In this document: positions 1 to 64,000 of the stretch, one piece after another | How the letters are laid out: each line of letters opens with the position of its first letter | Numbering within the stretch: position 1 is the stretch's first letter | DNA from: Odiellus spinosus | Lineage: Eukaryota; Arthropoda; Arachnida; Opiliones; Phalangiidae | Assembly (NCBI GenBank): GCA_963920705.1 | Contig: OY987233.1 | Coordinates: 8,546,001 to 8,610,000 of the forward strand | Direction: 5' to 3' | Length of the DNA: 64,000 bases | Notes under the pieces: model-generated | The model's database searches: none | Seen by the model: only the letters and a program-made list of their open reading frames with translations | What the model was told of the DNA's origin: nothing | Made by a program: the position numbers and the translations under genes

Positions 1-12
1 GTTTGTTATTAG

Positions 13-72
13 GGCAAATGTGATCTGGGAGACGAGTGCAAATACTCCCACGAAACGTTTAAGGAACTATAG
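13..72 (+). CDS. Last exon of a CCCH-type zinc-finger protein (partial, enters from the left)
   Basis: An acceptor-like TTGTTATTAG ends at position 12. The following 19 codons read GKCDLGDECKYSHETFKEL and stop at TAG 70-72. The spacing C-x5-C-x3-H with a YSH ending is the second half of a CCCH zinc finger, a fold found mainly in RNA-binding proteins. The first cysteine of the finger would lie in the exon before this window. An AATAAA signal 26 bp past the stop supports this as a true 3' end. The specific family (for example ZC3H or makorin types) cannot be told from 19 residues. Confidence 0.6.
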   Translation, partial: GKCDLGDECKYSHETFKEL

Positions 73-97
73 CTGCGTGTAAAGGGACATGTTTCTA

Positions 98-103
98 AAT
101 AAA
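98..103 (+). terminator. Polyadenylation signal AATAAA of the CCCH-finger gene
   Basis: Canonical AATAAA lies 26 bp downstream of the stop at 70-72, in an AT-rich context. The position suits the 3' end of the partial zinc-finger gene. Confidence 0.55.
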
Positions 104-1438
104 AGCTATTCAATTTTATAATAATCCGTTCTTTTTAATCGTATCAATCATTTAAAAAGACTTAAATCCATAAAATAATTAAAAATAAGAAGACACGGAA
201 CGTAAACTTAGTAGGCTTCTTGTTATAAGGTCAAACTTTGTTGTTCAATTCGTAAATTAGCGTTTACAAATAATGAGATACGGGTTAATAATTACCGAGC
301 CAACGTTAATTTTAGTTTTTTTTTTACGTAAAAGTTGTAATTACCTCGATAAAGCTTTTAAAAGAACAATTTGTGAAGAAACACTAATCATGCGTTATAA
401 TTAGAACTCGTCCGGTTTGCCGCGAAACTAAAAGAGAAATTATTTGTTAAACAAAAAACCAACGTTCAAATAAGTTCCTTTCCAATTTTCGTTATAAAAT
501 TAGTTTAGAAGTTGACACTTAGTTTGGTTCTGGAGAAGACACGTTGCCGAGTTTTAAACTTAAGCTCAAACAACATTTTTCAACGTTATTATTATCTTAA
601 TTTAACTTAAACCTAATTTGTAACTTAATTTTTAATTTAAATTAATCTAAATTTTAGCTTAACATAACCTAATTTTAAACTTGCAATCATAATGTATTTG
701 TACCATTTTATTTCCCACACTACATTCTGTCCTCTCTCTTAGCTCTACCCAAAAGCCGAAAAAAGAAAAAGATGTAGAGAACGTACGAAAAGCCATCTTT
801 GCTCACGCCTTTGACAGAGTAGTACACAGGCAGATAATTAATAATCTGAACATGTGTCTCTCCTAAAATTGAATTGAGTTTTGATTTTGGCGAGAGACTT
901 AATTTTAACATTAATCGGGTGAGAGATGTCTCAGACTCTCAGTGGCTTTCTAGGCTTATAATTTTAATTTAAGCTTAGCAATGTCCTGGATTATTGAACA
1001 AATATACAACAGCATCTTCCTGGATAATATATATGAAAATTATACTAATAAAGAACTTTCTTTTACTACTACGTACCAATGTCCATTTATAAATTTATTT
1101 TATTTTTAAAGGCTTACCATTATATGTACATATATCTTGGTTTTAAATTTAGTGGCTTGGGGCCTCCTGGTTAGCTCAAGGATTTTGGAGAGCTGTACAT
1201 AAGTAATATTATGGATTTCAGAAATTTTAAGGCGGGTCCTTTTTCAGCTATTTCGTCAAATTCGTCTGCTTATATTGACAAATGAATGTTGGTGGTAAAC
1301 TGGTAACCGTGTTTCAAATTTGTGTTTAGTTTGCAGTTTATGCATTTATTTTATTACAATCTTAATTTTATCAGAACAGTTATTAATTACTTAAAAAAGA
1401 TTGAATAGATAACTAGTTTTTGGCGAATTTAACTCATT
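104..1438. other. Intergenic spacer and presumed promoter region of MAN2C1
   Basis: AT-rich sequence between the upstream polyadenylation signal and the MAN2C1 start. I see no open frame of merit, no TATA box that stands out and no terminal inverted repeat. An in-frame TAA at 1430-1432 closes the MAN2C1 frame just before its ATG. The MAN2C1 promoter and 5' leader should lie here. Confidence 0.4.
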
Positions 1439-4400
1439 ATGTTCAAACATAGACGCACAACGTTAGAAAGAATTGATAAATTCATATCACCTCTCTACTT
1501 TAAAGATGTTAACTTATTTGGAAAGCTTTACCCTGAGTCAATGCCAATCGACGATTTGCAATACATAAATTGCGGGCTTGACAGACCACCTTTCTGTGAT
1601 GTAATAACGAAAAACACCCCATCAAAATACGGAGACTTTTCTAAAACATCCGTGGGACAACCTTTTGGACCTACTTGGTCAACGCATTGGTTTAAGGTAC
1701 GGCTGCTATTAAATCAAACTGCTAGTCAAGATATTTCGCTTGAAGGGAGCATTTAAACTAGTATCGATGAGGCACCTATGTCAAGGCGAAGGTACTGGTG
1801 ACGCTTATACAAGGACACAAAGTTGCCTCAAAGAAGTTTATGTTTTAGCCTATAAATGTTGAATTACAGATTTCAGTAACAATACCAAAAAAATGGTTTG
1901 GAAAAGAAGTTCATCTAAGATGGGATTCTGGTTGCGAAGCTCTTATTTGGTCTGAAGATGGTACACCATTACAAGGACTCTCGGGTTAGGAATCTTATTC
2001 ATTTTAAAGGAAGCCCAAAGTAGTTTAGGTTTATATTAAGGCGTCCTATTCGATGGATGTGATGATGCCCATTCATATAACAATACATGGGTCATTTGCC
2101 TTCAGTTTGGCAATTACTTTGGGATATTTTAATGAAGCTTTGCAGTTAGGAGAATGTTTTAAATGTTTGTTTTAATAGGTGGTGTTCATGAAAGAACCGA
2201 TTACATACTAGGAAAAGGAGATGAAGTACCAAATAATCAAGTCTATTATATCGAAATGGCTTGTAACAACGCTTTTGGTGCGGGAAAAGATAGTATGATA
2301 AGTCCGCCCGATGATAATAAATCATACACTCTCAAAATTGCGGAAATTGCTGTTTTTGATAGAAACGTAAGTTTTTAAGTATTGAATGATTACGAAAAGC
2401 TCAAGTAAGTAATGATTTCATTTTTGGTTGTTTAGCCCTAAATAGTGTAGATTGTAGAGCTTATTCGCAGCTATTTAGGTCTAACATTGTTCATTTTTCC
2501 TCTATTTATTTCTAAAATTTGGGCCTAAATAGCCTCTTTGTTAGTTTTGCTTCATTTTAGGTCTAAATAGTTACTTAGTTAATTTTTCATCTCAGGTTAA
2601 TTCTTTGTTACTGTCGTTGAAATGTTTGTACGACATTGCAAATGAGTTGCCGGAAACCAATCCTAGAAGTTTTGACGCTTTGTACTCTGGCAATGATATA
2701 ATCAACGCTATTCAGAATAAACCAGGGTATTTGTTATTACAATTTATCTAGTTTTTTAATTCCGTTTATTTCTTAACTAGTAATTATTATTTAGTGAAGA
2801 AGGTTTAAACGAAGCTCTCTCGTTAGCGAAGAGCTTTTTCTCTAAGAGAAATGGAGAAACTCAGCATCAAATTATAGCTGTTGGTCATTGTCATATTGAT
2901 TGTGCTTGGCTATGGACGTACGATGAAACGATAAGAAAATGCGCTCGTAGTTGGTCATCGACACTTCGACTGATGGAAAGCTATCCTGATTTTAATTTTG
3001 CTTGTTCTCAGGTAATTTGAATTTATAGTGATTTTTATATTAACAAAAATCAATCAGATTATGCGGCTTTAAGATTTAATAGTATGAGTACTGGTTTTGA
3101 AGACAATTACCGATTAATATATAACTGACTATTTACCGAATACTTAAACATTTACATTTAAATTAAACATTAAATCAAGGTTTAACATTTAGTAATTTGA
3201 GCACTATGCTCAATAATTACGAGTACTTGATTAAATTGAGTATTTGTTCAAACTTATTTCAATTGCCAGCAGCCAAACATTTACAGTACTAGGATAATCA
3301 ATCGTTAAAATTCATTAATTTGGCCATTGTACTTGATAATAACGAGTACTCTATTTCTTAAAATTGAATACTCATTCTGGTACGTTATATTTTTTACAAA
3401 ACCTTTCAGGCTCAGCAATTTCAGTGGGTTAAAGATAAATATCCAAAGTTGTACGCTGAAATTAAGGAGCAAGTAGGGAAAAATAGATTCATACCAGTTG
3501 GCGGAACTTGGGTTGAAATGGATGGAAATATACCAAGGTTTGTTATTCACGATAAATTGTAATTTAAAACAACTGGCGGCTCTAGAGTATCTCCTAAATG
3601 CCCGCTTTACTGCTGTACAATTAATTTACCTTACCAAAGGTAGAAATTTATAGGTGTATGCGGGTCCCATTGGCTCCTGCCTTTGACAATGCATATTTGG
3701 CGTGCATCAGGAAAGAGACTTGTGCAGGGGCTCCTCCAGAGCCTCCAGTTGCTTTAAGTTAAATTAATGTTTTTTATCCAAACCTAATTGAGCTGCTCCA
3801 TCTTTTCAGTGGTGAATCGTTTATTCGACAATTTCTTTACGGTCAAAAATTCTTTCTTGAAGAATTTGGCAAAATTTGTCAAGAATTTTGGCTTCCCGAT
3901 ACTTTTGGCTATTCCGCTCAACTGCCACAAATTATGAGGTACTGTAAATTTTAGAGACACGCAACCCCACTCGATTCCGGTCAAATAAAACACGAAACAA
4001 ACACTGAACATTTTTTTAGGTTATGTGGAATAGATCGTTTTCTAACTCAAAAAATCAGTTGGAGTCTCGTCAATAAGTTTCCGCATCACAATTTTTTTTG
4101 GGAAGGTATCGACGGTTCTTCCGTTATAGCTCATTTTCCACCCGGTGATTCTTACGAAATGAAAGTTGAAGTTAAAGAGGTACGCCCCCATTAAAATGTG
4201 TTATCAAGGAAACAATTTGAGGACTCGATCTCCGTCTTCATTATTTAAATTTTAACGCAGGCTTTGAAACAAGTATCGAATCTTCAAGATAAAGGAAGAG
4301 TTAATGAAAGTCTGATGTTATTTGGATACGGAGATGGAGGAGGTGGTCCCATTGAAGATATGATTTTGAGGCAGCAAATTTTGCAAGATGTTGACGGCAT

Positions 4401-7400
4401 TCCCAAGTAAATAACATAATAGACCGTGAAATCTTGTTATAACGAAAAATTGCTTATAACAAAATTTAATTGAATTCCCCATTGGCCAAATACATTAGTC
4501 CATATAACCCTTTATCGTCCGCTGTTTGGTCTGCAAAACCAAGGCCTAGGAACTATAAGGAAACATTTTTAGGCGTAGTTTTAGTAGACAAACTCGAGTT
4601 ATAAAAAAAAAGTTGCCTTTTTTGCTATAGCCAGTGACCTTGACCAAATACTTCGTCTTCTGTAAAGCCAAGGCCTAGGAACTATAGGAAACACATTGAG
4701 GCCTAGTTTTAGCGGACTAACTCTGCTTATCATGAAGAAGTTGAAGAAAAGTTTCCTATTTTGTTATAACCAGTGACCTTGACCAAATACATTTCCCATC
4801 CACTGTGTCGTCTGCAAAGCCAAGGCCTAGTAACTATAACAAATAGAATCTACCCCCACCCCCTTCTGAATTTTGTTATAACCAGGTTTTAACATAATCC
4901 TTTAAAAGCGAGACTAGGCTTTAAACAACCCTGCAAACCTTTGAAACAAATTCAAACCAGGATCAAAATGGGACGACCTGATGAAGTATTCGAACACTTA
5001 GAATCGAAAAAGGATAGGTTATGTACGTGGAAAGGCGAACTCTATTTGGAACTTCACAATGGAACGTACACTTCGCAAGCTGCGATGAAAGAACTCAATC
5101 GAAAGTGCGAATTTTTACTTCGAGATTTGGAATTACTCGTCGCTGTCATTCAAGCCGAATGTCCTTCCGAAGAATATCAAGAATTAAAGAGGGATATAAG
5201 CGTAATTTGGAAGAATGTCCTCTTGAACCAGTTTCACGACGTGTTGCCTGGATCTTCTATTGGATTGGTACACCAAGATGCCTCGAAACTTTACCAAACG
5301 TGCCTACGCCAGTTGGACGAGATGAAACTTAAGGTTTTGGAGTTTTTAGGTGAGAATACAATTTATATTAATATTACCACTAAATTCTTTGAGGAAAAAT
5401 CAGTATTCATAGTTGGCAGAACAAATAACATATAAATAATGAGTAATCAGTTGCAATAACGAGTACTCAACGTAAATAACTAGTACTTCATGTAAATGAG
5501 TACTCAATGAGACTGTAAATTACGAATACATATAATAAGTACTCAAACGAGTACTCGTTAAGAACCGAATAAGTAGTTGTAATTAACAGAATGAGTACTT
5601 GTAATTAACAGAATGAGTACTCGTAATGAACAGAATGAGTACTCGTAATGAACAGAATGAGTACTCGTAATGAACAGAATGAGTACTTGTAATGGGCAGA
5701 ATGAGTACTTGTAATGGGCAGAATGAGTACTTGTAATGGGCAGAATGAGTACTTGTAATGGGCAGAATGAGTACTTGTAATGGGCAGAATGAATACTTGT
5801 AATGGGCAGAATGAGTACTTGTAAATGGTAGAACCTAATGGACTGAAAAAGTACTAGTAATAAACCAAATGAATACGCATAACGAAACCAAAAATACCCA
5901 TAGTATGAGTATACTAACGAATACTTAAAGTAATGAGTACTCATAATGGGCAGAATCTAACCAACGAATATGCATAATGTGTCAATTAAGCGAGTACTCA
6001 AAATGCTTGTATATCTTCATGTAGGTCGAATGAGTTCTCTTAAAGCACTGAATAAGTATTCATTTTAAAATTATTTGCATTATTGGTGGACTTTGGGAGT
6101 TTATTTTGGACATGTTTTTTGAAATGCAGGAGAAATGGTCAGTGTCAAGGATAATAAGTCAATCAAGACTGTCGGTATTTTGAATACTCTACCTTGGACA
6201 AGACGCGCAATTGTTAGTCTTACAGTTTCTTCGCTAAATAGCGAACAGCAAAAATACTTATTGGGGAAGAAAATTCAGAAACCTGTTGTTAAAACTGCCG
6301 AAGAAATGTTGATTCCCGTTAAAATTCCCGCTATTGGATTATCATCATTGACCAGAGCCATTATTGATGATATTGACGCTGTAACTCTCGGTAAGTCAGA
6401 ATTTTCGTTATAGACAAGCAATTAACTTGCCCAATTCAGGACCTCATCAAATTGTGGTCGTGCCAAGGTGAAGCTCACGAATTTAATCTTTAGAAATTGA
6501 AAAAAATCCGTGGGACTCTTTTTAAGTACGCGTGACTTCAGTTTTACTATCTCAGTGTGCCCCTATAGAATAACGAAAGAGATAGACTTACCCAATGAGA
6601 AAAAAATCTATTTGGTCAAATTCTGTTTTAATTTTCCAATTTGAACCGTTTTTGTCCAAATTAGAAGATTTTTCCTCATTGGCAAAGAAGATTTCAATCG
6701 TTATTATGTTAAAACAGCCACGTGGATTTCTCAAATTTCTTATGATTAAATTCACGGGGCTTGGCGTGAGATCAGTTCAACAAGGCCGGAATCGAGTCAA
6801 GTCGCTTGTGTCCTTTAAAAAATTCTTAATTTATTGTTATTAAACAATTATCTTGTAGATGTAGTAGATAATGATAAAGAGTATACAATTAAAAATAAAT
6901 ACTTAAGCGCTACCATTGACCAGCGCGGGAAGCTGATCAGCTTGAAATGTCTAGAAAATGATAGGGAAGCTATCGCTTCAAAAAGTTACGCCAATAATTT
7001 AGTTATCTTCGATGACATACCCTTATACTGGGATGCTTGGGATGTTATGGATTACCATCTTGAAACTAGAAAAGACGCTGCAACTAAGGTAAGAGGCAAA
7101 CACAGTATTTTGAGATGGGTTGGATATTCACCATATTTGTGTACGTGACTTTAAAGTTTTCAAATAGATTTTAGGTTTTCTTTTAAGAAATTTGAAGGTT
7201 TGTAAAGAGATTTTAAGATTTTCAAAGAAATTTTTAGATTTTAAAAGAGATTTTCAGAGGTATTTGGGAGGAAGTATACAGGATTTTGGCCAATGTCTGA
7301 CCTTCATCAGTTTTTTGACCTTTGACGTAGCTCCTTTTTAATTTTCGCACATCAACCTTATAGGTATTTGATATGCATGCTAGTGAGAGTGGTCCATTGC

Positions 7401-9657
7401 GCGTTACGCTTCAATTTAAAGCCAAAATTGGGGAAAAGAGTAACTTGAAGCAGAGAATTTCCTTGGACGCGACAAGCAAATATCTACGATTTGATACCGA
7501 AGTGGACTGGCACGAAAGTCACAAATTTCTCAAGGTGAGTGTTACGGCGTATCTTTTTTGCTCATGCTACATTCTTTTAGCTTTAGCTTTAACTTTAAGC
7601 GTGTTTAATTTTTAGGTGGAATTCCCTGTTTCAGTACACAGTCAGAATGCGAGCTACGAGATACAGTTTGGACACTTGGAACGACCCACTCATTACAATA
7701 CCTCTTGGGATTGGGCTCGCTTTGAGGTAAACCAATTTAATAACGTCTCGTTATCATTTAAAACTGCTTAAAAATATCAGGGTTCTCACGCACATTTAAA
7801 ACCGGGAAAACCTGGAAATACCTGGGAAAAACTGATTTTTCAGGGAAAATCGTAATTATTTCCGGGAAATTGTGGAAATCAAAAGTTCATCATTTATTCC
7901 ATAAAAGTACTTGACATGAGGGAATATTGAGTGTAATCAGTGTACTTTTGACTGTTCTAAAGTGATTACACGTAATCTTTAAAATCCCTGCATTTGACAG
8001 TGCTAAAATGATTACGCTTAATCCGTAATCGGTGTACAGGGAATCCGAGAGTGATTAGCCCCTCGATATCAAGTTCAATAGTGCTAACTCAAAGTTCAAA
8101 ACCGACTGATTCGAGAGACTCTTGCGGCTCTATTTGATGTAAATAGTGAAATCGGAAGTGCCACTCTTTGGAGAAATTCAGGAGTTGGAGGGGGGGGGGG
8201 ACACAATATAGCCAAGTGCGGCACGTCTAAATTGCGTTCCTCCCTCCCTCCCTCAAAATATTTAATCCAAATCACTCGAGCCAGACAGAGGTGGTGACTT
8301 TTTTTGCTATTTTTAAGTGATGTTGCTTGCTGTTTGCCTTAGTCGCTACTGTACGTTAATTACTTTTATGGAATTTTGATGAAATTTTCGGGAAATTACT
8401 ATGATCAAAAACTTATGACACTAAAAACCATTGCAAACTCAAAAAGGGTTCATTTTTCAAATGTTGGTTTATGAATCATTTTAACTTTTTTTTAGCTAAA
8501 TTATTTAAACATGATGAAATGTTGTTCATTTAGCTATTTTATTCTTCTTTATTTTTGTCCTTGTAGGTCTGCGGCCATAAATGGATGGATTTATCAGAGT
8601 TTGGTTTCGGAGTTGCCCTCTTGAATACGAGTAAATATGGACATTCAGCCCGGGGAAATGTAATGTCGCTATCACTCCTTCGATCACCAAAAAGTCCAGA
8701 TGAAAATGCAGATATGGGCCATCATTCCTTTACTTACGCTATCATGCCTCATTGTGGAACATTGCAAGAAGCGGGCGTTATTCAACAAGCCTATGAACTG
8801 AACTCTAAGCCACTTACAATGGAGATTACTGGCGATGGTGTGTCTAAAAGTTGGTTCGAGGTATGTTATTATTTTAAATCTTTGGTGTTTGCAATAGTTG
8901 ATGGCCAAGAAAAGGTGCAGCGTCATAGTCCATCACTTAAAAATAGCAAAAAAAAGCGCCCATCCCTTTCTGGCTCGAGTGGTTTGGACTCTTCCTCAAT
9001 ATTTTGAGTCAGGAGAGAGCGACGGAATTTAGGCGGGTCGCGCTTGGCTATATTGTCTTCCCTCCCAACTCCGGAATTTCTCCAAAAAGTGGCGCTTCCG
9101 ATTTCACTATTTACACTAGAGTGTCTCGTATCAGAATCTGCCAGCACCTTTGACTTGTTTGCAGATAGTATTAAGCTACGGAGCGTTATTTACTTTTATG
9201 GAATAAGTGATAGACTTTTGCTACAACTAACGTGTTTTTGGTCACTGGGAGTTCCAACCAATTTGGTTTTAAGCGATTTGTTTTTTTTTTTTTTTTTTTT
9301 TTTTTTTGTTATAATGAGAAACCCCAATTAAAATTTAGTTTTTTAGCTCTAATTTGTGGTGAATTTTTTTAATTTCAGATCAGTAATCCGGCAGTAATTC
9401 TCGATACTGTCAAAGTGTCTGAGGACAATCCTCATCACTTAATTCTACGTTTTTACGAATCTTTTGGGGGCCAGTGCCAAACTACAGTAAAATCCTCTTT
9501 TCCATCAGACAAGGTGGAACTGTGCGATGCTTTGGAACGCATAGTGGATCAATTCCCCAAAGATATTGAGATTGTTAGCTTAAAACCCAATCTAGAATTC
9601 CGGCTCACTCTCCGTCCATTCCAAATTGTTACCATAAGATTACGCTTGAATCGTTAA
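1439..9657 (+). CDS. MAN2C1: Cytosolic alpha-mannosidase 2C1 (GH38), 16 exons, complete
   Basis: Exons: 1439-1696, 1870-1984, 2179-2366, 2596-2726, 2795-3011, 3410-3537, 3810-3938, 4020-4179, 4261-4406, 4961-5349, 6130-6390, 6859-7088, 7364-7534, 7616-7726, 8567-8860, 9379-9657. All junctions are GT-AG with matching phases. The spliced frame is 3,207 nt, 1,068 residues plus TAA; the human enzyme is about 1,040. The family removes mannose from free N-glycan oligosaccharides in the cytosol after glycoprotein degradation. Seen: [10 protein letters not shown] near the N-terminus; GHCHID (H264 and D266, expected metal ligands) in exon 5; WLPDTFGYS with D376, the expected nucleophile, in exon 7; NQFHDV (H583, expected metal ligand) in exon 10; [17 protein letters not shown] in exon 12. 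There is no signal peptide, as expected for a cytosolic enzyme. The ATG at 1439 is chosen because an in-frame TAA sits 9 bp upstream and the N-terminus aligns with the family. Introns 9, 10, 14 and 15 carry repeats. I see no disabling change. Confidence 0.97.
4480..4850. repeat. Three diverged tandem copies of a ~130-140 bp unit in MAN2C1 intron 9
   Basis: The phrases GACCTTGACCAAATAC and CAAGGCCTAG recur about every 130-150 bp near 4500-4560, 4630-4680 and 4770-4830. Between them are AACTATA.GGAAACA and CTAGTTTTAG-like blocks. The copies are clearly diverged. No coding potential is visible. Confidence 0.6.
5574..5840. repeat. Minisatellite, 22-bp unit, in MAN2C1 intron 10
   Basis: About a dozen tandem copies of GAATGAGTACTTGTAATGGG plus CA. 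The left copies carry the variant CTCGTAATGAACA and the middle ones CTTGTAATGGGCA, so variants are ordered along the array. Degenerate GAGTACTC motifs extend from about 5440 to 6000. A 128-residue open frame on the minus strand here is an artefact of the periodicity. Confidence 0.85.
8100..8330. mobile_element. Family A MITE, diverged fragment in MAN2C1 intron 14
   Basis: Shares with the other A copies the blocks GATTCGAGAGACTC, TGTAAATAGTGAA, GGAGAAATTC, ACAATATAGCCAAG and CTCGAGCCAGACAG. A G-run of about 10 sits near 8192-8201. Both terminal repeats are lost. A short fragment just upstream (7779-7880) carries CAGGGTTCTCAC and repeated CCTGG/GGGAAAA motifs resembling another family. Confidence 0.65.
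8922..9220. mobile_element. Family A MITE in MAN2C1 intron 15
   Basis: Carries the family blocks CTGGCTCGAGTGGTTTGGAC, GGCTATATTGTCTTCC and GAATTTCTCC, and the right terminal repeat from GCAGATAGTATTAAGCTACG to GATAGACTTTTG. The left terminal repeat is missing. It runs in the same orientation as the copy at 20598 and opposite to those at 18839, 43019 and 44426. Confidence 0.75.
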
Positions 9658-9731
9658 TTTCTTTGAGATAATATCACACGTTTTTTGGCATATATTGAAC
9701 ACTTTGAAGTAAAAATCACGTATAATTTTTT

Positions 9732-10177
9732 CTAGGGGTGTGCGAGTCCTGTTTCTGGGTTTCAAGTCGCGTCTTGGGTCCTCTTTTGAGTCCGGGTACA
9801 CTAGACTCCTCAGAGTCTCAAGTCCTGGTATACTGCACTCATCCTAGTTCTCGAGTCTTTAAGAAATTATTTGGAGCCCAATACGCGTCCTAGTCCTAAT
9901 AATTGAAATAATCCATGATGAAGGGCTTTTTTTTAAGTTTGATGGATCTCAGAGTCTTTTTTTAAAAGTAAGTTAACTAAAAGTATAGAAATCGTTGGAA
10001 AAATATGGACTTGCTTGGTATTTAATCTATTCACAAGACCATATCGACATTATCGAGTAATTTTTAAGCCTTGGCGGAGACTCGGGTGCTCGTTAGAGTC
10101 CAGGTAAGGCTGATCTCTTAAAAAATGGGTTTCGAGTCTTGAATACTCGCATTTTTCGAGTACTCGCACATCCCTAG
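9732..10177. mobile_element. MITE-like element X with CTAGGGGTGTGCGAGT termini
   Basis: Starts CTAGGGGTGTGCGAGTCC and ends in the near-inverse ACTCGCACATCCCTAG. The interior is a low-complexity run of GAGTC/GACTC-like words. It lies just past the MAN2C1 stop, so it may be in the 3' untranslated region. The termini are hAT-like in flavour, but I could not define a target duplication with confidence. Confidence 0.55.
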
Positions 10178-10399
10178 TTTTCTCTGGAAAATTCGCTCGT
10201 TATGCCTCCAAAAAAGTCTTTTAATTTCCGAATTTATTTTTACCCGTTTGATGATGTCATATAATCATAATTCACCAAAAATCAATACTTAAGAAGCTTT
10301 TCATTATGTTTATATTTTTAATTAAATCTTGTCAAAAACTTAAAGATGAATAAAATGCTCTGTTCTTAATCTAGAGTTTAATTTCAATCTTCAATTTTG

Positions 10400-10765
10400 A
10401 CTGACAATTTTGTTACTTCGTAGCATTGGAAGGTTGAATGAAAAATATATTTCGGTAAATTTCACTCCGAATTATTTTTTGAACAATACTATGGCGGTCA
10501 TCGATTATTCATATAAATAGTACGCGAATATGATTTAGAAACAATATTTATCGTATTTCTTATTTCACCATTAAAATTCGCTAATGAGTTAGGAATTTAA
10601 CCACGGATAAATCAGAATGAGCGGTTAATTGTGGATAGTTGATTAATTTGAACCAAAATTATTTATAAACAAACTTTAAATTGCTAGATGCGGTTATATC
10701 AATACAAATGTTTTGCACCACTTTATCAAATATAGTATAACTGATTTACGTCGAATTTTTAATTT
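10400..10765. repeat. Family J dispersed repeat, copy 2 (inverted relative to the copy at 30988)
   Basis: Shares in reverse orientation AATTTAACCACGGATAAATC, CAAACTTTAAATTGCTAGA, TATTTATCGTATTT and GAACAATACTATGGCGG with 30988-31575. AT-rich; no terminal repeat seen at this copy. Confidence 0.55.
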
Positions 10766-12394
10766 TTAATAATTTATTCTCCAAAAAAAAGGTCAACATT
10801 GCGTGAATTATCAAAAATAATTTTACACATTTAAGACCTTATTGAATTTAATTTGACGCACCCTCGTAAGTTCGTAACTCTAACAACCATCATTAAAATT
10901 GCGCCAAAAGATTCACACCAAAACATTGTAAGTCTACGATAAGTATTTCATTTCCGCAATTAACCCAAATTCGAAATTTTTCCTATATTAGCCTGTAATT
11001 ATTATCTTCATTTTATTATTAATAAATTAATTTTACCATAAAAATGTTTAAAAATCTCAAACTAAGTAATTATAAAAGTTGAGACATAAATATGTGAGTT
11101 ACTACATTATAGTCCTAAGGTGCGTGTACATGAGTTGCGGTTTCACCCCATACTTCTCTCCCCCTCCTTCGCCCTAGCCTGACGCCTCTCAGTTTGTAAC
11201 TTCGTTTTTAAACTAGTAACTGACCGGCCGGCAATCTTTCGATAATCATGTAATATGTTAATATTCAAAGTCGCGATCAAATTGTGTCAATTAGGTTTAA
11301 AGAAAGTGTGAAATTGCTGATCAAAGGACGTTCAGAATGTAATTGAAATTTTTGATCAATCTAAGAAAGAACTAAATAAGACAAAGCTCGGTAGCAACTA
11401 AGGTAGTGAAGCTGTAAGTTGGCCCTCCGTCAAATACACGGTGCCAAAGAAGGGTAAGTTTGTTTTTAAAGACGTTGTGGCTACGTTAGGCTTAAGTGTT
11501 GAAATAGGGTCGGCATGGTTTGAAGAAGGTTTAGGCGGTCACGTAATTTCCGAATGACACAAGGTACTGTAGTTACCGCCTATCCATGACTGTCATTCGG
11601 TCACTTCGGTGCCTCCATTTACGCAGTATTATAGTTTAAACTTTCGTCAACCTAATTGCCAAGGTAAATTACAGTAATTGTAAGGTGTAGGATAACGCAA
11701 TGTGTATAGAACTTTATTTTGTAATTGGTACAAGATAAGGTAATCCTTTGTAGCGTAATGGTTTATTTTGATGAGGATCGCGTGTTCAGTATTGATAATG
11801 ATTCATTCTTCAAGTCGTCTAAAAGGTAATTTTGAGTATTTGTTAATCTAATCCTTATGAAAAGATCGCAGAAACAATTTCCGATTACTTAAGGAAAACT
11901 TTTTTTTTTTTTTTTTACCCAGTAGACAATTAAACTTCGAAATTGAATCTAGGTCAATTTGTCCGCGGGCGTAACGCGTATTTTATTGGTACGGAGTTCG
12001 ATACACTATTATCTTTTTAATGTATTTTAGCATATAGCACAAGGCTTAAAGCTTCCTTAATGTAGGTTAATATGCCTCTTTTTTAGCTGAGCGTATTATA
12101 TAGACAAAAATCTCAAAAGGGAGGGAGAAACAACCAAAATTACAATAATTTAATTATCTGGGAAAATCAATTGTTTGTATATTACCAGAAATACCGCTAT
12201 TTATGTTTTACATAGTATAAAATTGTGTTTGGTACTGTACTGTTGAGTTTGATATAATGATAATTGATAACGTGCATTAAGTTGATTAATTATACAAATC
12301 ATTGCCATGAGGTCATTACTCTCAACTTGACAGTTCAGCTAGCAGAAAGAACTGTGTTATAACCCCCTCTCTCTTCGTGTTACCTAATGTCTCA
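10766..12394. other. Intergenic region between MAN2C1 and GBA, no assigned feature
   Basis: AT-rich sequence with an isolated stretch of balanced composition near 11110-11650. One unstarted open frame of about 50 codons ends at the TGA near 11555. It has no recognisable homology and no start codon, so I do not call it a gene. Confidence 0.3.
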
Positions 12395-12398
12395 TTAA

Positions 12399-12821
12399 AG
12401 GGAGAATGCAACCTAATAACAAGTATTTTTTATCTATTCCTTATCGTTTAAATAGGCCTAATCCACCAATAAAAAGTATACAAACAAATATTAAACTAGT
12501 AATAAATTTAATACTTACCCGGAAAATAGGCTTAGCGGGATTCATGGAGATCCTGAATCGCCTCCGTGTAAGGTTTAGGACCAATTAGCGAAGGCCCGTC
12601 GTTCACGCGAGATATCCACGAGACTTACAATCGCATTCGATTGGTCGCTAACCTTATACGCGAGGAAATCCGGATCTCCATGAATCCCGCTAACCCTATT
12701 TTCTGTGTAAGTTTTATTTATTTATTTCTAGTTTAATATTTGTTTTGTAATTTTTTACTGGGGATTAGGGCTATTTAATCGTTTAAAAAAACCACTTTTT
12801 ATGTTAAGTTGCATTCTCCTT
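12399..12821. mobile_element. Family B MITE, complete, TTAA-flanked (copy B1)
   Basis: TTAA at 12395-12398 and 12822-12825 bracket the element. The ends are AGGGAGAATGCAACCTAA and the inverse GTTAAGTTGCATTCTCCT. The interior is a second long inverted repeat, CTTAGCGGGATTCATGGAGA against TCTCCATGAATCCCGCTAA, around an asymmetric core with CCCGTCGTTCACGCGAGA. This copy is nearly identical to 50791-51145. Confidence 0.85.
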
Positions 12822-12825
12822 TTAA

Positions 12826-14319
12826 AGGGCGCCATCTATTTGCAACAGGCTCAGTCTCGTTTTTAAATGAAAAATGCTTTAATTATTTTAATTATTTCTT
12901 AGGTAAACCGTAAACGAACGATAAAATAATGCCAAGTCATCCGGAATTGACGTGAATTCAGGCCGACATCGATGGATTAAGCTCAAACGCGTCTGAAAGA
13001 CCATTCACGTAATTATATTCAACCCCTACACGCTGATCCGAAAGTATGGCAAAGGCTACCAACGAGTTCTAGTACCTTCTAAGGCACCATGAGTGTGATG
13101 AAATTTTCGCGGTGGTGAAATTTTTTTTTCCGAACCGCACGAAGTGTGAACATTCCTGACCAACGCGTTATTTTGGATATAATAATCTCAAACAGCATTC
13201 ATCGTAGATCTTCAAACTGGTAAGTTTTTATATAAATTAGATGTTTTGGTATTTTTTTCTGGGGATAGGCCTATTAGTTTTATCGTGGTTATGTAAGATA
13301 TTGAATTTAAATAATTTAATACTCACGGTTGAGAATTGAGTGTAATATGAATTAGTTTAATTTTGGTTCCTTCTACTTTCTGCTCGTAAATTTGTCTACT
13401 TTACAATTATTCCGAAGATAGATTACCAAGTGAGGTAACTTTAATTTAAATCTGAAATTTCTTCTATCGAAATTGCCAATTTGTGATACTTGACACGAGA
13501 TTTTTGGCGAGTTGGACCAAGGATTTTTTTCATACGTAGGCTGATAACTTTTAGAGGCCTCCATTTTTGTCGTAGCTGTTTGAAGCCCCTTTTGTTTGTT
13601 TTCTAATTCTAAGCAGGCTGGGAAATAAGGATTATTTTTAAACTGGACTTGCGGCCAGTAGAGCCTAAGCAGTTTTATTAAAAAACTGGACATTGGCCAG
13701 TAACAATTTTCATGAGCTTGACAATCTGTCATTATGACGTAGGAATATGACGTCACTATGACGTAGGCTAAGAAACAAAACAAAATTTTGGAATTAATTA
13801 ACTGGCCACAAGGCCAGTAGACCCCCTAGAATTTAATTTTTAAACTGGCCCAGCTAATTTTTAAACTGGACTTTTGTCCAGTAAAACCGCCTTATTTCCC
13901 AGCCTGATTCTAAGCCCCTTTGAGTGTATTTTGTGGCCCCTTTGACATTTACACGCAGGATATAGGCAGCTACTAAGCCTCGGTCTGATTACAAATAGGA
14001 TAAATATGTTTGAGCCGTTTTATTTTCTATGGAAGATTGATTTACATAACATAATTTAAAATGAAAATTAGATGCCTACGTAATCTTTAGAAGCATGCTC
14101 TGCTTTTTAATTAACTTTGGATCATTTTAAGTTGCCGTTGTTTGACACATCGGCGCTTTCGAATGTAGTATTTTATGTAATAGCAGTTTTGAAGGTTCGT
14201 TTCCTGGGCAAACATTCGCTAGGTTTAAGTTCGCACTGTTCGCTAACGGACGAAATTGTTTTCGAAATCGCTTTTCGATGAAACACTTCTTAAATTGACG
14301 AATTCGATGGGCAACGGAT
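12826..14319. other. Intergenic region with short AACTGGNC hairpins
   Basis: No gene recognised. Between about 13600 and 13910 several short hairpins repeat the words AACTGGAC, TGGCCAGTA and GTCCAGTAAAA, suggesting a diverged foldback repeat. A 136-codon open frame on the minus strand (13373-13783) overlaps these hairpins and shows no known domain. Confidence 0.35.
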
Positions 14320-14945
14320 ATTGGGGTACAAATATAATGATGAATTATGACAATAGATGGCGCGCCTGCGCCTCACTCTATCTATCCACGTATTACAGCC
14401 GTGAGCCGTTGCTACGGGAAATGCGTCGAGTATCGAAGCGCGAGGGGAGGGGTTTCCGCCTAGTATGTCTCTCTCGTCGTAGCTTAGCCAATCAGAATAG
14501 CATCAGAATAGGTACTACCAGAAGCCGATGAAACCCTCCTTTGAAGTCTACTACTCTAATGTTCCATATAGCGCTCCTCTCTGTATGGTAAAATTCCCAA
14601 TTTTACGAGATCGGAGGGGTCCTACTTCATACCCCCTGTCTACGGAAAATTGGAAATTCTCTCTCTCCACAAACGACGACGTTTTTTGACGAACTCCAAG
14701 GCTGCTAGAGATATTCGCTCGACGAACTCCCGCTCCGAAAATATCTACCGTTAGGAGGCGTACGAATCGCGCTTTTTGAAACTAACCCATACAGATAGGG
14801 GTAGACAAGACTCAGGAGTAATATACTTCAAAGGAGGGTTTCATCGGCTTCTGGTACTACGATAGCGAGATCGGCTCGTAAACAGTGTACCCCATTGGTG
14901 CGCTGCCCCTTCGAGTTCCTCTTTAATTTCGAATTCGTCTATTTA
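14320..14945. mobile_element. Family F element interrupted by a nested G element (copy F1)
   Basis: Begins ATTGGGGTACAAATATAATG and ends with TGTACCCCATTGGTGCGCTG plus a conserved tail TTTCGAATTCGTCTATT. The interior includes GATGGCGCGCCTGCGCCTCA and TAGCTTAGCCAATCAGAATAG. The G element at 14519-14853 splits it, and removing G and one GTACTAC restores continuity with F2 and F3. It lies just beyond the GBA stop codon. Confidence 0.8.
14519..14853. mobile_element. Family G MITE nested in F1, 7-bp target duplication
   Basis: 335 bp with perfect terminal repeats starting CAGAAGCCGATGAAACCCTC, flanked by GTACTAC at 14512-14518 and 14854-14860. The target is inside a family F copy, so G inserted after F. 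A second copy begins at 63909 at the right edge. No coding sequence seen. Confidence 0.92.
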
Positions 14946-15044
14946 GCGAAAAAAAGTAGGCTAAGTGCTCGTTCGATCCTCTATTTCAAATGAGCACGCA
15001 CAGGCCTTCTAAAAATTACGTAGGCATTTACCTAACTATTATGT

Positions 15045-18000
15045 TTAATAATAATCGCCAGCGAAATTCTTATAAAACGGTCGACCATAGGAATGATCAT
15101 AGGGTAGTAGTATATTTGGCCACCAGACGTAGCTTTGTAGAGACGATGCTGGTACAGTATTTTCTACGTACATGTTGTTTTCCTGGCGTATATTAATATT
15201 AACCGGGGCGGTATTGCTGCGAATAAGAGCGTAATTTGTGTCATTATGTTTTTGTTAATACATCCGATTAGTTAAAAGTTTACCGGTTTAAAATATGTAC
15301 AACTATGCCATTATCAGGTCTTTGAAAGGCAACCACTTCTAGGTCAGTTTCTGTAGAGGAGTTTAATACGCTCTCAATGTGAACAGAATTTCTGGGGAGT
15401 AATTTACTACAAAAAGAGAATTAAGTTAATCAGATTAAATTACTAATCTCATTTCAAGTCGATTTTGGGGTTTGTATAGTAAATGCGACAATTGGCAAAG
15501 CAGTGCAACTTAATTTAGATATCTAGGCAACTTCAAAACGTAACTTGGGCAACTTCAAAACGTAACTTGGGCAACTTCAAAACGTAACTTGGGCAACTTC
15601 AAAACGTAACTTGGGCAACTTCAAAACGTAACTTGGGCAACTTCAAAACGTAACTTGGGCAACTTCAAAACGTAACTTGGGCAACTTGGGCAACTTCAAA
15701 ACGTAACTTGGGCAACTTCAAAACGTAACTTGGGCAACTTCAAAACGTAACTTGGGCAACTTCAAAACGTAACTTGGGCAACTTCAAAACGTAACTTGGG
15801 CAACTTCAAAACGTAACTTGGGCAACTTCAAAACGTAACTTGGGCAACTTCAAAACGTAACTTGGGCAACTAAAGACCTATATTTCTCTTGGGTAATTTC
15901 TAAAGACTTATATTTCTCTTGGGTAATTTCTAAAGACGTATATTTCTCTTGGGTAATTTCTAAAGACGTATATTTCTCTTGGGTAATTTCTAAAGACGTA
16001 TATTTCTCTTGGGTAATTTCTAAAGACGTATATTTCTCTTGGGTAATTTCTAAAGACGTATATTTCTCTCGGGTAATTTCTAAAGACGTATTTTCTCTCG
16101 GGTAATTTCTAAAGACGTATATTTCTCTCGGGTAATTTCTAAAGACGTATATTTCTCTCGGGTAATTTCTAAAGACGTATATTTCTCTCGGATAATTTCT
16201 AAAGACGTATATTTCTCTCGGGTAATTTCTAAAGACGTATATATCTCTCGGATAATTTCTAAAGACGTATATATCTCTCGGGTAATTTCTAAAGACGTAT
16301 ATATCTCTCGGGTAACTTCTAAAGACGTATATTTCTCTCGGGTAACTTCTAAAGACGTATATATATCTCTCGGGTAACGTCTAAAGACGTATATATATAT
16401 CTCTCGGGTAACGTCTAAAGACGTGTGTATATATATATATATATATATCTCGGGTAACTTCTAAAGACATATATCTTTCTAAGTTAGGTTAGGTTAGGTT
16501 AAAGACTTATATTTCTCTTGGGTATCTTTAAGACACCTCTTTAAACAAATAACTTTGATGCTAACCTGAAATGCGCTAATACATAATACATTGGTTGTTT
16601 GTAATACTCGTTGGCTGTTGTGTTTATGATTATCGGTGAATCGACAAAGTTGCTAACTATATTAGGCCCGCCTTCTTCATCGAGAGCCAAGTTCCAATCG
16701 ACCCAACCACTAGTAGAATGTTGTAGATCCTAAGCAAAGGAATTCCAGATTAAAAATTTCTTATCTCGTGGCTTTAAAATGATCGTATTATAATGGGTAC
16801 TTCAATGATATCATGGGCGTACAGGGCTCCTCTGTCCCAGCTTCCTAATATAACTGGATTGCCGGTTCTTGGTCCATTACAAGCTTCCGTTGACATGATG
16901 AACTTTTTAGGGTGATCCTTTTTGAGGTCGTCTAATACTTTCGGATCTGATTCGTTGTTTAAATACCAATGAAACGCGATTCCAGCCGAGTACTTGTCTC
17001 CCAATGCGCTGTCAAGCGTCTACGTGATTGGGAGAAATAATTAAATAAAATACCACAGCTGTAATGTCGTATTGAATAATGTAGAAACTAATTTGAAGTT
17101 TCATGAACTCCAAATGGAAATTGAGTAAAAATTCATATTTTATAATCGCCATTTCCGAAATTCCCCGGAATACTACGTCATCACTATGTTTGCGTAATTT
17201 CGCTATTGTATTGAGTCTGCAGTTGATTCTCATTCCGTTCTGGCACTAGTTATAAGATCGCTTTCACGCGGTCTTTTTCGCAAAAGTACTTAATCCAGAA
17301 AATCTTACTTTTGGTATGGAATTTATCGTTAATTACGTTCCAGTACTTATACAAAAAAGAACGCGCGAAAGCTACCTTATCTCTGGTGCCAGAAAGCGCG
17401 AGAATTAACTGTAAGCTCTATACAATAGGAAAATAACACGACCATAGTGATGACGTAGTATTGCGGGAAATTTTTATTTTAAAAATTTCGAAAATGGCGA
17501 TTATAAAATATGTATTTTTACTGTCGCTGTAATTTGTTTCTATGACATATGTATATATATTTTGAATCGTTTTTAAACGATCTTTCCGAAAATGCTACTC
17601 ATTTTACATTTGGAGTTCAAGAAAAATTCGTTACAGCCTCCCTTTAGAAAAAAACTGCGAAAAAAAAAACTTGTTCCAGCCGTTAGTCTTTAGTGTAACT
17701 ATTGGTACATTACCGGTTCAACGTAATCTGGGAGATACGGTCTTTGGTCATCGTGAAGCATTATTTTAATATATTCAGGGCCGTAATAGTTGCGTTCAAG
17801 AATAGGCCCTAAGAATTGGTTCAAGAATATTTTCGAAGTCTCGTTTGTGAAACCCAATGTTTGAAATGGAAAATCTTCAATAAATCCGTCTGCGGGTTGA
17901 TTATCCATTGTCAGACCCCAGAATTGTAATCCTTCTTTCTGATAATGTCTTAAAAACCTTTAGAAATGAGAATGTTAGTTATATTTTTCATTGGTTCTTT

Positions 18001-21000
18001 ATAGATTAAAGGGATACTATTAGCCGAAATGAAGTATATTGTTTCTGATTCCTTTTGTAAAAATATGCTCCCCTGAATTGTTTCATAACTTTTGTAGTAC
18101 AAATACTATAACAATTTTTTTTTTTTAATTTTTATATCCTAAACATGCATTTGAATTTCTCTAACACTGTCAACGAGCCAATCAGAACCTTGGTTTAAAT
18201 CTTAAATTGAAACCAAGATCTCTACATTATCAGTTAGATGTGGCCTTGGCTTCTACGATCTTACTTCGATAGAACCTCGTGTAATTGGCCCATGGCTCTG
18301 ATTGGTTCTTTCGCAACAGTGAAAAAATCAAATACATAGCTAAGCCTAAGTTTTAAATAATTAATTTTAACTGAAATATCTTGTTATCAAAAATGTGAAA
18401 AAATTCAGTAGGATATATTTAATTACAAGTAACAAGAGAAAAAATTAAAATGGAAATAATATTTTCACCTAATAACTTCCCTTTAACATGACGATCGGTC
18501 TATAACATTAGACGCTAACGCGTCTACTGAATACGCTTAAAGAGGTGTAATATGTTTTACGCCTACTTGACGAAGTAATTCGCGAATGTAGTGTAGTATT
18601 GGTCTCCTGGCTTCAATGTGCCAGCGCCAGTCTCGTTATTGTTGGTTTTCATCCAGTAAGGTGGTGCCCAGGGTGTCGCGAATAGATATAGACTGTCGTA
18701 ATTACAATACGAGTTCGCCTTTTTGATATACGGTATCTGTGAAAAATCATACAATGGGAATAGCCAAGCTTTGGTACTGATGCTTGAAATTCTACTGTTG
18801 ACGTTTTGTTTGAAATTTTGTTTTACAATTATAACTTAATAGCTTAATACTATCAGCAAAGGTCCCTGTAAATGTACCAGCAAATTCTGATTCGAGACAC
18901 CCTAGCGGCCGCAGTCGCCGTGTAAATAGTGAACGGAGGAAGCGACACTCTGCGGAGAAATTCCGAAGTTACGAGGGAAGACAATATAGGCAAGCGTGGC
19001 CCGCCTAAATTCCGTCCCTGTCTCCCGACTCTAAATATCGTGGAAGAGTCCAAACCACTCGAACCAGACAGGGGTGATGACTTTTTTCGCTATTTTTAAT
19101 TGATGGGCTATGACTTAAAACTGGACCTTTGCTGATAGTAGTAAGCTACGTGGCGTTGTTTACTTTTATGGAATAAAGTGATAGACGTTTCACGGGATTT
19201 GTTAAAAGTGTCTTGGATATACAAACCTTGAATTTATAGTCTTCCATGGCTAGTTTGAAATTTTTCAATTCAAAGTCATATGGAGTGTCGTCGTAAGAGT
19301 AAAAACGTGTGGAGAAATCCGTGCTTGCCATGGGAACTCTGCCCATATTATATTGGGAACCTTGAAAATGTTTCGAATGTGTTAAAGTGCAGGTGTCGTA
19401 TGAGTTAAAGGTGACACTTAATGGCCCTATCTGCTCAGAAATTGGCCCTTTTAAATTCTCTTCCCTTATGAACACAGCCTAGATTTGAATGTACCATTAA
19501 TTAGGGTCAACGTCGTCTGCTAAGTTAGAAAAGAAGCGACTTTAAAGGGGCTTTAAAACGCATTTAGTCCCTTGAAAGGGTGAATGCTTCCTAACAACAA
19601 GTGTTTTTTTTATCGATTCCTTAAATAGGCCTAATCCACAAGTAACAAAAAATTACATACAAATATTAAACTAGAAATAAATTTAAAACTTACCCGGACA
19701 AATAGGCTTAGCTGGATTCATGGAGACCCAGAATTTCTTCGCATTAATGGGTCAGCGACCAATGAGCAAATGCTCGTCGTTAAGGCGAGATCTCGATGAG
19801 ACTTACAATAACATTCGATCGGTCACTGTCCTATGAATGCGAAGTAATTCAGGATCTCCATGAATCCAGCTAAGCCTTTTTTCCGGGTAAGTTTTAAATT
19901 TATTTCTAGTTTTTCTAAAATATTTGTTTGCTAACTTTTTTAGGCGTATTTAACCGATTAGGAAACGATACAAAAAAATCACTTGTTAGGATGCATTCTC
20001 CCTTTAAGAGCATATGGTTAATAGAATACGCTTGTGCAACAAAATCTTTTAAACGTGGGGATAGAACTGATATGGCGCGGAACATCGGTCCGTGACATTT
20101 AGGGACCGCCTTTTTGGTGCCAGGGCACTTAGGCCCAATGCCTTTTGGGAGCTGGATCATTTACGAGCCGTGAGAATTTGGTGCCAATTGTAAATATTTG
20201 TGATCTGAAAATGACTTAAAACATTCTAAAAGTAGCAAGCAATTTCCTTGCACTCTAGAGCAGTATAACAAAAGCCCCCCCCCCCCCCAAAATCAAAACC
20301 GTAGAAAATGTCTTCTAGGTGGTCAACCATGTGTTCCATGGCAATACATATCATAAAGTTTTAGCTTTAATTACCATCTGCAGCGTAATAATTTCTTATG
20401 AGCGTGTCTTGAAGTGATGGTGATAATTTAGCGATGTTTAGTCCGGCACTATCCGTGAAGGCTCCTCCGAAACCGATAATGTTTTGGTAACGATGAGACG
20501 TATTGATCTCTATCGTCACTGCATCTTTAGTAATTACGCAACGTAACATCAATTAGTTACCCAATCAGTAAAACGCTGTTTTTAATATACGTAATGACAA
20601 AAGTCTATCACTTTATTCAATTAAAGTAACCAGCGCCCCGTAGCTTACTACTATCAGCAAAGGCCAGCAGTTTTACGTGATAGCGCATCACTTAAATCTA
20701 GCCCAAAAAGTCATCACCCCTGTCTGGCTCGAGTGATTTGGACTCTTCCTGGATATTTTGAGTCGCTCCGCGCTTGGCTATATTGTCTTCCCTCCCAACT
20801 CCGGAATGTCTCCAAAGAGTGGCGCTGTCGTTACATTTACCCGGACCTTTGCTGATAGTATTAAGCTACGGAGCGTTGTTTACTTTATTGAATAAAGTGA
20901 TAGACTTTTGGTAATGATTTAAACTTACCAGTGTTTGATTTTAAATCGGCATAACGTTTGGCCCTGGTAGAACTCCTTGAAAATCGACCGGAACTTTTAC

Positions 21001-24000
21001 CGGTTTGGTAGATCAAAACCGACCCGTCTATGGCGTCCAACGGTCCAACTTTTGGTAAAGTGTCACAATACGTCGAGTTGCAAACGCAGACGAAACTGTC
21101 TGATTTGTATGTGCGTGGGGCGCATGGTTGACTCGTGACTGGAAATTTAAAATCATACTTTACAATGTTTATTTTTCTTTAAAACACATTTCCCTTTCGT
21201 GCCAAAATATCTACGGTCACACTAGCATTTCTTAATCGATTTGAGACGGTAAAATCAAACCGATATTCAAATCGCCAGGAATCGTTCCGGAATGGTTCCG
21301 GAGCAGTTTCAAGAAATATAATTGATTCGAGAAATCACCGTTTCCCGTTCACACGACTCTAGCGAAACGTTTTGAAACGGTTTAAATCGATTCAAATTTA
21401 ATGTGTGAGCAGTCTTTGTGTCGGAATAGTCCTGGTCGATTTGCCGGAAATGGGCCCTTGTCTCATAGCCGCGCCGCCATCTTTTTGTAGTAACAGGTTG
21501 CCAGACTATTCCTAATTTTATTTCCCACAAACCAAATTCAAGTTGTTAGTCCAACGCTTCCTATATGATAAAGTATAGGAGGCGTTGGTTAGTCTGTAGC
21601 TATTTTCACACTACAAAAAGATGGCGGACGATCACGTGACAAAACGTTTTCCCCGCCAAAATTTTCGCGAGGTTCTCTAGACTTCCGGTTTTGGAAATCG
21701 ACCAGGACTATTGTGGGTTGTCGAAGGTGAAAAGCAGCTTGGATTAACTTGTAGTTCAATGGCGACCGTAGAAAAAGAGTGTATTTAGTAATGTTGGGTA
21801 AAAAATAAGCTTCCATTTTGAAGGCAAAAATCCCCCTAACGATTTTGATGAAATTTTGCACAGAGCATCTATATTCAAAGGCCTAGTATGAACGCGGCTT
21901 TAACCTCTTTCCAAAAAGTGTACGAAGATGTCCTACCCTAACTTTTTAGTTCTCCTTTTAGGAAACATATTCGTATCAGGAAAACTTGTTAGACATAAAA
22001 CTAAATCTTCTCATATATAACAATAAGCAATCGAAACAGCTGGCGATTCCGGATAATTTCAACTTTATTAATTTATTGTTTAGGCGTCCACTATAAGTAC
22101 TTTTGTCTGTTGCAAATTTGCAATAACGGTTTTTTGCACAGTCGTAGATAAACATATTTCGATTAATTCTTTTTCACAGAACATACTATTCGAGGCTTAA
22201 AGGGTCGAATGCAACCTAACAACAAAATAATTTTTTATCGATTCCTTTTCGTTTAAATAGAGATAATCCGCCAATAAAAAGTATACAAATCAAATATTAA
22301 ACTAGGAATAAATTTAAAACAGGAGGAAAATAGGCTTAGCTGGATTCATGGCGACCCTGAATTTATTCGCATTGATGGGTCACCGACCAATGAGGCGAGA
22401 TCTCAATGCGAAGAAATTCAGGCTCTTCTTGAATCCAGCTAAGCTTATTTTAATCTGATTTGTAATTTAATATTTGTGTACAATGTTTTTACGGGTGGAT
22501 TTATTTAAACGATAAAGAAACGATAAAAACATCACTGGGTCATTCCACACGGGTTCGAACACTCATGTTACCATGGGTCGGGCGATTTTAATGAAATTTT
22601 ACATACGTTAATTTCCGGCTATTTGATGGTCAAATCCCAGTTTTTAGCCCAAAATATTGATTAGAAAAAAAAAACTACAGGCTTTTGAAAATACCCCCCG
22701 TTTTTAGATGTACGCCATGACGATATTCGTACCCCTAAACATTATGGCGAATAACTTTTCCCCAGTTTGATCAAATCTCCTAATATTTTCAATTTTAAGG
22801 TAATATGTAGCATAGATTTCATTAGTGCTAACGAAATGTTTCTATCTTTAATAGTGTTCTCGCAAATAGGGGTCCTTTCCAAAATTTTGAAGAAGGGGGG
22901 GGGGGTCAACTTCGAAGCGCAGCTCTGAAAAAGGCGCAACTTCAATTTTTAATTTTTTGCCAGTTATAGATAGCCCTATACCTAGGCTTTAATTTCATAT
23001 CCAATTTGTTTGTGATATTTGGGTGCTAAAGGCTGAAAAACGTGAAAAATCAATTTTGAAGAAAAACGCATTTTTTTGGAATTAAATTATTTTTTATTTG
23101 GCCATAAATAATGCTCGCGCATTATCTAGGCATAGTTTGGGCATTTTAAATTTGTAACTCCCCTGTCTGAATGATATTGTAGCGGCACATTATTTAAAGG
23201 GGCAGGTAAAATGCATAAAATGGAATTTACAGGTACAAAACTTTTATCATTTTGAGATTCCGAAGAAACTATCGCGTTACCTTTGTTGCATTTCATTAAT
23301 CTGAGAAAGAAGTGATTTTCTTCTCCATTGGCTTCTTACACTAAGGCACCTACCAATCCTTGTCATATTTGGCCGCTAGATAGTCCCCAACAGAAACAGC
23401 GTCAAATATTAGTGAATTCGGGAGATATCAGTATTCTCAATTATTGCCACCATAACATTTGTACTGTATATATCACGTGAAACTCTCTACATTTTTAATT
23501 CACAATGAGATGTGGGGATAAATTTATGGTGGCTTCGAGCGTCAGTAACAGTGCAAGCCGTGGAAAGACGTTCTTGAAGGAATAGTTGGAGTTCAACATC
23601 CTCTTGAGTAAAACTTAATTTCAAGAAAGTTTTTTTTGACTACCCGTAGAATTGTAAATACGTTAATATTTGGTCCTTTTCGGTGTTTTGCAAGGACGCC
23701 CGGGATACCGAACGCTTCGCTACTTCGCATGGTAAAAGTCCATGTGACGGTACTGGGGGAACAGCCAAGCGTTTGGTATACCGGGTGTACTTGCAAAATA
23801 CCAAAGCGGATCAAATATTAACAACTAAAAGTAACAATTCTACGAATGGTCAGAAAAAAACTATTTTGGAATTAAGTTTTTCTACATTTCGAAAGAGGAT
23901 GTTAAACTCCATCAACTATTCCTTCAAGAACGTCTTTCCACGGCTTGCGCTGTTACTGACGCTCGAAGCCACCATAAATTTATCCCCACATCACACTGTG

Positions 24001-25285
24001 AATTAAAAATGTAGAGAGTTTCACGTGATATATACAGTACAAATGTTATGGTGGCAATAATTGAGAATACTGATATCGCCCGAATGCAATAATATTTGAC
24101 GCTGTTGCTGTTGGGGACTATCTAGCGGCCAAATATGACAAGGATTGGTAGGTGGCCTTAGTGTAAGAAGCCAATGGAGAAGAAAATCACTTCCTTCTCA
24201 GATTAATGAAATGCAACAAAGGTAACGCGATAGTTTCTTCGGAATCTCAAAATGATAAAACTTTTGTATATACCTGTAAATTCCATTTTTATGCATTTTA
24301 CCTGCCCCTTTCAATAATGTGCCGCTACAATATCATTCAGACAGGGGAGTTACAAATTTAAAATGCCCAAACTATGCCTAGATAATGCGCGAGCATTATT
24401 TATGGCCAAATAAAAAATAATTTAATTCCAAAAAAATGCGTTTTTCTTCAAAATTGAGTTTTCACGTTTTTCAAAATTCCTTCTCGAGGTGTGATTTTTA
24501 TGAACATGCCGTCTTATTTTTGTTCGTTCTCGGTTTCCATGAATTAATTCTTGATATAACTTATTCAGTTTTATGAGAACATGAGCTTATGCCTGGAGAA
24601 AATGTTACATTTGACGAAATGTTACCACGCGAGATAGCGGTTCCCTTATCTATTATTCGTGTTTGACATTTAATTAATTTTCTACGTAATCTCTCCGCTG
24701 TTTTTGATTGGCAGGGATTGGAGTTAGCCGAGTAAGGTTGGATCGAATGGCAAACGAAGCTATATCTAGGAAAACGTCCGAACTTGCGGATATATAGATC
24801 AAAGGGAGAATGCATCCCGACCAGTTTTTTTTATCGATTTATTATTGTTAGATAGGCCTAATCTACAATCAGGGTTACCACAGGTCAGGGAAAAAGTCAG
24901 GGAAAAGTCCCGGAATTTTAAAATATTTTAAAAAGTCATGGAAAAGTCACGGAATTTTAAAATATTTTAAAAAGTCATGGAAAAGTCAGGGAATTTAAAG
25001 ATCTTTCAAGAAGCGAGGAAATTAAAATTAGTCTGCAGAAAAGATTTGAAGCTGACCGTGTCAGTTGTATAGATTAGAACAAAGATACGCGTGAAAAAAG
25101 TTTGGCGAACGCGATTATATAAAAATTAAAGGTGAATAATTGGGTAGTATTAGCTGAAACGGTTAGGGAAAAGTGCGGAAAAGGTGAGGGAAGAACCTGG
25201 AAAAGTCAGGGAATTTGAATCTAAAAAAACTGTGGCAACCCTGACAATTAAAAAAAAAACTACGAACAGAAATTGAGCTAGAAAT

Positions 25286-25323
<38 letters not shown>

Positions 25324-26637
25324 TTGGAAGTAATACCGTTTTAGAAATTAAGCTAAGGCTATCACCATTTGCTTTCGAATTCATATGGATTATATTTTTA
25401 GTTTTAACATTCTATTAAAACGCCTTATTCAAAATTTTATACTTCTGAGTTCACGCGTTAGAAAGAAACTTCAAAATTAAAATGTAAAAAATAAATATAG
25501 GTAATTTTTTTCCTGATATATGACGTAGTTTATTTCTGGAACTTAATTAATGATAATATTCATATGAAAGGTAGTTGACTTGATCTGGATTAAGTACTTT
25601 TACGAAAAACACCGCGCGAAAGCGACCTTATCACTGGTGCTAGAACGCGACGAGAATCAACTGTAGGCTCTATACAATATCGAAATCACGCGACCATAGT
25701 GATGACGTAGTATTGCTTGGAGTTTTTACTTTAAAATTTTCGAAAATGGCGATTATAAAATACGTATTTTTACTGTCTCTGTAATTTTGGTTCTATGACA
25801 TATGTATATATATTTTGAATCGTTTTTAACGATCTTTACGAAAATGATACTCAATTTCCATTTGGAGTTCATGATAAATCCATGACAGCCTCACATTAGG
25901 GCAAGAAGGATCAGACAAGGAGAGGAAAAGTAGGGCTGCGTTGAGTTAGAGAGAGAAGAGCCAACCTCCCACTCGGGTGGAAAGGGGGATAGGAAATTCT
26001 CGAGGTAAACTGTTGTCACGTGGTCACTAGCGTCGTTGGCTACTATGAAGTTGATAAAGGATCCGTTTTACCCACGTGACAACATTTTACCACGAAACAT
26101 CTCTACCCCCGTTCTCCCAGAGTGGGAGTTTAGGCCGACGCAGTAGGAACTGCGCCGTCCCCACTTTTCCTCTCCTTGTCTGATCCTTCTTGATTAGGGG
26201 TACCAATTACATTAAGTAAATTAAATATATTTGTAGATTTTCGTATTTTTTAAAATTGTATATATCCTTTAATTAAAAAAAATTAATTGGATTGATAAAT
26301 AATATTTTTTTAAGCAAACGGATAATCGTACAACTTTTCTTTTTACACGAATTTCGAGTAAACGTAATTTGTTTATTAATCGAACTTAAAATTTCATCTC
26401 CGGATAATTCGTATCCATTTGATACGCGTCTGTTTATATAATTTGTGGTTTTATATTAACAAACAATTTATCCGAGATTAAAATATGTGAAAAAAGCCTA
26501 GTTATCAATGGATATCCGATTCCATGATCTAAATCTATCCAATTATAATAAAAGTTATACTTTATTTATTCATTACCTTTAAATCCCGACATCGCCAGAA
26601 TCATAATTGCTCCAATTAATGTTCCATTTTTCGTCAT
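15045..26637 (-). CDS. GBA1: Lysosomal glucosylceramidase (GH30), 10 exons, complete, with NEP to NQP at the acid/base site
   Basis: Minus-strand exons in order: 26637-26577, 21138-20929, 20518-20375, 19360-19227, 18736-18567, 17957-17714, 17019-16801, 16729-16566, 15406-15284, 15216-15045 (stop at 15047-15045). Splices are GT-AG with matching phases, giving 1,641 nt and 546 residues; human GBA1 is 536. The family hydrolyses glucosylceramide to glucose and ceramide in the lysosome. Seen: a 20-residue hydrophobic signal exon ([17 protein letters not shown]); the cysteine block PCAP...[11 protein letters not shown] at 25-46; GFGGAFTD at 106-113; [11 protein letters not shown] at 203-213; SWDRG and [16 protein letters not shown] further on; C-terminal SYVWWP. 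The nucleophile is kept in STEACNG (E366, codon 16887-16885). At the acid/base position the expected NEP reads NQP (Q260, codon 17899-17897). Intron 1 is 5.4 kb and packed with repeats; intron 8 holds two minisatellites. Exon 3 has an alternative in-phase acceptor 6 bp upstream that would add two residues. The paralogue identity is not certain because arthropods can carry several such genes. Confidence 0.95.
15526..15870. repeat. Minisatellite, 22-bp unit, in GBA intron 8
   Basis: About 15 nearly identical tandem copies of AACTTGGGCAACTTCAAAAC plus GT. One unit contains an internal duplication of AACTTGGGC. The array abuts the next minisatellite with no spacer. Confidence 0.95.
15871..16478. 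repeat. Minisatellite, 30-bp unit with TA expansions, in GBA intron 8
   Basis: About 20 copies of TAAAGACGTATATTTCTCTT plus GGGTAATTTC. Variants are ordered: CTCTTGGG on the left, CTCTCGGG on the right, then TATATATCTCTC units with a growing TA tract between about 16360 and 16450. The last unit runs into TTAGG repeats. Confidence 0.95.
16481..16501. repeat. Short interstitial TTAGG tract
   Basis: AAGTTAGGTTAGGTTAGGTT contains three TTAGG units, the insect-type telomere repeat, at the edge of the 30-bp minisatellite. Similar short tracts occur at 36322-36334 and 36669-36685. Confidence 0.7.
17085..17340. repeat. Family K dispersed repeat, reverse copy in GBA intron 6
   Basis: Reads GAACTCCAAATGGAAATTGA, ATACTACGTCATCACTATG, GTTCTGGCAC and GGTCTTTTTCGCAAAAGTAC, the inverse of the adjacent copy at 17341. 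The two form a head-to-head pair. Confidence 0.75.
17341..17645. repeat. Family K dispersed repeat, forward copy in GBA intron 6
   Basis: Carries the family order GCGCGAAAGC, CTGGTGCCAGAA, CGACCATAGTGATGACGTAG, AAAATGGCGATTATAAAATA, GACATATGTATATATATTTT and CATTTGGAGTTC. A similar block order is present at 25384, 51955 and, reversed, 27775 and 54985. Confidence 0.8.
17958..18566. other. GBA intron 5
   Basis: AT-rich intron without a recognised transposon. Two short related blocks (CAATCAGAACC..GGTTT near 18178 and CTCTGATTGGTTCTTTCGC near 18296) are in inverted orientation, so a small foldback may be present. Confidence 0.35.
18839..19190. mobile_element. Family A MITE in GBA intron 4
   Basis: Carries inner terminal sequences AGCTTAATACTATCAGCAAA and TTGCTGATAGTAGTAAGCTA, with the right outer end GAATAAAGTGATAGACG. 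The left outer end is missing. Shared interior: GATTCGAGACAC, CGGCCGCAGTCGCCGTGTAA, CTCGAACCAGACAGGGGTGA. Confidence 0.85.
19576..20003. mobile_element. Family B MITE in GBA intron 3 (copy B2)
   Basis: Right TTAA at 20004-20007; the left counterpart has changed to TTGA at 19572-19575. It has the long nested arms GCTTAGCTGGATTCATGGAG and CTCCATGAATCCAGCTAAG. It belongs to the TTCTTCGCATTGA-type subfamily rather than the CGCCTCCGTGTAAG type of B1. Confidence 0.85.
20598..20910. mobile_element. Family A MITE with 7-bp target duplication in GBA intron 2
   Basis: 313 bp, both ends intact: CAAAAGTCTATCACTTTATT at the left and its inverse at the right. Flanked by GTAATGA at 20591-20597 and 20911-20917. 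The right edge sits 18 bp inside the intron from the exon 2 splice donor of GBA, yet the donor itself (minus strand 20928-20927) is intact. Confidence 0.92.
21211..21897. mobile_element. Element O1 in GBA intron 1, CTACGGTCACACTAGC end
   Basis: Begins CTACGGTCACACTAGCATTT and ends CCTAGTATGAACGCGGC, a weak inverse. It shares TTAATCGATTTGA, AAACCGATATTCAAATC and ACGGTTTAAATCGATTC with 55865-56150. Inside is a further inverted pair, CGCCATCTTTTTGTAGT near 21474 and ACTACAAAAAGATGGCG near 21610. Confidence 0.6.
22201..22540. mobile_element. Family B MITE, right end lost (copy B3, GBA intron 1)
   Basis: TTAA at 22197-22200, then AGGGTCGAATGCAACCTAAC. Inner arms GCTTAGCTGGATTCATGGCG and GAATCCAGCTAAGC are close together because most of the core is deleted. 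It runs through AACGATAAAAACATCACT and then ends. Confidence 0.8.
23034..24473. repeat. 1.44-kb imperfect palindrome (foldback) in GBA intron 1
   Basis: The left arm from TGAAAAACGTGAAAAATC is mirrored by the right arm ending TTTTCACGTTTTTCA. The match is followed inward through ATGCTCGCGCATTATCTAGG, AATGATATTGTAGCGGCACA, AAACTATCGCGTTACCTTTG, GAGCGTCAGTAACAG and GTTAATATTTGGTCC. Arms are about 700 bp each with scattered substitutions. The loop is about 40 bp near 23727-23766. Open frames of 61-107 codons inside are not recognisable proteins. Confidence 0.9.
24801..24864. mobile_element. Family B MITE, left-end fragment (copy B4)
   Basis: AAAGGGAGAATGCATCCCGA, TTTTTTTATCGATTTATT and AGGCCTAATCTACAAT match the family B left end. 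It is broken by the N element at 24870. Confidence 0.65.
24870..25243. mobile_element. Family N element with 5-bp target duplication (copy N1)
   Basis: Ends CAGGGTTACCACAGGTCAGG and the near-inverse CTGTGGCAACCCTG. Flanked by ACAAT at 24865-24869 and 25244-25248. The interior repeats AAAAGTCAGGGAA-like words and shares AAGTTTGGCGAACGCGATTA with N2 at 48474. It has inserted in a B fragment. Confidence 0.82.
25384..25894. repeat. Family K dispersed repeat, long copy (GBA intron 1)
   Basis: Runs from GGATTATATTTTTAGTTTTA through AACGCGTTAGAAAGAAAC-like, ATATGACGTAGTTTATTTCT and GAAAGCGACCTTATCACTGG to TTGGAGTTCATGATAAATCC. The same blocks occur in the same order at 51955. No terminal inverted repeat seen. 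Confidence 0.75.
25902..26192. mobile_element. Family Q MITE with 7-bp target duplication (GBA intron 1)
   Basis: 291 bp, ends CAAGAAGGATCAGACAAGGA and the perfect inverse, extending about 30 bp. Flanked by ATTAGGG at 25895-25901 and 26193-26199. The inner arms also pair (CACGTGGTCACTAG and CCCACGTGACAAC), so the whole unit can fold. It adjoins the end of a K copy. Confidence 0.9.
26290..26535. repeat. Family H-prime repeat fragment
   Basis: CACGAATTTCGAG, TTTATTAATCGAACTTAAAA, CTCCGGATAATTCGTAT, TTATCCGAGATTAAAATATG and CAATGGATATCC are shared with 51150-51543 and partly with 59157-59581. It lies directly before the GBA signal-peptide exon on the minus strand. Confidence 0.6.
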
Positions 26638-27020
26638 TTCGTTTGATGAATCAGTCAACACTTTACTTTAAATTTTATTTCAAATTAGTTTTATATTTGC
26701 TCAGATGCGTGCCAGCTATTGTATTATGAACGTCGTTAGATTATACGAGCTTTTTTTCAATGTCTCTCCAACTACATCAAAGATAAATGTCAACCTTGCT
26801 TTGTTGGTCTGACTTTATTATTTGTAATTTCTATGTCAGTGGCGCACGCTCTCAAATTCATCCACCAACTCGAATTAGTCTTTTAAACTCATTCCGAGGT
26901 AAATGGAACAACATAGTCTATATATTTATTTTCTCCCAGGTTCTATCCAATAATCGGATTTTAATGTCAAGGTTTTAACAGAAGGACATTAAAATAAAGG
27001 GAATTCGCGATAATAATCTA

Positions 27021-27365
27021 AAGGGAGCATCTAACCTATCAACAAGTTCTGTTTTTATCGATTTCTTATCGTTTAAATACCCCTAATCCACAAGTAAATA
27101 TATTAACAAACAATTATTAAACTAGAAATAATTTTAAAACTGATCCTGAAAATAGGCTTAGCTGCCTTCTTCGCATTGAAGGGTTAACGACCAATCGAAT
27201 GTGGAGATCTCGCCTTAACGACGGACCTTTGCTCATAGGTCGCTGACCCTTCAATGCGAAGAATTTCAGGATCTCCGTGAATCCTATTTTTCGAATAAGT
27301 TTTTTAAATTTATTTCTAGTTTAATATTTATGTAATTTTTTTACTATTGGATTAGGCCTATTTAG
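27021..27365. mobile_element. Family B MITE (copy B5), inverted core, right end lost
   Basis: AAGGGAGCATCTAACC start, inner arms around AATAGGCTTAGCTGCC and GGATCTCCGTGAATCC, and an asymmetric core in the opposite direction to B2. It is cut at ATTAGGCCTATTTAGAG by a family H fragment. Confidence 0.75.
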
Positions 27366-27545
27366 AGCTTGGAATTCGTATAATTTTTATTAATTGGATA
27401 AAATCTACTAAATTCTGATGCAAATTATCTGTTTGATTAAAAATAGACTATTTTTCATTCGAGTTAACTTACTCGAAGATAAAGTAAAAAACGTAATCCA
27501 TATCCGTTTTTATCCAAAAATGGCCTTATCTTAGAATATTCTCCT
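27366..27545. repeat. Family H fragment
   Basis: AGCTTGGAATTCGTATAATT, AAATAGACTATTTTTCATTC, GAAGATAAAGTAAAAAACG and CCTTATCTTAGAATATT match one end of the full copies at 29988 and 53157. Confidence 0.65.
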
Positions 27546-27774
27546 TTTAAATACACGTCTGATATTAACAGCTCCATATTTCGCTCTCCACATTTATGCC
27601 CCATATCTACGTTTTTGACAAAACAATGGAAAACTTTTGTAAATTTAATCTGGAAAAATCGATTGCATTGTTAATTTTATAGTGAAATAATACAGCTTTG
27701 CCTGTCTTTAGTGAGTATGATTTATTTAATTTTTGGGTTGATAATTATTGAATCAGAATATATATTTAATAATT

Positions 27775-28245
27775 CTCCATGAAATTTATTTGAGTAGCAT
27801 TTTCGAAAATATCGTTAAAAAAATTTTAAATATATTTATACATATATTATGGAAAAATTACCTGAACAGTAAAAATACATATCTTATAATTAACGCCATT
27901 TTCGAAATTTTTAAAATGAAAATAATCCCGGAATACTACGTCATCGCTATGGTCGCGTGATTTCGCTATAATTGTATAGAGCCTACAGTTGATTCGCGCG
28001 CGTTCTGGCACCAGTGACAAGGTCGCTTTCGTTTGGTCTTTTTCGTAAAAGTACTTAATCCAGAAATTCAACTACCTTTCGTATGAAAATTATCATTAAT
28101 TACGTCCCAGATATAAACTACGTCATATATCGGGACATTTTATTTTTGAAGTTTCTTTCTAACGCGTCAACCCAGAGGTATAAAATTATGAATATAGCGT
28201 TTTAATAGTGTGATAAAATTAAAAACATAATCCATATAGACAGTC
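27775..28245. repeat. Family K dispersed repeat, reverse copy
   Basis: Inverse of the 25384 copy: CCGGAATACTACGTCATCGC, GGTCGCGTGATTTCGC, GTTCTGGCACCAGTGACAAG and CCATATAGACAG. A 74-codon minus-strand open frame here is repeat sequence, not a gene. Confidence 0.7.
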
Positions 28246-28408
28246 GAAAAAAATGGATACATACTCTCCTACCTTTCATTCGAAAATTATCGTTAATTAC
28301 GTTCTCAAAATTGTTTTACCATCATTAAGCGGGAAAATAATAAATCTATTTTTGATATTTCAAAGTTTGAAATTTCTTAAAAACCAATTAACCCAGATGT
28401 AGTTTTAA

Positions 28409-28931
28409 AGGGAGCCTGATGGAAAAATCGAAAGTAGTATTTTTATAAAACGGTAATACAGTAATAAAAAAATTCCTTCGTCCAATGAAATATTTTTAAT
28501 CCGCTTAATTACTCCAGAAATTAAAGCGTTTACCCCTCCCGACTCATTTAAATCGTCTACCATCTTTTTCCAAGTAGAAAAGGGGATACCAGCCAATCAG
28601 AATTGTACTTTAGGAAAATCTTATTACGTGTTTTGTTAGATGGCGCCACAGTCTCCAGCTAGGTTCCAAAAAAAACATAGTTTTGCTCGAATTGATGTTT
28701 TTTTATGGGAAATGTGGCGCCACCTTTTGGGGGCTTGCCGCTTCTATTTATAATATGGGAATAAAAAGATTTGATTGGTTCGTATCCGCTTCTCTTTGAG
28801 CAGGATTCGAAATTGTGGTCGACCTTAAGTTCGAAATTTCAAAGTACTTATTTAAGAACCGTTTTTTTCGCAATTTAACTGATTTAGATCCAAGAAATCT
28901 AAAATTACGCACGATTTCCTTCAGTCTTCCT
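28409..28931. mobile_element. Family C MITE with TTAA flanks (copy C1)
   Basis: TTAA at 28405-28408 and 28932-28935. Ends AGGGAGCCTGATGGAAA and the inverse TTTCCTTCAGTCTTCC. Interior GATACCAGCCAATCAGAATT and AATGTGGCGCCACCTTTTGG are shared with C2 at 61315. Confidence 0.88.
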
Positions 28932-29258
28932 TTAATACTAAATAAATATACTACTTAATAAATAAAAATGGTAACAGCGTCACTTTAATGACTTACAAGT
29001 TGGTGAACATAATTAAAATTCAACGAAAAATTAATTTTGGCAAATATTTTAAGGGCAAACTCACGTAGCTCGCAGCTTCGTGCTCTTTACTCAAACCACG
29101 TTGACCGGACGTGTATTTCAAACTTGTTTAATTAACTTGACTCATAATTAACACTAAACCAATAAGTAAGAAGCTTGATAAGCGTGAACTTTACCTCCAC
29201 AGGCTGAAGGCGCCTCGGGTATATGAACTAGCGTGTTTCATAAAAGTCCGACTCTTCA

Positions 29259-29525
29259 AGGGATAATGTAACCTAAAAACAATTGATTTTTTTATCGTTT
29301 AAATAAACCTAATCCACCAGTAAATAATTTTACAAACAAATATTAAACTAGAAATTAATTTAAAACTTAGCGGGAAAAAAGGCTTAGATCCTGAATATCT
29401 TCGAATTGAAGGGCCAGCGACCCATGAGCAATGGCTTGTCGTTAAGGCGAGATCTCCATGAGACTTACATCAACATTCGATTGGTCACTGACCCATCAAT
29501 TCTAAGTAATTCAGATTCTGTATGA
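29259..29525. mobile_element. Family B MITE, truncated (copy B6)
   Basis: AGGGATAATGTAACCTAAAAACA start, AAACTTAGCGGGAAAAAAGG and TCGTTAAGGCGAGATCTCCA core. It ends after CATCAATTCTAAGTAATTC without the right arm. Confidence 0.7.
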
Positions 29526-29792
29526 AAATAAACGAAACTGGAATTTCATTTTATAGCTTATATTTCTCCTTTAACTTGGTCCCCAAAATTTTGCCATAAA
29601 GTCGAAATAACACAAGAAAACCAGGTTTTGTTTTTTTCTTTGACAAGAGCTACGGAAGAACGTGCTCTTCTAAACTGCGGAACAAACTCTCGCGTAAATA
29701 GCATCTCTGAAGTACAGGGTGTTTCGATGGGCTAGATTAAAATGTGTTTAAATCGCGACATTTGAAGGGGAATTGATTTTAAATCAAACGAC

Positions 29793-29985
29793 AACCTATT
29801 CTTTTAATGCTAGGCCATTACAAGCGCTGTTGAAGGCTGAAATAATATGATTGGCCCGAATATATATTTACTAACATTCATAACTGAACTTTAAAAATTA
29901 ATTTTAAACACCTAAAACATGTCTAGATTTTTGGGCATGGTGATTCCGAAAATAAATTCAAAAGCTGTTCCATTGTTATTAGTAG
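29793..29985. mobile_element. Family E MITE, partial (copy E1)
   Basis: CCATTACAAGCGCTGTTGAA, AATAATATGATTGGCCCGAA, AAACACCTAAAACATGTCTA and GATTCCGAAAATAAATTC match the right half of the family E consensus seen at 56970-57357. Confidence 0.7.
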
Positions 29986-29987
29986 AG

Positions 29988-30507
29988 CTCGGAATCGGAT
30001 ATCCATTATCTTCTGTTATTCGTATATTTTCAGATATTTTATTTTCGGATAAATTGTTTGCAACTAAAAATGAAATTCGTATATTCGTATAATTGTTAAA
30101 TGTATAAGGTTTACCCGAAGATAAGCGTTTGGCGCTTTATCTACGAATAAATTACTCGTTTTCAAATGTGTAACGATGCAGAAAATTCACGTTTCCAGAA
30201 TCAGTCTAAAATATAAGAAAAATTCGAAGAGTATAAATAAATCAACGAAACTAAGATTTTAAATCATCTTCTTATTCATTATTTTTGACGAAAATAAATT
30301 TTGAATATTTTTATCCGAACGTATAACGCGGATAATGTTCTAAGATAAGGCCATTTTTGTTTAAAAACGGATATGGATTACGTTTTTTACTTTATCTTCG
30401 AATAAGTTAACTCCAATGAAAAATAGTCTATTTTTAATCAAACAGATAATATACACCAGAATTTAGTAGATTTTATCCAATTAATAAAAATTATACGAAT
30501 TCCGAGC
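29988..30507. mobile_element. Family H element, full-length-looking copy
   Basis: Starts GAGCTCGGAATCGGATATCC and ends AATTATACGAATTCCGAGCT. It is present in the opposite orientation at 53157-53664 along its whole length. AT-rich with short ends and no coding sequence seen. Confidence 0.75.
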
Positions 30508-30599
30508 TGAAATAACTTGTAATTATTTAAGATTTAATTTCACTCCCTGTACTAGTAAAGTAAAAAAAAAAAAAGTCCCCACAACCAACAAAGTTTGAA

Positions 30600-30985
30600 T
30601 AAGAAAGAAAAGTTCGTACAAATCCAGAATTCTAATTCCGGATCGAGTCTATAACCCGGGCGAAGTTTACGGAGGAATCTCTTTGGCTAACACCTGCCTC
30701 TTTCTCGAATCTCTAGAGACTATAGAAGTCTTTTGGAAAGAAGAAACCGTTTTGTAGGTCTCTTAGGGACAACAAATGTTCGGTAATGGAATTAATATTC
30801 AAATGATTTCCCTCCGCTCGAGAAAACTCGGGGGTTAATTTACATGGAAATGAGTTTCCAACCAACCATCGCTAGAGAAAGAATCGAGAGAGAGAGAAAA
30901 CTCGAAGAACGAATTGACCGAAACTCCCCTAGTATTGGTTTCCATCTATATTTTCTCAGTGTATTAAATTGAAGTGTCCGTGACA
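30600..30985. other. Non-repetitive stretch of balanced base composition
   Basis: Contains CGGATCGAGTCTATAACCCG and TCTCTAGAGACTATAGAAG, then GAGAGAGAGAAAACTCGAAG near 30900. It has no match to the repeat families here, no open frame of note and a higher GC content than its surroundings. It could be conserved regulatory DNA. Nothing proves this. Confidence 0.25.
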
Positions 30986-30987
30986 AC

Positions 30988-31575
30988 TAGAGCTCGGCGT
31001 TTGGATAAAATTTGACCGTTTGATAAAGTGATGCAAATATTATAAAACAAAATCATTAAGAGATAATAATCGTACCCCAGTTGCGATAAAACAATAAACA
31101 TTTCGATTATTTTGAAATGAAAGTCGGCAAGATAACTGTTATCACGAAAAATCAGATAAATTTATCAATAAGGAATATATTTGTATTAATATAACAGCGT
31201 CTAGCCATTTAAAGTTTGTTTATAAATAATTTTAGTCCAATATAATCGATTACCCAATATAATCGATTATCCATAATTAACAATTTTGATTTATCCGTGG
31301 TTTAATTACCAGACTCGTAAGCGAGTTTTCGATTAAATTAATGAACTTTTTGAATTATTTTAATGGTGCAATTAACAAAAAAATACTATAAATATTGTTT
31401 CTAAGACATATTTGCGTAATACTTTCTAAGAATTTTGAAGATATTTAAGTAATATTTTCACCTTTAGTCCGAATAATTGATGAACGCCATCGTATTGTTC
31501 AAAATAATTCGAAGCTATATTTCCCTATAAATATTATTCATTCTATCTTCGAGTCTTTGTCCAATGGATAAACGG
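30988..31575. repeat. Family J dispersed repeat, long copy
   Basis: Starts TAGAGCTCGGCGTTTGGATA and ends near CGAGTCTTTGTCCAATGGAT. It shares several blocks with the inverted copy at 10400-10765, including TTATCCGTGGTTTAATT and GAACGCCATCGTATTGTTC. A direct duplication of AATATAATCGATTA lies near 31240-31270. Confidence 0.6.
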
Positions 31576-31719
31576 TTAACCAAAAACGTACCATATTTTT
31601 TAACGTTTAACCGTTAGTGAAAACGGTGTTATTTTTTATTTTTTTTTTTTAGATAATTGTTTTTAAAGATAAAGTATAAAATTATGAAACGATAAAATTA
31701 ACCAAAAATTTGGGGTTAA

Positions 31720-32330
31720 GCTTAGTTCCCACTTGACCGAAAACACGACCGAAACACTGCGTTAACACCTCTGCGGTAAAAAAGTTTCTGCACAAGATGA
31801 CCGAAAACGATTTCGGTCGGACAGAATCTGTGTTCTATTTTTACCGCACAAGTCGACCGAAAGATAAATCTCTTGAAATCCTTGAGCACGCGCCTTCTTT
31901 TAAAAATATCTCTCATCCAAAACCGTCTTCGTTTAATATTGGAAATTTTTTTGTACATAAGATACAAAAGCATTGTATAATTAAATAAGCATAGTGTATT
32001 AATTATTTCAACAGAAAAACTCGTATCTGACAGGTCTTCCATCAGAGATGGCGCTGCAGCCTAGTTTTTTAAAAAATATTTGGCGGTAAATTCAAAAACA
32101 GACTTTAAGCAGACGACGTGTCAAGAACTCTAGTGTCTCGTTATTTTCGCGATTATACGAGACACTTACGTCACACCACGTGATTACTCGAATCTCCTTT
32201 CGGTCGCGGTTTTCGGTCGTATGTGTGAACCAATGGAAAATTATACCGTCGGGGCTCTGCGTTAATAGACATTTTTTGCCGCTGCGACAACTTTTTCGGT
32301 CGTTATTTTCGGTCAAATGGGAACCTAGCT
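31720..32330. mobile_element. Element P, TTAA-flanked, with GACCGAAAA termini
   Basis: TTAA at 31716-31719 and 32331-32334. Left end GCTTAGTTCCCACTTGACCG and right end ATTTTCGGTCAAATGGGAAC are near-perfect inverses continuing through ACGACCGAAA. The word CGGTCGG/GACCGAAA recurs inside. Open frames of 63-106 codons here are not recognisable. Confidence 0.82.
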
Positions 32331-32364
32331 TTAATCGTAAAATTAGAAGATAATTTTATTTAAA

Positions 32365-32433
32365 CGACGAGCCTATTTAAACGATAAGGAATCGATAAAA
32401 AATCACTCGTTGTTCGGTTGCATTCTCTCTTTA
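32365..32433. mobile_element. Family B MITE, right-end fragment (copy B7)
   Basis: GAGCCTATTTAAACGATAAG, GAATCGATAAAAAATCACTC and GGTTGCATTCTCTCTTTAA match the family B right end. Only this end is present. Confidence 0.7.
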
Positions 32434-32799
32434 ATGATCGGGTTACCGGAACTTTAACGAGAATCTGAGTTTGTTATTTTCTGGAATTTGGAGAAATCGT
32501 TAGATATTTTTAAGCCACGCACTACCCTCCTTATATAGGATTTTACCAAGAGAGGTATTAGAGCCTTAAGGGTTTTACAGATTAATGAAGTACTCACGCA
32601 GTACCAGTATCGAAACTTTGCCTAGAATCTTAATATTGAACTTTAGATGTAGAATATTACTGGCTAAGTATTTGTAGGAAGGTATACTTAAATTATTAAA
32701 TAGTTTTCCATTTATTATGCATTAGTACTGCCTGTTGTAGATTATGTTTGGAAAGGTTTAGCTAATTTTTCTTAAGAGATGAGTACATCCAGAACATAT

Positions 32800-33155
32800 A
32801 TAAAACTTAAAAGTACATATAAGTTCGGGCCAATCATATTATTTCAGCCCTCAAGTGCTTGTAATGTCTTAACATTAAAAGAATTCAGACGAGGCGTATT
32901 AGCCTTAGTTTAATCAGATTTAACCGAGGATTACATAGCCTTCACAGTACAATAAACGTCGGTTAATCGTGATTAAACCTCGGTTAAATATGATTAAACC
33001 AGCTAGTTTCACCTCGTCTGAATAGGGTATTAGGCCATTCAAATTATTACCCAAGTTCAGAAATTAATTTAAACAACATAAACACTCGAATACGTTTTTT
33101 GACATCCGGTGATTCCATTTTTACCTCCAAGTTTCCCTTTAAACAAACCCTGTTT
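32800..33155. mobile_element. Family E MITE interrupted by element V (copy E2)
   Basis: TATAAGTTCGGGCCAATCAT, CAAGTGCTTGTAATGTC and AACATTAAAAGAA on the left; AAATTAATTTAAAC, ACGTTTTTTGACATCC and CTCCAAGTTTCCCTTTAA on the right. The continuity AAAAGAATAGG of the family is split by V at 32884-33022. Confidence 0.75.
32884..33022. mobile_element. Element V nested in E2
   Basis: About 139 bp with inverted ends TTCAGACGAGG and CCTCGTCTGAA. The interior repeats TTAACCGAGG/CCTCGGTTAA and GATTAAACC. Compared with intact E copies the insertion site is between GAA and TAGG, with at most a 2-bp duplication. Confidence 0.65.
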
Positions 33156-33376
33156 ATAGAGAAACAATCTAGTTTTTGGAAAAATTTAATCATAATAAAA
33201 TCATTAGAGTAGTAGACTAAAACCACTAACTATATATATTTTTTTAAATATTAAATTGCTCTTCTTCTAACGATTAATTTTTAATTTTTCTTACTTTACT
33301 TAAGTCTAATTAAAGAGTAATCAATTAGCAAACTGAAACCTAGGACTACTAAATACACTAAAGACACTTACCTTAA

Positions 33377-33860
33377 AGGGAGAATGTAACCTAACAACAA
33401 GTATTTTTTTATCGATTCCTTATCGTTTAAATAGGCCTAATCCAACAGTAAAAAAATTACAAACAAATATTAAAATAGAAATAAATTTAAAACTTACCCT
33501 GAAAATAGGCTTAGTGGGATTCATGGAGCTCCTGATTTCCTCGCGTGTAAGGTCTAGCGACCAATCGCTAAGCCATCAAAATAGGCTTAGCTGGATTCAT
33601 GGATATCCTGAATTTCTTCAGCGACCAATGAGGAAAGGCCCGTCGTTAAGGCGAGATCTCCATGAGACTTCTTATAATATAAGATTGGTCGCTGACCCAT
33701 CAATGCGAAGAAATTCAGGATCTAAGCCTATTTTCCGAATAAGTTTTAATTTTTTTTTCTAGTTTAATATTTGTTTTTAAAATTTACCGGTGGATTAGGC
33801 CTAATTAAACGATAAGGAATTGATAGAAAAATCACTTGTTGTTAGGTTGAAATTCTCCCC
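33377..33860. mobile_element. Family B MITE, TTAA-flanked, chimeric (copy B8)
   Basis: TTAA at 33373-33376 and 33861-33864. The left inner arm is present twice: first GGGATTCATGGAGCTCCTGA with CGCGTGTAAGG (B1 subfamily), then TGGATTCATGGATATCCTGA with TTCTTC (B2 subfamily). This looks like recombination between the two subfamilies. Confidence 0.85.
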
Positions 33861-33892
33861 TTAATATAAGAAGAGGAATAATGAAACCTAAC

Positions 33893-34024
33893 GTTCATAA
33901 GCACCCTCTAACGGCAAACAATCGTTCGTTTCTGCATATTCTTTAGCAATAGCAGCCACACACGAGTCGAGGTTTTGTTAGTTCTTACTTTAGCCTCTGT
34001 TTACCGTTAGAGGGCGCTTATTAA
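33893..34024. repeat. Family R short palindrome (copy R1)
   Basis: CATAAGCACCCTCTAACGGC at the left pairs with ACCGTTAGAGGGCGCTTATT at the right, around a loop with GTTTTGTTAGTTCTTACTTT. A close relative lies at 57399-57546. Confidence 0.75.
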
Positions 34025-34639
34025 CGCCAGGATTTGTTATTCTTCACTGTGTGTTAAAGGAATCAGCTCTGAAAGTTGCCCCTTTAAAATCTCTTCCTTT
34101 ATGCAAACAGCATATGTTTGACTGTTCTGGTTATTATGGTCAACGTCGTCTGCTAAGAATACGACTTAAACGCGGATTTAAAAATTGCAGAAAGTCCCAT
34201 TTAATGATAGTTAATACTCCTAGTTGTTGAAACTCATAAGGCGCACCTTTAGTGGCAGAATACATCGCACTTAAGATTGAGAACGTTTTGAAATGACCAT
34301 TCTAGGCGTCTAATGGTCTCTATAGATATTGTCACGTGCGCGTAATGTCGGCGATCTGAGGTTAGTTTTTCCTTCTCATATGATCTAACTGTTTCTGTGA
34401 CGGAAATGGAAATATCTTATCACTCGAATCTTTTTTGTATCCCCCTTCCCATGGGTCGTTTCTTCCCATTTGTACTGAGATGTCGCGTTCAGATTACACC
34501 ACATGTACACGAAAAAAACTACTTTTCTAGTGCATTTTTTCAGAGAAATTTGAAAATTGGACTGATATTGTCAAAAACCAAGAAATTAAATCAGTGACTT
34601 ATTTCGAGAAATTTTGAGCTAAAATTTTAGTCTGGTAAA

Positions 34640-35345
34640 ATTATAAAAAAAATGTTACTAAAAATTTTTGAAATGAAAATATTGGGTCTAAATGACAGAG
34701 AAAATTCGGGAAATTAAAACATGGGGCCGAAAGGCCAAGGGTAAATCGGGAAATTAAAATATTGGGCCAAAAAGGCAAGGAAAGTTCGGGAAGTTGAAAT
34801 ATTGGGCCAAAAAGACAAGGGAAGTATGGGAAATTAAACAACAAAGAAAATTCTGGGAAATAAAATATTGGGCCAAAATAACAAAGAAAATTCTGGGAAT
34901 TAAAACAGTGGGCCAAAAAAACAAAGAAAATTCTTGTAAATAAAATATGGGGTCAAAATAACAAAGAAAATTCTTGTAAATAATTCATTGGGTCAAAATA
35001 ACAAAGAAAATCCTTGGAAATAAAATATTGGACCAAAATAACAAAGAAAATTCTGAGAAATAAAATATTGGGCCAAAATAACAAAGAAAATTCTGGGAAA
35101 TAAAACATTGGGTCAAAATAACAGAAAATTCTGAGAAATAAAATATTGGGCCAAAATAACAAAGAAAATTCTGAGAAATAAAATATTGGGCCAAAATAAC
35201 AAAGAAAATTCTGAGAAATAAAATATTGGGCCAAAATAACAAAGAAATTTCTGAGAAATAAAATATTGGGCCAAAATAACTAAGAAAATTCTTGGAAATA
35301 AATGATTGAACCAAAATATAAGAAAAAATCCGAGAAATAAAAAAA
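34640..35345. repeat. Minisatellite, 40-bp unit
   Basis: About 17 copies of GGCCAAAATAACAAAGAAAA plus TTCTGAGAAATAAAATATTG. The left part (34640-34860) is more diverged, with GGCCAAAAAGGCAAGG-type units; the right part is homogeneous. Several overlapping minus-strand open frames (FGPIFYFSEFSLLF-like repeats) come from the periodicity and are not genes. Confidence 0.92.
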
Positions 35346-36225
35346 GGGGTAAAATGGTGTATACATTTGTAACACACATAAAGGCTGATAAATGGAATTA
35401 GAGAACCCGTAATTTGATTAGTTTTTAAACTAATCTTAAACCCAGTCCTTTATATACTTTCATGTACGTCAAAATTGCAGTCCCTAAGTTTGAAAGTACT
35501 TTTCTTAGCTTGTGAAAACTTTAGAAAATGTGGCGGGAAAACTTTTGACGTAAATCTATGTACAATCTTTCCGACAAAATTCTGTCATTGCGTCCGAACT
35601 GAAACTGTAAATGAAATTAAATCAAATGAAAGCGAACTAAAGCGAAGAAATAGGTAATATTTCGATATAGTCTGAACGTGACCAGCTGCCAACATCTGGT
35701 ACCACTCGAGAAAAGGAAATATATAAATTACGCCATCTTTATGTTCCAACCTTTTGTTCGAAGGTTTTTCTCCGCGATTCAATGTCTGTTTTCACTATAG
35801 TGAAGGCTAGAAGTCGATATCAAGTTGAAATTACACCATTTATTAAAACTACACTGTAAATAGAATTCTTTGGATCTATTTTAAAACAAGAGATAAAAAA
35901 ACGTAAGATTATATTCTTTTGTTCGAGGGAATTAGGCTTAACTATTAATAGTATTACTTTAAACAAGCTGGTGTTACTTCTCACGCCATGGAGTTTAAAC
36001 GCAGTTTGCTTTTCTCTTAAAGTGAGACTGACACTGAATTTTCATGATTTCCAAATGGAAATTGAGTAGCATTTTCCAAAAGATCGTTTAAAATCGATTC
36101 AAAATATGCAGCATAAAAAAACAGATAATCGATAGTGAAAAGTCATGTTTTTTCTCTATTCAACTATTATTCAAGTTGTTCGTGTATATTTAAACATTCT
36201 GAAAATATATCTGAATTGTGGATCA
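35346..36225. other. Stretch without a recognised feature
   Basis: AT-rich. A fragment at about 36040-36115 (TTTCCAAATGGAAATTGAGT, ATCGTTTAAAATCGATTC) matches the tail of family K. Nothing else is recognised. Confidence 0.3.
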
Positions 36226-36229
36226 AGTC

Positions 36230-36690
36230 GGTAATGTTCCAATTGCGCAGTTCCGATTAGTTCATTTGTGATTGGTACAGTTTTTTCACTTCCGTAATTT
36301 TCCATTTCCGCAGATTTTATTTAGGTTAGGTTACGTTAATTGCATACCAATAAATTAATGTTAAACTGCGCGAAATGAAAAATGGCGCGAAATGAAAAAT
36401 GGCGCGAAATGAAAAATGGCGCGAAAAGAAAAATGGCGCGAAAAGAAAAATGGCGCGAAAAGAAAAATTGCGCGAAATGAAAAAGGGCGTGAAATGAAAA
36501 ATGGTGCGAAATGGAAAATGGCGCAAAATGAAAAATGGCGCGAGATGAAAATGGCGGGAATGAGTCGTTAATATTCCAATTTCGCAGTTCAGTTCCAAAT
36601 AAGCGCATTTGCATTTGCGCTATTTTTTTTCAATTCCTCAGTTTTCCATTTACGGAGATTTCATTTAGTTTAGGTTAGGTTAGGCTAGCG
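36230..36690. repeat. Direct duplication flanking a 17-bp minisatellite, with TTAGG tracts
   Basis: The block GCGCAGTTC.., TTTTTTCA..TTCC.., CGTAATTTTCCATTTCCGCA, TTTAGGTTAGGTTA at 36246-36345 recurs diverged at 36586-36690 with TTTAGGTTAGGTTAGGC. Between them (about 36360-36555) are about 11 copies of a 17-bp unit GCGCGAAATGAAAAATG. Confidence 0.8.
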
Positions 36691-37529
36691 CCTACAAATA
36701 AACGAATGGTAAACTGTGAAAATGAAAACGCGCAAATGGGGAGCTATGCATGTAGACACGCGTGTGGACCCAATTATTAAAAAGGAATTAAAAGGAATTA
36801 TTTAATTTTCCTTTTCACCCTCCTTTTAGAAAAGAAACTAATCAAAATTATTGGACACGTACTTTCTAAAATTTGGCTTAAGTTTGAATTTCATCGATAT
36901 GGAGAATCAAACCAACCAAATTCTCCTAGGATAAATGGGGTTGATATCTCAAACTGCGCCAAGTTTTATTAGTTCCAACTTAAGTTGTCTGCACTTACTA
37001 AGCTAGTACGATGATTGTTATCTCTATACTAGTTTTGCTTAGAAATAAAGAAAATCAAGCTTCTCTCTCGCTGACAAATGAAAGTGGAAATCACTATATA
37101 TAAGTAGAAGAAAAAAAGTGTTGGGAAAATTGGCGCAACCTGGCAAAAATGTTAACCGACAAGCTGTTGTTTTATTTTATCAATATATTCAGTTCTACCC
37201 GCAGATTCAAAACGTATTGGGGGCCTAGGCCTAGCTGCTCCATATTTTCTCATTCTCATTAATCTTATCTGGGTTTCGGATTTAGTTTATTGTATATTTA
37301 TTTTGGAAATTAGGATAATTGGTTAATTTATAGCTGATTGAAATTATAACGAATCATCTCCATCGCATCTTTTTCCGGTAATAAAAATGATCGAGGCTTG
37401 TTATTGTCGTATACATGTTTTTAACATATCGAACAACTGATTGGTCTAGAGAAGCCAATGCGACAACTAGCGATCTTTTTTAAAAGTATTTTTGATGCGT
37501 CCTAATTTATTAGAATGCATTAACCCGCG

Positions 37530-38035
37530 TTATCTAGACTACATTAAACCATATTAAACCGCGTTTGACCATGTCAGACAGCTTTAGACCACATAAAACC
37601 ACGTTAGACCACGCCAGACCTCGTTATACCTCATCAATTCAAGTTAGACAACATCACACCACGTTAGACCACTTCAGATTATACTATACCACTTTTGACC
37701 ACGTTAGATCACATTATACTCCATCAGACCACGGTAAACCACTTTAGATCACGTTATGTCACATTATCCCACTTCTGACCACGTTAGATCACGTTATACC
37801 ACATCAGACCACATTGGACCACTTTATGACTCTTCAGGTCACGTTATGTCACATTATACCACTTCAGACCCCGTTCGATCACTTCATATCGCGTTAGACA
37901 ACATCAGACCGCTTTAGAACACATCGTGCTAGACCAATTACTTCTCGTTAGACCACCGCGGATCACTTTAGATCATAATATACCCCTTCGCATCACTTTA
38001 GATCAAATTATGTTACTTAATTCGGATCCTTTTCT
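37530..38035. repeat. Degenerate short-period repeat leading into a 30-bp array
   Basis: Words of the form GACCACNTTAGACCACATCA recur at a loose period of roughly 10 or 20 bp across about 500 bp. The sequence becomes progressively more regular to the right until it merges with the 30-bp array at about 38036. Confidence 0.8.
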
Positions 38036-38466
38036 ATCAAATTATACCCTTTCGGATCACTTTAGATCAAATTATACCTCTTCGGATCACTTTAGATCAA
38101 ATTATACCTCTTCGGATCACTTTAGATCAAATTATACCTCTTCGGATCACTTTAGATCAAATTATACCTCTTCGGATCACTTTAGATCAAATTATACCTC
38201 TTCGGATCACTGTAGATCAAATTATACTTCTTCGGATCACTTTAGATCAAATTATACCTCTTCGGATCACTTTAGATCAAATTATACCTCTTCGGATCAC
38301 TTTATATCAAATTATACCTCTTCGGATCACTTTAGATCAAATTATACCTCTTCGGATCACTGTAGATCAAATTATACCTCTTTGGATCACTGTAGATCAA
38401 ATTATACCTCTTTGGATCACTGTAGATCAAATTATACCTCTTTGTATCACTGTAGATCAAATTATA
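38036..38466. repeat. Minisatellite, 30-bp unit
   Basis: About 14 copies of TTCGGATCACTTTAGATCAA plus ATTATACCTC. Right-hand copies switch to TTTGGATCACTGTAGATC. The unit length is a multiple of three, so one frame stays open for 188 codons (37926-38492) and reads a SDHFRSNYTS decapeptide. I treat this as non-coding periodicity. Confidence 0.93.
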
Positions 38467-38657
38467 TAATTATATTATATTATTATATTTAAGTGATGAA
38501 TCGGATGTTAGCCCTGTGATGAGGTTAAATAGGACAATCACGGTTTCTACTTAAACCACGAGATATCTTTCAACCAACAAGTGACTATAGTCTCATAAGT
38601 TATATTGTGTTAAAGGCTAAGGGTAGAACCCTTCCTCAAAACCCCGTACACTTTGGC

Positions 38658-39377
38658 CATGGACGAATTATAGTATACACAGGGACGAGTGGCAGAAGTA
38701 ATTTTCTGGCTAACGATTGTTAAATGCGCGCTCCAGCGGCATTTCTGGGAACTAACGACAAACCGAGTCAAAAGGGGGTAGGAACGCGGGGAAAAATACT
38801 AGCACAAGATTTATAAAGTTAGGCCTTTACGCACGTGTTTAGATTTATCGCGAATTGGCGATGAATTTTAGTGCTCAAACGTTTGAGACATTGTTTGGAG
38901 ATTTTACACATTCTCCAGAGAAGAAAAAAAGTAAAAGTGTATTAAGAGATTCAGATGATGGTAAGTTTTGGCTTTTATAAAAAAAAAAAAAAAAATAACT
39001 TTTAACAAACTTAAAATCGACCTTACCTTGAAGCAGTATTAAGGGCTTGATCCCCATAATTAAGCTCTAAAACGTAAGACTAACCAACTAATAATTCGTT
39101 AAATTTTAACAAAAGAGACTAAAATAACCGTTTAGAAATATATCCTAGCTGATAAGCAGACGAAAATTTCAAACTACATTGAATAAAATAGTTCAGTTCA
39201 CGGCGGAAAGATGGCATTAGCCGCATAATTCTGTTTCCTTTTTTTTTCGTTTAGACTCGGCTAGATTTGGTCGGGGGGGTAAAAACAGGGCACGACATTT
39301 AACAAGACTCGGACGCGGCGCTATAAGGGAAATCTGTGTCTGCCACTCGTCCCTGTGTATACTATAATTCGTCCATG
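38658..39377. mobile_element. Element M, 720 bp, 39-bp perfect terminal repeats, 7-bp target duplication
   Basis: Ends CATGGACGAATTATAGTATA and the perfect inverse, 39 bp in all. Flanked by CTTTGGC at 38651-38657 and 39378-39384. It includes a coding-like first exon (38861-38960) with a consensus splice donor, so it may be an internally deleted derivative of a transposase-encoding element. Confidence 0.92.
38861..38960 (+). pseudogene. Coding-like first exon inside element M (putative transposase remnant)
   Basis: ATG opens 33 codons (MNFSAQTFETLFGDFTHSPE, then a lysine-rich KKKSKSVLRDSDD) and meets GTAAGT after the first base of a glycine codon. The charged, non-repetitive composition looks like real protein sequence. 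About 200 bp of leader separates it from the left terminal repeat. No downstream exon is found in the element, hence a remnant. The protein family is not recognised. Confidence 0.45.
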
Positions 39378-39682
39378 CTTTGGCCGTAATCCCAAAATCT
39401 CTGAACGTTGTATGGGAAATCTAAATTAAAATTCCAAAATCTTTCAAAAACGGCTTTGAAATCTCAAAATCCCTCCAAATCCTAGATTCCCGAACAAATT
39501 AATGGCAAAGGTATGACACCTCGACTGAAGCTAGGCCTTGTCTGAAAATTCCTAAAATATAAACCTAGAAGATCTGGAAGTATTAGGATATATTTGAATA
39601 TTGACAAAAAATCAGGGAAACTCTTAGATAGTTTGCGTTAATCATGCGAATTTACTTATTTTACTTTTACTTATTTACTTAA

Positions 39683-40483
39683 AGGGAAAGGCAACCCAAC
39701 TTTAAAAGTACTTCCATTGGAAAGAGCATGCTTAAAAACCTACAAATCAAAACACATTATAGTGATTTAAGTCTTGGTTAATTTATAAATATCATTTTAA
39801 AACCGAAATTTACGTTCCTAGAAGAACGCCATATTTGCTTCCCGGCATTTCGAGTTTTAAAAATAAGGATCCGCTTCAATGATTGGCCTTTAAGTCACCC
39901 AATAAAGATTCGCTAAACGAAGGCCATTCGAGTCGGCTGCAGTCGGATCGTCTGTTCGTAACTTCGTAAGAAGACCCGTAATTTTGTGATTGTGATTTCT
40001 AACTTCCTACGAAAACATGCCTAATTGCGTAATTAATGAATGCAGTTTAGTTCTTACCTTCTAATTCTTCAAATCAACTTAAGACTCGGTTAATACCTAG
40101 TACTGACTACTACTAGCTCAGCTGGCCGACCGACCTTCGGGTTAGTGTTCGCGCGCGGGATCCTTCGGAAGTAGCCTATGTTTCGGCCCGGCATATCTTA
40201 TTTGACTCTAAAGAAATTGAGCGCGCTTATACCCACATCTATTTTCAGCTAGAGTCAAGTGACTTTAGGTGAGAAATAAACCAATCGGCGAAGCCGATCC
40301 TCAGCAGGCATCGAAAGGGTATGAAAAAACTAAAATGGCGTTCACTAGAGATCACTTTTTGCTTATAATAAACGTAAATATCTTAATATCTACAAACTAT
40401 TAAATTTTTTGCGATATGATATTAGTCGTTTTAATATACGCTCTATAATTTAAGACACACTTTTTTTATCCCGGTCTGTACCT
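39683..40483. mobile_element. Family D element, TTAA-flanked, 801 bp
   Basis: TTAA at 39679-39682 and 40484-40487. Left end AGGGAAAGGCAACCCAAC; right end CCCGGTCTGTACCT, so the termini pair only for the first few bases (AGG/CCT). Weak inner symmetry (GAACGCCATATTTGC and AAAATGGCGTTC). It contains MPNCVINEC at 40016-40042, an A-box-like TAGCTCAGCTGG at 40114-40125, and GC-rich sequence near 40120-40200. Confidence 0.65.
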
Positions 40484-40487
40484 TTAA

Positions 40488-41555
40488 GTACTTATTCATT
40501 ATCTTCGATCTCATACAACTAAATTCATAGTTTTTATTGTGGTTTTTCAAAATCTATGGTGTACCTGGAAATACCAGGGAAAATTCATTGTGAAAACCTG
40601 GAAAAATCAAGAAAATTTATTTTCCAAATATTGAATAAACACTGAGTACGTAAGAATTACGCCATGAATTAGAAAATATTCCTTGCGCTACAGAGGGATA
40701 TGTGTAGACTCTCCCTTATTACTCTCCTTCAATAAATATACTTAAGGAATTTTGTAAAAGCAAACGTTTTATTTGATTATAAATCAACTTTCCTTTCAAA
40801 TTTAAAATTTTTCCCCTTTTCCCGCCAAAAAAAAAAAATAATATTTCCTACCCCCTAGTCCGCTCATGCCCCGTGATGCCCGTATTCCCGCAGCCCGCTT
40901 CCTCCTCCTCCTCCATTAGAGTACCGAGGAAGAATGACTGTTGATACGCGTTGTGAATTGATAAAAATTAACTATGTTTATTTAAAAGTTTAAAAGCGAG
41001 TTATTGTGCGGAATTTGTGATCAAAAGATACCTAAACTAACATTGATTAAGGATACATTATCATTTTAGTTCCACTATTAGGTGAGTTTAATAATTTTAT
41101 GTTTTTAAACGGCGTTTCTGATCTCGCCGTGATTTGATAAAAGTCAGGCAATGGGAGAACGTTAGGCTTAGCGACCGGCGCCAAGCGGTTACGAGGCAAT
41201 CAAAAAATGGCCGAGTTGAAGCGCAATATCACATTTTAATTAACACCTGGGTTGATAATTTGCTCTATAATTTTTTGGTCATGTCGTATCTAGTTTTTAA
41301 TGCTTAACTTTATCAATATATTTTTGGGTAAACTTAAGTCGGTTTATGTGTTTATTGATATGAATTTAAGTAAAAATGGTTGAAGTAAAATAATGGCAGG
41401 AAAACTGCACGCCGACTGCCCACACATATAATGATAATTAAGAGGGTGATTTAATTGGTTTTGTAAATTTAATAATCACTTTAATAACAGACATTAATCA
41501 AAGGGTTTGATTCGGTGGTTATTTTATCAGTTTTACAATAATTTATATTGGTGGT
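40488..41555. other. Stretch without an assigned gene
   Basis: Near 40555-40625 there are CCTGGAAATACCAGGGAAAA motifs resembling the 7779-7880 fragment. Around 40855-40920 the sequence is richer in C (CCTCCTCCTCCTCC). No open frame or terminal repeat stands out. Confidence 0.3.
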
Positions 41556-41559
41556 TTAG

Positions 41560-42375
41560 ATATGAATATAATTTGGTGGCTATTTTGCCAATATGAATAT
41601 AGTTTGATGGCTAATTTTCCAATATGAATATAATTTGATCTCTATTTTGCCAATGTGAATATAGTTTGATGGCTATTTTGCCAATATGAATATAATTTGA
41701 TGGCTATTTTGCCAATATGAATATAATTTGATGGCTATTTTGCCAATATGAATATAATTTGATGGCTATTTTGCCCATATGAATATAAGTTGATGGCTAT
41801 TTTGCCACTATGAATATAATTGGATGGCTATTTTTCCAATATGACTATAGTTTGATGGCTATTTTGCCAATATGAATATAATTTGATGGCTATTTTGACA
41901 ATATTAATATACTTTGATGGCTATTTTGCCAATATGAATATAGTTTGATGGCTAATTTGCTAATATGAATATAATTTGATGGCTATTTTGCCAATATGAA
42001 TATAATTTGATGGCTATTTTGCCAATATGAATATAATTTTATGGCTATTTTGCCAATATGAATATAATTTGATGGCTATTTTGCCAATATGAATATAATT
42101 TGATGGCTATTTTGCCAATATGAATATAATTTGATGGCTATTTTGCCAATATGAATATAATTTGATGGCTATTTTGCCAATATGAATATAATTGGATGGC
42201 TATTTTGCCAATGTGAATATAATTTGATGGCTATTTTACCAATATGAATATAATTTGATCTCTATTTTGCTAATATGGATATAATTTGATGGCTATTTTG
42301 CTAATATGAATATAATTTGATGGCTATTTTGCCAGTATGAATATAGTTTGATGGCTATTTTGCCATTTATTAATC
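41560..42375. repeat. Minisatellite, 31-bp unit
   Basis: About 26 copies of GATGGCTATTTTGCCAATAT plus GAATATAATTT. Point variants are scattered through the array; the first copies carry GGTGGCTATTTT or GATCTCTATTTT. Confidence 0.94.
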
Positions 42376-42459
42376 GAAATTAATATAATTAACACGCATA
42401 TTAATCGAAATTAATATAATTACGGCGTATATTTATCAATATTTCAATAAACAAATTAC

Positions 42460-42640
42460 TCCAAATTCGTATAAGCAAATTACTCCAAATTAAAATAAAA
42501 AGCAAATTATTCCAACTTAATATAAGAAGCAAATTACTCCAAATTAATATAAGAAGCAAATTATTCCAAATAATTTAATTAAGAAACAATTTAATCTAAA
42601 TTAATTTTTTAAGAAGAAAATTAATCCAAATTAATTATCC
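42460..42640. repeat. Short degenerate array, ~27-bp unit
   Basis: AAGCAAATTACTCCAAATTA plus ATATAAG-like units repeat about six times with decay to the right. It is separated from the 31-bp array by about 85 bp that themselves contain a doubled TTAATCGAAATTAATATAAT. Confidence 0.75.
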
Positions 42641-43018
42641 TTCAAATCGATGATCTAAAAATAAGCCTTTAACAAGACTGTACATAGGGTGTAATATAAC
42701 GCAATATTATAAGACCATATTTTTGACTCCCGTGGAATATTCGTTTTATCACGAAATCCTTGGGATATCTTTGGTCATCTTTTATGTATCGGCTTGAATT
42801 GGGGCCGAGCTTCTATAGTCGTAACCTTTAAATTATTCCAGATGTTTGTGTTGTGTTTTACTCGAAGAATATCGACGATCCATGACAATGCCAACCCCCC
42901 TTTTCTCTTCATAAATTACGATTGATAATGATATGATTTCACGAAGTGGGAGATTGGGAGAACACAAGCTATTTAATGTTGACTTTGATAACCATACTAG
43001 TTAATACATTATGAATAA

Positions 43019-43382
43019 AAAGTAAACAATGCCGCATAGTTTAATACTATCAGCAAAGGTCCGGATAAAATAACCTCAGATTCTGATTCGAGACACTCTA
43101 GCGGCCGCAGACGGTGTAAATAGTGAACGGAGGAAGCGCCACTTTGCGGAGAAATTCCGGAGATGGGGGAAGACAATATCGCCAAGCGCGGCCCGCCTAA
43201 ATTCCGTCCCTCTCTCCCTACTCAAAATATCTAGGAAGAGTCCAAATCACTCGAGCCAGACAGGGGTGATGAAGTTTTGGCTATTTTTAAGTGATGGAGT
43301 ATGACGTAAAATTGAACCTTTGCTGATAGTATTAAGCTACGGGGAGCTGTTTACTTTTATGGAATAAAGTGATAGACTTTTG
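43019..43382. mobile_element. Family A MITE
   Basis: TTTAATACTATCAGCAAAGG and CCTTTGCTGATAGTATTAAG inner ends, with right outer end GGAATAAAGTGATAGACTTT. The left outer end is eroded (AAAGTAAACAATGCCG). Interior as in the 18839 copy. Confidence 0.88.
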
Positions 43383-43550
43383 GTAGTACGTATAAAAATG
43401 ACTTGAGATACAATTCTCATGGCTTAAATAGTGCCGGTGTTAATTTCCGAACTTTACGAAGCGTTTCCATACAATAATTAAAAATTAATTATCAATATTT
43501 TACATCACAATTTTGGGTTAAACTTTATTAATATTTTGAAAGTGGGCTAA

Positions 43551-43880
43551 TGTGAGAATGCAACCTAACAACAAGTGATTTTCTTATCTATTCCTTATCG
43601 TTTAAATAGGCCAAATCCATAGGCCTAATCCACCAATAATGTTTTATAATCCAATATTAAAATAGAAAATAAATATAAAATGTAAACGGAAAAATAGACT
43701 AAGCTGATGAAGATCCTGAAACATCAGCGACCAATCGAATGTTATTCGAAGTCTCGTAGAGATCTCGCCTTACCGACGATTGGTCGCTGACCCTTCAAAG
43801 CGAAGAAATTCAGGATCTCCATAAATCCTGCTAAGGCTATTTTCCGGGTAAGTTATTTCTTGTTTAAAATTTGTGGATTA
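43551..43880. mobile_element. Family B MITE (copy B9), right end lost
   Basis: GAGAATGCAACCTAACAACA left end, a local duplication of AGGCCTAATCCA, and an inverted core (TCGTAGAGATCTCGCCTTA). It runs out after GGATTAGGCGCAAC, where family E sequence follows. Confidence 0.8.
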
Positions 43881-43892
43881 GGCGCAACTATA

Positions 43893-44026
43893 GAAACTAA
43901 TAATTGAAACACCAAAAACGTGTCTAATAATTCGTTGAAAATTGTCGAGCACGTTTTTTGGCATTGTGATTCCGAAAATAAATTCGAAAGCTGTTCCATT
44001 TTTAGCTCCAAGTTTCCCTTTAAATT
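43893..44026. mobile_element. Family E MITE, right-end fragment (copy E3)
   Basis: GAAACACCAAAAACGTGTCT, CACGTTTTTTGGCATTGTGA, ATTCGAAAGCTGTTCCATTT and CTCCAAGTTTCCCTTTAA. It ends at a TTAA. Confidence 0.75.
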
Positions 44027-44425
44027 AGTTCCAAACACAAACTTAGCAAGGAAATATTTTTTTCATCACTTCGTTATAAGATGAACTTTATCACTTGTAC
44101 GTTTATGCAAAAGCTTCAGTTAAGGCGAAAGTGGAGGGAAAAACGCGACACTAAAGCAAGATTACGATCCTGAAAGAAATGTTATATAGTTTTCTAGAAG
44201 AAACGAAATGAGCGGTGCAAGGATGCAAGGCCTACCGAATTATGCCTGTCACAATTCCAGGTTATGACAAATGGTCTTCCTCCTATCGTCCCATCGTCTT
44301 TCCCATCCCTCTTTCTCATCCCTCTTTCATCTCTCTCATCCGTTCGTCTCCCTGGTGACGTTTTCTCCGCGTTCAGGGACAAATATATCTTTTTCAGACT
44401 GTTTTTTTTGCCCTACACCGTTTAC

Positions 44426-45078
44426 CAAAAGTCTATAACTGTATTCATTAAAAGTAAGCAACACCCCGTAGCTTAATACTATCAGTAAAGGTCCGGATAA
44501 ATGCACCGACATATTCTGATTCGAGACACTCTAGCGGCCGCAGTCGCCGTGTAAATAGTGAACGGAGGAAGCGACACTCTGCGGAGAAATTCCGGAGTTG
44601 GGAGGGAAAACAATATAGCCAAGCGCGGCCCGCCTAATTCAGTCCCTCTCTCTCGAGGAAGAGTCCAAATTACTCGAACCAGACAGGGGTGATGACTATT
44701 TTCGCTGTTTTTAAGTGATGGGCTCTGAGACGTAAAACTAGCCCTTTGCTGATAGTACTAACCCCCTGGAACGGCCGATAGATTAGGCTCAGTCACATGA
44801 CGTCGCGACATATCGCATGCGTCTTCATCAGGTCGAATTACAGCGGGCTAAATTCTAGCCAACTTAACTGCATCCCTATAATTTATGATTTTCTTCAACA
44901 AGAGACAAAGAGAGAGGAAACCTGAATGCGAAAAAAAAAAAAAAAAAACCGCGATTTCGCAGTCAGTTAAGTGTTTGGCCAAATGGGGGAGGTTTTAGAG
45001 GCTATGAAGGACCTGGTTCTTCCATGATTATGCTACGGGGTGTTGTTTACTTTAATGGAATAAAGTGATTGACTTTTG
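44426..45078. mobile_element. Family A element with extra internal sequence
   Basis: Outer ends CAAAAGTCTATAACTG and GGAATAAAGTGATTGACTTT, inner blocks as in other A copies up to GCTGATAGTACTAACCCC near 44766. About 280 bp of other sequence (including an A-run of about 18 near 44933) follows before ATGCTACGGGGTGTTGTTTA. It is either a longer ancestral form or an A copy carrying an insertion. Flanking 7-mers are CGTTTAC and TGTATAC, not identical. Confidence 0.75.
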
Positions 45079-45498
45079 TGTATACATATACTAGCATTGT
45101 TGCATTTTATTTGCGCTTGACAGTTATATTTCCAAAGCAGCGAAGCACACAAACATTCGCGTATAAGTTATATAATATATTATACCAACTATATTCGTTC
45201 TATCCTCCGCTACTTCATGGTTTCGGGCTATTTCAGGGGGCATAATATTTTTATTTTTTTTAACTTGGGTATGATGTATGAGTTAGGGTGTGTAAATTTT
45301 CTTTTGAAATGTCTTTTCGTTCTATTGACTATATTTATATTTATTCAGGAATTTTGTTTGCTATTTCAAAGGGTAGATGTCGCTAGTTGTATTAGTAGAT
45401 GTCATGCTGGGTGGATAGAACTTTAAATTAAAGGGAAACCATGCGCTTCGGAATAGACTAATTCGTAATTTCCATACCAACTGATCCAGGGGCTACGG

Positions 45499-45800
45499 CC
45501 ATTGGGGTACAAATATAATGATGAATTGTCTCAATAGATGGCGCACCTGCGCCTCACTCTATCTCTGGCTCTCGTACCTATCCACGTATTACATCCGTTG
45601 CTACGGGAAATGCGTCGAGTCTCGAAGCGCGAAGGGAGGGATTACCGCCTGGTTTGTCTCTCTCGTCATAGTTTAGCCAATCGGAATAGGATCAGAATGG
45701 GAACTGCGATAGCGACATCTCTTAACAGATCGGCGCGTAAAGAGTGTACCCCAATGGCACGCTGCCCCTGCGAGTTCCTCTTCAATTTCGAATTCGTCAA
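45499..45800. mobile_element. Family F element, uninterrupted (copy F2)
   Basis: ATTGGGGTACAAATATAATG start, GATGGCGCACCTGCGCCTCA, GCTACGGGAAATGCGTCGAG, and AGAGTGTACCCCAATGGCAC with tail TTCAATTTCGAATTCGTC. It shows what F1 looked like before G inserted. A 99-codon open frame here is repeat sequence. Confidence 0.85.
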
Positions 45801-45861
45801 TTACCATGTTATAATTCTAGAATTTTCAAGCAATTAATAGACACGATCATTGTTTTTAAAT

Positions 45862-46188
45862 TAATTTCTGAAGTATAAATGCAAGTATAAATTCGGGCCA
45901 ATCATATCATTTCAGCCTTCAACAGCGTTATCAAGATAGTTTGTTATTTAACAAAATGCCCTAAGAATAAATTGGAATATCTCTACCGTACTTTGAAGGC
46001 GGGATCCGTTGGGTTCATCTGATTGGTTCGATTTTATACTTACATTCCAACGTAACCAAACATTAGAAATTAATTTAAACACTTAAAACGTGTCCAATAA
46101 TTGTGAAAAAAATTCTCGAATACGTTTTTTGACATCTGATTCCGAAACAAATTCAAAAGCTGATCAGTTTTTAGTACATAGTTTCCCT
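45862..46188. mobile_element. Family E MITE (copy E4) abutting a family B end
   Basis: AAGTATAAATTCGGGCCAAT, CATTTCAGCCTTCAACAGCG on the left; AAACACTTAAAACGTGTCCA and TACATAGTTTCCC on the right. Its right TTAA (46189-46192) is also the left TTAA of the B copy at 46193. Confidence 0.75.
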
Positions 46189-46192
46189 TTAA

Positions 46193-46380
46193 AGGAAGAA
46201 TGCAACCAAACAACAAGTAATTTTTTTTTATCGATTCCTTATCGTTTAAATAGGCCTAATCCAATAGTAAAGTAATTTACAAACAAATATTAAACTAGAA
46301 ATAAATTTAAAACTTACCCCAGAAAATAGGCTTAGCTGGATTCATGGGGATCCTGAATTTCTTCCCATTTAAAATGTTAA
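46193..46380. mobile_element. Family B MITE, left half only (copy B10)
   Basis: AGGAAGAATGCAACCAAACA, TTATCGATTCCTTATCGTTT, AACTTACCCCAGAAAATAGG and GCTGGATTCATGGGGATCCT. It stops at TTTCTTCCCATTT. Confidence 0.75.
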
Positions 46381-46678
46381 TTCACGACCATATTGTGATA
46401 CTAGGTCTTTAAATAATGATTTATGTTTTCTAAGGACGTAGGAGTAAACCTTTAACGTTGTTTTTCGAAGTTTGAAAACCATATAGGATAATCCTAAATC
46501 AAATATTTTTATACTGGAGTTCAGAGACCTATTTAAAATTAAATTAAACCCAAAAGAATTCTTATAGATACGAAAAATAAATCTTTTTACCGATATAGGA
46601 CCTCACCATTTCAATAATGTTTTTTTATATCGATTCCCCTGTCAAGTTTCGGCTTTTAAAGTCTTTGTGCAAGCTTAA

Positions 46679-46835
46679 ATGAAGAGTGCAACCAAATTAT
46701 AAGTGTTTTTTATCGATTCATTAACGTTTAAATAGGACTAATCCACCAGTAAAAAATTACAATTAAATATTAAACTAGAAATAAATTTAAAACTTACCCG
46801 GAAAATAGGCTTAGCTGGATTCATGGGTTAGCATC
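46679..46835. mobile_element. Family B MITE, left half only (copy B11)
   Basis: GAAGAGTGCAACCAAATTAT, TTTATCGATTCATTAACGTT, AACTTACCCGGAAAATAGGC and GCTGGATTCATGGG. It ends near GTTAGCATCATTGATGGG. Confidence 0.75.
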
Positions 46836-46892
46836 ATTGATGGGATTTTAGCATTAAATAAATAAAAAAATAATAATAATAATAAATGTGTT

Positions 46893-47281
46893 TCGAAAAT
46901 GGTGGTAGGACCGAGCTACAGTGGGTTGGTTCTATGGGTCATTTTAAGACGAAAATATTTTATGACGTTTTTACGTACGGGGCGCCGTTTAAGAGTTACG
47001 AAATGAATCGTGTTTGGATGACCCCTTAACGTACATTAATAAACGTATGCTCAATGATAAAATACGTTTAATTATTTAGCTGGTTTTTTAGAAGCACGCG
47101 CTTGATAAAAATTGATTTTATTATTGAGTATACCTTTATTAATGTACGTTAAGGGGTCATTGCGCATGATTCATTTCGTAACTCTTAAACGGCGCCCCGT
47201 ACGACAAAACGTCATAGTAACTTTTCGTCTTAAAATGACCCATAGAACCCACTGTAGCTCGGTGCTACCACCATTTTCGAA
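46893..47281. repeat. Palindromic element S
   Basis: TCGAAAATGGTGGTAGGACC at the left mirrors GGTGCTACCACCATTTTCGA at the right. The match continues inward through GGGTCATTTTAAGACGAAAA, CGGGGCGCCGTTTAAGAGTT and ACCCCTTAACGTACATTAAT. Arms are about 150 bp; the loop lies near 47060-47120. Confidence 0.88.
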
Positions 47282-47685
47282 TTCACCTTGTATAAAAAAT
47301 TATTTGATCGAAATTTTTAAGTGGATCGTGTTCACATTTACTGCCAAAAACGACTAGAAAGTGGCTGTGGTTCCAAAACTACCAAATAGTTCCAAAATAA
47401 TCAGGGCAAACAAACTATAGTCTAGGAACCATTTAAAGAATATGGGCCAAAATTTATTTTGGTGTAACTCTAAAGCCATTTTTTGGTTTCGAGTTTTGAC
47501 GTTTCGCGTGGTCTTTAACAATGTTGGAATAAAATCTTGTTTGGAATGGATTTTGAAATTTCGTCGGCTGAACTTATATTATTTCGACTCGGTTCAGGCG
47601 CGCGTTTTCAGCGAAAAATCAATCGGACATTTATTCAATTTGCATATAGATGGGATTTAGGCATACGTTAGTACTCTCAAATTAA

Positions 47686-47719
<34 letters not shown>

Positions 47720-47867
47720 TAGGCGTTTCCGTGAAATTCGTGAATTACATTTATAGGGGGTGCTGAAAAACTCATTTCTTATTTATTATTTACTTTTATT
47801 TGATTTATTCGAAAATTTATATTTTGAATTATGTTTCCCCTGAATCCTTAAAGGGAAAATTGGAGTT

Positions 47868-48468
47868 ACTGTACGATCTCCTAGTCATAATCCGATTGCA
47901 CCATTAGAAAGTACACATTCCCTAGATTATTTTTACGATAATAAAATTATGCCACACCACTCGAAAAAATGCCTCGCTACTGATTCAAATCGAGCCAAAA
48001 TCCCAAATATGAACCCTATCTTAAAATGACCGTGACCTTTCTCTACGATTTTCTAGTCATAAACAGATTGTGCCATTTAAAATTAGTCATTCTTTAGAAT
48101 ATTTTAAAATAATAAATGTTTGTTTCGATACTCGAAAAAGATATTTCGCCACTCGATACAACTCGAACAAAACTCCAAAAACATCCATATTTTAAATAGG
48201 CCGTAACATTTCTCTACCATCTCCTAATCATAAACCGTTTGCACCATTAGAAAGTAGACATTCCCAAGATTATTTTAAACTAATAAAATTATGTTTCGGC
48301 ACTCGATAGAAATCGAGCAAAAGTCCAAAAACAGTCACTGTCATAAAAGGTCGTAACTTGTCTGTATGATCTCATACTCATAAACCGATTGCCCCATTAT
48401 GGAAAGTAGACAATCCCTAGAAAAAGACGTCCCACCACAGATAGAAATCGAGCAAAAGTCCAGATTAT
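47868..48468. repeat. Four diverged tandem units of ~145-180 bp
   Basis: The phrase TCTCCTAGTCATAAACCGAT or a variant recurs near 47877, 48049, 48224 and 48368, each followed by TTGCACCATTAGAAAGTAGA and CATTCCCTAGATTATTTT. The array begins near a TTAAAGGGAAAATTGG sequence. Family N copy N2 lies just to the right. Confidence 0.78.
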
Positions 48469-48473
48469 GTGAA

Positions 48474-48798
48474 CAGGGTTACCACAGGTCAGGGAAAACA
48501 GGGAAAAGTTAGGGAATTTGAAAATGAACCAAAAAAGTGAAGGGAATTTAAAGATCTTTCAAGAAGCCAGGAAATTACAATCATTATCTGCGGAAAAGAT
48601 TTGCAGCTGACCGTGTCAGATGTATAGATTAGAACAAAGATATGGTTGCAAAAAGTTTGGCGAACGCGATTATATAAAAAATAAAAGGTTACAAATTGGG
48701 TAGTATTAGCTGAAATGGTCAGAGAAAATCGTTGGAAAAGCTCAGGGAAAAACCTAAAAAGTCAGGGAATTTGAATCTAAAAAAATGTGGCAAGCCTG
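48474..48798. mobile_element. Family N element with 5-bp target duplication (copy N2)
   Basis: Ends CAGGGTTACCACAGGTCAGG and ATGTGGCAAGCCTG. Flanked by GTGAA at 48469-48473 and 48799-48803. Interior GAAAAGATTTGCAGCTGACC and AAGTTTGGCGAACGCGATTA match N1. Confidence 0.82.
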
Positions 48799-48803
48799 GT
48801 GAA

Positions 48804-49853
48804 TTATTTTATTATAGGAGAAAATAGGCCACGTGGTCTTCTTGCTGTTACAATTAATTGGGGCTAAAACCTTTTTTAGTGTGAAAGACCCTTAAGAATA
48901 TTTCTTACCACGTCGACATCTATAATGTATATATTTCGTTAGTAATAAAAAAAATCCGGAGATTCGCTATAAACCTTATAGTACGCGGTTGAATTGGCCT
49001 ATTTCGCGCCACCGCTGCTAAACTCTACTACGGTTATAAGTTAGTCTCCGGAAAAAGGAATTTCTGAATATAAAAAATACATATGGCTTCAAAAAGGAAA
49101 AGAATACATTCGCTATCTCTGAGTTATTGCGCGGGACCCAACAGAAAGGGGAAATTTCTTAGCGTCGAGCCCTACATAAAGAACAGTATACCAAGAAATC
49201 ATTTATGGACATCCCTAAAGCCGCTTTCACACGCTCATTCGTATAATTAAGGCTGAAGTGAGAAATTATTTCAGTGGCGTCGCTATAGATATCTTCACAG
49301 ACAGGCTGATAAATTTGAAGCCCCCCCCCCCAGAAGATCTGAAATGTGCTTGTCTGAATTGTGTAAAAAAAAAACAAACTGAAAATATCCATATTTTGGC
49401 ATAATTCAATTAAAAGGAGAACCTTCGACCAATCAATAGACTCCCCTGTATCTTTGGGCACGCGCTGCTGTACACACCCCATTGTGCGCGGGAATATAAC
49501 CAAGAACGACAAGGATTTAACGCGATTCAAAGAGTGAATGCCGCAGCGCGTGTCACGGGGATTTTATCGAGCCAAAGCTACAAGGGTGTCTTTTGATTAG
49601 TTACCGAGATTCACCTTTTAATTGATTTTAGCCAAAATCAAACTGTTTTCCGATTTTTGTACAATTAAGACAAGTTCATTTCCTGAATGTTTTATTACTA
49701 CATAACAATCTCTTAATTCTGAAGAACCCTTTAAGTAATTTCACGAAAGAGACCACGTGACTGTCGTGTCAAAACGTGCGAAAATCAACTGTTGGTTGTA
49801 TCACCCGACCATAGTGTTTTTAATTTGGTTTTTGAAAAGTTGACTATTCATAT
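48804..49853. other. Stretch without a recognised feature
   Basis: A minus-strand open frame of 123 codons (49159-49530) contains a C-run and no known domain; I do not call it a gene. Composition is mixed. No terminal repeats seen. Confidence 0.3.
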
Positions 49854-49857
49854 TTAA

Positions 49858-50253
49858 AGTCAAACTTGAAGCTAAAAATGGAACAGATTTTGAATTTATT
49901 TTCGGAATCACCGGATGCCAAAATCGTACTCGAGAATTTTTAAAACACGTTTTTGGTGTTTAAACTAATATCTAAAGTTCGGTAAAGTTTGAGTGTAAGT
50001 AAATATAAATTCGGGCCTATCATATTAAATCTGCGTTTGACGCCCAATTACCTTGGTCATGGACGGCGTATACTTTTAATGTTATATTACATTACAAGCT
50101 TTATTGAAGGCTGAAATAATACGATTGGCCCGAATTTATACTTACTTTTATTCGAACCTAACCAAAGTTTAGAAATTAAACACCAAAAACGTGTCGAATA
50201 ATGCGTTTTTTTGGCAAAAGCTGTTCCAGTTTTAGCTCCAAGACATCCTATAA
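49858..50253. mobile_element. Family E MITE, both halves present (copy E5)
   Basis: TTAA at 49854-49857, then AGTCAAACTTGAAGCTAAAA and GATTTTGAATTTATTTTCGG. The right half has AGCTTTATTGAAGGCTGAAA, TAATACGATTGGCCCGAATT and AAACACCAAAAACGTGTCGA. The outer right end is worn. Confidence 0.78.
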
Positions 50254-50790
50254 ATATAACATATTATAGTAGACGTGTCCTTTAAAGTTTCTTTGGCACA
50301 TTCCTTTTGGGTGGTGAGTCCGTGTTTCGGAAGAGTATTACAACTTCCAAGACGAACGGATCGCGCGGTTCTGATGACCACGCTCGCCCGGTTCTGTATG
50401 TGATCCAAATCAACTAGTTTGGGGTGCTGGGCGGCAAATGTCTGAGTAAAACTGATTCTCTGAACCAGAAAAAAAGGCGTAGTCGTGTAAGGAAGCAGCA
50501 CCGGCTGGATATATACATGTAGAAAGAGAAAAAGAGAGAGAAAGAAAAAAAAAAGTCAAAGTGACAAGCCCGACATCACGTTGCACTTTATTGATTTCTT
50601 GCTCAGTCTAGTAAGTTATTCATGAATGCATTTTCCTCTCTCCCTGTTCTTCTCATTTCTTTCTTCTCTTTTAAAAGAAGAGACGGAACAGCAACGCGTG
50701 TAACGATAACCAAAAAACCAAAAAAAACAAAAAAACAAAAGGGTTTAGAAACAATTTCGAAGCCCCAATCGAAATTAAATATTATCACTT

Positions 50791-51145
50791 AAAGGAACAA
50801 TGCAACCTAACATCATTTGTTTTTATCGATTCCTTATCGTTTAAATAGACCTAACCCACCAGTAAAATAATTTACAGACAATTTATTAAACTAGAAATAA
50901 ATTTAATACTTACCCGGAAAATAGGCTTAGCGGGATTCATGGAGATCCTGAATCGCCTCCGTGTAAGGTTTAGCGACCAATTAGTGAAGGCCCATCGTTC
51001 ACGCGAGATCTCCACGAGACTTACAATCGCTTTCGATTGGTCGCTAACCTTATACGCGAGGAAATCCGGATCTCCATGAATCCCGCTAACCCTATTTTCT
51101 GGGTAAGTTTTATTTATTTATTTCTAGTTTAATATTTGTTTGTTA
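50791..51145. mobile_element. Family B MITE nearly identical to B1, right end lost (copy B12)
   Basis: TTAA then AGGAACAATGCAACCTAACA. From ACTTACCCGGAAAATAGGCT to CTAGTTTAATATTTGTTTG it differs from 12399-12821 at only a few positions by eye, pointing to a recent common source. It is cut at TTATAGGAAATTGATACG by family H-prime sequence. Confidence 0.85.
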
Positions 51146-51149
51146 TAGG

Positions 51150-51543
51150 AAATTGATACGTTATACTAGTTATTCATTCGCCGATAAGAAACATTTGAAA
51201 CTCGAGTTTCTTCCCCGATTTTAACCCGAATTGAGATTTCTAAGCTAGTTAATGTAGTAATTTAGTCGTTGTTCCTTTCAGTTTAGATTAAAATATAATT
51301 ATTATATTTCATTCTACACGAATTTCGAGAAACGTCGCATTTTTATCTTCGCGTTATCTGTTCGTATAAACTCGTAATTTTGTTTATTAATCGAACTTAA
51401 AATTTTATCTCCGGATAATTCGTATTCATTTGATACTCATTATAGAATTTATTTATATAATTTATCCGAGATTAAAATATCTGAAAAAAGCCCAGTTATC
51501 AATGGATATCCAAAGTTATTCATTATCCGATTCCGAGCTCTAT
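51150..51543. repeat. Family H-prime repeat
   Basis: AAATTGATACGTTATACTAG, CGCCGATAAGAAACATTTGA, CTCGAGTTTCTTC, CACGAATTTCGAGAAACGTC and CCGATTCCGAGCTC. It is the inverse of 59157-59581 over most of its length. Confidence 0.7.
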
Positions 51544-51954
51544 CAATAGCTTCAAGACTCTTATTTGTGGCCAAAATATAAACCTCGGGAACTTAAGTTT
51601 ATGTCGCCGGTTTTAAAAAAAGGGTAGTCCTATTCCGGCCCACCAAACCCGAAGCTTATGGACTGCACCTTCAATTTTGGAAGTATAGATTCCACGCAAC
51701 CCTTGCATTTTATATCTAGAAGGTTAGGGGATATAAAAAATAAAATCTTTCCAAATTTCGAATTCAAGCAAAATGAAAATAAAATAAAATCTTATGCCGC
51801 GCGTGGTTTGAAATATGGACTTCATTCAAGTGTATGCTCATTATATATAACTTCCCCCAAAGTTTAGAAAATTGGGCTCATATTCGTCTGCTTACGACAC
51901 CATTAATTCATAGAAGTTTCAATTAAATTCACGTTTTGGATTGAAGTGAGGCTG

Positions 51955-52460
51955 TCAGCATATCTATGGATTATATTTTTAGTTTTATTATACTATTAAA
52001 ACGCCATAATTAAAATTGTATACCTCTGGATTGACGCGTTAGAAAGAAAAATTAAAATTAATAAATCAAAAAAATATCTAGGGCGTTTTGTTTCCCGATA
52101 AATGAACGAAATTAACGAAATTTTCATATGAAAGGTTGTTGACTGTTCTGGATTAAGTACTTTTAAGAAAAAGACCGCGCGAAAGTGACCTTATCACATG
52201 TGCCAGAACGCGAGAGAATCAACTGTAGGCTCTATACAATAGCGAAATCACGCGACCATAGTGATGACGTAGTATTGCGGGGAATTTATTATAAAAATTT
52301 CGAAAATGGCTATTATAAAATATGTATTTTTACTGTCGCGGTAATTTTGTTCTATGACGTATGTATATATATTTTGAATCGTTTTTTAACGATCTTTCTG
52401 AAAATGATACTCAATTTCCATTTGGAGCTCATGAAAAATTCGTGACAGTCCCTCTCTAAA
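51955..52460. repeat. Family K dispersed repeat, long forward copy
   Basis: TGGATTATATTTTTAGTTTT, GACGCGTTAGAAAGAAA, GAAAGTGACCTTATCACATG, CGACCATAGTGATGACGTAG and TTTGGAGCTCATGAAAAATT. Same layout as 25384-25894. Confidence 0.78.
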
Positions 52461-53084
52461 GTAATATAATTACAATATTTTAAAAAAAAATTCAACTTTG
52501 GATTGACGCATTTAGAAAAGCTCCAAAATGAAAACGCTTGATAACGTAGAATGTGAGGAAAACGTGATTATTAACGATAAATTTATAATGTATTAAAAGT
52601 AAGCCACTAGCTAAAACTGGAACTAAATAATTTGAGATTAAATATGTACCGTCTGAACGCGACCGATTAACATGACAATTTTGTACTTCACTTACATTCA
52701 AACTTAATTAATTTAAACATCAAAAACTTGTATACAACACTTGTTTTGAAACTATCAAATTTATGAGATTAGCCCTTTCAGAAAATTTAAAAGACGTTGA
52801 CTCTAATTAAAAACCCTTTTTACTTTTTTACGAGCCTCTGTGCATCTTTGAGCTTAGTATATAAAAATAAACGGTGTGAGAAATATTCTTGGTAGCCAGT
52901 ATAAATTCTATACACGTGTATTAGCGTCACAAGCTTTTATTCGCTCAATTTGGCGGGAATGTACTAAGGACAACCTGTTTATTTACAGGCGGATAAAGTT
53001 GGTAAGGGCAAACTTATCTTCGTGGTATATTTTTGAAGGGAGAATGAATACTAAGAAAAAAATTGAAAAATAGATAATTAGTCT

Positions 53085-53155
53085 AAAATTTCCTCGGAAA
53101 ATAGGCTTAGCTCGATTCACGGAGATCCTGAATTTCTTCGCATTGATTGACCAAT
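53085..53155. mobile_element. Family B MITE, internal fragment (copy B13)
   Basis: TTTCCTCGGAAAATAGGCTT, GCTCGATTCACGGAGATCCT and CTTCGCATTGATTGACCAAT. It is cut by the H element that starts immediately after. Confidence 0.65.
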
Positions 53156-53156
53156 T

Positions 53157-53664
53157 AGAGCTCGGAATTCGTATAATTTTTATTATTAATTCTGGTATAT
53201 ATTATGTTTGATAAAAAATAGACTATTTTTATTCGAAGATAAAGTAAAAAACATAATGAATATCCGTTTTTATCCAAAATCTTAGAATATTATCCGCGTT
53301 ATACGTTCGGATAAAAAAAAATTCAAAATTATTTTCGTGAAAAATAACGAATGAAAAGATGATTTAAATCTTGGTTTCGTCGTTTTATTTCTATTCTTCG
53401 AATTAAAAGTCAATTTGAAACATTTTCTTATATTTTAGACTAATTCTGGAAACGCGAATTTTCTTATCCATCGTTATACGTTTGGAAACGAGTAATTTGT
53501 TCGTAGATAAAGCGCCAAGCTCTTATCTTGGGGTAAACCTTATACATTTAACAATTATATGTATATAGAAATTTCATTGTTTTAGTTACAAACAATTTAT
53601 CCGAAAATATAATATCTGAAAATATACGAATAACAGAAGATAATGGATATCCAATTCCGAGCTA
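53157..53664. mobile_element. Family H element, full-length-looking copy, inverted relative to 29988
   Basis: Starts AGAGCTCGGAATTCGTATAA and ends GGATATCCAATTCCGAGCT. Interior matches 29988-30507 in reverse, e.g. ATCCGCGTTATACGTTCGGA and AATTTGTTCGTAGATAAAGC. It interrupts a B fragment. Confidence 0.75.
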
Positions 53665-54117
53665 AATAAGGGATTGATTGAAAATCATTTTGTTTCAATG
53701 GGATTTATTCTCTCTTTTATGTTTAGCACGATAAACAGTCAGTATTTTTTTGGCAGAATCAGTTGAAGTTTTGATTATCTGCCAAACTAACCTCCCCATT
53801 ATCTCCAAGGTAACTTATTGTACAGACGAACTGATCATCTAACTTAAACCTCGCTGTAAACTTTAGATTCGAAACAGAAAATCGGCTCTATTTCCAGATT
53901 AAATGGATATACGAGAATAGCTTTTTTCTTTATTCGGAACATTTGGCGCAATCTTTACGGCTTTCTATTTTCGAAAGGTTTTTCAAATCGGGCGATAGAA
54001 ACATTTTAAAAGAACACAGACGTATACAATCACTTTTAAAAATAGTATGCAGTTATGCCTAAGAACAGTGAAGAGATTTAAAATCTTAAAATCTGTCTCT
54101 AAAATATCGAAATTATT

Positions 54118-54336
54118 ACTCGTTTTCAAACGTATAACGATGGATAAGAAAATTCGCGTTTCCAGAATCAGTCTAGATTAGGCCATTTTTGGATAAAAAC
54201 GGATATGGATTATGTTTTTTACTTTATTTTCGAATAAGTTAACTCGAATGAAAAATAGTCTATTTTTAATCAAACAGATAATATCAGAATTTAGATTTTA
54301 TCCAATTAATAAAAATACGAATTCCGAGCTCTAGGT
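54118..54336. repeat. Family H fragment
   Basis: ACTCGTTTTCAAACGTATAA, TTCGCGTTTCCAGAATCAGT, AAAAACGGATATGGATTATG and ACGAATTCCGAGCTC. The middle part of the family is missing. Confidence 0.65.
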
Positions 54337-54984
54337 AATTTACGCGATGGATTACCAGGGTAATTATAATTTAAGGTTTAAAACCTTTTTTTGATTAATT
54401 GACTCTAAAATCAAAGTGTAAAATATTGGAATGGCCCCAAAAAAATACCGTTGGAGAAAATTGCAATTCTGATACAAAAATATTATTCGGTCGAATGGAC
54501 TTTCAATCCAATGTGAAATTATTTGAAAAGCTCACATTGTGTTGAACCATTCGGTCGAATGTGATTTTGAGCAAAATAGATCTGAATTTGTTTCTAAGTT
54601 CGGTTAAAAAAACTTAACGTCACTTCTTTACGAGTATTTAAGTTTCTAAAGATCTAATCTTTTGATAAAACAAATAAACCGAGAAAAATTTCAAAAAACT
54701 TCCCAAAAATGTCTATTTGCCTTCTTGCCGCGGTTATTAACATTTCTGAGGACGAGAAAAATATTTCCTTATCTTGAATTAGTTCGTTGTGGAAATGAGG
54801 GAAAAATAGACCACTTGCAGTGCATATATATAGCTTCATCTAAGGTACCTTTACATAGTTCAGTTGTCCAAATTCGGAAGACAAAATTAACCTAAAAATA
54901 TGATATAAATATTGACATAATCAAACATTTTCTCTTTCGGGTATCGCTTTCGGGTAATTAACCATACCGAAAAACGGGTAACGA

Positions 54985-55175
54985 ATACCAATTGTATAGA
55001 GTCTGCGGTTGATTCTCGTCACGTTCTTGCACCAGTGATAAGGTCGCTTTCACGTGCTCCTTTTTGTTAAAGGATCCAGATCAAGTCAACTACCTTTCGT
55101 ACGAAAATTATCCTTATTACGTTCCCGAAATAAACTACGTCATATACCGGGAAAAATTTAATCCATAGGAATTCG
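54985..55175. repeat. Family K dispersed repeat, reverse fragment
   Basis: AATTGTATAGAGTCTGCGGT, GATTCTCGTCACGTTCTTGC, CAGTGATAAGGTCGCTTTCA and GAAATAAACTACGTCATATA. Only the central part of the family is present. Confidence 0.68.
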
Positions 55176-55383
55176 TAAAAAAAAAATTTAAGTTGGATAA
55201 ACTATGGTTTTGATTTTGGGTTTTCTAGGAAGTCCGTCTTCCAGAAAATTGTGTTAAATCTTTTTTTTTTCTTTTCGTTTTCGCTCTTTCTCTCCAATAA
55301 CACCGACAGACAGTTTACGTTTGCCATGGATAACGGGGGTGATCATTTTTATAACCCGAATAATAGGTTGAAAAAATTAAAAT

Positions 55384-55450
55384 TTCGGTTATCGCGGCGG
55401 ATACCCGAGCTATCGGGGCGGATACCCGAGCTATCGCGGCGGATACCCGA
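55384..55450. repeat. Three tandem copies of a 20-bp GC-rich unit
   Basis: GCGGATACCCGAGCTATCGG occurs three times in direct repeat. Short open frames on both strands here reflect the repeat. Confidence 0.8.
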
Positions 55451-55494
55451 GCCAACTCGTGAGTCGCAAACGGGTAGTCGTCGTGATGTAATTT

Positions 55495-55800
55495 TTTTAA
55501 CGATTATACGTCGTTTCAAACCGATTATACGTCGATTTAAACCGATCATGTGTCGATTTTAAACCGATTATGCGTCGATTTTAAACCGATTATGCGTCGA
55601 TTTTAAACCGATTATGCGTCGATTTTAAACCGATTATGCGTCGATTTTAAACCGATTATACGTCGATTTTAAACCGATTATGCGCAGATTTTAAACCGAT
55701 TATGCGTCGATTTTAAACCGATTATGCGTCGATTTTAAACCGATTATGCGTCGATTTTAAACCGATTATGCGTCGATTTGAAACCGATTATACGTCTAGA
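55495..55800. repeat. Minisatellite, 22-bp unit
   Basis: About 13 copies of CGATTATGCGTCGATTTTAA plus AC. It resembles, in the words CGATT and TTTAAAC, the CGATTTAAAC-rich ends of the neighbouring O2 element. Confidence 0.92.
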
Positions 55801-55864
55801 TTATATCCTCTTCAGAAGATGCGTAATTAGCCGGTTTTCTCGGATTTAACCAAGGTTTATTTAA

Positions 55865-56150
55865 GCTACGGTCACACTAGCATTTCTTAATCGATTTGAA
55901 ACGGTAAAGTCAAACCGATATTCAAATCACCAGGAATCGATTTAAGCGTCACGCGTTGACGCATTACCTTTATAAATCGATTTATCGTAGCTTCATCAAT
56001 CGGTTGTTGAAACCCAATCGGTACGAAACTGGTTCCCGAAGCAGTTTCGAGAAATCGAATCAAATTGATGCGAGAAAAGACGATTTCTTGCGAAATGTTT
56101 TTAAACGGTTTAAATCGATTTCAAGGCGTAGTGTGAACGCTGCTATTGTC
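55865..56150. mobile_element. Element O2
   Basis: CTACGGTCACACTAGCATTT start shared with O1 at 21211; ends ACGGTTTAAATCGATTTCAA then GTAGTGTGAACGCTGC. Many CGATTT/AAATCG words within suggest a foldback. It is much shorter than O1. Confidence 0.62.
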
Positions 56151-56199
56151 TAGGTAGGAATTATCGAATCAGTCCAAAAAACTCTAGACTTTTTGCTTT

Positions 56200-56860
56200 G
56201 TGAAGCCACCTTTAGGTTAGCTTTACACCAAAGGCAAAAGTTGAATAGCTTCAGGCATATTCCTTATATACCTCCCTGTATAGAAAAGGGTTGAAAATTG
56301 GCATTTCGTCTGCTCCGGAGCTCTCGCAGCTTTCTCGGTGTTTGTTCTCATCGCCGTAATTATTTTCCTAATTTTCTGGAAGGATGCTTTGAAAGAGAGC
56401 TCTCGCCAAATCTACACCCTTTACGCCCAGTTATTTTCATTCTTGAAATGATTTAAATTGCCAAGCGATAAACCTCTATCAAAAGCGTTTTTTTCCGGCC
56501 CATTCTAAGCTCGACATTTTAGGTTCGCTAGCTGGCTCGGGTCTCTAATAATTTTCCCTTTTCGTACTCTATTAGGAAGGGCGAAAGGAAAAATGCGGTT
56601 TATTAAGCGGAAAACTCTGGGAACTCCCTACTAGGGTCCAGTACAAAGGCTTAGCTAGGCGCTCGAAGAACGAGAGAAACGCCAAAACGGGCTGGAATTT
56701 TATTCGAACCATTTATCTTGGTATTTTTGACAGCTCTTATATACCTTGGTGCGCGGCCTTTAGCGAGATTCCGACGGGAACCCAACGCTTTTCGCGCCAA
56801 AACTATTCTCATATACCTTCAATATGTTAAAAGCACCAAGGGCTCAAACGTGGCAACTGC
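56200..56860. other. Non-repetitive stretch of balanced base composition
   Basis: No repeat family found elsewhere in the window matches here. Composition is nearer to balanced than the flanks, with words such as GCTCCGGAGCTCTCGCAGCT and GAACTCCCTACTAGGG. No long open frame. It is a candidate for conserved regulatory DNA, on composition alone. Confidence 0.25.
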
Positions 56861-56969
56861 AAAATTATCGCTTTTTCCAACTTTTTATTAAAATTTAAAT
56901 TTTAGCGTTGTTTTAATCTAGGTTTTTTTTAAACAAAGAACACCTAATGACAAAAAACCTATTCTATCA

Positions 56970-57357
56970 ATTATTAAACACGTTTTTGGGTGTTTAAATT
57001 AATTTCTAAAGTTTGGTAAAGTTTGAATATTTAGTTAATATAAAAATTCGGCCAATCATATTTCCGCCTTCAACAGCGCTTGTAATGTTCTAACAGTAAA
57101 AAAATGGTCAAGGTCTTGGGCATTAAACGACGGCCTATTCTTTTAATGTTAGAACATTACAAGCGCTGTTGAAGGTTGAAATATGATTGGCCGAATTGTA
57201 TATTTACTTTTATTCAAACTCTTCACAACTTTAGATATGAATTTAAACACCAAAAACGTGTCTAAAAATTGTTTGAAAATTCTGGAATACGTTTTTTGTC
57301 ACGATGATACCGAAAATAAATTCAAAAGCTGTTCCATTTTTAGCTCCAAGTTTCCCT
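56970..57357. mobile_element. Family E MITE, most complete copy (E6)
   Basis: Left half AACACGTTTTTGGGTGTTTA, CAATCATATTTCCGCCTTCA; right half AACATTACAAGCGCTGTTGA, AAACACCAAAAACGTGTCTA and CTCCAAGTTTCCC before TTAA at 57358-57361. The two halves are inverse over most of the length, so the element is a large hairpin. Confidence 0.82.
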
Positions 57358-57398
57358 TTAATAGATCATAAGGATGAATAAAAAAATCGGATGCGCGT

Positions 57399-57546
57399 TT
57401 ATAAGCGTCCTCTAACGGTAAACAGTGCAGGAAGAAGTAGGAACTAACAAAAACCACTTGCGCGTCTGCCTATTCTCTATGCATACACGGCGTTTTGTTA
57501 GTTACTATTTTTTCCTGCACTGTTTACCGTTAGAGGACGCTTATGA
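57399..57546. repeat. Family R short palindrome (copy R2)
   Basis: TATAAGCGTCCTCTAACGGT to TGCAGGAAGAAGTAG on the left mirrors TTTTTTCCTGCACTGTTTAC to GAGGACGCTTATGA on the right. Similar to 33893-34024. Confidence 0.8.
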
Positions 57547-57749
57547 AAGCATGACAGGTTTGTTATTTATCTATGAAGAATAAGATATATGTGTCCAGTA
57601 GTTAATAGTCTTAGATTTAAGTCAATCGTTCGGTGGTGTCATGAAAGGTGCCCGAATTTTGGAGTATTTAGGATTTTTTAGCTACTTTTGCCACTGGGTA
57701 GTTTAATGATATCGGCAATTTATCGTAAATTTAATATAGAAATGTTCAT

Positions 57750-58300
57750 TCAACTAATGTGACGAACAAAGAGATGTTTATCCAACTTATATGATTGGAC
57801 AATTAAATGTCCCTCCAACTTATGATTGGACAATGAAATATCCCCCCAACTTATGATTGGACAATGAAATATCCCCCCAACTTATGATTGGACAATGAAA
57901 TATCCCTCCAACTTATGATTGGACAATGAAATATCCCTCCAACTTATGATTGGACAATGAAATATCCCTCCAACTTATGATTGGACAATGAAATATCCCT
58001 CCAACTTATGATTGGACAATGAAATATCCCTCCAACTTATGATTGGACAATGAAATATCCCTCCAACTTATGATTGGACAAAGAAATATCCCTCCAACTT
58101 ATGATTGGACAATGAAATATCCCTCCAACTTATGATTGGACAATGAAATATCCCTCCAACTTATGATTGGACAATGAAATGTCCCTCCTACTTATATATG
58201 ATTGGAGAAGAAAATGTCCATCCAACTTATATATGATTGGACAATGAAATGTCCAACTTATATATAATTGGACAAAGAAATGTCCATCCAACTCCAAACC
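57750..58300. repeat. Minisatellite, 31-bp unit
   Basis: About 16 copies of CAACTTATGATTGGACAATG plus AAATATCCCTC. Units at both ends (before about 57830 and after about 58190) carry TATATGATTGG and GTCC variants, while the centre is homogeneous. Confidence 0.94.
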
Positions 58301-59156
58301 CTGGCTTCAAAAGTAAAAGTTCTTTCGCTGATTAAAAGAGGGCGCTTCATTCTTGGAAAAAATGGCATATTTACATGGTCTCAATAATTAATACTAGAGT
58401 ATTGTTGCTTAGAGATAATCAACTTATGATTTCACAATAGAAATGAAAAATATTCGAAATAGACTAAAATTCACTTACAGACTTTTCCCATATAGTTCTA
58501 ATTCTATATAAGGTGGGAAAAATTCAAAAACTATGAATAGGAAAAAGGCATAAGCGGGGTTAAAGAGGGCAGGGGTGGGCAGAGGTTGGGCGGGATGGGG
58601 CGTAGAGATGTCTTGAATGTGGAATCAATCTAGCGACCCCCCTTATATACTATATAAAACCGTCTGGTGAGGAACCAGGCCGCTCGAGAGATTGAACCTT
58701 TTGATTGGGTTGACAGTTTTACCCTCTCTCTAACTCCTTTTTAGAAAAAGAAAAAGAAATGGACGGAGGTAGGGCGTAAGAGGGGTTTCCTGCAAATTAA
58801 TCACAGTTATAGGAAGTTTAAGGATTGAATAAACCCGATAACTTAATAAATATTCGAAGGAAACCTCGACCGAATACGTTTCACCGCATTCCTGATGCAT
58901 CTATTTATTACGAAGTGATTGCGCATGCGTGCAGCATCGCGATAACGCTGTTGACAGTTTTCCGTAAAATTAAGACCCCCCCCCCCCATTATCTTTTAAA
59001 TAATGCCCATCGGGAACTAGCCGTATACTTTCCTAAAGGGCAGTAACATTGAAAAAATTGGCAAAAATATATTTTAATGGTTCAGTATTGTAGCGCCTCT
59101 AGTGGAGTTTAATGAACTACAATTTGATAAGTCGAAGTAGGGACGTTGCAGAATTT
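58301..59156. other. Stretch without a recognised feature
   Basis: Includes a G-rich run (GGGCAGGGGTGGGCAGAGGT near 58568), a C-run near 58977 and an open frame of 73 codons (58825-59046) with no known domain. No repeat family of this window matches. Confidence 0.3.
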
Positions 59157-59581
59157 GAAGAATTATCCGGAGATGAAATTTTAAGCTCGATTAATTATCA
59201 AATTACTCGTTTATTAGAACGGATAACGCGAAGATAAAAATATGACGTTTCTCGAAATCCGCGAAGAACGAAATATAATAATTATATTTTAATCTCAATT
59301 GAAAGGAACAGCGACTAAATTACTACATTCTAGCTTCGAGATCTCCATTTGGGTTAAAATCCGCGAAGAAACTCGAGTTTCAAATGTTTCTTATCGGCGA
59401 ATGAATAACTCGTATAGCGCATCAATTTCCTATAACAATGAGTACGAATAAAAAGTTTGCCTTACGTTCGGATACTTTAACTCGAATAAGAAATGGATAT
59501 GATTTTCGCGAACGGATAATATCTAATTGACATTCACGATGGTCTTATTCAATTAATAAAAGTTATACGAATTCCGAGCTG
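59157..59581. repeat. Family H-prime repeat
   Basis: GAATTATCCGGAGATGAAAT, ATTAGAACGGATAACGCGAA, GTTTCTCGAAATCCGCG, GAAACTCGAGTTTCAAATG and TTATACGAATTCCGAGCT. The last 60 bp match family H as well, linking the two families. Confidence 0.7.
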
Positions 59582-59601
59582 GAACTGAACTTGCCCCTTA
59601 A

Positions 59602-59627
59602 AGGGAGAATGCAACCTAACAAAAAGT

Positions 59628-59675
<48 letters not shown>

Positions 59676-60074
59676 CTATTCCTTATTGTTTAAATAGGCC
59701 TAATCCACTAGCCAAAAAATTCACGAAGAAATATTAAACTAGAAATAATTTTAAAACTTACCAGGAAAATAGGCTTAGCGGGATTCACGGAGATCCTGAT
59801 TTCCTCGCGAATAAGGTCTAGCGACCAATCGAACGCGGTTGTAAGTCTCGTGGAGATCTCGCGTGAACGACGGGCCTTCGCTCATTGGTTTCTAGACCTT
59901 ACACGGAGGCAATTCAGGATCTCTACCAGTCCTGCTAAGCCTATTTTGATGGTAAGTTTTAAATTTATATCTAGTTTAATACTGGTTTTGTAAACTTTTT
60001 ACTACTGGATTAGGTCTATTTAAACGATAAGGAATTGATAAAAAAATCTCTTGCTATTAGGTTGCATTCTCCAT
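59602..60074. mobile_element. Family B MITE, TTAA-flanked, with a long T-run (copy B14)
   Basis: TTAA at 59598-59601 and 60075-60078. Ends AGGGAGAATGCAACCTAACA and ATTAGGTTGCATTCTCCA. A T-run of about 48 at 59628-59675 has expanded from the family TTTTTT tract. The core is inverted relative to B1. Confidence 0.87.
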
Positions 60075-60363
60075 TTAATTGTAAATATCGAGAGCTATTT
60101 ATTTCTGTAATTAATGCGAGAAAATTTTTATTTCGGTAGTTATTGTAACAATTTAGATATTAAAATTTTTTTTTCACGAATATCTTCAGTGATTTTTGTA
60201 GCACATTCCTGATCCTGCAATAATGAAATCAGTAATTTGTTACATTTTTAATTGCAAAAATATCTTCAATATACCTTAAATTCTTTATAAACATCATAGT
60301 ATTGATCGATACACTGCTCACAGTAAAATTATTATCGTGACATTTCTGTATTCGCTTGTTATA

Positions 60364-60634
60364 ATAGACGAATTCGAAATTGAAGAGGGGCAGCGCGCCA
60401 TTGGGGTACACTCTTTACGCGCCGATCTATTAAGAGATGTGGCTATCGTAGTGACCATTCTGATCCTATGACGAGAGAGACAACTAGGCGGTAACCCCTC
60501 CCATCGCGCTTCGAGACTCAACGCGTTTCCCATAGCAACGGCCGTGTAATACGTGGATAGGTACGAGAGCGAGAGAAAGAGGCGCAGGCGCGCCATCTAT
60601 GATAATTCATCATTATATTTGTACCCCCATTGGA
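60364..60634. mobile_element. Family F element, reverse copy (F3)
   Basis: Tail GACGAATTCGAAATTGAAGA, then CCATTGGGGTACACTCTTTA, interior reverse of F2, and the other end TTTGTACCCCCATTGG. A 92-codon minus-strand frame here is repeat sequence. Confidence 0.84.
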
Positions 60635-60639
60635 TTACG

Positions 60640-61305
60640 AGTATGGATATTTCGAATTCGTCACTAATATTAAAATATTCATTAACACATGCTTACTTTG
60701 AGAGAAGCTTCGCACCCCTGATTTGAAACGTACAATTAAACAGATTAAAGTTGGCATCAAACGAAAAAAATATATATTTTTGAAATTTTTTGAATCTCAT
60801 CAACGCAAAGTATTGAAATTTGGAATTTAGGTGTAAAATTAGAGGTCGCCTGACGTATTTGCAAAAGAATTTTGGGGTGAGTGGGAATTTTGGGGCGAGT
60901 GCGAATTTTTTTGGTGAGTGGCAATTTGGGTCGAGTCGGAATTTGGGTCAACTTTTTCGAGCCAAATGGGACCAACCCGATAAATGCATGGCTTCAAATA
61001 TAGGTCTCATATAAACGGGCCTTAATTGTAAAATTTTAAGGGGGAAGTCTGGTGTTTTTGAAGTTCTCTTGAACGGGGTAAAGGTTCAGGTGATTGACCT
61101 TTAGCAAAAACAATGGTTCATTAATAAATTTTTCAAACACCACTCTCTAATAAATTATCTATATTTAATCTATTCTGAAAACAGATCGATTAAAGAAGCT
61201 GATTGCGTTTCGCTGATTGATTGAATTTTAAAATTCAAGTGATTATATAACTTATATAACCATGCACTTTTTATATCAAAATACCAAACGTCTATCCCCT
61301 TTAAA
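60640..61305. other. Stretch without an assigned gene
   Basis: Near 60860-60950 the words GGGGTGAGTGGGAATTTT, GGGGCGAGTGCGAATTTT and GGTGAGTGGCAATTTGGG form a short degenerate repeat of about 20 bp. Nothing else is recognised. Confidence 0.35.
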
Positions 61306-61314
61306 GGGAGCCTG

Positions 61315-61887
61315 AAGGAAAAAAAGCCCTATTTCGTTGATAAAACAGTAATACTGTAATAAATAGACCCTTCCTCCACTCAAATATTTTTACCCCGCTT
61401 AACTACTCCAAAATTAAGGTCGGCGTTTTAACCCCACGACTTATTTAAATCGTCCACCATCCTGTTCCATGTATAAAAGGGGATACCAGCCAATCAGAAT
61501 TGTACATTGGGAAAATAATATTACATGTTTTGTTAGATGGCGTCACAGTCTCCAATGGGGTTCCGAAAAAATATATTTTTGCTCGAATTGATGTCGATTT
61601 TTATGGGAAATGTGGCGCCACCTTTTGGGAGCTTGCCGCTTCTATATATAATAATGGAATATAAAGACAAGATTTGATTGGCTCGTATCCCCTTCTTTCC
61701 GAGCAGGATTCAAACTGGTGGTTGACCAGTAAGTTCGAAATTTAAAAGTACTTATTTAAATATCTTTTTTTCGCAATTTAATTATTTAGGATACTTATTT
61801 TTTTGTAGTAAAAAAACATATTTTAAGGTCTAAGAAATCAAAAAATTAAGTTATCGCCGATTACACACGATTTCCTTCAGTTTCCCT
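61315..61887. mobile_element. Family C MITE with TTAA flanks (copy C2)
   Basis: TTAA at 61311-61314 and 61888-61891. Ends AGGGAGCCTGAAGGAAA and TTTCCTTCAGTTTCCC. Interior GATACCAGCCAATCAGAATT and AATGTGGCGCCACCTTTTGG as in C1. Confidence 0.9.
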
Positions 61888-62284
61888 TTAAGAGTAAGAG
61901 GAGAAAAGATTGTTTTTAAATGTTTACCTTTTTCACGTCTTTATCCACCTAAAATAATCTTGGATTAGTGGTATTCTCGATACAGTGTTTATGGCCACAC
62001 TTTTTGAAATGTTAAGCGCGTCTTCAATCGAAATTTTTTTGGCCAAAAAAATAACAAGTTAAATTTTTTGGTGCAAAAAAATCCTTATTTCAAATGTGGC
62101 TTTTAGATCGTCACGCGTAAAATGATTAAACTTATGCTTAATATATTCTATAATAAACTCTTACCTTAAATTCATTCGTTACTTTACTCCTACAATCGGC
62201 GTATGGTTTTAAGATTTGCTCGTTATAATCCTGAATGAATTTGAATAGTAATATTTTTAAGATCAACTGATTCTTTCCCCTTTT

Positions 62285-63450
62285 GACTTTCAAAACTAGA
62301 CCCCATTTGGCTTTCAAAACTAGCCCCCCCATTTGGCTTTTAAAACTAGCCCCCCCATTTGGCTTTCAAAACTAGCCCCCCCCCATTTGGCTTTCAAAAC
62401 TAGCCCCCAATTTGGCTTTCAAAACTACCCCCCCCCCCATTTGGCTTAGAAAACTAACCACCATTTGGCTTAGAAAACTAGCCTCATTTGGCTTTGAAAA
62501 CTAGCCTCATTTGGCTTTGAAAACTAGCCTCATTTGGCTTTGAAAACTAGGCTCATTTGGCTTTGAAAACTAGGCTCATTTGGCTTTCCGAACTAGCCCC
62601 ATTTGGCTTTCCGAACTAGCCCCATTTGGCTTTCCGAACTAGCCCCATTTGGCTTTCCGAACTAGCCCCATTTGGCTTTCCGAACTAGCCCCATTTGGCT
62701 TTCCGAACTAGCCCCATTTGGCTTTCCGAACTAGCCCCATTTGGCTCTCCGAACTAGCCCCATTTGGCTTTCCGAACTAGCCCCATTTGGCTCTCCGAAC
62801 TAGCCCCATTTGGCTTTCCGAACTAGCCCCATTTGGCTTTCCGAACTAGCCCCATTTGGCTTTCCGAACTAGCCCCATTTGGCTTTCCGAACTAGCCCCA
62901 TTTGGCTTTCCGAACTAGCCCCATTTGGCTTTCCGAACTAGCCCCATTTGGCTTTCCGAACTAGCCCCATTTGGCTTTCCGAACTAGCCCCATTTGGCTT
63001 TCCGAACTAGCCCCATTTGGCTTTCCGAACTAGCCCCATTTGGCTTTCCGAACTAGCCCCATTTGGCTTTCCGAACTAGCCCCATTTGGCTTTCCGAACT
63101 AGCCCCATTTGGCTTTCCGAACTAGCCCCATTTGGCTTTCCGAACTAGCCCCATTTGGCTTTCCGAACTAGCCCCATTTGGCTTTCCGAACTAGCCCCAT
63201 TTGGCTTTCCGAACTAGCCCCATTTGGCTTTCCGAACTAGCCCCATTTGGCTTTCCGAACTAGCCCCATTTGGCTTTCCGAACTAGCCCCATTTGGGTTT
63301 CCGAACTAGCCCCATTTGGGTTTCCGAACTAGCCCCATTTGGGTTTCCGAACTAGCCCCATTTGGCTTTCCGAACTAGCCCCATTTGGCTTTCCGAACTA
63401 GCCCCATTTGGCTTTCTGAACTAGCCCCATTTGGCTTTCTGAACTACCCC
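62285..63450. repeat. Large minisatellite, 23-bp unit
   Basis: About 50 copies of CCCCATTTGGCTTTCCGAAC plus TAG. The left edge carries TTTCAAAACTAG, TTAGAAAACTA and TTTGAAAACTAG variants with C-runs; the centre is almost homogeneous; a few GGGTTTCC units sit near 63290-63350; the last two copies have TTTCTGAAC. The largest tandem array in the window. Confidence 0.96.
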
Positions 63451-63908
63451 CGTAGTCTTCAGAACTATCAATTGCGTATAGGCTAAGCCGAAATTTTCAA
63501 GAGCCGAGACGCTTGATTCGTGTTTGAAGAATCTTTGAAGGCCATTCCCTTTGGGAATTAGAAGACTCAAGGCCTAATCTCTTCACATTTGTCCACCTTT
63601 ACTTTTGCAGCGCGTACTGTAGGAATTGTTTACTTACATTAGAGATGTAGAGAGCCTCATTTTACGTATGCTGACTACTTATACTATTTAAATATTGCGT
63701 AATATATTCAAGGTGTATGGGAGCCCTCAAACGAACTACACATTCATATATCATACTATACCGCGGATAGATAACTTAAGATACTACTCACATTGATGCA
63801 AGGAAATATTTTCAAATATTTTTCTATTGTTTCGTTTGAAAGTATACCTGAAAAATACGTTAAAAAAAATTTTTAGAACTACATGATCATGTTTGAAGTG
63901 ACTATTGT

Positions 63909-64000
63909 CAGAAGCCGATGAAACCCTCCTTTGAAGTCTACTACTCTAATCTTTCATATAGGGCTTCTCTCTGTATGGGTAAAATTCACAATTTTACGAG
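63909..64000. mobile_element. Family G MITE, second copy, cut by the window end
   Basis: CAGAAGCCGATGAAACCCTC, GTCTACTACTCTAATCTTTC and CACAATTTTACGAG match the left 90 bp of 14519-14853. The rest is outside the window. Confidence 0.85.

Follow-up and report, generated by a model that had tools for sequence, protein, structure and literature searches.

The window, the 64-kb stretch of DNA analysed here, contains a ten-exon gene for what is, by its sequence, a GBA1-type GH30 protein, in which glutamine takes the place of the catalytic acid/base glutamate. On the minus strand, positions 17902–17900 read AAT (N) and positions 17899–17897 read CAA (Q), confirming the sequence-only reading, which had placed Gln where the acid/base Glu of GH30 enzymes is expected. 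With a probability of about one half, we consider the gene to encode a full-length GBA paralogue that would retain binding of beta-glucosides and hydrolyse glucosylceramide very poorly. Provided that the base is real and fixed, the gene encodes an intact GBA1-type protein altered at exactly one catalytic residue. It would then be a natural counterpart of laboratory acid/base mutants and a test case for hydrolysis-independent functions of glucosylceramidases, a question already posed by fly Gba1a. If the base is an error, the gene is ordinary.

Gene structure and family identity

The gene extends over 26637–15045 of the minus strand, with the ends of its ten exons placed by eye (Table 1). Each of the nine introns begins with GT and ends with AG, the phases are compatible across the junctions, and the spliced product is a 548-aa protein with a terminal TAA. 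Exon 1, 5.4 kb upstream, is assigned from sequence features only. No stop, frameshift or lost splice site is found across the ten exons. The earlier description of an intact ten-exon frame, here 548 aa free of stops and frameshifts, is therefore correct, and the gene shows none of these three marks of a pseudogene.

Table 1 Exons of the GBA1-type gene and the codon at the acid/base position.
Feature	Position	Strand	Content
Exon 1	26577..26637	-	Likely signal peptide; ATG start, GT donor, phase fits exon 2
Exon 2	20929..21138	-	N-terminal region; four Cys aligned to human C4, C16, C18 and C23
Exon 3	20375..20524	-	GFGGAFTD block, start of GH30 barrel; PF02055
Exon 4	19227..19360	-	Block aligned to human R120, D127 and F128; PF02055
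Exon 5	18567..18736	-	ATPW block, aligned to human W179; PF02055
Exon 6	17714..17957	-	NQP motif; PF02055
Codon CAA	17897..17899	-	Q262, where human GBA1 has acid/base E235
Exon 7	16801..17019	-	FHWYL and STEACNG, nucleophile E368 (human E340); PF02055
Exon 8	16566..16729	-	GWVDWNLAL and NFVDSPII blocks; PF02055
Exon 9	15284..15406	-	Start of C-terminal beta-sandwich domain; PF17189
Exon 10	15045..15216	-	C-terminus and stop codon; PF17189 seen over the spliced protein

The GH30 TIM barrel and the C-terminal beta-sandwich are both present. In a Pfam search with the spliced protein, PF02055 matches over its entire length (E 4e-121, model positions 1–348 of 348), as does PF17189 (E 1e-12, positions 1–65 of 65); exon 2 scanned alone gives no Pfam match. 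GH30 models are the only ones to match at E up to 0.01, and the protein thus does not belong to GH1. Matches to NCBIfam fall far below the cut-offs. Using phmmer, 14 distinct PDB sequences match at E up to 1e-5, and the match to human GBA1 spans residues 5–524 (E 1.3e-125).

Relatives were also sought outside the window. Scans of viral contigs find no GBA relative, and a scan of contigs from prokaryote genomes finds two among 32 candidate stretches: L001, from a Francisellaceae bacterium (3004–4608), and L002, from a Gammaproteobacteria MAG (2902–4581). Both records are gammaproteobacterial and encode GBA1-like GH30 proteins about 39–40% identical to the window protein (38% in the best tblastn segment), and both proteins have the GH30 barrel, as the window protein does; in L002 the model for the C-terminal domain matches below its cut-off. 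Two transposase-like genes (Pfam DDE_3 and DUF772/DDE_Tnp_1) flank the L001 gene, and lateral transfer is possible.

Two introns carry conspicuous repeats. Intron 8 contains two adjoining minisatellites with units of 22 bp and 30 bp (15526–16424), which make up 899 of its 1159 bases, and a short TTAGG-like run lies beside them near 16480–16500. Intron 1 contains a foldback element (23034–24473) whose three pairs of arms, 114–242 nt in length, are 97–99% complementary, which suggests a recent insertion. Elsewhere in the window, parts of a GH38 alpha-mannosidase gene lie on the plus strand at 4893–9007, with PF09261 in 4893–5435 and PF07748 in 8567–9007. These domains were found in two of the eight ORFs scanned, and in the PDB the first piece matches an Ams1 fusion best (E 6e-28). 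A 23-bp satellite of ~44 copies with 98% matches occupies 62435–63451, within an array that begins at 62277, and 31-bp arrays lie at 41560–42365 and 57781–58293. Rfam and tRNA searches of the window give no matches.

Glutamine at the acid/base position

In the phmmer alignment and in two MAFFT alignments, three comparisons that are not mutually independent, Q262 falls opposite E235 of mature human GBA1. E235 is the acid/base of the human enzyme (PMC7141376, PMC7271948, in the passages of each that deal with it). The Glu of the N-E-P motif is thus absent from the window protein: its motif reads M-D-N-Q-P, compared with A-E-N-E-P in human GBA1, A-Q-N-E-M in L001 and V-Q-N-E-P in L002. Glu fills this column in all three homologues, a small sample of one human and two bacterial proteins, and both bacterial proteins (QNEM and QNEP) differ from the window protein in keeping it. 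Residues 260 and 366 of the sequence-only reading are Q262 and E368 in our model; the residues themselves stand and their numbers are shifted by two, presumably through a slightly different start or junction.

Several ways in which a glutamate might still serve this site were considered. A different Glu filling the acid/base position in the sequence was rejected, since the column of Q262 holds Gln in all three alignments. Two residues before it stands Asp in the window protein, as against Glu in human GBA1 and Gln in L001 and L002. An alignment that places another glutamate at the acid/base position, named beforehand as one result that would overturn the reading, was looked for and none was found: the column and the two preceding it are free of Glu in the window protein. 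A search of the window by tblastn, with the spliced protein as query, gave no alternative or duplicated exon 6 bearing NEP. RNA editing that restores Glu was also set aside, since A-to-I editing of CAA can yield neither GAA nor GAG. At the DNA level, CAA and GAA differ by one base (G/C), so a base error is possible.

Conservation of the remaining active site

The nucleophile is kept, as had been read from the sequence: E368 lies within STEACNG and aligns with human E340. Hydrogen bonds to the glycone in human GBA1 are described for W179, D127, N234, E340, W381 and N396 (PMC7271948, from the passage on these contacts). All six are retained in the window protein, that is, E340 and each of the five others (D127, W179, N234, W381 and N396). 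Of the eight active-site residues in a table published for the fly GBA1 proteins (PMC8000066, Table 1), seven are kept and E235 is the exception. The claim that the other active-site blocks are preserved is thus upheld: among the catalytic and glucose-contact residues checked, the acid/base alone is altered.

Conservation extends well beyond the active site. At the columns where human GBA1, L001 and L002 are identical, the window protein keeps 118 of 136 (87%), and when each homologue in turn is omitted, the corresponding figures are 118/148 (80%) for human, 118/145 (81%) for L001 and 118/140 (84%) for L002. Where L001 and L002 agree (n = 215), the window protein agrees with them at 148 columns and human GBA1 at 136. 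On these alignments, the window protein is at least as conservative as the three homologues. E235 is the only one of the 18 lost columns that is listed in the cited papers as a catalytic or glucose-contact residue. In exon 8, W381, N396 and F397 are kept and human W393 is replaced by Ile (I420); W393 adjoins a loop given as 394–399 in a passage of PMC3226326. Further differences from human GBA1 in the cap loops are S237A, Y244F, D315N and S345P, at positions that vary in the bacterial homologues too. The four N-terminal Cys and the N19-type sequon (NST, in exon 2, aligned to human N19) are retained, and sequons are absent at the positions aligned to human N59, N146 and N270.

When neutral drift was simulated with indels left out, a median of 15 substitutions (5–95% range 2 to 63) had accumulated by the first stop. 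We infer that constraint on the gene lasted until recently or continues today. AlphaFold2 models were poor, with a mean pLDDT of 33.8 from the single sequence and 40.9 from three sequences. In the three-sequence model, strands 254–261 and 363–367 stop just before Q262 and E368, a low-confidence feature that we give no weight. Because the models are of low confidence, the active site is judged from the alignments.

A proposed crippled, binding-type paralogue and its alternatives

Retaining glycosidases use the acid/base Glu twice, first to protonate the leaving group and afterwards to activate water. Gln is isosteric with Glu and has its shape, but can carry out neither step. Since the nucleophile and the glucose contacts are intact, binding of beta-glucosides should persist, and the loss of the acid/base from an otherwise intact site favours a crippled paralogue of the binding type. 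As the likeliest reading, the protein would be a paralogue of the housekeeping glucosylceramidase. In the mechanism that we propose, the gene would be expressed and its product would fold and enter the secretory pathway, where it is predicted to bind beta-glucosides, glucosylceramide included. A glucosyl-enzyme may still form from activated substrates, but with neither protonation of ceramide nor activation of water, turnover of glucosylceramide would be very slow. The protein would then act in binding, scaffolding or sequestering instead of as a hydrolase, and hydrolysis would fall to a separate GBA gene at a different place in the genome.

The intact 548-aa frame, the end-to-end Pfam matches, the match to human GBA1, the retained conserved columns and active-site residues and the neutral-drift simulation all argue for this reading, as do two precedents. 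Fly GBA1a shows none of the glycosidase activities tested in the reported assays (PMC8000066, in part), and changing the acid/base to Ala or Gln in other retaining glycosidases causes a drastic loss of hydrolysis (PMC10974290, in the portion on engineered mutants). Against it, tblastn with the spliced protein (E up to 10) finds no second GBA gene in the 64-kb window; besides the ten exons there is one extra match (E 4.4), taken as chance. The nucleophile is kept, although a pseudoenzyme of long standing might be expected to have lost it too, CAA is just one base away from GAA, and the fly precedent is imperfect, as GBA1a has both catalytic Glu and reports of its activity exist (PMC8000066, same part). 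Among the literature matches listed, seen as titles, beginnings of abstracts and passages, none reports a natural GH30 glucosylceramidase with Gln as its acid/base. The earlier proposal of a pseudoenzyme or lectin-like protein thus fits the sequence, but is not singled out by it, as the retained contacts and nucleophile fit crippled or altered catalysis equally well.

It is less probable, though far from negligible, that the Gln codon is a base-call error or a rare or private allele, and that the gene of the species encodes NEP and an ordinary glucosylceramidase. A single G/C difference would suffice, the remainder of the gene is enzyme-like (118 of 136 columns, with no other catalytic or reported glucose-contact change), and the window is without a second GBA copy. 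The coding sequence, however, has no frameshift or stop, so that base quality is not obviously poor, even if one substitution could still have slipped in. A weak further objection is that Gln would account for about 1 in 9 of the single-base non-synonymous changes of GAA, with transitions twice as likely. Decay at an early stage would instead make the gene a redundant copy that lost constraint recently, with the acid/base change among the first hits. We think this improbable. One catalytic residue gone and the rest intact is what such a stage could look like, and the insertion suggested by the intron 1 foldback would be recent and nearby, which says little about the gene itself. Stops, frameshifts and broken splice sites are all absent, however, and conserved columns are retained as well as in the homologues, so that constraint, if lost, was lost within the time of ~15 neutral coding substitutions (median).

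Altered rather than impaired catalysis is a further alternative, and an unlikely one. By analogy with plant myrosinase and its use of ascorbate, the protein would still form a glucosyl-enzyme where the leaving group is a good one, as in thioglucosides and aryl glucosides, and the glucose would then be transferred to a base or acceptor supplied from outside. The nucleophile and the reported glucose contacts are retained. Classical plant myrosinases pair a nucleophile Glu with Gln and ascorbate (PMC8836197, in the passage on their mechanism), engineered Glu-to-Gln acid/base mutants serve as thioglycoligases (PMC10974290, in part), and the moth Zygaena has multiplied its GH30 genes, with ZfGBA1 active on cyanogenic glucosides (PMC5493921, in part). 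Yet the flea-beetle myrosinase belongs to GH1 according to the source passage, a GH30 thioglucosidase is unreported among the matches listed in the literature search, and a recent change would leave the pocket intact as well. That the protein is specifically a natural GH30 thioglucosidase or glucosyl-transferring enzyme with the change of acid/base Glu to Gln known from plant myrosinase is very unlikely.

Comparison with known systems

Human GBA1 (PDB 9fa3, 1ogs and others) is 42–44% identical to the window protein. The two have in common the domains, the nucleophile, the six glycone contacts, the four N-terminal Cys and the N19-type sequon, and differ in that the window protein has Q262 for E235 and Ile for W393.

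Drosophila Gba1a (CG31148), a GBA1 paralogue and the nearest precedent, resembles the window protein in being of the GBA1 type and in the expected lack of glucosylceramidase activity, which for the window protein is a prediction from its sequence. In the sections of PMC8000066 that describe it, no tested glycosidase activity was detected for GBA1a, contrary reports of activity are cited, and an alpha-mannosidase probe labelled a band of 61 kDa that the authors judged not to be an alpha-mannosidase; regression of the larval midgut is delayed in the mutant. The published residue table shows the difference: in the fly protein both catalytic Glu are present and the entry for F397 is blank, whereas the window protein keeps F397 and has lost the acid/base Glu.

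In Zygaena, transcriptomes contain about six GH30 sequences, and the glucocerebrosidases have an average dN/dS of 0.18 (PMC5493921, in part). By its description, ZfGBA1 is likewise a GH30 protein of the glucocerebrosidase kind, from an insect with several such genes, but it is an active hydrolase.

Classical plant myrosinase is likewise a barrel-fold retaining beta-glucosidase with a nucleophile Glu, and it has Gln where its GH1 relatives carry the acid/base. The window protein has the same pair in Q262 and E368 and belongs to GH30 rather than GH1. Should its chemistry persist in an altered form, a second family of glycosidases would offer a parallel to plant myrosinase.
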